This document shows positions 1 through 64,000 of a stretch of 64,000 nucleotides of DNA, in pieces. The stretch is taken from assembly GCF_910596095.1 (NCBI RefSeq), contig NC_056533.1:7103001-7167000 (forward strand), read 5' to 3'. This DNA is from Thunnus maccoyii (taxonomy: Eukaryota > Chordata > Actinopteri > Scombriformes > Scombridae). The translations under genes were made by a program, and so were the position numbers. Numbering within the stretch: position 1 is the stretch's first letter; every line of letters begins with the position of its first letter. The notes below the pieces were generated by a model, which was given only the letters and a program-made list of their open reading frames with translations, had not been told where the DNA came from and made no database searches.

Positions 1-1915
1 TATATCACTTCCCAATCTCAATGCTTTTCTTCCCACACTCAGACCATTAAGACATAAGCGAGACAGAAACATGGCTCTGTGTCGACCAGGCTTCTGATTG
101 GCCTTGCCTGTAATTACATTTACAGAAGATAATCACAATTTAAATTGCCATCACCATATGGGTCAGGTCAGAGAGATCGCAATTGCATATTTTCCCCAGA
201 CCTATGTAATAGCTGTTGGTAGGGGAAGACAAAAAGTTATTTTTGGACACTAATGCTGTCAAGACTGAAATCAGGACTGAGGATGAAACCCAAGAATACA
301 GATATTACTGGCTGAGATGAAACCCAAGAGCACAGATATAACTGCTTGACCATGTGCAGCTCATGTCCAGACAGCTGGATGCCAAATCTTATAACTAGTG
401 GTCAGAGTCAGACACACTTCCAGTCCAAGATAGGAGATATTCATAGACTGACTCTATGTCTTTGTAGGGACAGGACTAGTAGACCTTTGATACAGTGCTG
501 TTTCATTTCCATGCCAGAGTTAAGTTTAATGTCTATTGTATTCTATTGTACCACAATAAAATAGATAAGCTAATAAGCTTTATGTAAATATCTGTGCAGG
601 GTTTTCATATAGATTGTAATTTTGATCTAAATACTGTTGTGTCAAAAAAGGTTTACTGGGATCCAGTTCAATATGTGGCTGACACTGTTGGATGTCAGTG
701 ACTCCCTACTGTAGCAGTCTACTGTCAAATGTCAAAACTTCAGATATCATAACAACATTTCTGGAAGGGAAGCAGAGCTCCATTACAGTAAAGCCTGGGT
801 GTTCTCTGTCCAGCTCGCTCTCATATCTGCAAAGCTCTTTGGTGTTCAACGCTGCCAACACTGGACACCTCTTCTGACCTCTCCCACTGAAACACATCAT
901 TGCTTATCTTTGTAGAGCTGCACTATGTATAGACCGTCACTGAACAGATCCAGACCTAGTAGAGGAAACACAGGAGGAAGTGGAGTCCTATTTGCTACTG
1001 AAATTATAATTCAAGCTACTTCACAAAGGGGAATTTTTAATATCAACCCAAGCCGTATTTTACTACTGTCTCCTACACTGCAGCCCACTAACTGCAGTGC
1101 AGGTTATGTTTACTGTCTTGTTCTAGAAATAAGATAACATAAGGGCTATATGAACAATTATTTTTTCAGCAAATCAATCAATTGTTCCATCAACAAAATG
1201 TCACAAATAATAACAAATGTTCATCACAAGTTACCAAACCCTAAAATTTTAAATTTCTTAACTTAATGTTCTCTAAAAAAAATCTAGTTTTTAAGCTAAA
1301 ACTAGCCTACATATATTTCTTGCATCAGGAACAATAACAGCACCTACACGTTCTGTGAAAATACTTTGCAGATTTATACAATAGCTAAAGGCACAGGGCT
1401 GGGTTGCATAATAGCAAAAAGGCTTAAGTATTAAATACATAATAAAACAGCTGACATAGCAACTACAGCCAACAGTAAAATGGTACAAATGACTAGCAAA
1501 CCCAGCTAATAACAAACTGCTGCTTGCTTCAGCCCATATTTGTGTGGGTCCAGAGGCTCTTTAAGGCCAACACCTGACCACACCACACCCCTTTGAACAA
1601 TGTTCCATCTCATAAAAAACACCGGCCCTGTTGGTTTACAGTCCACAAGGACCTGATTGAAAACAGATCCCCTGTTGGCCATGCACGTGCCATTTGGCTC
1701 CAACTGATTCTCCAGAAAAGAATAAGTAATTTATTGACTTGTCAGGACAGCTCCTCTGCTGAAGGCCAACTGAATTTCCAAGCAGGGACACATAATTAAC
1801 GATTGTGAAGATAAACATATCTCCTCTAATGTCCTCTGCTCATAACTTAACTCAAGCTAGCAGGCTGTGGCTTCACTTAAAAATATCCCTATTTCCAGAT
1901 CCTCAGCCCCTTTAC
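1..1915 (-). other. Intronic sequence of mmp15 downstream of the last visible exon
   Basis: By position this is intron between the first hemopexin exon and the remaining exons off the left edge. I looked for the hemopexin continuation (tryptophan-rich blades) on the minus strand and found none. No other recognisable feature. Confidence 0.6.
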
Positions 1916-4900
1916 CTTGAAAACAAACATCTCTCCTCGGAGCACAGCAACTGTATCAAAGTTGCCTTCACAGATATTGGGTCCATAGTGATCCGGTCTG
2001 TCAGTGGTCCTGGGACGGTCGGGTTGCCGAGGGGGAGTCTGAGGTGGCCTGGGCTCCGGGCGACGGGGTATCACTGTGGGCAAGGCCTGGGTTGGGCCAC
2101 TGTCTGGTTGACCTGCAGGGAGACATAAACAGAGTGAATGACACTTATTTAACCACAATATGCATGGTGACAAGATATAGAATTAGATTAATTCATCTTT
2201 ACATGGGGTTTGTTGATAATAGCAAAACTGGTGGTGACTTTCTTATTGAAATAAAATGCAGAAAACCTACTTTTACAAAAAAAGTGTACAAATCACACAT
2301 TCATGTCGGCATTTAACACCCTGCAATGATTATACTTGCTGGATACCAAAAGGGGCATCCAAAAAATATCCAAAACATGCTACCATAGATCTGCTGAATG
2401 CCCCGCCGGTCGTCCTCAGGCAGCTGGAAGTTCTCAGTCTCCATCCATTGATAAAAGGGAGCCATGATGGCCAGGGGGTTGTTGGAGTGCTCTAAACCCA
2501 GGGCGTGGCCAAGCTCGTGGACTGCTACCAGGAAGAGGTCATTACCTGTAAAGATATGATGGAGCAAAGAGAAAAGTTAGGGGATAGACAGTTTGGACAA
2601 TATACTTCTTTTTTGAACACTTTATTTTTTGAGAGGGGTTATCTGTACAGAATGAGAAAGAAAGAATCCACGTTTCCCTCTGCAGGCAGCAGAAAGTCCT
2701 TTTTTTATCTATGCAGTGCATGGGTAAGAATGCCTCATCATTGTTCTCTCCCACTTATGATGTCAAAATAAATCTCCAAAGATCAGACCCATAAATCACA
2801 GATAGGCACGCTAATGATCGCTGATATCAATCAGCATACATGACCAATCAAGGGCTGCTGTTGTCCACTGCCACTGTGACAATTACACATTGACAAGGAA
2901 ACAACACAGCTGTGACACACTGACCACTGCATCAACTTCCTCTCTGCACAAAAGACTTCTTACAGATTTTTCTTTTTTAGAAAAGTACAAACAAAGAAAA
3001 CCTGGTTTAGAGTTGACCAACATATTCCTATAGGGGCATCTCTGATGTGGATCCAGCACAGTAGGGTACTTCCCCTCAGTAAATACCTCTTTGTTGCACT
3101 GCTCTGCTCTGGGTGAACTATGAACTTGCTAGCCATTTTGTCTGGCCTGATGGCACATGCTGATTGGTCAGATTGGTGCCAATGACATAATGCTGTTGGG
3201 AGACTGGGACTTGGTGATGTCACTGCTGTGCATGCAGAGGAAAAAGAGATGCTCCGGATGCATGTCCTTGTGCATGTCTTCATTTCCTCTTTGCAGCACA
3301 CACACACAAACAAACACACACACAGATACACACAATTCATCTCCCCCACCCCCGTCTATAATTTCAGAGTCACATGAATGTCCTCATGGCATGCTAAGCT
3401 GCAGCTAACACTCGAGGAGAGAAAACAGCAGAGGGCAAGATAGAGCGCTAGAGATAGCTGAGGAGGAAGAAAGAGAGAGTGTGTGTACTGCAAGTAGATA
3501 AAGAGACCTTTGTGAGGTAACCGTGACAACCATTCAGTTTGACAGAGAAAAGCAACGGTAAACTTCAAACGTCTTAGCGAAGTTAGAAGTTCAACCAATG
3601 CATCCAATGCTAATTCTGACTCCCCTACACACACATTTAATCATTCAAATCCTATTTCTGCTCTCTGAAGCTTTGTTCACTTGTTTACCACAATTCACAT
3701 CTCATTCATCAGCAACGAAGGAGACTCCCAGTGAGGGAAATGCACACTAAAGCAGCACCCTGACAACCAGAATGCACTCTCCAAGTTTGCTCTGCTTTTT
3801 TCCAGTGACTTACTCACATTAGTCTCATCTGATCACAAAGAACCACAAAGGTTTCTGACCTTTTAAAGCTACTGGCCGGCAGCATTTCATCCATGTCAGG
3901 TGTGTTTGAGGGATTTGTGGATGAAGTGTAAAAGCGTTTTTTTTTGTTAGAGCATCTGTGCACAGTGTGATTAATCACACTGTGCGTCACAAGGTTTACA
4001 TGAAAAAGTTTAGCCCCATGCAACTGTTATTCACTGAGAAATTTAACTGAGGTCAGAGAAAGGGAAAGCTGCAAAGAATGAAATGGGTGTGTGCTTTTAC
4101 TGTCTATCGCTGTCATATAATTTTTTTTATGTGTAGCTATTGATTCCTGGGCTAGAGTCTGGTTTTTTTTTAGAACCTTATTTATTCAGGGAAGTTTGAG
4201 CAGGAGGAAGCCTCTCTTTAGTAGGAACGCCCTGATCACATTTACACAGTTAAACATTCCCACCTAGAAGCTGCCCAGTACAACCACAGTCTGATCTGCT
4301 GCCACTGTGCAGCTCCACTGGAGCAGTTGAGGTGAAGAGCCTTGCTCAAGGGCACCTCAGTATCAATGAGGGATTGGTGGTAATGAACCGTCCAGGGATT
4401 GATACGACCACCTTCTGGTCACAAGCTTGCTTCTCTAACCTTTAAGCCATGACAGTTTGACCTCTGACCTCCATGAGAATGGAGGTCAGAGGTCAGTGCT
4501 GATTCTCTTTCATGGTCAAGGATATTTCAGCAGGGCAGAAGTGAAGCTTACTGGGGTTTGAACACGGTTCTTCAAGTTGAGGGACGGCCTTTCTTCTTAC
4601 TTTATGCAATTCTTTTGTTTAATGTAAGATTAAGGTACAATCTATACTTTACTTTTTTAGGGCTAAAACAATTATTTGATTAGTTGATTGACAGAAAATG
4701 TATTAACAACAATTTTGATACTTTAAGCAGGTGATCAGGCAAAAGTGCTAATTTTCATCACCCTGGCCTCTGAGAGGTTGTAATTGACATTTTTCACAAT
4801 TTTTTCTGGCATTTTATAGGAAAAATGATTAATCTTTTAATTGGAAAAATAATAGACAAATGTATCAATAATGAAAATTACTGCCTGTTCATTCAGGCTA

Positions 4901-7900
4901 CAAGTAAATGAACAATGGTAGTTCTGTAAGAACTATTCTGCAATAAACAGGACCGTAAACATTTCATTAAAAATCTATAATGGACTTTTCCTTATTTCAT
5001 TTATATAATTAAAAAAGGCATTCTTTAGCATATTCTGTGCTTTCCCTCCACCAGCTGCTGGATCAGTCTCCATAGGTTTACTTGCCTTAAAAGAAGACAA
5101 ATTTCAAATTTTTCCCAACAGCGCAGAGCATTTAAGCAACTGTACAACTAAGAGCAGCAAAAATGCAGGACTTAAATGAAGGCTACATCTGTGAAAAGTT
5201 AGACTAGTTAGACATGTGTCAAACTAAAGCCAGACAAGATTGTAATTTGGTTGCACTTTGCTTTTAAGCAGTGTAAGTAGCGTGGTGCAACAAAGGGACC
5301 AGTCTACAGATCTCCCCGAGTGGAACACACTCCCACTTACTGTGGCATTCCACTGTCCCTGTGATCTGTCCTGCAGCACATCCCACACACAGCTGATCAC
5401 ACAGATACAGACACACACACACACACAAAGCTCAGCTGTCTGTGTCTGCTGTGTGTATGTAGATAACAGGGCAGGAAAGCCCATTGTCATAAAAAAGCCC
5501 TCTGGTCAGTGGGGTGGATTGGTGCACAGCGAGAAGAGGAACTATGAGGAGTCTTAAAAAAGAAGATCTCTTCTTAATCCTGTCTTCTGCACATTGTTAG
5601 TTTAGTGCTAGAGATTGGGGTTAAAAGCTGTAATTGGGCTCAGGGTTTTAATTAGAAGGAAGCCCTCAAATGTGTGTATGCTTGTGTGTGTGTCCAGTGC
5701 AGCATGTATGCACCATGGTGTAAGTACACTGATCACAGAGTCCATAGATTAGTGTGTCAGTACAAGGTCTTAGCTGTGTAATAGTGAGTACATTTTAGAA
5801 CCATAAGGAGAAGCAGTTGGGGTAAAAACTGTGTGATGTCACAAAGTGTCGACTTTGAACTTTTACAGAGGTAAGTGGAGTGGTGGAGCCATGCCAACTC
5901 TGGTTAGGTGTGTACTAAAGCGATGGGGACAGCTGTTTGCAATCTGTTATATAGATCAATTAAAACCTCAACAACATGACATAACTTCAGTGCTGCCAAC
6001 TGCTCATCAGCTGAACATTCACAGAAACAATCAAGGACTTTATATAGACTCAAAGCTCCATTTCCACCTGAAAAACGAGCAACGGACTCCCTCTCGACAT
6101 CTGAGCCGTCTGTGTGGCTGCACACACGTAAACACAGACACACCAACTCAACTTGTGCTGCAAAACATCCACCCATCTGAAGCCACAATAGACTCTGAAC
6201 TTGTTTAAAAAGATCTAAAAAACCCTCTCCTAGGAAGGTGTTAGCTTTAGATTATTGTGCTCGCAACATAGCTTTCTTCCCTGTTCCCTGTTGATTTCCG
6301 TTATGTTTCTAAATGGCATTTAGTTGCCTCTCATAAAAATTACGTCTGTCTCTAAAACACACAATGAAGTACACATTCCAAATTATACCAGCAACAACAA
6401 TCCCCTTCCTACCTTGTAAATTCTGGTTTCCTATGGTCCACGGTTCATCTGAGTCAAAGTGTGTGTCCCCACCCATTCCAGGTCCAGGGAAGTAGGCATG
6501 GGCTAGGAACCCCCCCTCCCCATCAAAAGGAGAGCTGTCTCCATGAAAACCCGAGGCAAAGAAGATCATGATGTCAGGCTCCTTGCGGCGTCCATATTTG
6601 ATCTCCTGGTAGGGGATTTCGTCAAAGGTCAATGGGGTGACACTCTCCCAGACTTTAAAGGCCCGCCGGATGGCCTCGTATGAATTATACTCTCCAATCT
6701 TAGGCGTGTAGTTCTGGATACTATGGGAACAAAAAGAACAATAGTTATAAAATGTGTAAGCAATTCAAAGTCTTAAAGAAGATAACAGCAGTTATATCTT
6801 AGTTCCAAAATTGTTTTGGGTTGAGCCAAATTGACACGTTTATCAGACCAGAGCCGAGCATGTATATCAAGTTTTGTACATAATATGAGTATTTAGAATT
6901 AATTCAGGTCACAACATGATGTTTTAAAGTAGCCACAAACAACAAAATAACACTCAGTCCATTGGTGGCACACTCGATTTCTTTTTTATCACCTGTACGT
7001 GAGGTGGCCTTTGTTCCATTTATGTCCGGTTAGGGCGTAGCGTTTCCGCCGCACGTTGGTTTTGATCTGGCCTCCAAACTTGTCAGGCACACCGCAGCGG
7101 GGTCTCCTCATGGCTCTGCAGGAATTGAAAGAGGAAGTGGGATGAGTGCGTGTTGCAAGGAAGGAATACCCACGAGAAGAGATGAAGGAAAGCATGACGA
7201 TAAAAACTCCTACTTTCTCCTCTTGATGTTGTTGTGTACTTTTTTTTGTTCTTTAACTTAAAGAATACCCGTGAGCCGCCTAGTGCAGCCAGGCTACTGA
7301 GCATCTTCACAGGAGCAACATGCCTTGCTCAATGACAGTTGAACTAATCCTCATCCTTTCTCTGAGGTGTAAGTCTAAACGTATAGAAATGTCAAACTTA
7401 AATCTTGCTCACGTGATGGTTTGTGAGTCCATCTGTCCAGTGACCTCCAGGCCGTAGAACCGCTGCATGTCACTGACGGCATTGGACAGGATCTGAGCTG
7501 ATCGCATGGTTGACATCTGTCTGTTGGCCTGGGGCAGGTAACCGTACATCCTCAGCCATGACTGGACACACATAGGAGGAAAAACATAAAGGAAGATGAA
7601 TGAAGAACAAGTAGCATATGTTTGCACAATGTGAAATGAAGGAGTATAGTAAGTGTACAGTAGGAAAACAAAGCTCATTAGGTTAATTGAAGTACGAAAT
7701 GAAAATTTACGATAAAAGCCTTTAATCAAAGCCGGCAAACGAGAACATTTTGATATAATCAAGAAGCAAATTATGACAGAAACAGATATTTTATGAGCAT
7801 ACAGGCAAAATTGTGCTGTGTACATCAGATAACAATGAACTGAAGCCAATAAACTGACATGACAGAGATACTCATATTTATTATTTGATCTTGAAGAAGA

Positions 7901-10214
7901 GGAATGTTACATCTGCTGTTTTACAGAAATGTTTTGTTTTCAAGAAAAGAAAGAAACTATATTATAAGATAATCATTTGTTTTGTGGGGGTTTTTTGTAT
8001 TATTTTATTTTGCAGAATACAGGCACATGTTACAGGTCCAGACATCAACCCATTTTCTCTACCAGCTCATCAAAGTTGGGACAGGACACACACCAGACAG
8101 GTTGGCAGTCTCTCAAAGGGGTTAAACATGACGTTTTTGCACTGGATGAATTCTCATGCTTAAAATTAATTATTATAAATACAGACACATTAAATTTCTA
8201 TTAGAGGAAATGTATACTACCGCTGCTTTGGGTTGCATGTAATGTTTTGTACATACAGTGAAAGGGAGGAGATCAGTACACTGTCAGGCCAGCTGTATCT
8301 GACTGTATCTGTGGGAGTGTGTAACAGGGAGGGCTGGTGGGGGTGGAGGTTAATGACAGACTTGAGGGAGAAAACGTGATACTTGACCCAATCACAGATG
8401 ACGCAAAGTCTATCCCACCTGTTATATAGAAACCTAATATCACATGCACACACGCGCACACACACACAGGCACGCTTACATAGTGGGTTGTCTGAGATAC
8501 TGGATATGCCTACACATGGATACACTCCCTATGGTGGTGCAGGGAATGTAAAAAGTGTGTGTGTGTGTGTGTGTGTGTGCATATAAGCGTGTCAGCGTCT
8601 GTGTGTGCAGCAGTTTACGCCCATCTTTCACAATGTAAAATACTTCTGATAAAGCTCTGTATTTACTCAACCACTCCTTTTAAAACCATGAAAACAAACC
8701 CAGCTCTCTCTGTCTTTTCTCTCCCCCAAACGTACATTCTATAAATATGAAACACTGTATATTATAAGAGCTGTAGTCACATATCTGTATGTGCTGCCCA
8801 CAAAATTGGTTAAGTGTAGCCGGTAACCCGCCCCCACAATGTCCCCACAGCCCAATGAAAACAAATTGCAAAGCCGTGATTTACTCTGTTGACACTCCTG
8901 CCTGGGCGTCCTGCACTTGCTACAGAACTGTAAAATGACTGCATGTAACAAAAAGGTCAGATATGTGGACCTCCTCTGATGAGAGGAGTTATTATAAGGA
9001 CGGCAACTGGCGATCATCATCGTTTAATCTGTTGATTATTTTCTCAATTAATCTATTAGTTGTTTGGTCTGTAAAATTGAGATGATGATGTCTTCAAATG
9101 TTCTGACCGACAGTCCACAACACAAAGATATTCAGTTTACTGTCATAGAGGACAGAAGAAACCAGAGAATATTCACATTTAAGAGGCTGGGATCAGAGAA
9201 TTCCAGCTTCTCTGACTTTTTTTTCTTAAAAAATGACTCAAAACAATGAATCAATTATCAAAATATTATCAGCACCGAGCAACAGACATTAAAATAAAAG
9301 AACAGTTGGTCATATCAAACTTTAAAGTAAACTTTAACTCGGTGAACTCTTTGCTTCCCCACACTTCCTGACTGACAAAAAAAACTATATTCTGCCTGTG
9401 TGTCCTTCTTCCACCATTAGGCCAATCCTGACAGAGCTGCTGTGATTAATTATGAAGCGAACGCACAATGCCTGATCGATCAATCACTGTCTATCGCTGA
9501 GCTGAGTCTGACAGATCCTGATGGCACCTCATCATTTAGTAGATGACTACTGTCACCCATTAAATGTATGGCCTTTGTTGTGTGAATTAGTGCCTCTGCT
9601 CTTTTCCCCTGAAGGTTAAAAGTTTATATCCTAAAAATGCGTTGACAGCAGTAAAACGCTGCAGGAAAAATCAAGCTGTTCTATATGTTCATTAGCCAAA
9701 ATATGTTTGTTACATGTTACATATTCATAAAAATATTTTTTTTAAAATATAGTGATATTTATGCAGAGTGATTCAGAGTGATAGTACGTGCACGTCAAAG
9801 GTGCAGTGCAGTGAGTCACACCTGAGGCCTCGTGTCTTTATCGTCTATCCACTGGCCATCAGGAGGTCAAGGATAAAGAGCAGAAGTTTTGGAGCCTGCA
9901 GGCTGTGGAGCACTTGGCCTGAGGAGCTCAAACCTTTAAAACCTGTTTCACCTCTGTGTCACTACCCCAAACACATTTGTACAGAAAAGCTGCTTCAGTA
10001 AGAGGTGAGGTTATTAGGTCTTTTGTTCCAGCACTTTTTTTCTATTTTTTCTATCATTTCTATTGTTATTTACACCTTTTATTTTATTTTGTATAGAACT
10101 GCAAAAAGAAGAATACCACTCAATGCTGTTTTCTTTCATTATTTCCTTTCTCTTTCTTATCTTCTGTTTCTGGCAGTGGTTGCACTGGCTGTAGCAGTTT
10201 TGTGTGTATCTGTA

Positions 10215-10253
<39 letters not shown>

Positions 10254-11324
10254 GAGCAGGAAGAGGCAGAGTGAAGGCTGAACTGGACATGACCCTGACC
10301 CACCTCTGCCTTTAGATAAGGAGGCTTCAAACACGTTGACACACAATCAAATACACACACACACTCAAGCACAAATATGCACTTCCTGAAACTATCTTAA
10401 CTTTGTCCTATTCTCTCCCTCTGTTGCACGCACACACACACACGCACACACACACACAAAAACACAGTTGAGGAACAGATGGCAGTGTTCACAAAACACT
10501 CCTTTCATCTCTTTCAAGTGACTTCAGCTTACATTGGCTTCACTGTTACACAATACCGTAACTGCTGCTTTACTGAGGAGTTTTAAAAGCATCGATGTGA
10601 TTTCCTTAGAACGACCGCCTCTGCATTCAACTGTTCTGTCAAAAACTGAAATGCAAATCATAATAAGTTAGTTTCCACTCGATGGGTTGAAGAAAATCAA
10701 TTTCCTTAAATGACAAAAAAACATGTTCACAAGAGACAACAAATCTTTCAAGAACTGATTAGTGATGGGCAGTATTGATTTTCCTCTCATGTCGGCTAAT
10801 GTTGCTCATATTTCATACTGTCTGGAGATAAAAAAACAAAGAAATGCTACTAATGGTCATCTAACCACAACACTGACACTGTGGGTATCTACAATTACAA
10901 TTCATATCTGAATTTCAATAATAATAAAAAAAAAAGCTATTATTATGTGCAATCTCCAACATACATCTCCTCACATTCCAGCCATTTCCTCACTAGTCGT
11001 TGCTGCGGTGATGGGACTTTATGAAAAAGGGAAATGCCTTCCTGTCTGTTGATGTTTGTATCTTTGTGTGGTCTATGGGTGTGTGTATCTTAAAAACTCT
11101 TTCTCTGTCCCATCCCAGCAAGTATTTACAGCAGGCTGTAGTTGGGTACAAGGACAGAGCTGCAGTGCTGTTTGGAAGATCTATGGAGGCATATGAACCC
11201 CTGCCACCCCTCACCCCCCATCCTCTAAAATGGTAAAGTGCTTCAGTCTGGCCGCTCACCTTCCCTCATCAGCTGGGCTGAATACAAAATAAGTCTTAGA
11301 CAACAGGAGGAATAGGGGAAGGCT

Positions 11325-11367
<43 letters not shown>

Positions 11368-12389
11368 GTGTACGCTAGACCTCTTCTATTAAATGGTCTT
11401 TCAGAGAGTCCTTGAGCTTACCTGCCAAAACCAGACCCAGCAATATACAAGGAGTTGTAAAACCTGCCAGGAGTGTGAGTGTGAGTGTGTGTGTGTGTGT
11501 GTGACTCCACCACAATGTCAGCCAAGATACTAACAGAGCTTTTATTCCGAGGCTTGGTCTGCTGCCATCTCTTACCCCCCCCCCCCCCGCCCCCTTAAAG
11601 TCCTACCAAGAGGATGGATGAGTAAATGGAGGAGCGAGAGAGCAAGAGAGACGGACAGAGAGGAGGAAGGGAAGAATTTAATTTCTTCAATTTGAACATT
11701 TTATAACGTATACGGTGAGGTTAGAGTCAAAAAGATTAGAAGTGTCTCTTTTTTTTTTTTTTTTTTTTTGCATGTGAGACAATAATCCACACACATGATA
11801 GCCAATCACAGGGGAGCAAGGGGGGAAGCGGCTGGAATGTGAAGAGACGGCACGTTGCAGATTACATGGATACAAAGAGGATATGGATTGAGGAAGTTGT
11901 CTAGTTATGTGCTGCAATAAGCCACTTATTATCCCACCCCTCACCACTTTTACTCCGCTTTAGCCACAAGTAGCTGTTGCGGACTCTTTGCTTTGTCCCC
12001 GCACAACCTGTCTCTTATCGTGTCCGTGTGTCTTTCTGCGCTCTCTCATCCTCTTTTGCTCATATTCGCAAGTTTTTTTCTCACAAGCTCTCACAGCTCC
12101 CTCTCTCTAGACAAGAGGGTCCATTGTATTTCCTAAGATGCCTCCGAGTCCCAGGCCCAGCATGCCTGTGTGTACAGTGTGTGTGTGTGTGTGTCCCAGT
12201 TAGAGAACAGCTGTCACATTCAGCCATCACATGCTGCACAGCTGAGGCTGGCCGCTACCGTCCCCGTCAACTTTCTCTCGCCATCTTTGTCTTTTCTTTC
12301 CATCTCTCATATATAACTCCATCATATTTTTTTCTTCTGGTGGTTGCTGTGACATTTCTCTTTTTCAATCTAAATCTCTCAGATTCTTG

Positions 12390-12427
<38 letters not shown>

Positions 12428-15400
12428 AGATAATCCCTCTCTTTCCCCTCATTCTTCTAACCTCCCACTTCATCATTTTTGTCCAGACAGAGTAGGAGTT
12501 GAAGTCTCAGAGTTGTCTCAGCCAAGTCAAACTCTACAGTAGATGTATTTAATGTAGTTCCAACACTTTATGGATTTGTTTAACAGATGCATGGTCCTTT
12601 GATATGTTGATTTTGTTGATCAAGACTCACTCTGTCTTCCTCTGCCTGTCCTCCACCTTCAAGAAATAGACTTTATGTGCTATTTTCTGCTCACACATGA
12701 ATGTTTCTTCAATCCCTGTTCAGACTGTGCAATGTGCTTTTTGAAAAACGTCATCATCCACACAGATATGACCGACTGTGACTTCATAAAAGCAGCGTTT
12801 CATTCCCCTGTCATTAAGTTTAGTTGTTAGTTAAGACAGATCAGTGGGCCAATCGACAATCAGGCAGCATGACTAGTCATCAAGTAACACTTAGAGTCTC
12901 ATTTTAATCTAACGGATATGAGATATTTTAACATAAGCTAACAATGCATACACTTCCTATCTGTCCTGCCAGTTCACATTAAAATCATATGAACTAGTCA
13001 GATGGAGAGCTACAGGCAGACAGGTGCTCGTTATAATTTCCTCCAAGGCAACACAACAACATCAGCATGGAACAAGCATCCTGACCACTGACATTAAAAT
13101 TTATAGGCCTAAGTGCATATACTCATAAGCATGTAATGAAAAATAAGTGACCAGACGGCCTGAAAAATTCGGGATAGCTCGAATCATGAACAGTTGTCCC
13201 GAATCCCGAACCCTGTCCTGTTTCTCACCGAAATTAGACTAAACCAAAGTTTTGCTTAGCGTAGCAGCAGGCAGCCACAGAGGAGTGATCTGAGATGTGT
13301 GTCATGCAGACAGATGTGATAGGCACCGCACTGATGAAATGGATAAAACAAAATGGATTTTATGTCACTATTTACACACTGTTCCAGACAACACAGTCAC
13401 TGTGTTTCTTTTTCTTAATGACAGACAGTTGACTCCATGAACAAAAATGATACATTTTAGCGTCGAGTTTTGATTTTCATAAGTTTTATTGTTCATTAAC
13501 ACGATTCACAAATGGATTGTGGCCGCTGCAGCACCATGAATTGCACATCATTTGCAGCGACATTCCCATAAAGTTTGCAGCTGAGTGCAATTTGCCCTTG
13601 TTTTGCATCTGTTTGAGTGAGTGGAGCAGTTTACAGTGTTTCAGACTTTTCTCCATATTTCTCTATATATCTCCACAAAACCTCAAATTGCATGTATTTA
13701 ATTAACAGAGATATGCACACACACACACAGCTCTCCACAATCACAAACCAACTTTCATGTATTTTGCTTCTGTTAGTTCTCTAGTATTTCACATCTCTAA
13801 CATTATCTACTGAAAAGGCAAATGTCAAAATACAGCGATGAATGTGACTCAGGCAGGTCTGAAGAGTGTTAAATTAATGTCTGAATCTTACAATAATCTT
13901 ACAATAACGTTGTTTCAGTGTCAGTGAATGTATCAAGGATTTCGAGGAAACATCAGTACTGATGTTCTGTTAGTTGCCCACAGCTGGCTGTGTGTCACAG
14001 CTGGCTGCAGCATCACACAGTAGCTGAAACGATAAGTGCGTCTCCAAACTGAGAAAGAGGCTGTGTGCATTTACACACGCAGCACAGCAGCACAGCAGCA
14101 CAGCAGCGGTAACTTCATTAACACTGGATCTGTCAGGATCTGACGGTCATTAATGTTCTGTGTTGTGCTACACATCCACACAGATCAGCTGTTACACACA
14201 GATTCCAGGTTTATACAGTGGGATTGTTTGTAATAAAGTAGCCTTTATGGATGAATCCTGAGCTCCATCAGTGCTGTCAGGACATTTTTATTTTTACGTA
14301 GCCTAAGCTAAGCCTACCATCCCATACCTACATGATCCCGCCCCCAATATCTGACTGAAGATTCCCCCCTTGATATCATTCAATATCAATTCAATGTCAT
14401 TCAAGCCGCACAAGGTTGATTTGAAGAAAGAGAGATAGAGAGCGAGATTGCTTCAGTTACCACCAACCCTCTGAAGATGCTAATAATTTCACTCTAACTG
14501 TGTGTGGCTATTAGCGCTGGTCTCTGTGAATTAGACTGTTTTTGCAATGAGGCTCATTTGCTATTCGCACCAAACATAGCATGCTCCTTTGCAAATAGCA
14601 AAGAAGCATCGAGATGCTATTTGCTTGGCAGTGTAGTTTGTGGTGCACTTCACCCTTTGCGGGAGCTTTGTGAATTACACGGTTTATTTTTGTCTAATTT
14701 GTGCAGGTTTAGCAGCCACAATAGCTGCGCAATCCTTTTGTGAATCCACCCCTGACTGTAATGTACTGTAGACCACACCCACTATGGTCACATGACCACA
14801 CCCACCCATCCCAACTCCCCTGTCCTGAATTTTACCCATTCTCACCTGGTCACCTCAGTGAAAACTGATGCAGCTTCTAAATAAAAGCAGTCCTACAACT
14901 ATCACACTGTTTCAATCATTTCACTTTTAATGATCGTCTACTTGTTATAATGAAACACTCATGCACTTTAAAATGACAGGTTTTCAAGAGGACAGTCCCT
15001 TGCGCCTGTCAAAACGCTTTGTAATATGTTGATGTTATTAAGTAAATAGCTCTCCAGTAAAATAAACACAGAGGGAGACAAAAAATATTTCTTGAAAATC
15101 ATGGACATTCATTTCTTTGCAACAACATCTTAGATTTTCACCAGAACATCCTGTTAGGGAAGCTGTCAAGCCTTTCTTCTCCAGTCAGTTGTGCAGCCCA
15201 AATTTACTTCTGCTTGAACAGTAACCATCAATAAAGTAGGACAGCATTGTGTCCAAGGTGCACAGAAGCACTATATTTTTCGGAGAGATCCTTGTGTAGA
15301 GCATTCATGTATACACACTAAATGTGACGCTGTCTGTATTTCCGCTCGTTGACTCTGCAGGAAGTGAAGACTGCAGAAGTAGTGATTGAGAGTTTATAAC

Positions 15401-17572
15401 TTTGCTGAAAACTTTAGCCAAAATATGAGATATTTGTGTCTTGTTATGTTTGTGCCGAATAAAACTTGCAAGACTTTTCTTTGTTTGAGCTGATATTCAT
15501 CTTCTGGCCTTCAGTCAGTTTGTTCCTGACATTTATTCAGTCATTTCTCCGCTGTGGTACCGGATGAACAGTAAGAGACAGTGTTAATTGTTTTATCTTG
15601 TGCTTCTACCTAAGCGCTCATGTTCATAACGTCTTTTCTGCACAGTTGGCGGTCTGAGGGTCGGGTTCGGGCGGTTGATTGATGCATATTTTTGCAGGTC
15701 AGGCTCTCATAACGAGTCGGGTGAGTGCAGGTATTAAAAATCTCTGACCCACGCATCACCACTAGACAATGTCATACATGCTACGACGACTTCTTTCATG
15801 AGCAGCTCAGCTTTTACGTTTTTGGTTTGTTTTTTTTTTGTTTGTTTGTTTTTTTCAACACAAATACCGTCATATACTGTATACCCTGGTGAAATGTCAG
15901 GAAGGTATGAAAAAAAAGATACCGCCCGAGCCTAAATGCAATTGTTACTCTTTCAGCTGACACACATTTGGCAACAAGTGTTTAGGAATTGCTCATCAGT
16001 CCACGCATTGTGTAAACCCTCTGTCTCTTGTCTCAGTAAAACACATTGGCACATGCAAACACACTCACACACACACACACACACACACACTACAACTATG
16101 TTAATACCCCATCAGAATGTGTTGTAACCTGACTGGCAACCAGACCCCCCCCGGTCACTGACTTTGGTAATGCAAGCTCACCTCTAATGACCGGGAGATC
16201 TGTGTCTGTCTGTGTCTCTCTCTGTCAAACAACACACAAAAACAGCATCAACAGCTCTACCACTAATCACCTGCTTATTGGTATAAGGTTCGCTCTTATC
16301 TCGTTAATTGTCCCACAAAACAAACAAATGTGCTGGATAGAAGCTGGACTGGTGTAACAAGAACAAAAGGGGGCTGGTTCTTTACATTTTGGCACACTTT
16401 GGCGTCTCCACACTTAAGTAAACACAGAATAAATGTGTATGAGTGTCCTTGGCGGTTAAGGGGTCAGAGAAAAAAAAAACATTTTAAGCATGACAAAGAA
16501 TAACTGGACAAGAGGAAACACCCAACTGGGCATGTTGATTCTGGTCTGTATTGTGATGATTACTCAAATAAACAAGTTTGATTCCAAATAGTTCATCTAA
16601 ATAATGGCTCCTGAAGTTAAAATCAGTGTCCATGAGTATTAGTGTAATGCTTTACTTTTGTGTGTGTCTGTCCATTTACCTACGTTTGGGGGACTGGGTT
16701 CCTAGATTATAGCACAGGTATTATTTAAAAAGGGTCCAGAGACCACGAAGGGTCTTTGAGATGGTGTGATGGATGGTGGCCAGAAGAACAAAACATCTTA
16801 CCTAAAACATGTCCTACTGAAAGAGGTGGTGTGACAGGGGGATGATACATTGTGAATTGTCACGAGAAGATTTTTGGAACCATTGTATGTTTAGATACAC
16901 CTGCAGTGCAAAAGATCTTGTTTTTATAGACTGTACACCTGCCTGTTAACATACTTTGCTAACCAAATATAACAAACATACAAAATAAAGTAATTGATAT
17001 GAGTAATATAAAGCAGGTGTTGTACACCGGACAGATTGCCTCAATTCTGATTGGCTGGGTCACGTTTGAAGCTATTGCATAGGTACAGTCATGCCTTCAT
17101 GTCGGTTAATTAAATTGGCAAACACAAAAATTACCATTCACAACAAAAATTCTCATAGCAGCTATAAACTTAACTATGAGGAATTATATTTCTCACCAGA
17201 AGAATAGCATATGAACAGCACTGTTATGTGGTTATTTGAGTTTATCTGACACGAGCAAGGGCTGCGGTACTGTTTGCTTCCACAGTGAACTAACTAACTC
17301 CACGTCTTTCAGTCATTTCTGAAGAGTGCAGAGATAAAGTTTAATTTACTTCGATATTTAAGAGTCACTTCTACCCTCTGCTGCTTCTGAGTTGGTTTCT
17401 GTCAGTAAGTAAGGAGCAATCTTGTGTATGTCGGTTTTTTTGTTTTTACCTCTGCGTTGAAAGTGCTATCATCCTCCGCTCCACGAGCCCCGAGCGCGCA
17501 CAGCCACAGCGCGAGGAGGGTCCGTCTCCAGAGCAACCAGAGGCAGCTGTCCCGCGAGGAGGAGGCCATCAT
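1916..17572 (-). CDS. mmp15: Membrane-type matrix metalloproteinase 15 (MMP15/MT2-MMP-like), 5' six coding exons; 3' part off the left edge
   Basis: Zinc endopeptidase of the cell surface that cleaves extracellular matrix and activates other MMPs. Coding exons in transcript order: 17572-17450, 7561-7413, 7115-6993, 6720-6413, 2545-2384, 2112-1916. All junctions are GT-AG and in phase, giving 354 residues so far. Residues 1 to about 32 form a signal peptide (hydrophobic [11 protein letters not shown]). The propeptide carries the cysteine switch PRCGVPD (Cys98) and ends at the furin site RRKR (113-116) before YALTG. The catalytic domain has [11 protein letters not shown] (His244, His248, His254) and the Met-turn (Met262). 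A proline-rich hinge follows from about residue 289, then the first hemopexin blade ([20 protein letters not shown]). The propeptide stretch [10 protein letters not shown] and the hinge stretch LPTVIPRRP match my memory of human MMP15 better than MMP14, MMP16 or MMP24. The start is the first of two adjacent ATGs (17572). No hemopexin, membrane-anchor or stop exon is visible in bases 1-1915, so the gene continues outside. Confidence 0.93.
4155..4455 (-). repeat. tRNA-derived SINE, minus orientation
   Basis: Reverse-complement relative of the element in the receptor introns at about 40513, 50345 and 60880. Shared blocks include TTGCTCAAGGGCACCTCAG (antisense), GCCCAGTACAACCACAGTCTGATCTGCTGCCACTG-type text, and the tRNA-like head ending TCTAACCTTTAAGCCA. 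It is visibly more diverged than those copies, so it is an older insertion of the same family. Confidence 0.7.
4655..4880. repeat. Fish MITE relic (GGGCTGCAACTAA family)
   Basis: The left end AGGGCTAAAACAATTATTTG and AT-rich body with inverted ATTAATC-type motifs resemble the non-autonomous element also seen at about 9020-9275 and 27321-27560. Family assignment is from memory of fish repeats. Confidence 0.45.
9020..9275. repeat. Fish MITE copy (GGGCTGCAACTAA family)
   Basis: Contains ATTAGTTGTTTGGTCTGTAA and CAAAGATATTCAGTTTACTG, followed by an AGAATATTCACATTTAAGA block and CTTAAAAAATGACTCAAA. These are hallmark internal blocks of a MITE common in teleosts. It overlaps the internal blocks of the copy at 27321. 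Confidence 0.6.
9840..10000 (+). pseudogene. Possible LINE reverse-transcriptase C-terminal relic
   Basis: The plus-strand translation over this stretch reads [22 protein letters not shown]. That resembles the carboxy end of fish non-LTR ORF2 proteins, which have an (S/R)RxKSR-x-FxxxxPRLWNSLPxxL pattern. It is short, unsupported by other RT motifs and could be chance. Confidence 0.3.
13147..14853. mobile_element. Possible decayed DNA element bounded by GTGACCAG / CTGGTCAC
   Basis: GTGACCAG at 13147-13154 is mirrored by CTGGTCAC at 14846-14853. The flanking interior text (repeated CCCGAATCCCGAA; CCTGTCCTGAATT) recurs in type near 41395, where GTGACCAGACATCC begins a similar stretch. No transposase is readable. 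The inverted ends are only 8 bp, so the boundaries are tentative. Confidence 0.3.
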
Positions 17573-18289
17573 GGTCCGCGGCGTAATACGACGTTATATG
17601 TCTTTTTGTGAGTTTTCTCTCGTGCTATTGCTGCTTTACGAGGTAAAAGACCAAATGAAAAGCTGTAATAAAACTAGCTAAATGCGCCTACAACTTGCAT
17701 CCTGGAAGAGAGAGCTCCATTTTCAGATTTACAGCCAGAGCCCCTTTACAAACAGACCCTCCATAAATGTCGGTGAGTTGTCCTCACTCATATGTGAGCC
17801 TGTGGGTCCAAACAGCTTTCCCCTTGTAGTTTTTCTGCTCCGTTGACAGGCCGTCTCACCTACCTATCTTTATGTACTGTGCTCTGTTGTCTGTACCCAC
17901 CAGAGATAAAATGTCTCATTTAATCAACTTCAAAGTCGCTCCTTAATTAGCCACCTTGAAATTGCACTTTACAACGTTTTCAGCAGTGTCCACTATAAGC
18001 ATCTACCGCAGAAACCCACTAGTGAAGCATTTACTGCTCACATGTTCAAATCCAGTGGATTAATAATCGGCTCTCTGAATAATAATGCCCAATGAAGTGC
18101 AGTTAAATTTACCCTGAGAAAGTTACAAACTGCAAACAAATCATAAGCACAAAGTTCACCGCACTTGACCGAGTCCTTCAGCAGTCGCTTCAAGCAGTGT
18201 CGTAGCTGAAAGATCGCGACCTCTCTTGTCAAAATTATATTTGACGTTTTTCTTTTTTTTTTTTAGCCCTTTAAATCCAGTTTCTCCCT

Positions 18290-18500
18290 TTTCCCGGCGG
18301 AAATCTTCTCGGAAGCCGACACTTAGCTACTTGCGATGGGTCCTGTCCTGAGTCAGTGTCTGTGCGTTGTCTCCCTACCGGAGCAGGACGGACAGTGATC
18401 GGCTGTTCGGGTGTTTCGGTGCCTAACGTGGACACATGCTACCGTCAAGTACCACAATGCGGTGAAAGATGTGTTCCGGTCCACACTCAAAATAAAAGGT
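18290..18500. promoter_or_regulatory. CpG-rich segment: candidate promoter/5' non-coding exon upstream of mmp15
   Basis: About fifteen CpG dinucleotides lie in about 200 bp, far above the AT-rich background, 0.7 kb upstream of the mmp15 start codon on its transcribed side. A second CG-rich patch is exon 1 itself (about 17470-17590). On the plus strand the segment ends in AAAATAAAAG followed by a consensus GTGAGT donor (18499-18504). It could therefore instead be a non-coding first exon of a plus-strand transcript. Inference from composition only. Confidence 0.4.
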
Positions 18501-18649
18501 GAGTTTTCTGATACGTCCTGACTGCAATCAAAACACGGCTAATGACTCAACCAATACACACAGTTGCTTTTCTTCTCCAATCAAAACCTGTGACATGTTC
18601 TCCCTCACAACAGTTTCTCTGTGTCCCTCACAAATATCAACAGCACATA

Positions 18650-18770
18650 AAATCAATCAATCAATCACTTCAATCAATTTTTATTTATATAGCGCCAAAT
18701 CACAACAAAAGTCATCTCAAGTCACTTTTCACATAGAGCAGGTCAAGACCGTACTCTTTATAAAAGGCCC
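18650..18770 (+). repeat. Teleost interspersed repeat 3' end (ATCAATCAATTTTTATTTATATAGCGCC type)
   Basis: The ATCAATCAATCA run is followed by TTTATTTATATAGCGCCAAA and GTCACTTTTCACATAGAGCA. This is the stereotyped tail of a retroposon very common in fish (LINE/SINE 3' end). Seen directly; family identification is from memory. Confidence 0.6.
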
Positions 18771-19077
18771 AAACAATGTATGTAATATGTTCTACCAGCA
18801 ATGACAATCCAATCAACCTAAAAATGGCAAAGTCTCTAAAAAAGTCATCTAAAACTCTTAAAAGAGTAAAACTCTGCAAGCTACTAGTACATATACATGA
18901 ATTTCATTTTATTTTGAAGGTACAGTTTCCGGCATCGTCCCTGTGTTCTGACATAAGGAGCTGACCACTACAATGAGGACGGAGCCAGGAGGTGGAAGTG
19001 GGGAGGGGAGGAGAAGGAGCAAACATGACCCTCCCCCCCTGTGTTTTATAGCTCCATCACAAAGAGGTGACAGACTA

Positions 19078-19079
<2 letters not shown>

Positions 19080-19159
<80 letters not shown>

Positions 19160-19180
19160 GCGCGCACACACACTCACGCA
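19080..19180 (+). repeat. Compound microsatellite (CT)n(CA)n
   Basis: About 28 CT repeats run directly into about 15 CA repeats, with an interruption of CGCG. Confidence 0.97.
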
Positions 19181-19181
19181 C

Positions 19182-19311
19182 GCTAATAATCTGAATATAA
19201 CTGGAAAGCAATGGTAAGACACTATGTGAGATAAGGTGACCATAAACTCACTATTCATTAACCCAGAATGAGATTGTTATTACTGTAAGTTTCATTCAGC
19301 CACACACACAT

Positions 19312-19343
<32 letters not shown>

Positions 19344-19645
19344 GCGCAAATAATCTGAATATAACTGGTAAGCAATGGTAAGACACTATGTGAGATAAGG
19401 TGACCATAAACTCACTATTCATTAACCCAGAATGAGATTGTAATTACTGTGAGTTTCATTCCGCCACACACACATGCACATACACACCGCACACACACAT
19501 GCAGGCACACACACACACACGCGCGCGCGCAAATAATCTGAATATAACTGGAAAGCACTGATAAGACACTATGTGAGATAAGGTGACCATAAACTCACTA
19601 TTCATTAACCCAGTGTAAGATTTTTATTACTGTAAGTTTCATTCA
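19182..19645 (+). repeat. Three-copy tandem repeat, about 170-bp unit, separated by CA tracts
   Basis: The block beginning AATCTGAATATAACTGG and running through GTAAGACACTATGTGAGATA, AAACTCACTATTCATTAACC and GTAAGTTTCATTC occurs at about 19186, 19350 and 19533. Copies are separated by (CA)n/(CG)n tracts. They differ by a handful of substitutions and by length of the CA spacer, consistent with expansion by slippage or unequal exchange. Confidence 0.9.
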
Positions 19646-22186
19646 TTGCTTACACTCTTATCTTTCCAGTTGCATCTATTGTACGTCTGTTCACTTCCAT
19701 TATTCGCAATGTGTATAAGCAATAAGTGTATTAAGTGCATCATATTTTTTTGCATATTAGGTAATTTTTTGTGTGTTTGTTTGTTTTTGGCTAGGTCAGG
19801 GGGAAGCACCTGTCGTCACCGCGGACAGCAGAGATTGGTCGTACTTCCTTAGATAATCCTTCTCAGTTCCTCTGTCTCTGTGTGATGAAGACTGCCTAGA
19901 GACATGTCTATAGATCCCTATCAGCTCACTGATCTTTGTAGCCTGAGGTCACTACAAGGGAAGTGGTGCTATTGTCTAATGATCATCCACAAAGGTTGCT
20001 GGTAAAACCTCCCTACAGCACTTCTGCTAAATATTTGTGCATCAGTGCATGTTGTAAATTCTCACGTCTCGCAGCTTGTGTCTTAGATCTACAAATAAAA
20101 ACACAAGAAGGTTTAACATTTTAAAGCAATTCTATGTGTGATCAAGGCAAAAAGCGGCAGTAGATCAGATCATTTTGCTAAACGTAGGACTTTTACAGCG
20201 TGGAAATCCCCATCCCAATAGTTTAGTAAGTAACCACCTTTGCTGACAATTTAAAATGCTACATTTAAAAAACAGAGCCAGGTTTTCCCACTCTGTCATA
20301 ATGAGTAACAACACCTGCTGTGTGTGAGTCATTATGCTTCAGTGGGCACTTTGTATCCAGGTGAGCAGTGTATGAGAGTTCATCACCCCAGAGGCTAACA
20401 TCCATCACCACTTGTCATCTCAACTGTCATGGCATCAACCAACCAAATACAGGGAAATCCCCCCGCTAACAGACCCCATCCTGACAAATGATTAAAAAAA
20501 AAAAAGATGTATTTCATTTTTATTCTTTAGTTGGTAAACTGAGGAAATAATAATGCTCACATTCATAAATCCACACACACCATCCCAGTCACAAGAGAAT
20601 TTAAATCCTACATTATGTAAAGAAAATATAGATAATATATAAAAACAATGGCAGAAATAGCAAGAAAGATGCTAAAAAGTAGAAATAATAGATTATAGAT
20701 AAATAATGATGATAAAGTTTAAAAGAGAGAAAGTAAGGATCAAGCTTTGTCTTTGTCTTGTCTTTATCCCGTGCTGACCACCTGGCACATAGGCCACCTG
20801 CACGCCTAGCTCGTAAACGTCCTGATGGATAAAGCATAATGTGTAGCACACACACATACACACACAGCCATGGGATTCCTGTACAGTGTCACAAGCTACA
20901 GGTGAGCCCATAAACACATATGAGTATTAGAATTAAACAGAAGTTCAAGTCAAATGGCTGCTGACTCAGGCATTTCATTTTTATTCTTAATTATCTTAAA
21001 AAATAAAAACAAGTTAATGGCACATGTGTGTGAGATTGATTAAGATATGTTGGGGGGAATTTGTTTTATTGAATTTCACAATAGAGAGATACAAAGTATG
21101 GGAGTAAGAAGTATATGACTTGCAATACAGATTCAGATAATCATGTGGAATGCAGATTTGTTGACCACGCTACGAGGAGATGCCATCCAAGTTTTTGCCC
21201 ATTAATATGATTTAACAGTTACTGATTCTTCTCTGATTTGGTTTTGACTTTCATTCATGTAATAACAGAGTGGGGGGGAGGGGGAGGGGGGATCATATGT
21301 GCCTTGTTTTACTTGATTTTTTATGTGCTACTGCCCTCTGTAGGTAGGAGAAGTGACATACAGCTAAAAGATAATATACGGACCAATGACCTCTCATGAA
21401 ATTTAGGTTAACCTGACTTCTAAACAAAACCACAATTTAGGACTTAATGTATAAAGAATGTATATGCAGTATCCAGCCAGTCTTTATCAATGATTTAATG
21501 TGAGTCCATGTTTACTTTAGGTTCAGTGGCACAGAGGAGTTACAGAAGGTATTTTTAGCTTTCTGTCTGTTTCTGCTTCCTCTTTTTACCTCACAATGTA
21601 ATTTACATGTTTGTCTGTTTTTTTTTTTTCAACTTCCCGCAAAGCGTTATAATTTCAACAGCTTTCCTCACTGCTGTCACATTAGCTGTGCTCTCTATTC
21701 AGACTTTCTACACGGACTCAGAAACATACAGAGGTAGGCTACGTTTTGCTTCTGGTCAGAGCCACTTTGTTTCGCTATCTATATTGATGCTGATATAAGA
21801 CCTGTGAAGTATCTATTGCTTATTTAAATAAGTCTACAGACGTGACTTGTGTAAATATACTTGCTGTTGTCTTGAGATTCATAAATGTTTCTCTGTGTGA
21901 GTGTGTAAGGCTTGAATGTTTTACACACATTTTAATACGAGTAACAGTAATAAATAAAACTTTTATACAAAAAGATGCAAAACAATGTACTTCACAGAAG
22001 ACAAAAATACACATACAAAGATAGATGCAAAAATAGGAACATTAAAAACAACACAGAGATAATCTTTAAGCTATTCAATCACCAATTTCTGAAATTAAAT
22101 TTACAAAACTGTTGACAGGGCTGATGTCACCAGTTGAAGCAGAATAGAGCTACGTGCTGTCTGCACAGTAGTGGAAACATATTTCA

Positions 22187-22549
22187 TTATTTGTGGATAT
22201 TAGAACCTAATGGCAGCATGTACAGGCAGAAAAGAATGGGGCCCCAGGACTGAACCTCACACCACACGGAACATTTACTCTTTCTGAACATAACTCCCCA
22301 AAGGAAACAATGTAGTCCAGATTGAATTATTTTCACATAGAGATATACTGTAGTGTTGGAGCCCCTAAAGTCAGACAGCTGAAGATGAACCAGTTTCTTA
22401 AGCATTTTGCTCAAAACCACGGAGCTGGAAAAATTAAAGTCATTAATGTTTCTGGCATTTGGAGTGCTTTTCTTCAAAAGAGGCCATAGCAAAGCAGACT
22501 GTAGAGAGAGGATGATAATGTACACTACTGTAGTTCTGCTGACAAGCAC
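22187..22549 (-). pseudogene. Non-LTR retrotransposon (L2/CR1-like) reverse-transcriptase relic with internal deletion
   Basis: The minus-strand translation contains WPLLKKSTPNARNIND, which matches the LINE RT block PLLKKPxLDPxxxxNFRPIS. It then runs through LSKMLKKLVHLQL (the block after FRPIS), then SWGPILFCLYMLPLG, which matches the block VPQGSVLGPILFxLYMLPLG. The catalytic region that should lie between, including the first catalytic aspartate, is missing or garbled. A dead 5'-truncated copy, intergenic. Confidence 0.7.
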
Positions 22550-22624
22550 TCAAAGACTGCCATAACAGACGGGTTTCTTAAAATAAAGTGCCCAAATAAA
22601 CATTGCAATAGGTTTTTCTTGCCA

Positions 22625-23215
22625 TAATTATTCCTCCTCTTCATACTGGCCATTAGAAGATCCCTTTATGCACTCAACAATGTAAGTGATGGGGGCCAAA
22701 ATCCACAAGCCTCCCTCTGTACAAAAATGTATTTAAAGGTTTATCTGAAGCAAATATGAAGTGCCAGCCATCCAAATGAGTCAAATCTAGTAGATATCTT
22801 TCGACATTACAGTCTTTTTAGTGCCAAAGTCCCTCCTTTTGTTACTATACTTCCATCACAGCTCAACACGGAAACACTGAATGAGGAAACACAAAGAGGT
22901 AATTTGATGCTAAAAAGACTGTAAATGTGGCAGATATCCACTTGATATGACTAACTCAGACTGCTGGAGCCTCATATAAGCTTCAGATCAACTTTTTAAA
23001 TGCATCTTTTTACATAATGACTACTATGGCATGAGGTCATGGCCTGTGGATTTTGGCCCCCATCACTAACATTGAAAGTGCATTTGAAGGGGATCTTTTA
23101 ATAGCCAGTATGAACAGGAGGAATGATTACAGTGATGAAAACCTCTTTCAGTCTTCATATGAGCATCTGACTGTTGTTTTAAGACAGACTTGAAAAATTG
23201 TGAACCTATATCTTT
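22625..23215. mobile_element. Foldback (long inverted repeat) element, full copy
   Basis: The left half (about 22640-22890) is the reverse complement of the right half (about 22890-23195). For example, CATACTGGCCATTAGAAGATCC is mirrored by GGGGATCTTTTAATAGCCAGTATG, and ACAGTCTTTTTAGTGCCAA by TTGATGCTAAAAAGACTGT. No coding capacity. Related copies lie at about 33415-34350 and 55195-55670. Non-autonomous element, superfamily not determined. Confidence 0.75.
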
Positions 23216-24001
23216 TGAGAAAGCTGCTATGGCATGAGGTCAAGGGCACATGTAGTAGACTTAAGAGAATATGCTACTCTGTTTAGCAAATCAACATCAA
23301 CTACATTACAACAAATACTTTTTTTTTTTTTTAAATTAACGCAGGATTCCTGTGAAATATAGATATAAAGTAATCTGCCGCGTTAGAGTTAAGAAAATGG
23401 TGTCTGTTTCCTTTCCTGGTTACTATCAGAAAGTAATGACACACAGAAGAATATGCAAAAAAGAACAGCATCAGCGCAAGAGTTGTGGATCGCCTATGTG
23501 CTCAGTCTACTAATAGAAACATTGAGAAGCTGATTGAAGTCTGTAGAATATGAAAGCTAAAGCAGTCCCAGAGTCACAGAATCTGTCGCACCATCAACAT
23601 CAACATGAACAAAATCACCCAGTTTTAGAATTCTGTCATAACACTGCAGTGAATGGTTGATAAAAGCTCTGAATACAAAGAATACAGGGCTGTGCTCGAG
23701 GGACATGTATGTAGACTATAATAGCAACACTAGGATTACTTCTCACTGAAACAGCATGATATCAATAGAGGAGAAACTACCAAATGTCAGTGCTTTATGA
23801 TTAAGGAAAGAAAGAACTCCCTCACTCTGACTCGCTTACTGCTGGAATATTTTATTAGCTTACAACGATTTAGTCTGTTTGACCTTCATCACTTAAGATC
23901 CAGTGTCTAATCAGATTAAATGTCTATTTCTCTGCCATTCAATAAAAAAATGTTTTTTTGCTCTAAATGAATTCTCTGTATGTGTGGTGACATTAAACAG
24001 G

Positions 24002-27000
24002 ATGAAGTGGTGGTTCCTCTGCTGGCTGATCCTGTCTTTGGTGTCTCAGACCCTTGAAAATAATCAAGAGCTTTGTTCTACGATATTTGAGAACTGCAAT
24101 TGTGAACGCCCAAGTGAGGGACATTAATGTGCATTTTTTTGGAATTATGCTATTTGTGTCTATCTTAAAAATCAGTAAATCTTTAATTTATTATACAGGT
24201 GTTCAAGATACTGAGTCTTGCATGAGAGATGCAACGGACATTTTGGAACAAGGGGACGTCAACAAAAGTATCGAGTAAACATTTTAAAGATGCTATATAC
24301 AATAAAACACCTTTTATATCTGTTGCGATATTTATGATCTGATGAAATTTTAAGTTAAGGCATTGTGTGGCACAGGATTTATGATCAGGAAAACGACAGC
24401 ACACAGATGTATGTTAATACTTTCTTGTCTTTTCCCACAAGAGCCATGGAATCGTTCGAAAAGGTTATAGAGAAAACAGAGTTGCATGAGACTACATCCA
24501 TATCCGTCAATCTTTTTACAGCTGTCCTCTACAAACCCACAGACAGGTTCAACGGTCTCAACATTTATGCCAATGAGACTAAGGTAAGGCTATATTTAAA
24601 GCCTCCATCCTTTAAAAAAATTGTTTTGCTCATTGTTACTTTACTTAGATGTTTGAGCTTCACTGTGCAGAATGATGTATGTGCAGAGTTTGACAGTAAA
24701 ATACTGTTTTCATATTCATCTACTAAAGAGCAAAAGTTAATTTGTACCGACCTTAAATCTGACTTTAAGATGTGCACCTACAAGCAGGATTTGGTGACAT
24801 CACAACTAGATTAGAATCATGGTCGGGTATTCAACTAACACAAGTGTGATGTGGAAACTTGAAGCCTCCAGTGTACATACTCTGAAAACTGTGAAATGCA
24901 GGCTGGCAGGACAATGCTATATGAACAAGATATCTTCCTCAAATATACATTTTTTTGGAGTGGTTGAGTATATCTGAAGTATTGAATGCTCTCATGTAGA
25001 ATCACCAACATTATTTTTACACCAATAACTAATCATTACCAGGACTACACAACTACTACACAATTACATCATATTACTTTTCATACTAAATAGTTGTATG
25101 TGCGACCCTTCCACAGGGAGGTTGTCAGAGGTAAGTGTCAGCTGTAGAACAGTGACTTCTGCTTATACTTCTGCAAGCTGAATCTTTGAACCCAGACCTT
25201 CTGACTGCAACCTTGTTTGCAAATTCAAATTCTTTACCCAATGTTGATGTGCGATGCAAATGTAGCTGTGAGAGTTGCGTCATTCTATGACGAATATTTA
25301 CATGCAATCGTTCACTTCCTGTTTTTGGCTCTGTGTCTCTGATATATAGGCACTGACAGAGACGGCTGTCACCAACAGCACAGTGAGTGTTCAGCTGCCG
25401 AGTGAGTTGGACATTAAATCACGCAACACGGTTGTGTTCTGCATGATTACCTGCCATGAAAAAATGGGGGTCAGTGACTACACTTTTTTAAATGTAAAAT
25501 AGAGTAGAAAAAATAATCTGAGGGCTACAGTCTATATATATAAATTCTACATTTACGAAGTTTATACATTTTGAGATTTTGTTGACATTGTCAGAGAGGT
25601 GATAATTCTACTTTGTTTAGTGGTGGTGGGTGGTGGTGGTGTACTGGAGTGCGTTATATTGAATTGTGTTCCTAATATTTTGTCCACTCGATTAACATAC
25701 ATGAGGGAGGCAAAATATTAGGAACACAATTCAATATAATGCACTCTAGTTCACCACCACCACTAAACAAAGTAGAATTATCACCTTCCTGACAATGTCA
25801 ACAACATCTGAAGATGTATAAGCTTCTTAAATGTAGAATTTATAGCAGAGCTGTTGTATTGGATTGCATTAGATTGCACAGGTGTTCCTAATTAAGTGGC
25901 CAGTGACTGTTTATATATATTCATTTTGTACTGTATCCCATCTGCATGATTTAGGTCCAATTAGGATTCATAAAAAATCTTTAGATTTTTTTAAATTCAC
26001 ACATTTTAAATTCCTCATTTCATAGACATCCACTTTTTTTCACGCTCATATAAAAGTTTTTGATAATTGGGTTAAACAGCAATTTATTTGAAAGCTGCCT
26101 GATCTCTTGAGTTAAACTGCACACACAATCAAGCTAGTGAGTAAAATATTATCATAACAAACAGGAGTAATGGCCAAAATGTATATGTTTACATTACTGC
26201 TGCCTATTTTCAAATCATACTTACAGGCACCCATTGGTTTCCATTCATTTTAGTATAATGTGAATACCATTGTGCACATTGTGTTATTTATTTTTGTCAA
26301 AGAACCATTTTAGGTGTATCATATTATTACAGTTACAAGCAGGGACCATTTTAAACCAAAATGGTCGATTACTGAGACAAATTAATTTGTAGTATGGGTA
26401 CGTCGATAAACTACAACAACAATTTAATAAAATGCCAAAACATGCATTGGACAGCTCCTGTAAGATTGGTGCTATCTGGCAGTCTAAGAGAAGCACTGGA
26501 TGGCTTTTTCCTTAATCACAGTCAAGATACTTCAAGTAATGACAACATTTTACCTAATAATTGTCTTGGATAAATTGTCAAACTAATGGATTGAATGTGT
26601 GTTATACTGTAGGGCAAAAAGGGTAAGCTGTATGAGGGGAGACTGGTTGGCCTGAGTGTGCGGGAGAAGAATATTTCGGGACTACACGAGCGTGTCAACA
26701 TCACCATGAATCTTACTGCGGGTGTAAACGTAACTAAAACTTCATTATACTTATCATTTGCTATAACCTTACCTTCTGTAACCTTGTGTTATCATCAACT
26801 CATACATAAATTTGTGTCTTTCGCACAGTTCATGTTAGTTAAAATCATGAAAATATGTCTATAAACTTGATGTAAACTTGGTATATTGCTGCATCACAGG
26901 AGACTGAAAAACCCATTTGTATGTTCCTTAATTTTTCAACAAAGGGTGAGTAACTAAATATCACATCTATGGAAATAATGCTGTATTTTTTGTGGTTTTG

Positions 27001-30000
27001 TGGTCTCTGCAAAGCAAGTTAATTCAAATATGATAGTAACATTTGTGTAATGGATCAACATGTACATCTGTTTTTTTGTCTGACTTATCAGACTACAGCG
27101 ACTCTGGCTGCCGAACACTGTGGGAACGTGGTCAGAGTCACATCACCTGCTCCTGTAACCACCTCACATACTTTGCCGTGCTCCTGGTAGGAATGGCCTT
27201 TTTCATCATATGACGTTTAACTATAGAGAGATAATCACAGCAGAGTAGTTGGAAGCTTAGTGAGACTGCACATACAGTAGGAAAGCATCTGAAACTGTTT
27301 TATATGTTTCCATCCATGTAGGGCTGCAACTAAGAATTCATTTCATTATCAATTAATCTGTCGATTACTTTTTTAATTAACTGATAAATGTCAAAAAATA
27401 AAAATGCCAGAAAATAGTTACAAAATACCCATGACATTTTTTCTGACCAACAATTTAAAACCCAAATATATTCAGTTTACAGCGAAATACAACAGAGAAC
27501 ATCCCCAAATCCTCAAATTGGAAATTAGGGAATTCCGGGCAGTTTTGCTGCCTAAGCAATTATGAAAATAGTTTCCAGGTTATTTTCCTAAATAACTACA
27601 GTATACAGCCTATGACTGCCATGACTTGCCAAACATGACACAAATGTAAAATAAATAAATACAAGCCATACTGATTTCAAGTAAATGTACCAATATCCAA
27701 AATTTAAAAAAAAAAACTTACATAAAATTACAAACATATTATCAGCAAAATATTCTGGAATACTGAAGTAAAAGTATCAAAAGTAGAAGTAATCAGATGC
27801 ACAAAGGTGTTTTGTTATTCTATTTATTCTATTATGGGATTATTATTACCAATCCTTAATATGTAAGAAGCAATTGAATGTTAAAGCCAGTGGAAGTGGA
27901 GCCAATTTTAGCTTCGGCATGTACTTTTAGGGAGCATGAATAAAATTGTATTTTAAAAGTCTCTTGTAAATCCTAATCAGTAGTTGTCAATACATACATT
28001 CCTTTACATTTAGTTGTCAGTATTGGAGTACCGTATTTCCTGAAATATAGTTGAGTAGAAGAAGTGTATAATATAAGTAGTATAAGTCACTAAATGTGAT
28101 TATAGAAATGTGTTTATCAAGAGAAGAATCTTGTGTATTTCCTTCACAGGTTTCAGCTTCCACCTCACCTGCAGACAAGAAGGCCCTGGGCTACATCACT
28201 CTAATTGGTTGCAGCATTTCGCTCGTTGCCCTCGTCATCACCGTTGTGCTCTTCTTCTCAAAAAGGTTGTTTATTCATCCCTGGTGGATGGCACCCATCT
28301 CAGCTTTGTCCTTTATCCCTCCCTTGTTTGACTCTTTTCCACTATTTTCTTCTATATCCAGGTATTGCTTAATTTCTTTCTTTCTTTATGACTTTTATCA
28401 CAATATTATTTCATGCAATTTCTTCTTCTTGAATATTATCCCTCCTTTTTTTCTCTTTCATCCATCCCTCCATCCTACCTCCAGTCTGTATGACCTTATT
28501 TTCAATAGAATACTTCTGTCCTTCCTTCTTTACTTCCTTGACATACCCATGAAATCTGCTCATTTTTAGCAAATAACACAGGCCAATTGTCCTCTGTCTG
28601 ACAGAAAGGCCCGTTCAGATGTCTCTATGAAGGTCCACATCAACCTCGCCATTGCCCTGATCCTCCTCAACCTGCACTTCCTCCCCAGTAAAACAGTGGC
28701 AGCACTGTCTTCCAGTGGGTTTTGTCTTTACATGGCACTTTGCCTTCACTACTCCTTGTTGGCCACCTTCAGCTGGATGGCTGTGGAGGGCTTCCACCTC
28801 TACCTTCTCTTAGTCAGAGTCTTCAACATCTACGTACGGAAATATCTGCTCAAACTCAGCTTGGTGGGCTGGGGTGAGTAAAGTCACATCATTTGAATAA
28901 AGCAAATATGTAGAGAAGGTTTTTTACTTTGTATGTAGTAACTTCTGCAGCACTGTGGTCAAATATTTAGTCTCCCTAATTTATAGGGATGGGATATACA
29001 GAATATTAGACGCATCTCAGTATAATCTAAAAACACAAACTACAGCCTCCAAAAATGACCATAAAATAAATGATCACCTTTCTGAACCAGATTCAATAAA
29101 AACTGAACATCATAACCTTCATGAAGGTAGGATTTATTGCAGGTCTAGTTTATTAGGCTGCATTAGCTTTATAAACTGGCAAGTGAGTGTAAGCCTCAGT
29201 TGCTGAAGTTGTGACTGAACCCTTACATGAAAGGATCAATTCTTACCTCATCGTTGTGTTGTAGGTATTCCTGCAGTCATTGTGGCCCTGGTGGTCATCA
29301 TAGACAGAGACGCTTATGGCCGTGTTCCTCTCGACTTCTCTGACCCCAACAGCACCAAAATGTAAGAGAGAGAAGGAACAAAAATTGCAAGCACATGCAA
29401 ATAAGGCTAATAATTAACTGAGTGTTTCAATAAGTGTCTTGCATGTGCTGTATAAATATAACTATAAATATAACTTTTTAATTTATATTTGACTTCCCCC
29501 ACTCCCTCTGTTTGTAGATGCTATATAGGCAATACCACAGTGAAGATGGTAACTACAGTGGGGGTGTACAGCTTGGTGTTTGTCTTTAACCTGATAATGT
29601 TAGTGGTGACAGTCAGACGTGTTGTCAGTCTTCGCCATCACAAAGAGGTACGGGCCAATCCTCACTCTTTGCACTTTGCTGTTCTTGTTTTGATGCACCT
29701 TCATGGTCACTGGATGTCATTCATGTCTTTTAAATTTGTTTAATATGTGCTCATTTAAATCATGGTTGTGCATACAGTCTGCATATGTGAACTACTGTCT
29801 CTCATGGAAAGCCCCCTAAAAAGTGATGCCATAATATTTATATTTATCATTTTAAATAAACTGGAAAAGATAAATGTGCTTCCACACAGCTGGAGTTTTC
29901 TAGACTCGTTGGTGAAGTTCACTGGGCAATGATCTGTGATGAAAAGCAGTTTTGGTGTTTCTGATTGTCTATGACCTGCTAATGTGTCGTACTGCACTAT

Positions 30001-31047
30001 ATTTTGCAAGTTTGGGCAGATTCAACGTGACAGAGCCAAGCGAGACATCTGCACCCTGCTGGGAGTCTCCGTTCTGCTTGGCATCACCTGGGGTCTGATC
30101 TTTTTCTCATTCGGCGACCTTACCACTCCTGGCCTCTACGCCTTCTCCATCCTGAACTCACTGCAAGGTCCGCACAGCCCGCTTCCTCATCTTCAACTCT
30201 ATTCTGTGGTGATGTTACTGTGAACATGACAGAAAGGGTTATATGAGGCAAATCTGTAGAATACATTATGTTTAAAAATGAGGGGAGTATATTCATGTTA
30301 CATTCAAGAAGATTCAGGATGTGGTACATGCTTGTGTTACTTCCATCACTACTGATAGACACACATAACAAGTCTTTGCATTACTACACATGTGTTTGCA
30401 CAATTTAACTTGGCTAAGATAATAAATGGCCAAAGTCTCTGGACTTTTAAGCATAACATTAACAGTTGATGATACCAATCTCTGTTGCACAATAAGGTTA
30501 CACTGCTGTCAGGAAAAACTACATTTAAGCCATTCTCAGTGGTGGATGAAACAAGTACTTTTACCTTAATACATTGTGTACATTTTGCTGCTAATACTTA
30601 TTACTTACTTCTACTTAAGTGGGATTTTTCATACAGGGCTTTTATTTGTAATGGAGTATTTTTACATTCCTGTATTGGTACTTTTCCTAAGTAAAGAATC
30701 TGAATACTTCCTCCACCACTGGCCATTTCACACTACAAATAGTGCAAAAGAGTAAAACACATGCTTGTTTACACAGGATTTTTACCTGACTATTTGTACA
30801 CTGATAAACAGTAAGCTGAGACAGTTAGAATGTAGCGTTGTCCTGTCTGTTTTGTTATTCATCAGAGGCATTTGCATGATTTGCATGACCATCTCCCCCC
30901 TTCTCCTCTCTTAACACTCTCCATCTCGTTTTCTTTCCTTTGACTCTCGCAGGTTTCTTCATCTTCCTGTGGTTCGTGATGTCTTTGAGAAAGACTGAAT
31001 ACCCAGCTTCTAAAACAAGCAGTGAAACACGTAACACCAACAGCTAA
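24002..31047 (+). CDS. Gene A: adhesion G-protein-coupled receptor, ADGRG5/ADGRG3 (GPR114/GPR97)-like, complete, 523 aa
   Basis: Seven-transmembrane adhesion receptor with an autoproteolytic GAIN ectodomain. Exons: 24002-24113, 24199-24274, 24442-24583, 25350-25469, 26613-26729, 26900-26945, 27092-27186, 28150-28265, 28605-28873, 29265-29361, 29518-29647, 30011-30167, 30953-31047. All junctions keep phase and sum to 524 codons. Residues 1 to about 20 form a signal peptide (MKWWFLCWLILSLVSQ). About 110-236 is GAIN, and GPS motif residues Cys211, Trp215, Cys224 and Cys226 precede HL/T (cleavage expected between Leu229 and Thr230). The tethered agonist would start TYFAVLL. TM1 is about 249-272; TM3 carries the conserved FHLYLLLVRVFN block; TM7 ends GFFIFLWFVMSL; the tail is about 20 residues. 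There is no pentraxin/laminin-like domain as in GPR56. TM1 (LIGCSISLVALVITVV) resembles ADGRG5 as I remember it, but G3 versus G5 is not settled. Coupling presumably through heterotrimeric G proteins (family knowledge). Confidence 0.93.
25580..25805. repeat. Near-perfect hairpin-forming inverted repeat in gene A intron 4
   Basis: The left arm, TGTTGACATTGTCAG onward (from 25580), reads through GATAATTCTACTTTGTTTAG and TGTTCCTAATATTTTG. It is mirrored by the right arm (about 25707-25804), which ends CTGACAATGTCAACA. Arms are about 100 bp with a loop of about 20 bp. The motif GTTCCTAATATTTTGTCCAC is shared with a common fish MITE, and a relative fragment (GGTGTTCCTAATTAAGTGGCC) sits at about 25880. 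Confidence 0.85.
27321..27560. repeat. Fish MITE copy (GGGCTGCAACTAA family) in gene A intron 7
   Basis: Starts AGGGCTGCAACTAAGAATTC and continues ATTATCAATTAATCTGTCGA and AATATATTCAGTTTACAGCG. It shares the internal block order with the copy at 9020-9275. The terminal GGGCTGCAACTAA is typical of this non-autonomous family (from memory). Confidence 0.65.
30537..30721. mobile_element. hAT-type MITE with CAGTGGTGGA termini in gene A intron 12
   Basis: Begins CAGTGGTGGATGAAACAAGT and ends CTTCCTCCACCACTG, so the ends are inverted repeats. The flanks GCCATTCT and GCCATTTC agree at six of eight bases, compatible with a decayed 8-bp target-site duplication. The body is the stereotyped TACTTTTAC...ACTTAAGT sequence of a very common fish MITE. 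Confidence 0.75.
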
Positions 31048-32885
31048 GCCTAACACACTAAGATATTTGGTGTGCACATGTGTGTGTGTGTCGGAGGGAT
31101 TCATACTGGAATTATGTCACGTTTGGTGTTATTATTCACAATTACGATAGCGATGTAAAACACGCAGCAGGTAGTAATGTAATGTCACTCTAACATTAAA
31201 AGTTAACATTTTTAGTTATTTTGTTAAAGTTTTGTCATTACTATCATATCACACATCACATCTATGGGAAATTCTTTTACTTCAACCAGCATGCAAACTC
31301 CTGACAGCAAAGCAAGAACTGAGCAACAGTCATTATGGACAAATACAATATGCATGATTGTAACCCTAGTTGTTGGAGTATGTGAGGAGCTCTCTATGAG
31401 GGATATACAAGCATATACTCTCAGACCCTCAGGGATGGAGTGTGAAATAGGTTATCTAACTCTTCTAGGGAGAAGGTTGAAGCCTATCTCAGCATGAGGT
31501 GGATGAAAGTATATATGCAAACTCAAGTGTGTGAGACTAACAAGATAGTGATCAAACTTAAAGTGTCTCAATATTTGCAAGATTTGAAAAAAGTTACTTT
31601 AAAATTTAAAATTTTTATAAATACTGATTTGTGAAACTTTTTTCCCTAAGTGATCTATTTTGTAATATCTCAAATAAAATTTCTACCATGTATATATTTG
31701 ATATTTTTTCAGTGCACCCTCTCTTACATGTCACTTTACATAAACAGTAACAAAGGGAGTATCTTTTGCATCTTTTAGTGGTTTTTCAAACCATGACGCT
31801 ATTGCATATGATATCACATTTCTGTTGACATTTCTGGTTTACTGTGGCAGTGGAGTTTAGACTGTGACGTCAGTTCTCACCTTTTAAACAAGAAACAAAC
31901 TCACCTAGATTAACTATGTTGACATGATAAAAAAATTTTTGCATAAAACAAATACTTCCAGCTGATGGAACACAGGAACGATTGTATTTTACTTTTAAGT
32001 TCCCAATTGTGAGGTTACTCAACCAGCACAGCTCAGGTTTGTCTGGTTCATCCTGTTCACTTCAGAGGTAAGAAGAGAAATTATTCATATCTATGGAGCA
32101 CTATTGTAAGTATTTAAATGTATTTTCCTAAGTGAAAGCACTAAGCATAAAGAGTGCTACAAAGTACTGAAAAGGCTTACATTTTGCAAACATTTTTTTT
32201 AGAATTACTTGTCCAGGTCTAAAGTATGGAGTATTTTTGATCAATTAAGATCAAAGTTGAACATTTTAATTAGTTTTACAGATTTAGAAGAAAGCATCAA
32301 ATTCCCCTTTTGGTGGAACTGTATTACATTATTTTGTCTATTTGGCCTACAATTTGGTGAAACTTAAAAAGCCATGGAAAGAATTTCAAGATTTTTACTG
32401 AATTTTGAATGTTAGATTGTTGCTGTAGTATTAGCATGAGGAAAACTGACCCCATATTTGTCAATATATCTTGGGAATGGACTATGCTGCTATGGCCATG
32501 GGGAGGCTAAGAAAAGAGAGATTATAACAAGAAAGGAAGAAAAAAAACTTCTTAACAAGTAACTTATTGTAGTATTGAATGTTACTTTTTTCTATATACA
32601 GGACAGGAAAACTTGCTATTACATCAATATTTGGGAATTAGGGAGACTCATTTTTACAAAACACTTCATGTTCAGAAAAAAAATGTGTATTATTGTAATC
32701 AACAGAGGCAGTCATATAAGTAGCTTTGTTCTCTAGTCTTGTTTATCCAGTCTCACATTTAAAAGGTATCCTCTTTGGATGTAAATTGATTTGCAACAGA
32801 AGTACACTGAATGCATGAGAACTAAAATGTCACTTTATTCTTGCTTTTTATTTATTCCATCAGTCACACATTCAGAGGATGTACA
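31048..32885. other. Gene A 3' UTR / intergenic spacer
   Basis: No exon-like frames were found. The sequence is AT-rich, with a GT stretch at about 31080 and the AATAAA noted separately. Confidence 0.6.
31673..31678 (+). terminator. Candidate polyadenylation signal for gene A
   Basis: AATAAA lies about 0.6 kb after the gene A stop codon, in AT-rich sequence. Earlier variants may also serve, so the assignment is tentative. Confidence 0.35.
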
Positions 32886-35800
32886 ATGGTTCCCGTACTT
32901 CTGTTACTTCTGCTGCCTAATGCGATGGTCAACCATGGTATGAATTGAACTGGATGGTATTTTGTTCACCAAAAAAACAGCAATGCATCTATTCAAAATA
33001 GATATATTTTATGTATTTCTACCTATTTTTGCTATCTGCCTAGCCTATGCAGTTGAAAACAGCAGTGAAACATCACCCAGTGGGTCATCTAGCACAGCAG
33101 TGAGGTAGTCCTCTGTAACACAACAGATCAGGCTGAGAGCTGGTTCTGTGGAGTTCAAAAAAGACAAAAAATAAGAGCTTGTAACTTGTGCTGCATCATC
33201 TACATACAATAGATCACGGCCAAATCATTGTAGTTTTTGATCTCCAATATAACTCAGCATCTTTCAGGTTTTCCCCAATCATACAGATAAGATGATAATA
33301 GTTGTGTTATTTTGCTTTTGTGTCCTTCATAAGCTCCCCTGAAACTGAAAGACAACAGCCTCAGGTATTAAAGGATGGGTTCACAACTTTTCAAGTGTGT
33401 CTTTAAACAACAGTCAGGTGTCCATATGAACAGTGAAAGAGGTTTTCATCACTATAATCATTCCTCCTGTTCATACTAGCTGTTAAAAGATCCCCTTCAA
33501 ATGTGCTTTCATTGTCAGGGGGCCAAAATCAACAGTCATGACCTCATGCCATAACAGTCATTATGTATAAAGATGCATTCAAAAAGTTGATCTAAAGCTT
33601 ATATGAGGCTTCAGCAGTCTGAGTTAGTCATATCAAGTGGACATCTGCCACATTTACAGTCTTTTTAGCATCAAATTCCCTCTTCGTGTTTCCTGGGACA
33701 GTGTTTCACTGTTGAGCTGTGGTGCAAGTATAGTAACAAAAAGGGCCCCACACCGATACTGGATTTTTGGGGCCGATGCCAACGCTGATATTAGAGAGTA
33801 AAAAATTTTTATATATACATAGACACACATTTTTTGCAATGATCCCTCAAATGTGGTTATCAAACACTTGTGACAAAGATATGTAATGGAGGAAGGATAT
33901 TTTACAGTTTAACAATAAACTTTATTGTTTAAAATGACATCAGTGCACTGAAGCAGTAAACTTTGCTGGGAATTTAATAATTATAAATAACTGCAAATAA
34001 AAAAAACACATAGAACAAAAACATATGTACATATATATTAAACTTGAGTTTATATATATATATATGTATAAATACACTTTGGCACTAAAAAGACTGTAAT
34101 ATTTAAAGATATCTACTGGATTTGACTTATTTGGATGGCTGAAGCTTCATATTAGCTTCAGATAAACTTTTAAATACACTGTTGCACAGAAGGAGGACTG
34201 TGGATTTTGTCCCACATCACTTACATTGTAAGTGCATTATGAAGGAATCTTCTAATGGTAAGTATGAACAGGAGGAATGATTATGGCAAGAAAAACCTAT
34301 TTCAATGTTCATTTAGGCTCCTGACTGTGGTTTTAAGACAGACTTAAGAAATTGAGCCCATCCTTTAAGTTACTTTTTATTGAGAAATAACAAAAAATAA
34401 CATCATAGATTTTGGTTGACTCTTTCAGAAACCAAATAGCACAGAGCTTCTAGTGCTCCAAAGTATTTCAAAGTACTGCATGTCAATTGGAAAACTATCA
34501 CTGGAAGAATATCACTGAGGACAGGTCCGGTTACGTGAAATGCATGATGGGTATATATCCCTGTTCCTTTGACTGCACAGTCAGCAAGCAAGACATGGTT
34601 CAATGGATCATCTGTTTGCCTTGAAACTAAGACAAAAGATCCCAAGGTGTTGTGTATAGCTCACAACAAAGTAAGTACACTCTCTCTGGAGCATACAGCT
34701 GAATCTGTACATACAGGCCTCTAAAACTGGGCAGCACCACAGTATGCCCACCCTGTCTCCTCAAACAGGGCAGCTATATGTCTGCTTGCATTCAGGTGTA
34801 ACAAGTGCTTTAATGTTGTAGTTGGTCAAGGTGGAGTTCATTTAAATGCTATATCTACAGCTGAGTAGTTTAATCAATAACAATGCACCATGTTTTATAA
34901 ACTTATGTGTTTTATATGTAAAATCTCACTCTAAAATTACATAGAGTAACTATAGCTGACAAAAAGATGTAGTGGAGTAAAAAAATACAGCATTCCACTC
35001 TGAGATGTGGTGGAGTACAAGTATAAAGTATCTCAAAACTGTGCTGGTAACAGTTTACAATATGGTACACAAGATTGTCTGAAGTTACTAAGGATTTAGA
35101 ATTATATAATAGATCAATTATTAATAAGTACTTCCCTAATAGCTCAGAAATTACAGATATTTATGAACTGATAATTACCAAATGATTCATTGATATAGTA
35201 TCTTCCAGTCTGTTCTCTAGTAACTCATCATTATCTACTATATAGTCCTCTATTCTGCGTTATTAGGGATATTAATGATTCATCAGTTAATTACAGTACA
35301 GTACTCAATTAATGTACTTTCCACCACTGGTAGATGTACAATATATACTAGTGGTTGTAGTAGTGGAAGTAATGGTAAACATAGCAGTGAAAGGAGGTAA
35401 TGAATTATTACATAATGCTAGAATTACAATGAAATTATGTCAAAGAACAAAACATAGTCATAGCAGTTGAGTGATATATATATATAGCATTATTAATATA
35501 TATTTCTCCATGTTTCTACTTGTTTTCATTTCTACCTCCACCCTTTAGTTCACCAGCTGCACAGGAACCAATCAGCCAGAGGATAGTGCTATTATAAGCA
35601 AGTTAACATTTAGGCCAATATCTTCTCAGTTATATTGTATAGGCAACAAAATATAACAGCATGGTATGAAAGAAATACAAATCATCATCATCATTATCAA
35701 ATGCATCCACTCTAGATAACATCTACTCTAACAGAGTTGATGGTCATAGTCATGATGTTAAAATTAGCAGTAGTTAATATTGTGCAAGTTTCCTGTTTGA

Positions 35801-36158
35801 CATTGTTGCTTTCACATTCTTCTGCAGTACAGAAAGAGAGATTATCTATAACATCATGCCAATGTTCAAACTGGAGAATGGCAGCTCTGTGAACTCCAGC
35901 CTGAAGGCCTTGTCTCTGAATGTAGTCAACATCAGTGAGACTCACCTCAACTCTACAGGAAACAACTTCAGGATCCAGATAGAAGCTCCACAGGTGCACA
36001 AACTGTGATAAAGGCAGATGTAACAGTGATGACAGATGATAGACAACATGTTGAGAAATATAACAGTGCCTTATCACACCTGCTTTTAGTCAGTGTCTGC
36101 TGTGCTCATAAATACTGACAGGTTTGATTATGACATAGTGAGCCATAATACTGATTAC

Positions 36159-36223
<65 letters not shown>

Positions 36224-36375
36224 CTGTGTGTCCTTGCTTGACATCAACTTGTAACATCCACTGTTAGCTGCTGCCTCAGAACCAGTCATTTGTCCCCGAG
36301 ATTTGGCTGCCTGTGGACGCCCTGCGCACCATCCCGCAGCATAAGTTTCCTTCACCGACCTATGAGCACTATTGA
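32886..36375 (+). CDS. Gene B: truncated ADGRG-like ectodomain, four exons, 128 aa, no transmembrane segments
   Basis: Exons: 32886-32937, 33044-33104, 35828-35993, 36268-36375. All are GT-AG and in phase, ending at TGA (36373-36375). Residues 1 to about 16 form a signal peptide (MVPVLLLLLLPNAMVN). A short Ser/Thr-rich linker follows, then SLKALSLNVVNISETHLN, which aligns by position with the gene A exon 3 GAIN segment. Then comes VPEIWLPVDALRTIP, which matches the PxxxxIPPSALQRI block of the neighbouring receptors. Sequons are dense (NSS, NGS, NSS, NIS, NST, NQS). The remaining GAIN, the GPS and all TM exons are missing, and the reading frame closes shortly after the LPVDALRTIP block. A polyadenylation hexamer follows 35 bp later. 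It is either a small secreted receptor-derived protein or a 3'-truncated pseudogene whose remaining frame happens to be intact. Expression data would decide. Confidence 0.6.
33415..34350. mobile_element. Foldback element copy, interrupted by AT-rich sequence, in gene B intron 2
   Basis: The left half (about 33415-33735) and right half (about 34075-34350) reproduce the two arms of the 22625-23215 element. Examples are GAGTTAGTCATATCAAGTGG and ACAGTCTTTTTAGCATCAAA on the left, and GGCACTAAAAAGACTGTAAT on the right. About 340 bp of unrelated AT-rich DNA separates them. Confidence 0.65.
36160..36222 (+). repeat. (GT)n microsatellite in gene B intron 3
   Basis: About 31 consecutive GT repeats, 45 bp upstream of gene B exon 4. 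Confidence 0.97.
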
Positions 36376-36410
36376 ATATTGTAGCATACATGTGCTTTTG
36401 ATTACATTCT

Positions 36411-36416
36411 AATAAA
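36411..36416 (+). terminator. Candidate polyadenylation signal of gene B
   Basis: AATAAA begins 36 bases after the last base of the gene B stop codon. It fits a functional 3' end for the truncated transcript. Confidence 0.45.
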
Positions 36417-36689
36417 TCCATATAGAAGAATGATCAAGTGTTAGTGTTTGCAAATAGTTTTTGTAACAACCTGTGAAATCATATATGTAAATGAGAATTC
36501 AGATGATACATTAAAGAGTGTGTAAATAACCAAGTGTGAATTTCATTTTCTTATGTATGTTGCCAACTGGAAAACATTATGAAATACATGTTTGAGTTCT
36601 GCTTCTGCAGCAAGAGGTAAGCGTCACAACATGTTAGACATTATACATCAAATGACTTTTTGTTTGAACTTGCATCTATGGGAAAATAG

Positions 36690-36965
36690 TAACATTGAAA
36701 ATATTTCAATATGTCCAGTACTTTGGTTTATGACCAAATACTGCAAAATAACCATTCCCATCAGCCTCAGTTGTACTTTGTGTTTAGTGCTAATTAGCAA
36801 ATGACATCAAAGCATGCTAACATACTAAACTGAGATGACTGAGAATATTGACTATGCCAGCTTACCATCCGCATGTTAGCTTTGTCATTGTGAGCATGTT
36901 AGCACCATTGTGCCTATAGCACCTCAGAAAGCTTCTAGCATAGCTGTAGTCTTGTTTCTATGAAC
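36690..36965. repeat. Teleost interspersed repeat (GCATGTTAGC-rich MITE-like)
   Basis: Blocks TTTATGACCAAATACTGCAA, CCCATCAGCCTCAGTTGTAC, CATGCTAACATACTAAACTG and GAGCATGTTAGCACCATTG form a well-known fish repeat. It contains inverted copies of GCTAACAT/ATGTTAGC. Family naming is from memory. Confidence 0.55.
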
Positions 36966-37323
36966 AACTTGAGTGCTGACTGTGAATTACCTGGCGTTAC
37001 AGTGTTCCTTGCTGAAGATAAGTTTTTTGCTGTCAATGATAATTCTTTAAAATAATTAAATAGTGATTGCTTAGCTCAGTCCACCATGATTGAGATGAAG
37101 TTTCCATACTGAAATATAATACTGCAAAACAAGTTCAGGACAAAGGTGACACTCCAGTGGTAGAAAAAGGAAAAGAATCACCTCATTTCTTTTGTTATTT
37201 TGGTGAATTTTATTCACAACTGACAAAACTGTTGACCCATTTAATTAGTGCAGGAAACAAAAACAGTAAAATAAAATATAAAGAAAATTGAAAAGGAAAA
37301 AGTGTGAAAATGAGAATAACAAC

Positions 37324-40300
37324 AATAAACAATAAAAGTCTTCCATGACTGTCTCCAAAGTGATATCCCCTGGACCAGGCAAGTCATACAGTAGATACTT
37401 AGCCGATACTCAGAAAACTCTTCTGTGTGAAGGGTAATATGCATCTTTTTGATTTCATGATTGAGCAAATTAATTGTTTCCCAGAAGTACTTTTATGTAT
37501 CACCTATATCAACATTGTGTTTTTAATTCATCAAGAAGCCTAACAGCCTCATATCAAAAGAGTTTTATTACAAAGAATACATGAATCATATAGTTGTAAT
37601 GCCATATAACCTCATGCTTTGCTGAAATATCAATATGTTGGTAGTGTTTTGAGGACAGAATTGTAATATGCTGAATAAAAGGCCATGATGTGTCAAACTT
37701 CAATCATTGGATGGTGAATTCAAGAGGTGAGGTGACAATCAGTCCTTATTGGTAAAACAAAATACTTGTTTACTGCTATAGTAATGTTCAAATTGTCATA
37801 AATTGGACATTAAAGCTTTTAAAACTTTACACAACATGCATGCAACAGACATGATACTATAAAGTCTAGCCTAGGTATTCTGATACTGTGATTTCCTTCT
37901 CACAGCATCAATGAATTCACTATTTAACTATCATTAACTATTCAGCTGAACAGTTTATGATGTTGTATATGGTATCATTGTAATCCTTGGCCATCAAAAC
38001 ATAGGGGTAGACATCACTTTTTCTGTGTTATCACGTTTGGTTCAGGTGATATGATGCAATATACATAATTAGGTTATGGAGGAAAGTAAACTGGTCGCCA
38101 TGGCTCCATGCGATGGCTCCGTTTCTGAAAATGTTCAGGGCCCCAATCTGTACGAGTTTCATGCTTTTATGAAAAAGTGAACATATCACCTCAACTTTGG
38201 CACATATCACCTGGACTAAGCCAGATTTATATAAACTGCAGTGGGAAATTACAGGTTTTTGAAGAATAATTACAGTAAAGAGTTCTTTCACCTATTTCAC
38301 ATACATATAGAGTCTGGGATATTACAGTGTCCACATGCAGTCATCTCACAGGTCATGGAATCATTTCAGCTTTTGGCTATAACATTCCCACATATCATGC
38401 TAAATTATAATCCTACCACGTTAAAGTGATCTTCAGAACAAATTATGTTTTGTGTGAATATTTTTTATGTGTACTTGTGTTTTTTTAGGCTTAGGGGAGT
38501 CCTACTCATGAACACACTGTTTACATCCCATCCTCAGCTCTACAGAGGAGCAGAGGTACTGCTGGTGATCACTGTGCTCAACAGCACTTACTTCAAGGTC
38601 AGTGGCTTGCGAGAATCAAAGTTTCCTTCAAACTCAACAACAAAAAAGCTTGTTTGTCAGTATGTTCCAGAACTATCAAATGACCATTACAGAAATAATT
38701 CATATGACTGTTTCCTGATCTGCCACCTGGTTACGGTTAGGTTCAGTTAAGTTGGTTAAGTTTCGTTTTTTAGGCAGAAACACACCTTGGTTAAGTTTAC
38801 GGAACAATTGTGGTCATGGTTAAAAGAAAGCATCACTGACTGTCAGTGGAATATAGGTCAGTGTCACCCGACCACCAACTCTGACGTCCCTCAGAGGTTT
38901 TCCTCAGAGGCTACAACAATGTCACGATACTTTGTCTTTTGCTATTAAAAACCAAAAGTCAAATGTTGCACAACCACAAGGAGTACTTGTCAGGTAAATG
39001 TGAACATGGATAATTTTAGCTGTCCTTGCTGTTGCTTTTCCTGTGTGGACAGTCTCAAGGACATTATTTGAAGCCACAGAATTAATACTAATCACGATTA
39101 AATATGGATAAATTGAATGAGGTGAATTAGGGAAGTAGGGAAGTATTCTCTAGCTTTGAGAAAACAAATTCAGGAAGACCCTGATGTTTGCGACTCCTTC
39201 ATGCGACTCCTTCATGTTGGCTTCCTCCATGCAGCTCCCTCCAAGTTCTGGCAATCCTTGTACACATATTTTGAAACCTGATTTACCTCAAATTAACCTT
39301 TTCCTAGTACTCATGTCACATGTCCTCTCTGTCTCTCTTTTCAGCTGAGTCTCCCGCGGGCAAAAGGACAAGGGAGAGCATTCACACCCAGCCAGCCTAC
39401 CTTCAGGCAAGACACTGTTATGGGGGAGTCAGTGCTGGTAGTCAAGGCAGGGAACTTTCCAGTCAGAAACCTCTCACAACCCATCAAATTAACCTCCAAA
39501 CACAACAAAGAGGGAAAATGACTAAACCAGTTGTGCTAGCATTACAAAAGTGTCACAATCTGCTTTCCTCTTATGTTTTTGTAATATATGTTTCAGGTGG
39601 AAAATGGGACTTGTGTGTTTTGGGAGGAGTCAGAGCTGGGTGATGGAACAGGTGGGTTACATACAGCAGATAAGTCTACAGTGAGATTAACCTCAATTTT
39701 TCTCTCAAATAAAAATATTAACTCTTTTATATGTGTCTGTGTGTTTTCAGGTCACTGGAGCCCAGACGGTTGTCATGCCACCTTCACTGAAACTGAGTGT
39801 ATTTGTAGCTGCAACCATCTGAGTTTCTTTGCTGTGCTTGTGGTAAAATCTTTCAACAGAACATTTCCTCTCACTATCAGCTCTCTTACCAGCCACATCG
39901 CTACCTCATGTGCTGAATAATGTCCCTCCCATTAAAAGAAGCTTTCAGAAGCTTGCTGAGTTTTAAATAACTGAGTCTATAAAATAGCAGCCTCCGTCTC
40001 CAATGGAAAATGTAATTTGTTTATTCATAGTTGTTTCTGATAGTTTGAGCTAGAAATTTCTATCAAATTTCCATAGCAATTGTTGTGTAATTTTACTTTT
40101 GATGGTAATATAGGAGTAGAAAAATTCACTTGCAAAAAGGGAACCATGTTGTACTTATATAGGGAACCGCCCTAGTGATAAGCTTTCTACTGTTTAGAGT
40201 CTGAGCTTGTCATAGAGACATAGAGTAGAGCTGTACAGTTCTGCTGTGGAGTGAATGAACCTAAAAAAATTATCAATATTTTATATTGAAGACCCATCGG

Positions 40301-40475
40301 GCTTAATACAACTTAATACAAATATTTCATGTTTATTGCATCTCTTCCTGTTCCAGAGGGCCCTAGCATCAGTGGATGTAAGAAATGTTGTGAACCTTGG
40401 CTATATCACCTACATTGGACCTGCACTCTCCGTCTTCTTCACAGCCAACAGCTTGATCATCTATATATGTCTACA
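37324..40475 (+). pseudogene. Unit 1: broken ADGRG3-like receptor copy lacking TM2-TM7
   Basis: Paralogue of units 2 and 3. Recognisable exon relics: exon 2 about 37324-37378, exon 3 about 37644-37726 (in-frame stop), exon 4 38489-38597 (stop codon as second codon and a 20-bp net deletion relative to the 129-bp intact exon), exon 5 39345-39512, exon 6 39597-39651, exon 7 (GPS, CSCNHLSFFAVLV) 39751-39842, exon 8 (TM1) 40357-40475. The donor after exon 5 is GG instead of GT (39513-39514). No counterpart of exons 9-12 lies between 40476 and 45900. Homology to the intact units stops at about 41030. Exons 6-8 are almost unchanged, while exons 2-4 are heavily decayed. It cannot encode a receptor. 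Confidence 0.88.
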
Positions 40476-41030
40476 GTGAGTTTTTTCTACATCCCTTTTA
40501 CTCAAGAGTGTAGAGAGGGCAGTGGTGCCTAAAGGTTAGCGAAAGTAAGCTTGTCACTAGAAGGTTATCGGTTCAATCCCCTGGACCGGCAGCATAAATC
40601 ACGGTGGGGAAAGTGAAAAGCAGTACTTGCCCCTCCCTCATTACCATCACTGAGGTGCCCTTGAGCAAGACCCTTAACCCCAACTGCTCCAGTGGAGCTG
40701 CTCAGTGGCAGCAGATCAGACTGTGGTTGTACTGGGCAGCTTCCAGGTGTGAATGTGTAACTGTGTGAATGTGATCAGGGCATTCCTGAAAAAAAGAGCA
40801 CTGCTCTCCTGAATAAACAAAGGTGAAAAAAAATCAAATGAAATATCATAAAATTGCCATGTTAAAAAGCGATTATTTTATGTTTTTAAAAAATGTGTTT
40901 CTTCCTTTTTGTCAAGTTTTACAATATATGACAAAAATATGACAACAAAAGCAATATGTGTGAGTTAAGTGTGTGCATTTGAGTGTTTGAGTTACTACAG
41001 GACTGGTTTCACAAAGTAACTGCATTTCCT
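39403..41030 (+). repeat. Segment of unit 1 nearly identical to units 2 and 3
   Basis: From AGGCAAGACACTGTTATGGG inside exon 5 to the sequence after the SINE, unit 1 matches unit 2 (from 49230) with a constant 9827-bp offset over exons 5-8 and only scattered substitutions. Immediately left, the first 58 bases of exon 5 differ at about one base in four. Confidence 0.85.
40513..40830 (+). repeat. tRNA-derived SINE in unit 1 intron 8
   Basis: The tRNA-like head GGCAGTGGTGCCTAAAGGTTAG is followed by an RNA polymerase III B-box-like GGTTCAATCCC (40570-40580). The conserved body (GAGGTGCCCTTGAGCAAGAC; GATCAGACTGTGGTTGTACT) ends TGAATAAACAAAGG and an A-rich tail. The same insertion sits at the same place in units 2 and 3, so it predates their duplication. 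Confidence 0.8.
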
Positions 41031-41044
41031 TCCTGTAAAATATA

Positions 41045-41220
41045 ATAACTCATTACATTATGTGCATAAAATTATTACATTATGCACTCACCATTTTTAT
41101 TACATTATTAGCAGATTATTACATTATGAATTGTTTTTTTTTTTTTTTTTTTTTTACATATTTTTATTACATTATGCACAGTTATTGCATTATGAGTTTC
41201 TACAGAGTCCACTAGAATTA
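41045..41220 (-). repeat. ATTACATTATG-rich element, inverted relative to units 2 and 3
   Basis: Repeated TTATTACATTATG motifs, a T-run of about 21 bp, and GCATTATGAGTTTCTACAGAGTC. This is the reverse complement of the element at 51005-51205 and 61545-61740 (GTCTGTAGAAACTCATAATG). It begins within about 15 bp of the point where unit 1 stops matching units 2 and 3. Confidence 0.7.
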
Positions 41221-44042
41221 CTAGTCTCATCCTGCACAATATTTATATCAGCAAAGTAATGTGGTGGTCACACCACAACCTGACATTTGCTCATCGACAT
41301 GAAATAGGTGGAGAGGGAAGCTTTGTGATGTAGAGGCTACTCATAGGGGTAGTTGGTGAACTGCTATAGCCCAGCAGGTCAGTCAAATTACAGTGACCAG
41401 ACATCCAGTTTTGTCCAGAATTGTACCGGTTTCAAGCTGGGTGTCCTGAGTCCCGACAAATATCTGTAAAACACTAAAACGTCTTTGTTTTCAACATTCA
41501 CTACCAAATTGTCCATCACAATTAAAATAATGATTATAATGTTATACTTGTTTTCAGTCCTTACATAGATGTTTATCATGTTTTGCCTTACTCATTGTTA
41601 CCTAACCCAATATAAAAACATAAACAATGCACCAGGCATCTGAATTCAACATTTATTTGTCTGTATGTGTGTCAAGGCTGTTGCTAGCCTATGACACTTA
41701 CGGCTCTTTCTGACATAACCTATCAGTATGTTAAAGGTTAGCTGACATGACGAAGAGAGAGTCAGTCTTTTCTGAAGACCCTTTAATTTTCATTAAAGTT
41801 GTTTCCTTCACAAACCTTGAATATTGAACGTGTTTATGAATAAAGTTTTAATAAAGCATTATACGACAATGGTCAAGTTTTGCTAATAGCAAATGTTTGT
41901 TTTTTTATAAAAAGAAATTACTTTGAATTATTCAGATGATACTTAAAAGAATTTTCATTTTTCCATGTGAGCTGCCAACTTTGAAACACAAGTGATGCAG
42001 ATATACAGTATATAGACAGCAGTTCAGCAATGTCATCAGAAAAGGTTGCACAGTACGTAGGTGGCCTGCAGACAGGGCCAGCTCTAGACATTTTGGTGCC
42101 CTAGGCAAGATTTGGTGCCTTGGACATTTTCGGACCACCCTTTGAGTTGGTACAGTCCAAATTGTCTTATGTATTTGTGTGTAGACTTCAGCAGCGACAC
42201 TCTCACCATAACGTTCCCTCTCTGCCCCCCCCAAATCTGCAAGGCATCAGAAGCTTTTCTGGATTAAGGACTTTGCTTTGTACTAACTGTCATCTAGTGT
42301 CAAGTGCGTCTAACGCAAGCGAGTGAGGTGCTTGAGAATGCTTGTTATAGTTGCTGTTGGTTAGTGAATTGTTTCTGTGTCAGCTGATCTAAAGAGGCTC
42401 ATGTTCATGTGTTCTACTGACTGTGTAGCCTCATATTAGCAGCTACTGTTACTCACAGTTACCAGATGTTAATAGGCATCATGCCATAAGCATACTGTTA
42501 GGACTGTATGTTTGGGTTGTGTTGGTTTACTATATAACTGATAGAATAGAGGACTGAATTGCCACTTGTAGGTCAGCTCGTTAATTAACTGGGCATGCAC
42601 AACACGTGCAGTTTAGCAGCTGGTTCAGCCTCCTGTATAGATGCCATGCATGTCTACTACTGGCCAATAGAGGTCGGTGTTGCACTGCTGATGGACATAA
42701 ATCCACCGTTGAAGGGAATAGGCTGTTTCAGCCTCAGATATGCCTGTTTAATCCATGGCCACATTATCAGCTGTTTGCGCCATGTTATCTTGTACAGTGG
42801 AAATTTATACATTTGAGAAAATAATATAGTTTACAATTTCTACATTAGCCTGTTATGATATCTGACATGTTTATTCTGACGTATAATGTTCATTTACACA
42901 GGACCACTGAGTCATCAGACTGTTGTACAAGGATTGTGGTTGTGATGTTGACAATAAATCCATAAAAATTCAAGACATCTGCGTGATTCTGATTGATCAC
43001 CTGCAGCTGGTTCTGTGTGAACAGATCCAGCACATAGTCACAGCAGGGAAACTAGATCTTCCCCACACTCTGCTTCAGTTTCAGTTTTAGTCTGACTTTA
43101 GATGGAATTATTCTTAAATATGATGAGGCATCACTTCATTTAATGATTTCTAATCTGGCTGCGCTGCTCTGCGCTTTCATTATTATGATTATTCTCTCAT
43201 TTTCTCATACAAGGTAAATGAGAGCTGCAAGTTTACAGTAAGGTCTAGTCCTTGAATGAAATGGGCCTTTTTAGTCCTGAGGAGCAAAAGTCACCTTCTG
43301 AGTTGTGCATTAAAATAGTCCTTGATTTGAGATAATGTAGGTTAAAATAATCTGCTTCTAAAGTTATGATTGTTCATTCCTGTATAACATTACAACTACA
43401 TCAGCTACCACTAGAACCTGTGTGTGGGATTGGAATTAGATAGTGGTTGTGAGGCCATTTCATTCATCCAAACTGTTTGTATTTTGTTGCTGTTGTTAGA
43501 CAGTGAAGATGCCTTGTGAGTATTGAGAATTGTAACCCTCAGGTTTAACATTGTTCAATCAGGTTTAATTATACAAATAATATCGTGATGTGTTGTAAGA
43601 CTATTTCATATATATAAATTGTTTGTCCATGTTTGACCTTGAGGATGGCCTAGTAGCCTGTAACCTACTAACATTTTAGGCTACATAATGTTTTTATGAA
43701 TATAATTTCAAATATGAAATAGCAATTCTTCTGATAATCATTTCCTGTCCTGATCCACTCAATTATAAACTGTTCTTGATCCATTCCTGGTTTTCATAGC
43801 ACCTTCAATCTAACTAATTTAGACTAGTGCAGGTTGCTGTTTCTTGACTTAATCCAAGAGGTTATGTAGTGCAGAAATGCAGGAAATTTGTTTTAAATTA
43901 CAATTTTTTCTGGGGGAGGACCCCAGATCCCCCTCCAATAACTTTCCAAGTTTGCTCCCCCATTTTAATACATAACCATTGGGCTTTCTTTTCCTCCTCC
44001 TCTTTTCTCTGTTTTCTTCCTTTCAAACCTGAAGGTATGGAC

Positions 44043-44641
44043 TAGGGGTGTGCAGAGATCCCAGAGTTTGTATTTGTTGAGGCAGCAAAATTATTTGTAT
44101 CTATATTTGTATTCCAATAAAAGTGGAAAGAGGCTTAAAAATCCTGTTTTTGTTTTTATGACGCTTTTAATTTTAGAAAATTAAAGTGTTACAGTAAGTG
44201 TTCATGAATAAACTAACTTACAAAGGAGGTTCCCACATTGGGTCTTGAACTGGAGTCTCCCAGATCATAGACAATTGCGCTGATAACTGAGCTAAAGCTT
44301 TGCTCATTGTCTCATGCAGACAGACCTTCACCTATTCATACACCCATAACACAGAGATGGCACACTGTGTAATGTGTAGGGAGGAACTTCAAAGGCAATT
44401 ATTGCTTTGCACTTTTCATCATTGCCTATTTTTTATAACCTAACTTTGTGGAAAGGAGTAGGGGAACAACAGGTTTGGAGAGTCCCTTGGGAGCACTTTG
44501 CTTGTGTCAGTAGCTCAGCTTTATCTCTGAGGAACACTCCCAACAAATAATTTTTTAAATATTTGTATGAAACAAATATTCGTATAAAACCCACTGTTTG
44601 TGCTTTGCTGAATAATGTATTTGTATTCAGGCACACCCCTA
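44043..44641. mobile_element. hAT-type non-autonomous DNA transposon with 8-bp target-site duplication
   Basis: The ends TAGGGGTGTGC (44043-44053) and GCACACCCCTA (to 44641) are perfect inverted repeats. They are flanked by the identical octamer GTATGGAC at 44035-44042 and 44642-44649, the hallmark of hAT insertion. Subterminal TATTTGTAT motifs repeat near both ends. No transposase frame. The interior includes a tRNA-like segment (about 44226-44300, minus). Confidence 0.9.
44226..44300 (-). pseudogene. tRNA-like segment inside the hAT element
   Basis: The reverse complement contains TTTAGCTCAGTTATCAGCGC (A-box-like) and CCAGTTCAAGACCC (B-box-like) at tRNA-like spacing. I did not find a complete, well-paired cloverleaf. 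It is probably a tRNA relic captured by the element, not a working gene. Confidence 0.4.
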
Positions 44642-45418
44642 GTATGGACCTTTTCATTGTGAAATAAAATGTGGATATGCCTCTTGACATCTCTTCATAG
44701 ACTTGGGCTGTGATGCGCATCAAACAGTATCCCACCCCCCACTTCCAGTGCACATAGTACATCTGCAGGTCAGATGAAAAATTGTGAGGAACAGGGGTGC
44801 AAAGTGTATTTCTTTCTTTCTTTCTTTGTTCATTTGTTAACTCAGGAAAGGAAATGAGGAAGGGCAACCAATGGCAATTTTGTTTTATTTATTTCTTTTT
44901 TTCCTTTGAGGGTAAACAGCGCCCACAAGACAAGGTGGCACCCTAAGTGACTGCCTATATGGCCTAAAATAAACCACAACTCCACCTCCTTTTTTATGCA
45001 CGCTAGCTTCACTCAGAAAACTCAAGTTAGGAGGGGTTGACTCGATAAGAACAGCCGCACTGTTATCTCGGTCTAAACAAGTTTCAATTAAAAACGATTA
45101 AAAATGTTTTTCCTGTCAAAGACCTGACATTTAATAACACTACATTTAGTGTGTCAAAAGCATTATAAGCCAAATTTTTTGGGACAGTGGCTGATGAAGA
45201 ATGGATGCTAAAATTGATACATTTGCAGAATTGGTTGAGTGCTTCCTGTTTGTTAGCAGTTTCAGCATTCCTTTTCTATTACCTATCAAGACAGGAATTG
45301 AGGAAGCTATCGGCACACTGGGCCACAGTTTGTCCTGGGAAGAGTCGTGAGTGCCATTAGCCTTGCAGCCTGTACCCAGCACATATCAGTTAGATATACT
45401 GTACTGCTCTCCACCATT

Positions 45419-45700
45419 TCAGACAGAGCACTGCCCAGTCTGACAAACTGCAGTCTGCCTGTCAGGTAATTGGTAATCCAGGATGGTCGACATGTCTACC
45501 CACATCGCTTGCAGCTTCTCTCTCAGTAGAAGTGGCTGGATGGGGATACTGTTGAATACACTGGAGAAAATTAAGAATGTGATTCTCACAGTGCAACCAG
45601 TTATATCCAGATACAAGTGAGCATGCTGCAGCAGGTAGATGGTGGCATTGTCCACTCCCAAATGAGGTTGGTTGGACAACTGACTGGCTGGCTGGAAACC
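45419..45700 (-). pseudogene. Non-LTR retrotransposon reverse-transcriptase relic
   Basis: The minus-strand translation reads STVRITF-type text as TVRITFLIFSSVFNSI..QPLLLREKLQAM. This is the RT region normally written FxDFSSAFNTIQPxLLxxKL. The catalytic aspartate position is substituted and the frame ends soon after, so the copy is dead. It overlaps the spacer upstream of unit 2 exon 1. Confidence 0.65.
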
Positions 45701-45919
45701 AGTGATGATGTCATCTATGGTCTAAGGTGGGCCAAGGCCAGCCTCTCCAGTACTTTCATCACATGAACAGGCAGGACAGGTCATTTTGTCATTGTAACTC
45801 TTTTGAAAACACATCTGATATGAATCACTTCCTGTCAGCCCTCACTCTGCCACCAACAAGCAAGACAGTGCAGTGCATTGAACTGATACACCATATGTGT
45901 GCTTGAGGAACATTGAGAC

Positions 45920-48900
45920 ATGATGTTGATGACTCTTTGTCTCGTCTCACTGGTCTGGGTATCTACGAGTCAAGCTGTTGGTGAGTGTTTTTGTGTTTAT
46001 TTTGTGTTAATGGTTGTGTGCTCATGAGGTGAGCACCATTTGAACTGTTAATATATACAGACAGGTGAAAAATTAAAGGAAAAACTGGTCCAGGTCTGAA
46101 TGCTTGACCCTTACAGTGAGGGGATCTGGTGGCTCTGTTATACTTGACGTTATTAAAAAGACAAATATGTCTGATTGACAAGAGCCGTGACACTGTTTAC
46201 ATAAAAGTTGGTAAACTCTTCAAGTAAAGGCGTGGAATGCCCGCCCACCTCAAGGTGTAATTAGTAATAATTAGTCGGTCAGTCTTAACAGCTTGAGCAC
46301 CTGGTGTGGAAGTTAGTATTCACACAGACTATCTCAGTGGGCATACTAACTAACTTAGGCTGAAGTTAACATTACAGAGCAAGAAGAAGAGATGGAGCTA
46401 GCTCACCGAGTGCCCTGGCTTCCTGCTGTGGCAGCGGCACAGAGGGCTAGGGATTTTTTAAAGTAAATTGCACTTTAATTGAAGTAAATTGCACTTTAAT
46501 TGTGTACTTGTGTTTTAATAAGGGGTCAAGTGGACCAAAACCATGCCAGCAAAATGCCCCCCACAGCATAACAGAGCTGCCAGATCTGCTCACTGTAGGG
46601 GTCAAGCATTCATACCTAGACCGGTTTTTCCTTTAATTTATCAACTATGTATAAATATCAAGGTCATAGATCATCAGACCTAGACAAAAACAATGTCGCT
46701 CATGGTCCTCTGCTGCCCAACGTTAGTGACTCTAAACCAGCCTGGGGTGAAACACAAAACACCAAAGTTCCCCCGCGTGAGTGGTGAACAGTTTCCTCTC
46801 ATGTTCTTATTCTGGAGTGAGATCTGTCATTAGCATGTTTTATCTTGTACTGTCAATCTTGTATCCAGTGTGTATCCATCCATACACTGTACTATCTTAA
46901 ACTATTTGACTTTCTTTCTCTGTCACTCTGACAGGCTCCTGTGCAAATGTCTTCCATGAGTGTCAGAAAAGTAATGTCTCCTGGACCAGGTAACTCATTC
47001 AGTGGATACTAAGCTCATGCTGTAGATCTTACACTCCTCCTTTTAAGGGCAATATACATCTATCTACTACACCAATGTTCCCTGATGTCTAATGAATGCT
47101 GGAGTAGCTTTGATATGATTGTGAAAGACAACCTGAAAGTAAAAAAGGACATAAAAAAGCGACTGAGCAAATGAATTATAACATACCGTATATCATATAC
47201 ATGACTCTGTGAATATCAAGGTTTTGAGCTTTTTCTCAACCCATAAATGACTGTGTACGATAATCCTTAAATTAATGTCACAAATCTGCAATGTTTTCAC
47301 TCAGCAGGACCAGTAGTTGTTAATCTAAAAGTTTTCTCATAGAAATAATTGATTCATGTAGTTATCTTTCTGTATAACTTTGCTTGGTTTGCTGAAATGC
47401 TGAAATGTGTCTGTGTTGGTAGGTGTTATGACTACAAAATTCGAAAATGTAGACAAGGACGTCATATTATGCCAAACTTCATTAAACGGAGGGTGAACTC
47501 GTCTCAAGAGGTGAGGTCAAAATTTGGGGTAACAGACCCTGCAGCTTCTGTCTTGGTTCTTAGAGGTAAAACTATATGAAAGTTTTATATGAAATTCACC
47601 AACAAATGAGCAAAACAGGAGAAAAAAATGTTTTTGTGTTGTTCATCAAGAGTGATTAAAGACAGAGAATAATAATTATTTTACATATTCCACATCATAC
47701 ATACGAGTTCAGGATGTCTTTCTTGGAACACGTCTAAAGACCAGAACAATTAAAGTCATCCTCAACAAGTTCATTTCTATAATTTTTTTTCATTGTTGTA
47801 TTAAATACATGTTTTCCTTGGTGTTTGCGATGTCTTTGTGTGTACTTGTGTTTTTTAGGCTGTGGAGAGTCCTACTCCTGAACACGGGGTTCACATCCCA
47901 CCCTCAGCTCTACAGAGAATCAGAGGAGCTGATCCTGAGGAGGAGGTACAGCTGGTGATCACTGTGCTCAACAGCACTTACTTTAAGGTCAGTACCTCTG
48001 AACATGCAAAATTTGAGCTACAGGAGACTTCTTTATCTTAATCCCTCCTTGGTTGCCTGTATTAATTCAATACTAATCACAATGGACATGTAAATACAGA
48101 GAAGTAGGTGAATTAGGGAGTTTTTTCAGGATAATAGATTAACACCTTGATTCCACTGGGCACGGCTGTGTCATGTTCCAGCTTTGGCGTGGTTTTGTGC
48201 CATCCTTTGCATGGTGTCATATCCCACTGGGAGCGTTTCAGAAGCAGAGCATTTTGCTCCATCAGCGCCAGAGAGAAGACAGCCACCCCTCTACCTGGAT
48301 AAGAAGCCAGGGCAGTCATGGCAGCAGTGGTGCTAGAATAGGGGGGACAACAAGACTTTTTGTGCCCCCACTTTCAGGTGTTATGGTAATGAAGTGTTGA
48401 CGTCTAAGCCAGGTATTACAGTCATAGCAATAATGTCTAAGCCTACTCTAACATGCTGGACCTTAAAATTCAGTTATAATCAGAACACAGAGTAGCCCAT
48501 TATGGCTGCCAGTTCAGAATAGTTAAATAATTTGACCACCAAATACAACACTGGATCCATTTTTCGTGCAATGACCAGCGCAAGCAGCACATGGACAGTT
48601 TGGTATTTTCCTGATGTTGAAATCTGCTGCGTCCGTGTGTAGAATTGTTGTGCCCAATGCTGCATGGTGAACTGATGGGAGGTGATGTGCAAATAGGCAG
48701 CACAAAGCGGATTGTTGGTGTTTTTGTGAAAAATGGGTCTTAGACATCTCAGGACCACATCTGTTTCTGGAGCAAAGTCACTCTGCTGCCACTTGGTGAT
48801 TTTATAAGTGTTGTTTCATTAATAATAAGTGGTGAGTTGCTTCTTGGACACTTCTGAAATGTGCTGCAGTGTGTCTAGTGGGATCACAAGCATTGACTGG

Positions 48901-51900
48901 AGTGGCCGCGCAGCTGGAACACGACACACAATGGAATCAAGCCATAATGTTGGTTTCCACTTTAAGTTGGTTGCATTTTCTTTTCATGCTGATTTGCACT
49001 GGTTTCCATAAACTCTGTATGACCAAAGTCAGCTGTTGTGTACTATTAAAATCAAGGAAAGGTTGATACTGTAGTTCATACTGTTGCAATTCCTCTACAC
49101 TTTACTTCAAATTAATTCATCCCAGCATTCATGTCATGCTTCACTTCTGGCACTTTTGTCCATTGTTGCAGCTGAGTTCCCCGCTGCCAAAAGGACGGGG
49201 GAGAGTACTCAGACCCAGCCCTCCTGTCCACAGGCAAGACACTGTTATGGGGGAGTCAGTGCTGGTAGTCAAGGCAGGGAACTTTCCGGTCAGAAACCTC
49301 CCACAACCCATCAAATTAATCTTCAAACACAACAAAGAGGTAAAATGACAAAACCAGTTGTGCTAGCATTACAAAAGTGTCACAATCTGCTTTCCTCTTA
49401 TGTTTTTGTAATATATGTTTCAGGTGGAAAATGGGACTTGTGTGTTTTGGGAGGAGTCAGAGCTGGGTGATGGAACAGGTGGGTTACATACAGCAGATCA
49501 GTCTACAGTGAGATTCACCTCAATTTTTCTCTCAAATAAAAAGATTAACTCTTTTATATGTGTCTCTGTGTTTTCAGGCCACTGGAGCCCAGACGGTTGT
49601 CATACCACCTTCACTCAAACTGAGTGTATTTGTAGCTGCAACCATCTGAGTTTCTTTGCTGTGCTTGTGGTAAAACCTTTCAACAGAACATTTCCTCTCA
49701 CTATCAGCTCTCTTACCAGCCACATTGCTACCTCATGTGCTGAATAATGTCCCTCCCATTAAAGGAAGCTTTCAGAAGCTTGCTGAGTTTTAAATAACTG
49801 AGTCTATAAAATAGCAGCCTCCGTCTCCAATGGAAAATGTAATTTGTTTATTCATAGTTGTTTCTGATAGTTTGAGCTAGAAATTTCTATCAAATTTCCA
49901 TAGCAATTGTTGTGTAATTTTACTTTTGATGGTAATATAGGAGTAGAAAAATTCACTTGCAAAAAGGGAACCATGTTGTACTTATATAGGGAACTGCCCT
50001 AGTGATAAGCTTTCTACTGTTTAGAGTCTGAGCTTGTCATAGAGACATAGAGTAGAGCTGTACAGTTCTGCTGTGGAGTGAATGAACCTAAAAAAATTAT
50101 CAATATTTTATATTGAAGACCCATCGGGCTTAATACAACTTAATACAAATATTTCATGTTTATTGCATCTCTTCCTGTTCCAGAGGGCCCTAGCATCAGT
50201 GGATGTAAGAAATGTTGTGAACCTTGGCTATATCACCTACATTGGACCTGCACTCTCCGTCTTCTTCACAGCCAACAGCTTGATCATCTATATATGTCTA
50301 CAGTGAGTTTTTTCTACATCCCTATTACTCAAGAGTGTAGAGAGGGCAGTGGTGCCTAAAGGTTAGCGAAAGTAAGCTTGTCACTAGAAGGTTATCGGTT
50401 CAATCCCCTGGACCAGCAGCATAAATCACGGTGGGGAGAGTGAAAAGCAGCACTTGCCCCTCCCTCATTACCATCACTGAGGTGCCCTTGAGCAAGACCC
50501 TTAACCCCAACTGCTCCAATGGAGCTGCTCAGTGGCAGCAGATCAGACTGTGGTTGTACTGGGCAGCTTCCAGGTGTGAATGTGTAACTGTGTGAATGTG
50601 ATCAGGGCATTCCTGAGAGAGAGAGCTCTCAGTGAAACTCCCCCCTGAATAAACAAAGGTGAAAAAAAAAAACAAATGAAATACTGTAAAATTGTTAAAA
50701 AGCGATTATTTTATGTTTTTAAAAAAATGCATCTTTTCTTTTTTTTTCAAGCTTTACAATATATGACAAAAATATGACAACAAAAGCAATATGTGTGAGT
50801 TAAGTGTGTGCATTTGAGTGTTTGAGTTACTATCGGACTGGTTTCACAAAGTAACTGTTTCCTTCCTATAAGATCAAATATATCAGATATCTTCAGATGT
50901 GGTTTAGTCTTCTTGATCAAGAGCTTGTTTTCCTGTTTCTATCATACTGATATTTTTTGACCTATTTGATCACATTGCTTCTCTTTACTTGTTTATTTAA
51001 ACATGGCTCTAGAGAGTCTGTAGAAACTCATAATGTAATAACTGCACATAATGTAATTAAAAAATATGTAATAAAAACTCAAAATGTAATAATAATGTGA
51101 TAAAAATGGTGAGTGCGTAACATAATAACTTTTTGCACATAATGTAATAAGTTATTACATTTTGAGTTTAGTGGCAACTTTTTTGTTAAAAATGTAATAA
51201 CTTAACATATGCTTTCAGGTCCATTATGTTCAGAATTTCATAAAGAGCACCTTTTCCATTCCAGCCATCTCCTCATGGCTTGCATGATCTTCATTTAAAT
51301 CATGCCCCATGTGTTGTCAAGCATAGGGTTACCATTCAAATGCAAACCACACACAATTGTTCTTTTATGTGCATTTTAGGTGTTTTATGTACTAAAATAA
51401 TGTACACTATCCCAGAATCCACATCGGAAAGAGGCCAAAGCCAAAAACAGAAATAAAATATTGGCAAATCTAGTTCAGTCTATGAATGCATAGATATTAT
51501 AAATGTATAAATTATGTATATGGAACCTTGTGAATTGTTTGTCAGAAATTAAAATCTTTGAAGTTTAGTTCTGTATATTTGAAACATCTAAATGCTTGTA
51601 TGTCAACTTATTTTTTACAAAAACAAGATAATTATGAGAAATCCCTGTTGCACTACAGCAAAAACAGCAATATGAGTATAAGTCATGACTGGTAAGACCC
51701 AATCAGGAAGTGAACATGGGTGCCTGCATCATTGGTTTTAAAAAAGTCGCAATCCAAGAGTTTTCAAACTAAAATAGGGTCAGCAGCATTTTCAAAATTC
51801 TCTGTTTTAGGGGTTCGCAAACACTGGAGTAGTGTGGATGCTAGGCATTAATGTAGCAAATGTTGTGCGTTTTAAAACAAAAATGTATTAGTGTGGTTGT

Positions 51901-53687
51901 AGTATGTGTCTCTTTTATGTTTGAGTAGGCCTTGTGTAGTGTTGTAGACTGCTGTGTCCATTTTACGTTCATGTTATTCCTGTGTAAGAAAGACATGGTA
52001 GACATGGAGACAGTGGACCTAGCCTGTTGCTGTCTATCGGTGGTGGTGCTGAACCGTTTGTCAATCAATGCACGTAGTGCTCCGCATGCTATCCTCGGTG
52101 CTGAAACACTTGAACACTTGAACCTGGCAACCTGTTTTTTTTTCCTTCAGAATAAGCTTGCTTGACAAAGTGCCTTCACTATATGTTTTCTTAGACATGG
52201 GCTTGCTTGGCTCAATAAGTGACAATTTGTGTTTATGGATAGGATAGGATCCATCAGCGTTTTGACAGGTTTGAATTTTTAAAATGACTTTATCAGAAGG
52301 GCCCCTCGAAAATGCACCGACCCCTCTGCGCTGAGAGTCTAGCTCCGCCCCTGCCTAGTATCTTTTATTTACTGTAGAAATACTGTAAAAATGTAATACT
52401 TAATGATTTGCTGATACAGACCGATACACACGCCAACATGTGAATAAGGGGAGTACCGGCACTTATTTTTTTCCACTTCAAGCACTGTTATTAGCACATA
52501 CTACACATGACACATGATATGAGTGTTGCACTACAAAATTGACTTAATATACTATTTTCCTTCCAGAAATTGGCGTCCAGAGAAGGTGATCGGTGTGCAT
52601 ATGCAACTAGCAGGGGCACTGCTCTGCCTCCACCTCAGCTTTCTGGTGTGCAGTATGTTAGTGTTGCAGCAGAATGAGAACGAGGAGGGCTGGGTTTGCC
52701 AAGTTATGGGTCTCATTTTACACTGGTCCCTGCTGGCCACCATCAGCTGGACAGCTCTGGAGGGATTCCATCTCTACCTTCTCCTAGTCCAAGTCTTAAA
52801 CGTGAAGAGATACCTGCTCAAACTCAGCTTGGTGGGATGGGGTGAGTAGATTCTGAGTTGGACAGTGAAACTGTCGAATAGTTGTTGCATTTCATTTAAT
52901 TTCCTTAAATCAATACATGCAACCATACAGTCGGGGCTTGTGGACATAAACTCTGTCTTTCATGTCTTTATGCAGGTCTTCCTACACTGATTGCAGTGGT
53001 TTGTGGGGTTTCAGGTGTTTATGGAAAATACAGTCTGGAACTGAGGGATGCCAACAACCACACAACAGTGCAGATGTAAGAAACCAAGATTCATTGTTAG
53101 GATTTTAAATATGTAACCACCTTGGGTGTTTGAATTTTCAGCAAGTATACACTGTGATTTGCTCTGCTCTTCCTTATTCTCCACCAACAAGCAGGTTATT
53201 TGGAATTCAAAGCTTTCTGCTTAAACATTTTTCCCAACCTGCAGGTGCTGGATGAGCAGCAAGTTCCCACAGAGGCTTTTGATCAGCTATGTCATTACTA
53301 TGGCCCTTCTGTTACTGTTGATACTGTGTAATTCCTGTATGCTGGGACTGGTGGTGTGCAAGCTGCAGGGGCTGAGAGGAGGTGGCGGGGATGTGATGAA
53401 CAGAGAGAAAGGAAGCAGGTTGTGGAAGGACTGTGCCACAGTGCTGGGTCTCAGCTGTGTTCTGGGGTTACCATGGGTGTTAGGCAGCATCACCTTAATC
53501 TCCCTCCCCCAGCTGTACCTGTTCACTGTACTCAACTCCCTGTCAGGTCAGTATGTTCTGGATCCTCGTAGAGTAAATATTGCTTATATGTAAGACTGGA
53601 AGACAAATTTACAGCTTTTCTTTTCTCCCCTCAGGTGTATTTGTGTTCCTGTGGTCATGGTCTTTGATTGACGAGCCTCAAAGATAA
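45920..53687 (+). CDS. Unit 2: adhesion G-protein-coupled receptor, ADGRG3 (GPR97)-like, complete, 498 aa
   Basis: Exons: 45920-45980, 46935-46989, 47423-47510, 47859-47987, 49172-49339, 49424-49478, 49578-49669, 50184-50302, 52567-52841, 52976-53075, 53245-53546, 53635-53687. All junctions are GT-AG, in phase, totalling 499 codons with stop. The signal peptide is MMLMTLCLVSLVWVSTSQA. A short cysteine-bearing N-terminus (residues about 21-68) follows. GAIN is about 69-216, with VHIPPSAL, CVFWEESELGDG and GPS residues Cys193, Cys202, Cys204 and Cys206. HL/S places cleavage between Leu209 and Ser210, and the tethered agonist starts SFFAVLV. TM1 is about 230-252; TM3 has FHLYLLLVQVLN; a cysteine (CWMSS) lies in extracellular loop 2. 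The tail after TM7 is under 10 residues (LIDEPQR). The original ATG (45820) runs into a stop after an 88-bp insertion; the ATG at 45920 restores an in-frame signal peptide. Units 1 and 3 are its tandem paralogues. Confidence 0.93.
46060..46655. mobile_element. Tc1/mariner-type element remnant with inverted ends in unit 2 intron 1
   Basis: The left end GGTGAAAAATTAAAGGAAAAACTGG (about 46064) is mirrored by CCGGTTTTTCCTTTAATTTATC (about 46620-46641). GGTCTGAATGCTTGACCC and GGGTCAAGCATTCATACC are also inverse. The minus strand carries a Tc1-like transposase scrap (LWGAFCWHGFGPLDP). Not able to move by itself. Confidence 0.65.
48146..48941. mobile_element. DNA element with about 35-bp inverted ends in unit 2 intron 4
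   Basis: The left end CCTTGATTCCACTGG...TGTCATGTTCCAGC is mirrored by the right end GCTGGAACACGACACACAATGG...AATCAAG. It is absent from the corresponding intron of unit 1. A 92-codon minus frame inside (48480-48758) is conserved in unit 3, but I do not recognise a transposase. Confidence 0.55.
50345..50670 (+). repeat. tRNA-derived SINE in unit 2 intron 8
   Basis: Orthologous insertion to those at 40513 and 60880, with B-box GGTTCAATCCC at about 50397. It carries a GAGAGAGAGCTCTCAGTGAAA segment before the A-rich tail that the unit 1 copy lacks or has altered. Confidence 0.8.
51005..51210 (+). repeat. AATGTAATA-rich element in unit 2 intron 8
   Basis: Contains GTCTGTAGAAACTCATAATG, TGCACATAATGTAAT (twice) and AAAATGTAATAA. 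AT-rich, no coding capacity. The same element is in unit 3 (61545-61740), with an inverted relative at 41045-41220. Confidence 0.65.
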
Positions 53688-53903
53688 TGGATACCGGTCT
53701 CAATAACTAATATACAATGCTAAAACAAATGTTTCATGTGTAACCTTTATTAGGTGTTTTGGTGTCCATGTATAATGGACAGTCCAAATATAATCAAATC
53801 TGAACAATAACTTGATTTGCTGATGGTCAAATGAAATCGCATTTAATATTATTATCTAATTTAATGGTTTAATGGTAATTTAATTGGTTGGAGATGCCAA
53901 AAA

Positions 53904-53909
53904 AATAAA
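53904..53909 (+). terminator. Candidate polyadenylation signal of unit 2
   Basis: AATAAA about 217 bp after the unit 2 stop codon, in an A-rich context. Confidence 0.35.
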
Positions 53910-54404
53910 ACACAAAGTAAAGACAACTAAATCAGAGGAGATCATCTATAAAAATCCTGTATGACCTGTATGACCCTGAAAATCAATTTAAAAATTTGAC
54001 ACATATGACAATAAAACAGTTCAGAAGTGCCTGTAACAATGGTGAAAGATAAGGCACAGATGGCTGCAGCAGAGGGAACAAAGGACAGCTTAAATCTTAT
54101 AGTTTTGATCTTACTTTGCAATGTCCTGCCTCTGTTGCTCACTCAAACCTCTGGTGTAGGTGATGTGTACAGTATTTTAGGATCCCATACATATTTAAAA
54201 TCTGGTCATTGCAAAGTTGTGCTACTGTTCAAATGTACTCTTTGATTTCAAATATCTTAGTCGCTTTCTTTATATTTATGATTCTTAACACACACATTGA
54301 CAAACATATAAATCAAGCCAAAAGTTAAGTAACTCTGTGACACCAACTTGTAAAGAGTTGAAGGACACTCTGACTGACCCAAGAAAAACATTCTTTGCTG
54401 CAGT

Positions 54405-54407
54405 GTT

Positions 54408-54475
<68 letters not shown>

Positions 54476-54477
54476 TA
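54405..54477 (+). repeat. (CTTT)n microsatellite
   Basis: About 18 uninterrupted TTTC/CTTT repeats in the unit 2-unit 3 spacer. Confidence 0.97.
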
Positions 54478-55194
54478 CATTGCAGATTATTTTCAAGACT
54501 CTTTCAAGGGCTCATCAGAGTAATCATCAGGTCCCTGTTTGTCTTACAGTAGCATGAACATTATTTTTACATCATCTAATCTCTCTAATAACACATACTG
54601 TGTTTAATGTTTTGTAATATATTATGTTATATTATATAAATTGATTTTTGATTGTTGATTATTTAATCATGTTTAACAATATGGCTAATGATATGTTAAC
54701 AATATGATAGAATAACACCTTTTATTGAACAGAAGTTGCCATACAAATTTAGTAAATACAAAACAATTTTTATTTACATTACATATTAATCTATTATTAA
54801 TAAGAAATTAGAAACAAGCTCAATTAGCAAAAGTATAATTACAAGAGATGTAACCACTAAAATTAAATGCAAAATGATTTATTGAGAGATGATTTGGCGC
54901 AGACTCAACTACCATTGTGCTCCATGGCTTGTTATAGCACCGCCTGGTGGATTGGTGATGTTTAGTCACACCTAGTGGAGAAGAAGGAGGATGGAGGTGG
55001 AGAGGAGGAAGAACAAGAACAAAAGAGCAACAAGAAAGACAACTTCAACTCCAGTGAAGACTTCAGGAATCAAATCTGATTAGAACCCCAACCCTTTCCT
55101 GACATTAGTCCATATGATAAAGCCCAGATGTAATCAAACTTCCCCTGATAATCCCCCATCATGTAACTATAGCAACATGTAAGTCTCCTAATAA

Positions 55195-55670
55195 CCCTGC
55201 CAAAATCCACAGTGTGTCCACACAGTCATTTTGTGCAAAAGTTAATCTGAAGTTTATATGAGGCTTCAGCAGTCTGAGTTAGTCATATCAAGTGGATATC
55301 TGCCACATTTACAGTCTTTTTAGCATCAAATTCCCTCTTTGTGATTCTTCGGACAGTGTTTCCCTGCTAAGTAACAAAAAGAGGGACTTTGGCACTAAAA
55401 AGACTCATTTAACGATATCTAATTGATTTGACTCATTTGGATGACTGAAGCTTCATATTAGCATCAGATAAACTTTTAAATACATTGTTGAACAGAAGGA
55501 GGACTGTGGATTTTAGCCTTCGTCACTTACATTGTAAGTGCATTATGAAGAGATCTTCTGATGGTCAGTATGAACAGGAGGAATGATTATGACTAGAAAA
55601 ACCTATTTCAATGTTCATTTGGGCACCTGACTGTGGTTTTAAGAGAAATTTGAAAAGTTGTGAGCCTGGC
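55195..55670. mobile_element. Foldback element copy in the unit 2-unit 3 spacer
   Basis: Shares GAGTTAGTCATATCAAGTGG, ACAGTCTTTTTAGCATCAAA, GGCACTAAAAAGACTCATTT and GTATGAACAGGAGGAATGAT with the copies at 22625 and 33415. The arms are opposed, as there. Confidence 0.7.
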
Positions 55671-56728
55671 CTTTATATCAGTTTTCATTAAAGTTTTTTC
55701 CCTCACAAACCTTGAATATTGCATGTGTTTATGAATAAAATAAAGCATTATAGGAGAATGTCGAGTTTTGCTAAAGCCAATTTCATTTTTTTCATGTGAG
55801 CTGCCACCTTTGGAACACATTAAGTGATGCAGGTCTGACTTTCACTTCCCCCGCTAACAGTAAGTGTCTGAATTGTTGACCACTATGACTTGACTTCTTT
55901 CTGCTTGCGTATTGGAAAAGCGTCACATTTGAGAAGCTTCCCCTTCATTCTAGGCAGTGCCTAGAATGAAAAATCATTATAAAATATTTCCATCATTTGT
56001 TTCTATGAACAACTACAAACATGTATGTGATATTGTCTATTGTAAATGATATAACTAATAAATAACATTTTAGCTTGGCTCAGTGATTTATATAAATATT
56101 TCCCTAACTGAGACCACACCGAGAACATTATATTTCAATAGTTTAATTGAGATAATGAACGAGAGCTGATATGTTGATGGATGGGTTGGAGAACATGATG
56201 AAGGATTAGGGATGGAGGGATGAAGTGATGGGGAGAGGAAAGGGGTGAGGTGTGAGAGTTGAGGAACATAGAATGGAGGGTTAAGGGACGATGATGGATG
56301 TATGGTATGTCGACTGGACGACGACTGCCGACAGTAGGGAGGTAGGAGGGAACAGGGGGGAGAGGTTGAGACTCTGAGTGGGGGAACTGTCTCTCCGGTC
56401 CATCGCCTGGATAGAGCCCCCTGTTCCTGTGTTAAAACAGAGGAGAAAGGATGGTTGATGAAAAGAGGGGTTAGGGTGGGAGGGACTTGCAACTGAGACC
56501 AGGGGAGAAGAACGGATGGGGTGTGCCTAAATACTTTGTAGTGCGGAAGTGGGATGTGTACTCGGTGTGGTCTCTGTTCCCGAACCTTGTTTATAAATCT
56601 ATAAACTTCATAAGTCATTCTCTCATGAGCAGATAAATATGTCAATTAGATTTCTTTTAAAACTCAACTTCACTAGCTCTCTGTAAAAATCCTTATGTCA
56701 TTGTACTTCGTTTGAAAACATATCTGAT

Positions 56729-59700
56729 ATGGATCACTTCCTGTCAACCCTGACTCTTTGTCTCGTCTCACTCGTCTGGGTTTCTACAACTCAAGCTGAT
56801 GGTGAGTTTTTCCACATGTTTATTTTGTGTTAATGGTTGTGTGCTTGTGAGGTGAGCACCACTTGAACTGTTAATATATATATATCAAGGTCGTGAATCA
56901 CCAAACCTAAAACCCAAAGGCACTAGTGACTCTACACCAGCCTGGGGTGAAACACAAAACACCAAAGTTTTGTACAGAGGGCACAGGGATTTTTTAAAGT
57001 AAATTGCACTTTAATTGAAGTAAATTGCACTTTAATTGTGTACTTGTGTTTTAATAAGGGGTCAAGTGGACCAAAACCATGCCAGCAAAATGCCCCCCAC
57101 AGCATAACAGAGCTGCCAGATCCGCTCACTGTAGGGGTCAAGCATTCAGACCTAGACCGGTTTTTCCTTTAATTTATCAAATATGTATAAATATCAAGGT
57201 CATAGATCATCAGACCTAGACAAAAACAATGTCGCTCATGGTCCTCTGCTGCCCGACGTTAGTGACTCTAAACCAGCCTGGGGTGAAACACAAAACACCA
57301 AAGTTCCCCCGAGTAAGTGGTGAACAGTTTCCTCTCATGTTCTTATTCTGGAGTGAGATCTGTCATTAGCATGTTTTATCTTGTACTGTCAATCTTGTAT
57401 CCAGTGTGTATCCATCCATACACTGTACTATCTTAAACTATTTGACTTTCTTTCTCTGTCACTCTGACAGGCTCCTGTGAAAATGTCTTCTCTGAGTGTC
57501 ACCAACGTAATGTCTCCTGGACCAGGTAACTCATTCAGTGGATACTAAGCTCATGCTGTAGATCTTACACTCCTCCTTTTAAGGGCAATATACATCTATC
57601 TACTACACCAATGTTCCCTGATGTCAAATGAATGCTGGAGTAGCTTTGATATGATTGTGAAAGACAACCTGAAAGTAAAAAAGGACATAAAAAGGCGACT
57701 GAGCAAATGAATTATAACATACTGTATATCATATACATGACTCTGTGAATATCAAGGTTTTGAGCTTTTTCTCAACCCATAAATGACTGTGTACGATAAT
57801 CCTTAAATTAATGTCACAAATCTGCAATGTTTTTACTCAGCAGGACCAGTAGTTGTTAATCTAAAAGTTTTCTCATAGAAATAATTGATTCATGTAGTTA
57901 TCTTTCTGTATAACTTTGCTTGGTTTGCTGAAATGCTGAAATGTGTCTGTGTTGGTAGGTGTTATGACCACAAAATTCGAAAATGTACGATAAGAAGCCA
58001 TGGTATGCCGTACTTCATTCAACGGAGGGTGAACTCGTCTCAAGAGGTGAGGTCAAAATTTGGGGTAACAGACCCTGCAGCTTCTGTCTTGGTTCTTAGA
58101 GGTAAAACTATATGAAGTTTTATATGAAATTCACCAACAAATGAGCAAAACAGGAGAAAAAAATGTTTTTGTGTTGTTCATCAAGAGTGATTAAAGACAG
58201 AGAATAATAATTATTTTATATATTCCACATCATAAATACGAGTTCAGGATGTCTTTCTTGGAACACGTCTAAAGACCAGAACAATTAAAGTCATCCTCAA
58301 CAAGTTCATTTCTATAATTTTTTTTCATTGTTGTATTAAATACATGTTTTCCTTGGTGTTTGCGATGTCTTTGTGTGTACTTGTGTTTTTTAGGCTGTGG
58401 AGAGTCCTACTCCTGAACACGGGGTTCACATCCCACCCTCAGCTCTACAGAGAATCAGAGGAGCTGATCCTGAGGAGGAGGTACAGCTGGTGATCACTGT
58501 GCTCAACAGCACTTACTTTAAGGTCAGTACCTCTGAACATGCAAAATTTGAGCTACAGGAGACTTCTTTATCTTAATCCCTCCTTGGTTGCCTGTATTAA
58601 TTCAATACTAATCACAATGGACATGTAAATACAGAGAAGTAGGTGAATTAGGGAGTTTTTTCAGGATAATAGATTAACACCTTGATTCCACTGGGCACGG
58701 CTGTGTCATGTTCCAGCTTTGGCGTGGTTTTGTGCCATCCTTTGCATGGTGTCATATCCCACTGGGAGCGTTTCAGAAGCAGAGCATTTTGCTCCATCAG
58801 CGCCAGAGAGAAGACAGCCACCCCTCTACCTGGATAAGAAGCCAGGGCAGTCATGGCAGCAGTGGTGCTAGAATAGGGGGGACAACAAGACTTTTTGTGC
58901 CCCCACTTTCAGGTGTTATGGTAATGAAGTGTTGACGTCTAAGCCAGGTATTACAGTCATAGCAATAATGTCTAAGCCTACTCTAACATGCTGGACCTTA
59001 AAATTCAGTTATAATCAGAACACAGAGTAGCCCATTATGGCTGCCAGTTCAGAATAGTTAAATAATTTGACCACCAAATACAACACTGGATCCATTTTTC
59101 GTGCAATGACCAGCGCAAGCAGCACATGGACAGTTTGGTATTTTCCTGATGTTGAAATCTGCTGCGTCCGTGTGTAGAATTGTTGTGCCCAATGCTGCAT
59201 GGTAAACTGATGGGAGGTGATGTGCAAATAGGCAGCACAAAGCGGATTGTTGGTGTTTTTGTGAAAAATGGGTCTTAGACATCTCAGGACCACATCTGTT
59301 TCTGGAGCAAAGTCACTCTGCTGCCACTTGGTGATTTTATAAGTGTTGTTTCATTAATAATAAGTGGTGAGTTGCTTCTGGGACGCTTCTGAAATGTGCT
59401 GCGGTGTGTCTAGTGGGATCACAAGCATTGACTGGAGTGGCCGCGCAGCTGGAACACGACACACAATGGAATCAAGCCATAATGTTGGTTTCCACTTTAA
59501 GTTGGTTGCATTTTCTTTTCATGCTGATTTGCACTGGTTTCCATAAACTCTGTATGACCAAAGTCAGCTGTTGTGTACTATTAAAATCAAGGAAAGGTTG
59601 ATACTGTAGTTCATACTGTTGCAATTCTTCTACACTTTACTTCAAATTAATTCATCCCAGCATTCATGTCATGCATCACTTCTGGCACTTTTGTCCATTG

Positions 59701-62700
59701 TTGCAGCTGAGTTCCCCGCTGCCAAAAGGACGGGGGAGAGTACTCAGACCCAGCCCTCCTGTCCACAGGCAAGACACTGTTATGGGGGAGTCAGTGCTGG
59801 TAGTGAAGGCAGGGAACTTTCCAGTCAGAAACCTCCCACAACCCATCAAATTAATCTTCAAACACAACAAAGAGGTAAAATGACAAAACCAGTTGTGCTA
59901 GCATTACAAAAGTGTCACAATCTGCTTTCCTCTTATGTTTTTGTAATATATGTTTCAGGTGGAAAATGGGACTTGTGTGTTTTGGGAGGAGTCAGAGCTG
60001 GGTGATGGAACAGGTGGGTTACATACAGCAGATCAGTCTACAGTGAGATTCACCTCAATTTTTCTCTCAAATAAAAAGATTAACTCTTTTATATGTGTCT
60101 GTGTGTTTTCAGGTCACTGGAGCCCAGACGGTTGTCATACCACCTTCACTCAAACTGAGTGTATTTGTAGCTGCAACCATCTGAGTTTCTTTGCTGTGCT
60201 TGTGGTAAAACCTTTCAACAGAACATTTCCTCTCACTATCAGCTCTCTTACCAGCCACATCGCTACCTCATGTGCTGAATAATGTCCCTCCCATTAAAGG
60301 AAGCTTTCAGAAGCTTGCTGAGTTTTAAATAACTGAGTCTATAAAATAGCAGCCTCCCTCTCCAATGGAAAATGTAATTTGTTTATTCATAGTTGTTTCT
60401 GATAGTTTGAGCTAGAAATTTCTATCAAATTTCCGTAGCAATTGTTGTGTAATTTTACTTTTGATGGTAATATAGGAGTAGAAAAATTCACTTGCAAAAA
60501 GGGAACCATGTTGTACTTATATAGGGAACCGCCCTAGTGATAAGCTTTCTACTGTTTAGAGTCTGAGCTTGTCATAGAGACATAGAGTAGAGCTGTACAG
60601 TTCTGCTGTGGAGTGAATGAACCTAAAAAAATTATCAATATTTTATATTGAAGACCCATCGGGCTTAATACAACTTAATACAAATATTTCATGTTTATTG
60701 CATCTCTTCCTGTTCCAGAGGGCCCTAGCATCAGTGGATGTAAGAAATGTTGTGAACCTTGGCTATATCACCTACATTGGACCTGCACTCTCCGTCTTCT
60801 TCACAGCCAACAGCTTGATCATCTATATATGTCTACAGTGAGTTTTTTCTACATCCCTATTACTCAAGAGTGTAGAGAGGGCAGTGGTGCCTAAAGGTTA
60901 GCGAAAGTAAGCTTGTCACTAGAAGGTTATCGGTTCAATCCCCTGGACCAGCAGCATAAATCACGGTGGGGAGAGTGAAAAGCAGTACTTGCCCCTCCCT
61001 CATTACCATCACTGAGGTGCCCTTGAGCAAGACCCTTAACCCCAACTGCTCCAGTGGAGCTGCTCAGTGGCAGCAGATCAGACTGTGGTTGTACTGGGCA
61101 GCTTCCAGGTGTGAATGTGTAACTGTGTGAATGTGATCAGGGCATTCCTGAGAGAGAGAGCTCTCAGTGAAACTCCCCCCTGAATAAACAAAGGTGAAAA
61201 AACAAAACAAATGAAATACCGTAAAATTGTTAAAAAGCGATTATTTTATGTTTTTAAAAAATGCGTCTTTTCTTTTTTTTCAAGCTTTACAATATATGAC
61301 AAAAATATGACAACAAAAGCAATATGTGTGAGTTAAGTGTGTGCATTTGAGTGTTTGAGTTACTATCGGACTGGTTTCACAAAGTAACTGTGTTTCCTTC
61401 CTGTAAGATCAAATATATCAGATATCTTCAGATGTGGTTTAGTCTTCTTGATCAAGAGCTTGTTTTCCTGTTTCCATCATACTGATATTTTTTGACCTAT
61501 TTGATCACATTGCTTCTCTTTACTTGTTTATTTAAACATGGCTCTAGAGAGTCTGTAGAAACTCATAATGTAATAACTGCACATAATATAATTAAAAATA
61601 TGTAATAAAAACTCAAAATGTAATAATAATGTGATAAAAATGGTGAGTGCGTAACATAATAACTTTTTGCACATAATGTAATAAGTTATTACATTTTGAG
61701 TTTAGTGGCAACTTTTTTGTTAAAAATGTAATAACTTAACATATGCTTTCAGGTCCATTATGTCCAGAATTTCATAAAGAGCACCTTTTCCATTCCAGCC
61801 ATCTCCTCATGGCTTGCATGATCTTCATTTAAATCATGCCCCATGTGTTGTCAAGCATAGGGTTACCATTCAAATGCAAACCACACACAATTGTTCTTTT
61901 ATGTGCATTTTAGGTGTTTTATGTACTAAAATAATGTACACTATCCCAGAATCCACATCGGAAAGAGGCCAAAGCCAAAAACAGAAATAAAATATTGGCA
62001 AATCTAGTTCAGTCTATGAATGCATAGATATTATAAATGTATAAATTATGTATATGGAACCTTGTGAATTGTTTGTCAGAAATTAAAATCTTTGAAGTTT
62101 AGTTCTGTATATTTGAAACATCTAAATGCTTGTATGTCATATATTTTTTTACAAAAACAAGATAATTATGAGAAATCCCTGTTGCACTACAGCAAAAACA
62201 GCAATATGAGTATAAGTCATGACTGGTAAGACCCAATCAGGAAGTGAACATGGGTGCCTGCATCATTGGTTTTAAAAAAGTCGCAATCCAAGAGTTTTCA
62301 AACTAAAATAGGGTCAGCAGCATTTTCAAAATTCTCTGTTTTAGGGGTTCGCAAACACTGGAGTAGTGTGGATGCTAGGCATTAATGTAGCAAATGTTGT
62401 GCGTTTTAAAACAAAAATGTATTAGTGTGGTTGTAGTATGTGTCTCTTTTATGTTTGAGTAGGCCTTGTGTAGTGTTGTAGACTGCTGTCCATTTTATGT
62501 TCATGTTATTCCTGTGTAAGAAAGACATGGTAGACATGGAGACAGTGCACCTAGCCTGTTGCTGTCTATCGGTGGTGGTGCTGAACCGTTTGTCAATCAA
62601 TGCATGTAGTGCTCCGCATGCTGTCCTCGGTGCTGAAACACTTGAACACTTGAACCTGGCAACCTGTCTTTTTTTTTCCTTCAGAATAAGCTTGCTTGAC

Positions 62701-64000
62701 AAAGTGCCTTCACTATGTTTTCTTAGACATGGGCTTGCTTGGCTCAATAAGTGACAATTTGTGTTTATGGATAGGATAGGATCCATCAGCGTTTTGACAG
62801 GTTTGAATTTTTAAAATGACTTTATCAGAAGGGCCCCTTGAAAATGCGCCGACCCCTCTGCGCTGAGAGTCTAGCTCCGCCCCTGCCTAGTATCTTTTAT
62901 TTACTGTAGAAATACTGTAAAAATGTAATACTTAATGATTTGCTGATACAGACCGATACACACGCCAACATGTGAATAATGGGAGTACCGGCACTTATTT
63001 TTTTCCACTTCAAGCACTGTTATTAGCACATACTACACATGACACGATATGAGTGTTGCACTATAAAATTGACTTAATATACTATTTTCCTTCCAGAAAT
63101 TGGCGTCCAGAGAAGGTGATCGGTGTGCATATGCAACTAGCAGGGGCACTGCTCTGCCTCCACCTCAGCTTTCTGGTGTGCAGTATGTTAGTGTTGCAGC
63201 AGAATGAGAACGAGGAGGGCTGGGTTTGCCAAGTTATGGGTCTCATTTTACACTGGTCCCTGCTGGCCACCATCAGCTGGACAGCTCTGGAGGGATTCCA
63301 TCTCTACCTTCTCCTAGTCCAAGTCTTAAACGTGAAGAGATACCTGCTCAAACTCAGCTTGGTGGGATGGGGTGAGTAGATTCTGAGTTGGACAGTGAAA
63401 CTGTCGAATAGTTGTTGCATTTCATTTAATTTCCTTAAATCAATACATGCAACCATACAGTCAGGGCTTGTGGACATAAACTCTGTCTTTCATGTCTTTA
63501 TGCAGGTCTTCCTACACTGATTGCAGTGGTTTGTGGGGTTTCAGGTGTTTATGGGAAATACAGTCTGGAACTGAGGGATGCCAACAACCACACAACAGTG
63601 CAGATGTAAGAAACCAAGATTCATTGTTAGGATTTTAAATATGTAACCACCTTGGGTGTTTGAATTTTCAGCAAGTATACACTGTGATTTGCTCTGCTCT
63701 TCCTTATTCTCCACCAACAAGCAGGTTATTTGGAATTCAAAGCTTTCTGCTTAAACATTTTTCCCAACCTGCAGGTGCTGGATGAGCAGCAAGTTCCCAC
63801 AGAGGCTTTTGGTCAGCTATGTCATTACTATGGCCCTTCTGTTACTGTTGATACTGTGTAATTCCTGTATGCTGGGACTGGTGGTGTGCAAGCTGCAGGG
63901 GCTGAGAGGAGGTGGCGGGGATGTGATGAACAGAGAGAAAGGAAGCAGGTTGTGGAAGGACTGTGCCACAGTGCTGGGTCTCAGCTGTGTTCTGGGGTTA
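56729..64000 (+). CDS. Unit 3: adhesion G-protein-coupled receptor, ADGRG3 (GPR97)-like, 3' end off the right edge
   Basis: Exons: 56729-56801, 57471-57525, 57959-58046, 58394-58522, 59707-59874, 59959-60013, 60113-60204, 60719-60837, 63097-63371, 63506-63605, 63775 to beyond 64000. Phases are identical to unit 2. 460 codons are visible, with no stop or frameshift. The signal peptide is MDHFLSTLTLCLVSLVWVST, uninterrupted, which suggests the ancestral start. GAIN, GPS (HL/S, SFFAVLV) and TM1 to about TM6 are nearly identical to unit 2 in amino acids. By contrast, the cysteine-bearing N-terminus (exons 2-3) differs at 13 codons. The end of exon 11 and exon 12 (TM7 and tail) lie outside. Substitutions seen in exons 4-11 are mostly silent (for example GTC/GTG and CCG/CCA in exon 5); one is I to V in exon 11. 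Confidence 0.93.
56975..57185 (-). mobile_element. Tc1-like remnant, right part only, in unit 3 intron 1
   Basis: Positional counterpart of the right half of the unit 2 element. The minus translation SSVMLWGAFCWHGFGPLDPL matches the Tc1 block GSVMLWGCFxxxGxGxL. The left half with its inverted end is absent. In its place is a diverged second copy (about 56884-56970) of the sequence that follows the element (TATCAAGGTCATAG...GCCTGGGGTGAAACACAAAA). Confidence 0.6.
58681..59476. mobile_element. DNA element with inverted ends in unit 3 intron 4
   Basis: Same insertion as 48146-48941, near-identical. It therefore entered before the unit 2/3 duplication and after separation from unit 1 (or was lost there). 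Confidence 0.55.
60880..61210 (+). repeat. tRNA-derived SINE in unit 3 intron 8
   Basis: Same insertion as in units 1 and 2, with B-box GGTTCAATCCC at about 60932. Nearly identical to the unit 2 copy. Confidence 0.8.
61545..61740 (+). repeat. AATGTAATA-rich element in unit 3 intron 8
   Basis: Positional counterpart of 51005-51210, with few substitutions. Confidence 0.65.

Follow-up and report, generated by a model that had tools for sequence, protein, structure and literature searches.

Within a tandem array of adhesion receptor genes in Thunnus maccoyii, two short exons at the 5' end of the coding sequence differ among the copies far more than the introns around them. The array was read in a 64,000-nucleotide stretch of DNA (the window), which is part of a 782-Mb assembly of 54 contigs. 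We propose that exons 2 and 3 have undergone recurrent diversifying selection on the tip of the receptor, with the introns of the cluster kept alike by duplication and gene conversion, and we put the probability of this reading at roughly 0.62.

If so, the locus would be an array of ADGRG-type adhesion receptors that diversifies its outermost module. Exons 2 and 3 would fold into a cysteine-locked helical hairpin atop the GAIN domain, and this hairpin would touch a partner that itself changes. Positive selection acting repeatedly on the exposed residues of the hairpin could then give each copy a separate recognition surface, and duplication and conversion would hold the surrounding introns, the GAIN domain and the seven-transmembrane (7TM) part alike. 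In all three copies concerned, the two exons have outrun the surrounding introns with the frame, the cysteines and the scaffold residues retained. Binding would feed one signalling unit: over exons 4-12, the proteins of units 2 and 3 are identical save two residues.

The receptor array and its predicted architecture

The array comprises a pseudogene copy, unit 1, and units 2, 3 and 4 (Table 1). The exon model of unit 2 (12 exons) translates, letter for letter, into a 498-residue database protein (P0001); from N- to C-terminus, it encodes a signal peptide, a mini-domain, a GAIN region with a GPS motif, and the 7TM part. Unit 3 passes the end of the window in its 3' part, with exons 2-11 extending to 64076 and exon 12 to 64218. 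A search for exons 9-11 in unit 1 gave no match.

Table 1. Features of the receptor array, in window coordinates
Feature	Position	Strand	Description
Unit 1, truncated pseudogene copy	37334..41047	+	in-frame stops, exon 3 and start of exon 4
Unit 2 receptor gene	45920..53688	+	12 exons, 498 aa; translation identical to P0001
First copy of putative tandem duplication	46439..56970	+	unit 2 exons 2-12, spacer, unit 3 exon 1
Island common to units 2 and 4	46765..47771 (unit 4: 69584-70581, outside window)	+	introns ~99% alike
Unit 2 exon 2	46935..46989	+	55 bp, hyperdivergent; first predicted helix of mini-domain, C23 and C30
Unit 2 intron 2	46990..47422	+	433 bp; 4 substitutions vs unit 3
Unit 2 exon 3	47423..47510	+	88 bp, hyperdivergent; second predicted helix (C40), C48, next loop
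Unit 3 receptor gene	56729..64000	+	putative start codon at about 56729
Unit 3 exon 2	57471..57525	+	
Unit 3 exon 3	57959..58046	+	
Unit 4	69.4-78.5 k, outside window		third copy, with exons 2-3 of its own

Several of the units have peculiarities of their own. At the 5' end of unit 3 (56560-56900), a deletion relative to unit 4 has taken away the usual start, so that an ATG farther upstream is now in frame with the signal peptide; this deletion may also affect the promoter of the unit. The transmembrane exons 9-11 of unit 4 are present in three tandem copies (window coordinates 76.1-85.5 k, outside the window), of which the second and third have stop codons in exon 9. Exon 7 of the same unit (72135-72227, also outside the window) is without one GPS cysteine that is present in units 1-3, and the cleavage domain may thus be altered. 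A further, more diverged ADGRG-like gene (exon 9 is 52% identical) lies upstream of the array at 27094-30163.

By sequence, the units are ADGRG-type adhesion GPCRs. Pfam places a GPS motif in unit 2 (PF01825; E = 8.9e-14, residues 171-214 of a query that differs from P0001 by two residues in length at exon 1), together with the secretin/adhesion-type 7TM_2 domain (PF00002; E = 6.2e-25). Among solved structures, GPR97 (7d76; E = 5.5e-54) is the closest in sequence, followed within the best six distinct sequences by ADGRG6, G2, G1 and G5. There are 396 homologues in the database; among the 120 listed, the named ones are fish proteins that mostly bear the name ADGRG1/3/5-like, and the closest are from percomorph fish. 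The term “ADGRG3-like”, used in the earlier note, is fair but loose; the database names of the relatives vary among G1, G3 and G5.

Exons 2 and 3 encode ~47 residues after the signal peptide, with two predicted helices and four cysteines. In an AlphaFold2 model built on 60 sequences (overall pTM 0.55), residues 21-60 have a pLDDT of about 90; helices are predicted at 23-32 (exon 2) and 37-47 (exon 3), and a loop then leads into the GAIN strands. These strands are predicted at 58-217, with a pLDDT that is mostly above 80 and falls under 50 at 121-127. The sequence CNHLSFFAVLV is present in units 2 and 3 and holds a putative HL/S cleavage site at residues 208-210, which would leave the mini-domain as the sole ectodomain segment not belonging to the GAIN region. 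A structure search with the whole model was led by full-length adhesion GPCRs and is uninformative on the mini-domain. In a sequence search against solved structures, nothing credible was found for the part encoded by exon 2; the similarity to one ADGRG1 chain (9s9u) sets in at the second helix, where it is weak.

ADGRG1/GPR56 proper is defined by an N-terminal PLL domain that precedes the GAIN domain. Such a domain is unlikely in unit 2, judging from the ~47 residues that precede exon 4, a Pfam search of this unit that found no domain beyond GPS and 7TM_2, and the alignment with the ectodomain of mouse GPR56 (5kvm), which begins only at chain residue 226. The units are like ADGRG3/GPR97, ADGRG1/GPR56 and ADGRG5/GPR114 in their GPS motif and 7TM_2 domain, but differ from these members in having a very short ectodomain, with ~47 residues between the signal peptide and exon 4.

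The arrangement of units 2 and 3 points to a tandem duplication. In alignment, they are collinear copies with a unit length of ~10.5 kb and ~0.8% noncoding divergence. When the spacer is included, 46439-55042 aligns with 56974-65544, and parts of 55056-56891 are 97-99% identical to 67977-69588; exon 1 of unit 3 therefore pairs with exon 1 of unit 4. The second copy of the duplication would run from 56974 to about 69.6 k, with insertions. If both duplicates came from one chromosome, their exons were identical at that time, and the present differences must be later.

Unit 4 is close to its neighbors only in places. In a 1-kb island around exons 2-3, its noncoding divergence from units 2 and 3 is ~1.2-1.5%, and a second close match to unit 2 covers exons 5-6 at about 49200-49500 (0-4 differences per 100 bp). 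The rest of unit 4 is 78-90% alike to unit 2 or unalignable, most other introns being far more diverged. Unit 1 has a 1.7-kb stretch over exons 5-8 (39339-41047) that is 95.2% identical to 49166-50880 in unit 2; its 5' exons are much more diverged from unit 2 than this island. We read the islands held in common with units 1 and 4 as gene conversion.

Exons 2 and 3 compared with their introns

Units 2 and 3 were aligned over 46439-53720 and 56974-64250, respectively, and 73 substitutions were found in the 7,272 aligned bases. Exons 2 and 3 together differ at 19 of 143 bp, the noncoding sequence at 47 of 5,835 and exons 4-12 at 7 of 1,294 (p = 1e-14 for the excess over exons 4-12). When the 73 substitutions were scattered uniformly in 20,000 trials, the fullest 88-bp window held no more than 9, versus 13 observed. 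The earlier note had reported 6 differences in the 55 bp of exon 2, in 5 codons, all of them altering (A/E, H/S, Q/H, K/Q, S/R), and 13 in the 88 bp of exon 3, in 9 codons, 8 of them altering (Y/H, R/T, Q/I, G/R, R/S, I/G, N/Y, K/Q). Both codon lists proved exact, and the ninth codon of exon 3 is silent (P/P).

The remainder of that comparison holds as well. The intron between the two exons, given as about 430 bp with about four substitutions, is 433 bp long and has four (47090, 47158, 47187 and 47298). The sequence just outside exon 3, described as almost unchanged, has no substitution over 47485-47683 and a single 1-base indel at 47579; exon 4 shows 0 differences, as stated; and the cysteines and the frame are indeed kept, in unit 4 as in units 2 and 3. 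Substitutions are likewise absent from 46780-46943, 46971-47089 and 47299-47432. Each of the two variable cores is thus flanked by 119-199 bp per side that are free of substitutions, and the flanking introns are far less diverged than exons 2-3.

Measured against the noncoding sequence, amino-acid change in these exons is greatly in excess. Between units 2 and 3, there are 16 nonsynonymous changes in 113.7 sites, where 0.9 would be expected at the noncoding rate (P = 5e-15); the nonsynonymous rate is ~17 times the noncoding one (0.141 vs 0.008, Fisher p = 2e-14) and exceeds that at the synonymous sites of exons 4-12 (4/305, p = 7e-7). Inside exons 2-3, pN/pS is not clearly above 1: it is 1.3 for units 2 and 3, and 1.7 and 2.4 for the other pairs, on ~26-27 synonymous sites. 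The N:S contrast between exons 2-3 and exons 4-12 reaches only p = 0.057. With pN/pS no higher than this, it is the contrast between exon and intron that carries the case for selection. Further, the estimated synonymous change in exons 2-3 is above the noncoding level between units 2 and 3 (3/27 sites, pS 0.11, p = 0.0015), although two of the three changes are in codons hit twice and the third borders a nonsynonymous change. The low pN/pS and the raised synonymous change together are the chief weak point of the selection reading and leave some weight with old alleles or imported exons.

Unit 4 allows the same contrast to be drawn among three copies. Its intron 2 (433 bp) differs from that of unit 2 at 3 sites and from that of unit 3 at 5; whichever two of the three units are compared, introns 2 are ~99% alike, and exons 2-3 are divergent. 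In these exons, 13/14, 14/14 and 8/8 codon differences alter the residue in the three pairs (35/36 in total). Over the gap-free sites of 46780-47683 (759 noncoding and 137 exon), the pairs 2-3, 2-4 and 3-4 have 18, 20 and 11 exon differences and 4, 9 and 11 noncoding differences, respectively, such that the exon rate is ~25, 12 and 5.5 times the noncoding rate. Unique changes are in excess in the exons of every copy: 13 exon and 1 noncoding in unit 2 (p = 2e-10), 4 and 3 in unit 3 (p = 0.013), and 6 and 8 in unit 4 (p = 0.012), which also has two whole-codon deletions in exon 2. One exon site is different in all three units. C23, C30, W37, C40 and C48 are kept in each of them.

The 13:1 ratio of exon to noncoding changes in unit 2 is more lopsided than that of units 3 and 4 together (p = 0.010), and this excess looks like a burst or an import of exon changes. 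At the 10 sites of exon 3 that are specific to unit 2, unit 1 agrees with units 3/4 at six, with unit 2 at two, and with neither at two. Unit 1 thus sides mostly with units 3/4, and unit 2 is mostly, not wholly, derived. The disproportionate change in unit 2 is a second reason to leave some weight with old alleles or a lost donor.

The differences are clumped, with 7 adjacent pairs where chance would give 2.3 over the exons (p = 0.003), or 4.1 if the variable spans alone are considered (p = 0.07). In a helical-wheel test, variability falls on one face of helix 1 (p = 0.0014); one-face variability was not significant for helix 2 (p = 0.26). Compensating one-base indels were considered as the origin of the unit 2 exon 3 block and rejected: a gapped alignment does improve the fit of this block, but random changes at those sites match it in 19-20% of 3,000 trials.

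The segment in other fish

The family alignment holds the 120 listed of the 396 homologues (119 relatives and the window's own protein) plus units 3 and 4. Mean entropy is highest in exon 2 (2.22), the signal peptide (1.99) and exon 3 (1.95); exon 5 has 1.87, and the other exons 0.78-1.44. C23, C30, W37, C40 and C48 are kept in 109, 112, 109, 116 and 116 of the 122 aligned rows, the remainder being mostly gaps. Of the 47 positions, 18 vary among units 2-4, and these 18 are also the more variable ones in other fish (entropy 2.81 vs 1.58, p = 8e-5).

Fifteen sequence pairs are close, with <10% difference over the rest of the protein. The mean difference in these pairs is 22.5% in exons 2-3 and 3-11% in the other exons; the signal-peptide segment is also fast (20%). 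Exons 2-3 are faster than the rest in 11 of the 15 (one-sided p < 0.01, uncorrected), in a set whose members are partly shared between pairs and in which some pairs are paralogues or other entries of one species; in the other four, the excess does not reach p < 0.01. Pairs with <40 aligned positions in exons 2-3, <340 elsewhere, or zero difference elsewhere were dropped, and P0001 was excluded. Two pairs with zero difference elsewhere were same-species entries with exons 2-3 also identical. With growing divergence, the distance in exons 2-3 climbs quickly and then plateaus near 0.5-0.6, as expected when few sites change freely.

The CYDxKIR motif of units 2-4 is found otherwise only in two Scomber proteins among the matches listed. 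In the tree, the nearest relatives of the GAIN region are two Pampus proteins.

Alternative histories and the possible role of the tip

The earlier note had proposed either diversifying selection or the conversion of exon-sized stretches from another paralogue. The evidence favours selection, short of proof, through the ~17-fold rate, the kept cysteines and frame, and the 11 of 15 fish pairs.

Balancing selection of the MHC kind could have preserved old allelic exons 2-3 as recombination and conversion homogenised the introns, and unequal crossing-over between haplotypes could have lined these alleles up as units 2, 3 and 4. We think this history unlikely. The pS of the exons is far above the 0.8% noncoding divergence, which could itself be an allelic, not a duplication, distance; yet the synonymous count consists of three ambiguous changes. 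The distance between units 3 and 4 in exons 2-3 (0.17) practically equals the GAIN distance (0.18), as if the exons had been old and conversion had reached the introns alone, and exon 3 of unit 2 resembles the “QGRH-MPNFI” form of some other percomorphs. However, divergence does not rise beside the variable cores, where the nearest 119-199 bp on each side have 0 substitutions. Further, when 115 sequences are placed in a tree, those of exons 2-3 from the three units cluster apart from the 112 others (support 0.93). This grouping argues against alleles common to the sampled lineages and suggests that the variants originated in this one.

Diversification confined to exons, with the introns conserved, is known from the antigen-binding exons of MHC genes and from the snake-venom PLA2 and three-finger toxin genes (“ASSET”). 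As in those genes, exons for a presumed contact surface outpace their neighbouring introns, and structural cysteines are kept; unlike those genes, the module is part of a seven-transmembrane adhesion receptor and comprises two exons, or 47 codons. Population polymorphism is the hallmark of the MHC, whereas the receptor array is known here from one genome. It is tempting to speculate that the tip is itself an MHC-like recognition cassette, in which many old or fast-renewed versions would circulate and be shuffled among tandem receptors by crossing-over and conversion, so that every fish would have its own repertoire of adhesion receptors directed at pathogens, gametes or self-markers; the odds of this are, in our estimation, rather poor.

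Another possibility is that short gene-conversion tracts brought in whole exon versions from a paralogue, either in the array or since lost. The islands that unit 4 has with units 2/3 at exons 2-3 and 5-6, and unit 1 with unit 2, suggest that conversion operates in this cluster; the clumped changes and the lopsided ratio of unit 2 would also suit it, and unit 3 has most of exon 3 and base 47298 in common with unit 4. We nevertheless regard this origin of the differences as improbable, because it needs two separate tracts that leave most of the 433-bp intron untouched, and because a donor with the same introns would need its own explanation. The earlier note had suggested that the genome be searched for donor paralogues with the unit 3 version of exon 3. 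In searches of the 782-Mb assembly, which score the best candidates only, no such paralogue was found outside the array: the unit 3 and unit 2 versions each gave three matches, all of them units 2, 3 and 4, and a family-like query gave four, all in the cluster, the fourth being pseudo-unit 1. Exchange within the array is possible, given that exon 3 of unit 3 is close to that of unit 4.

It is very improbable that the pattern reflects an error of assembly, mixed haplotypes or a local hot spot of mutation in place of selection. A single assembly was read, and synonymous positions in exons 2-3 are also above background, but an error is unlikely to respect exon borders, frame, cysteines and family-variable positions in three copies; P0001 is listed from a contig of another length (41,002,747 vs 40,996,314) and equals unit 2 exactly; and the equivalent segment is also fast in other fish.

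To our knowledge, many adhesion GPCRs are without a known ligand. A ~47-residue segment that outpaces its own introns by a factor of 5-25, according to the pair compared, and stands alone above the GAIN region indicates where a ligand may bind; the N-terminal domain may be “ligand-facing”, as the earlier note had it. That the segment is also fast in most close fish pairs suggests a co-evolving partner. The near-identical copies could serve as a natural domain-swap set. Exon 1 apart, the proteins of units 2 and 3 differ by only two residues outside exons 2-3, and differences in binding or signalling could therefore be traced to ~13 residues.

The window also contains repeats. A MITE-like inverted-repeat family is present at 22588-23209, 33368-34381 and 55237-55689, with copies about 69-89% alike. 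By its appearance, a SINE-like repeat occupies the intron after exon 8 in units 1, 2 and 3 (40634-40798, 50461-50674 and 60996-61209, respectively), and another copy lies at 4160-4373. On the minus strand, an open frame at 6312-6764 resembles an exon of a membrane-type matrix metalloproteinase.
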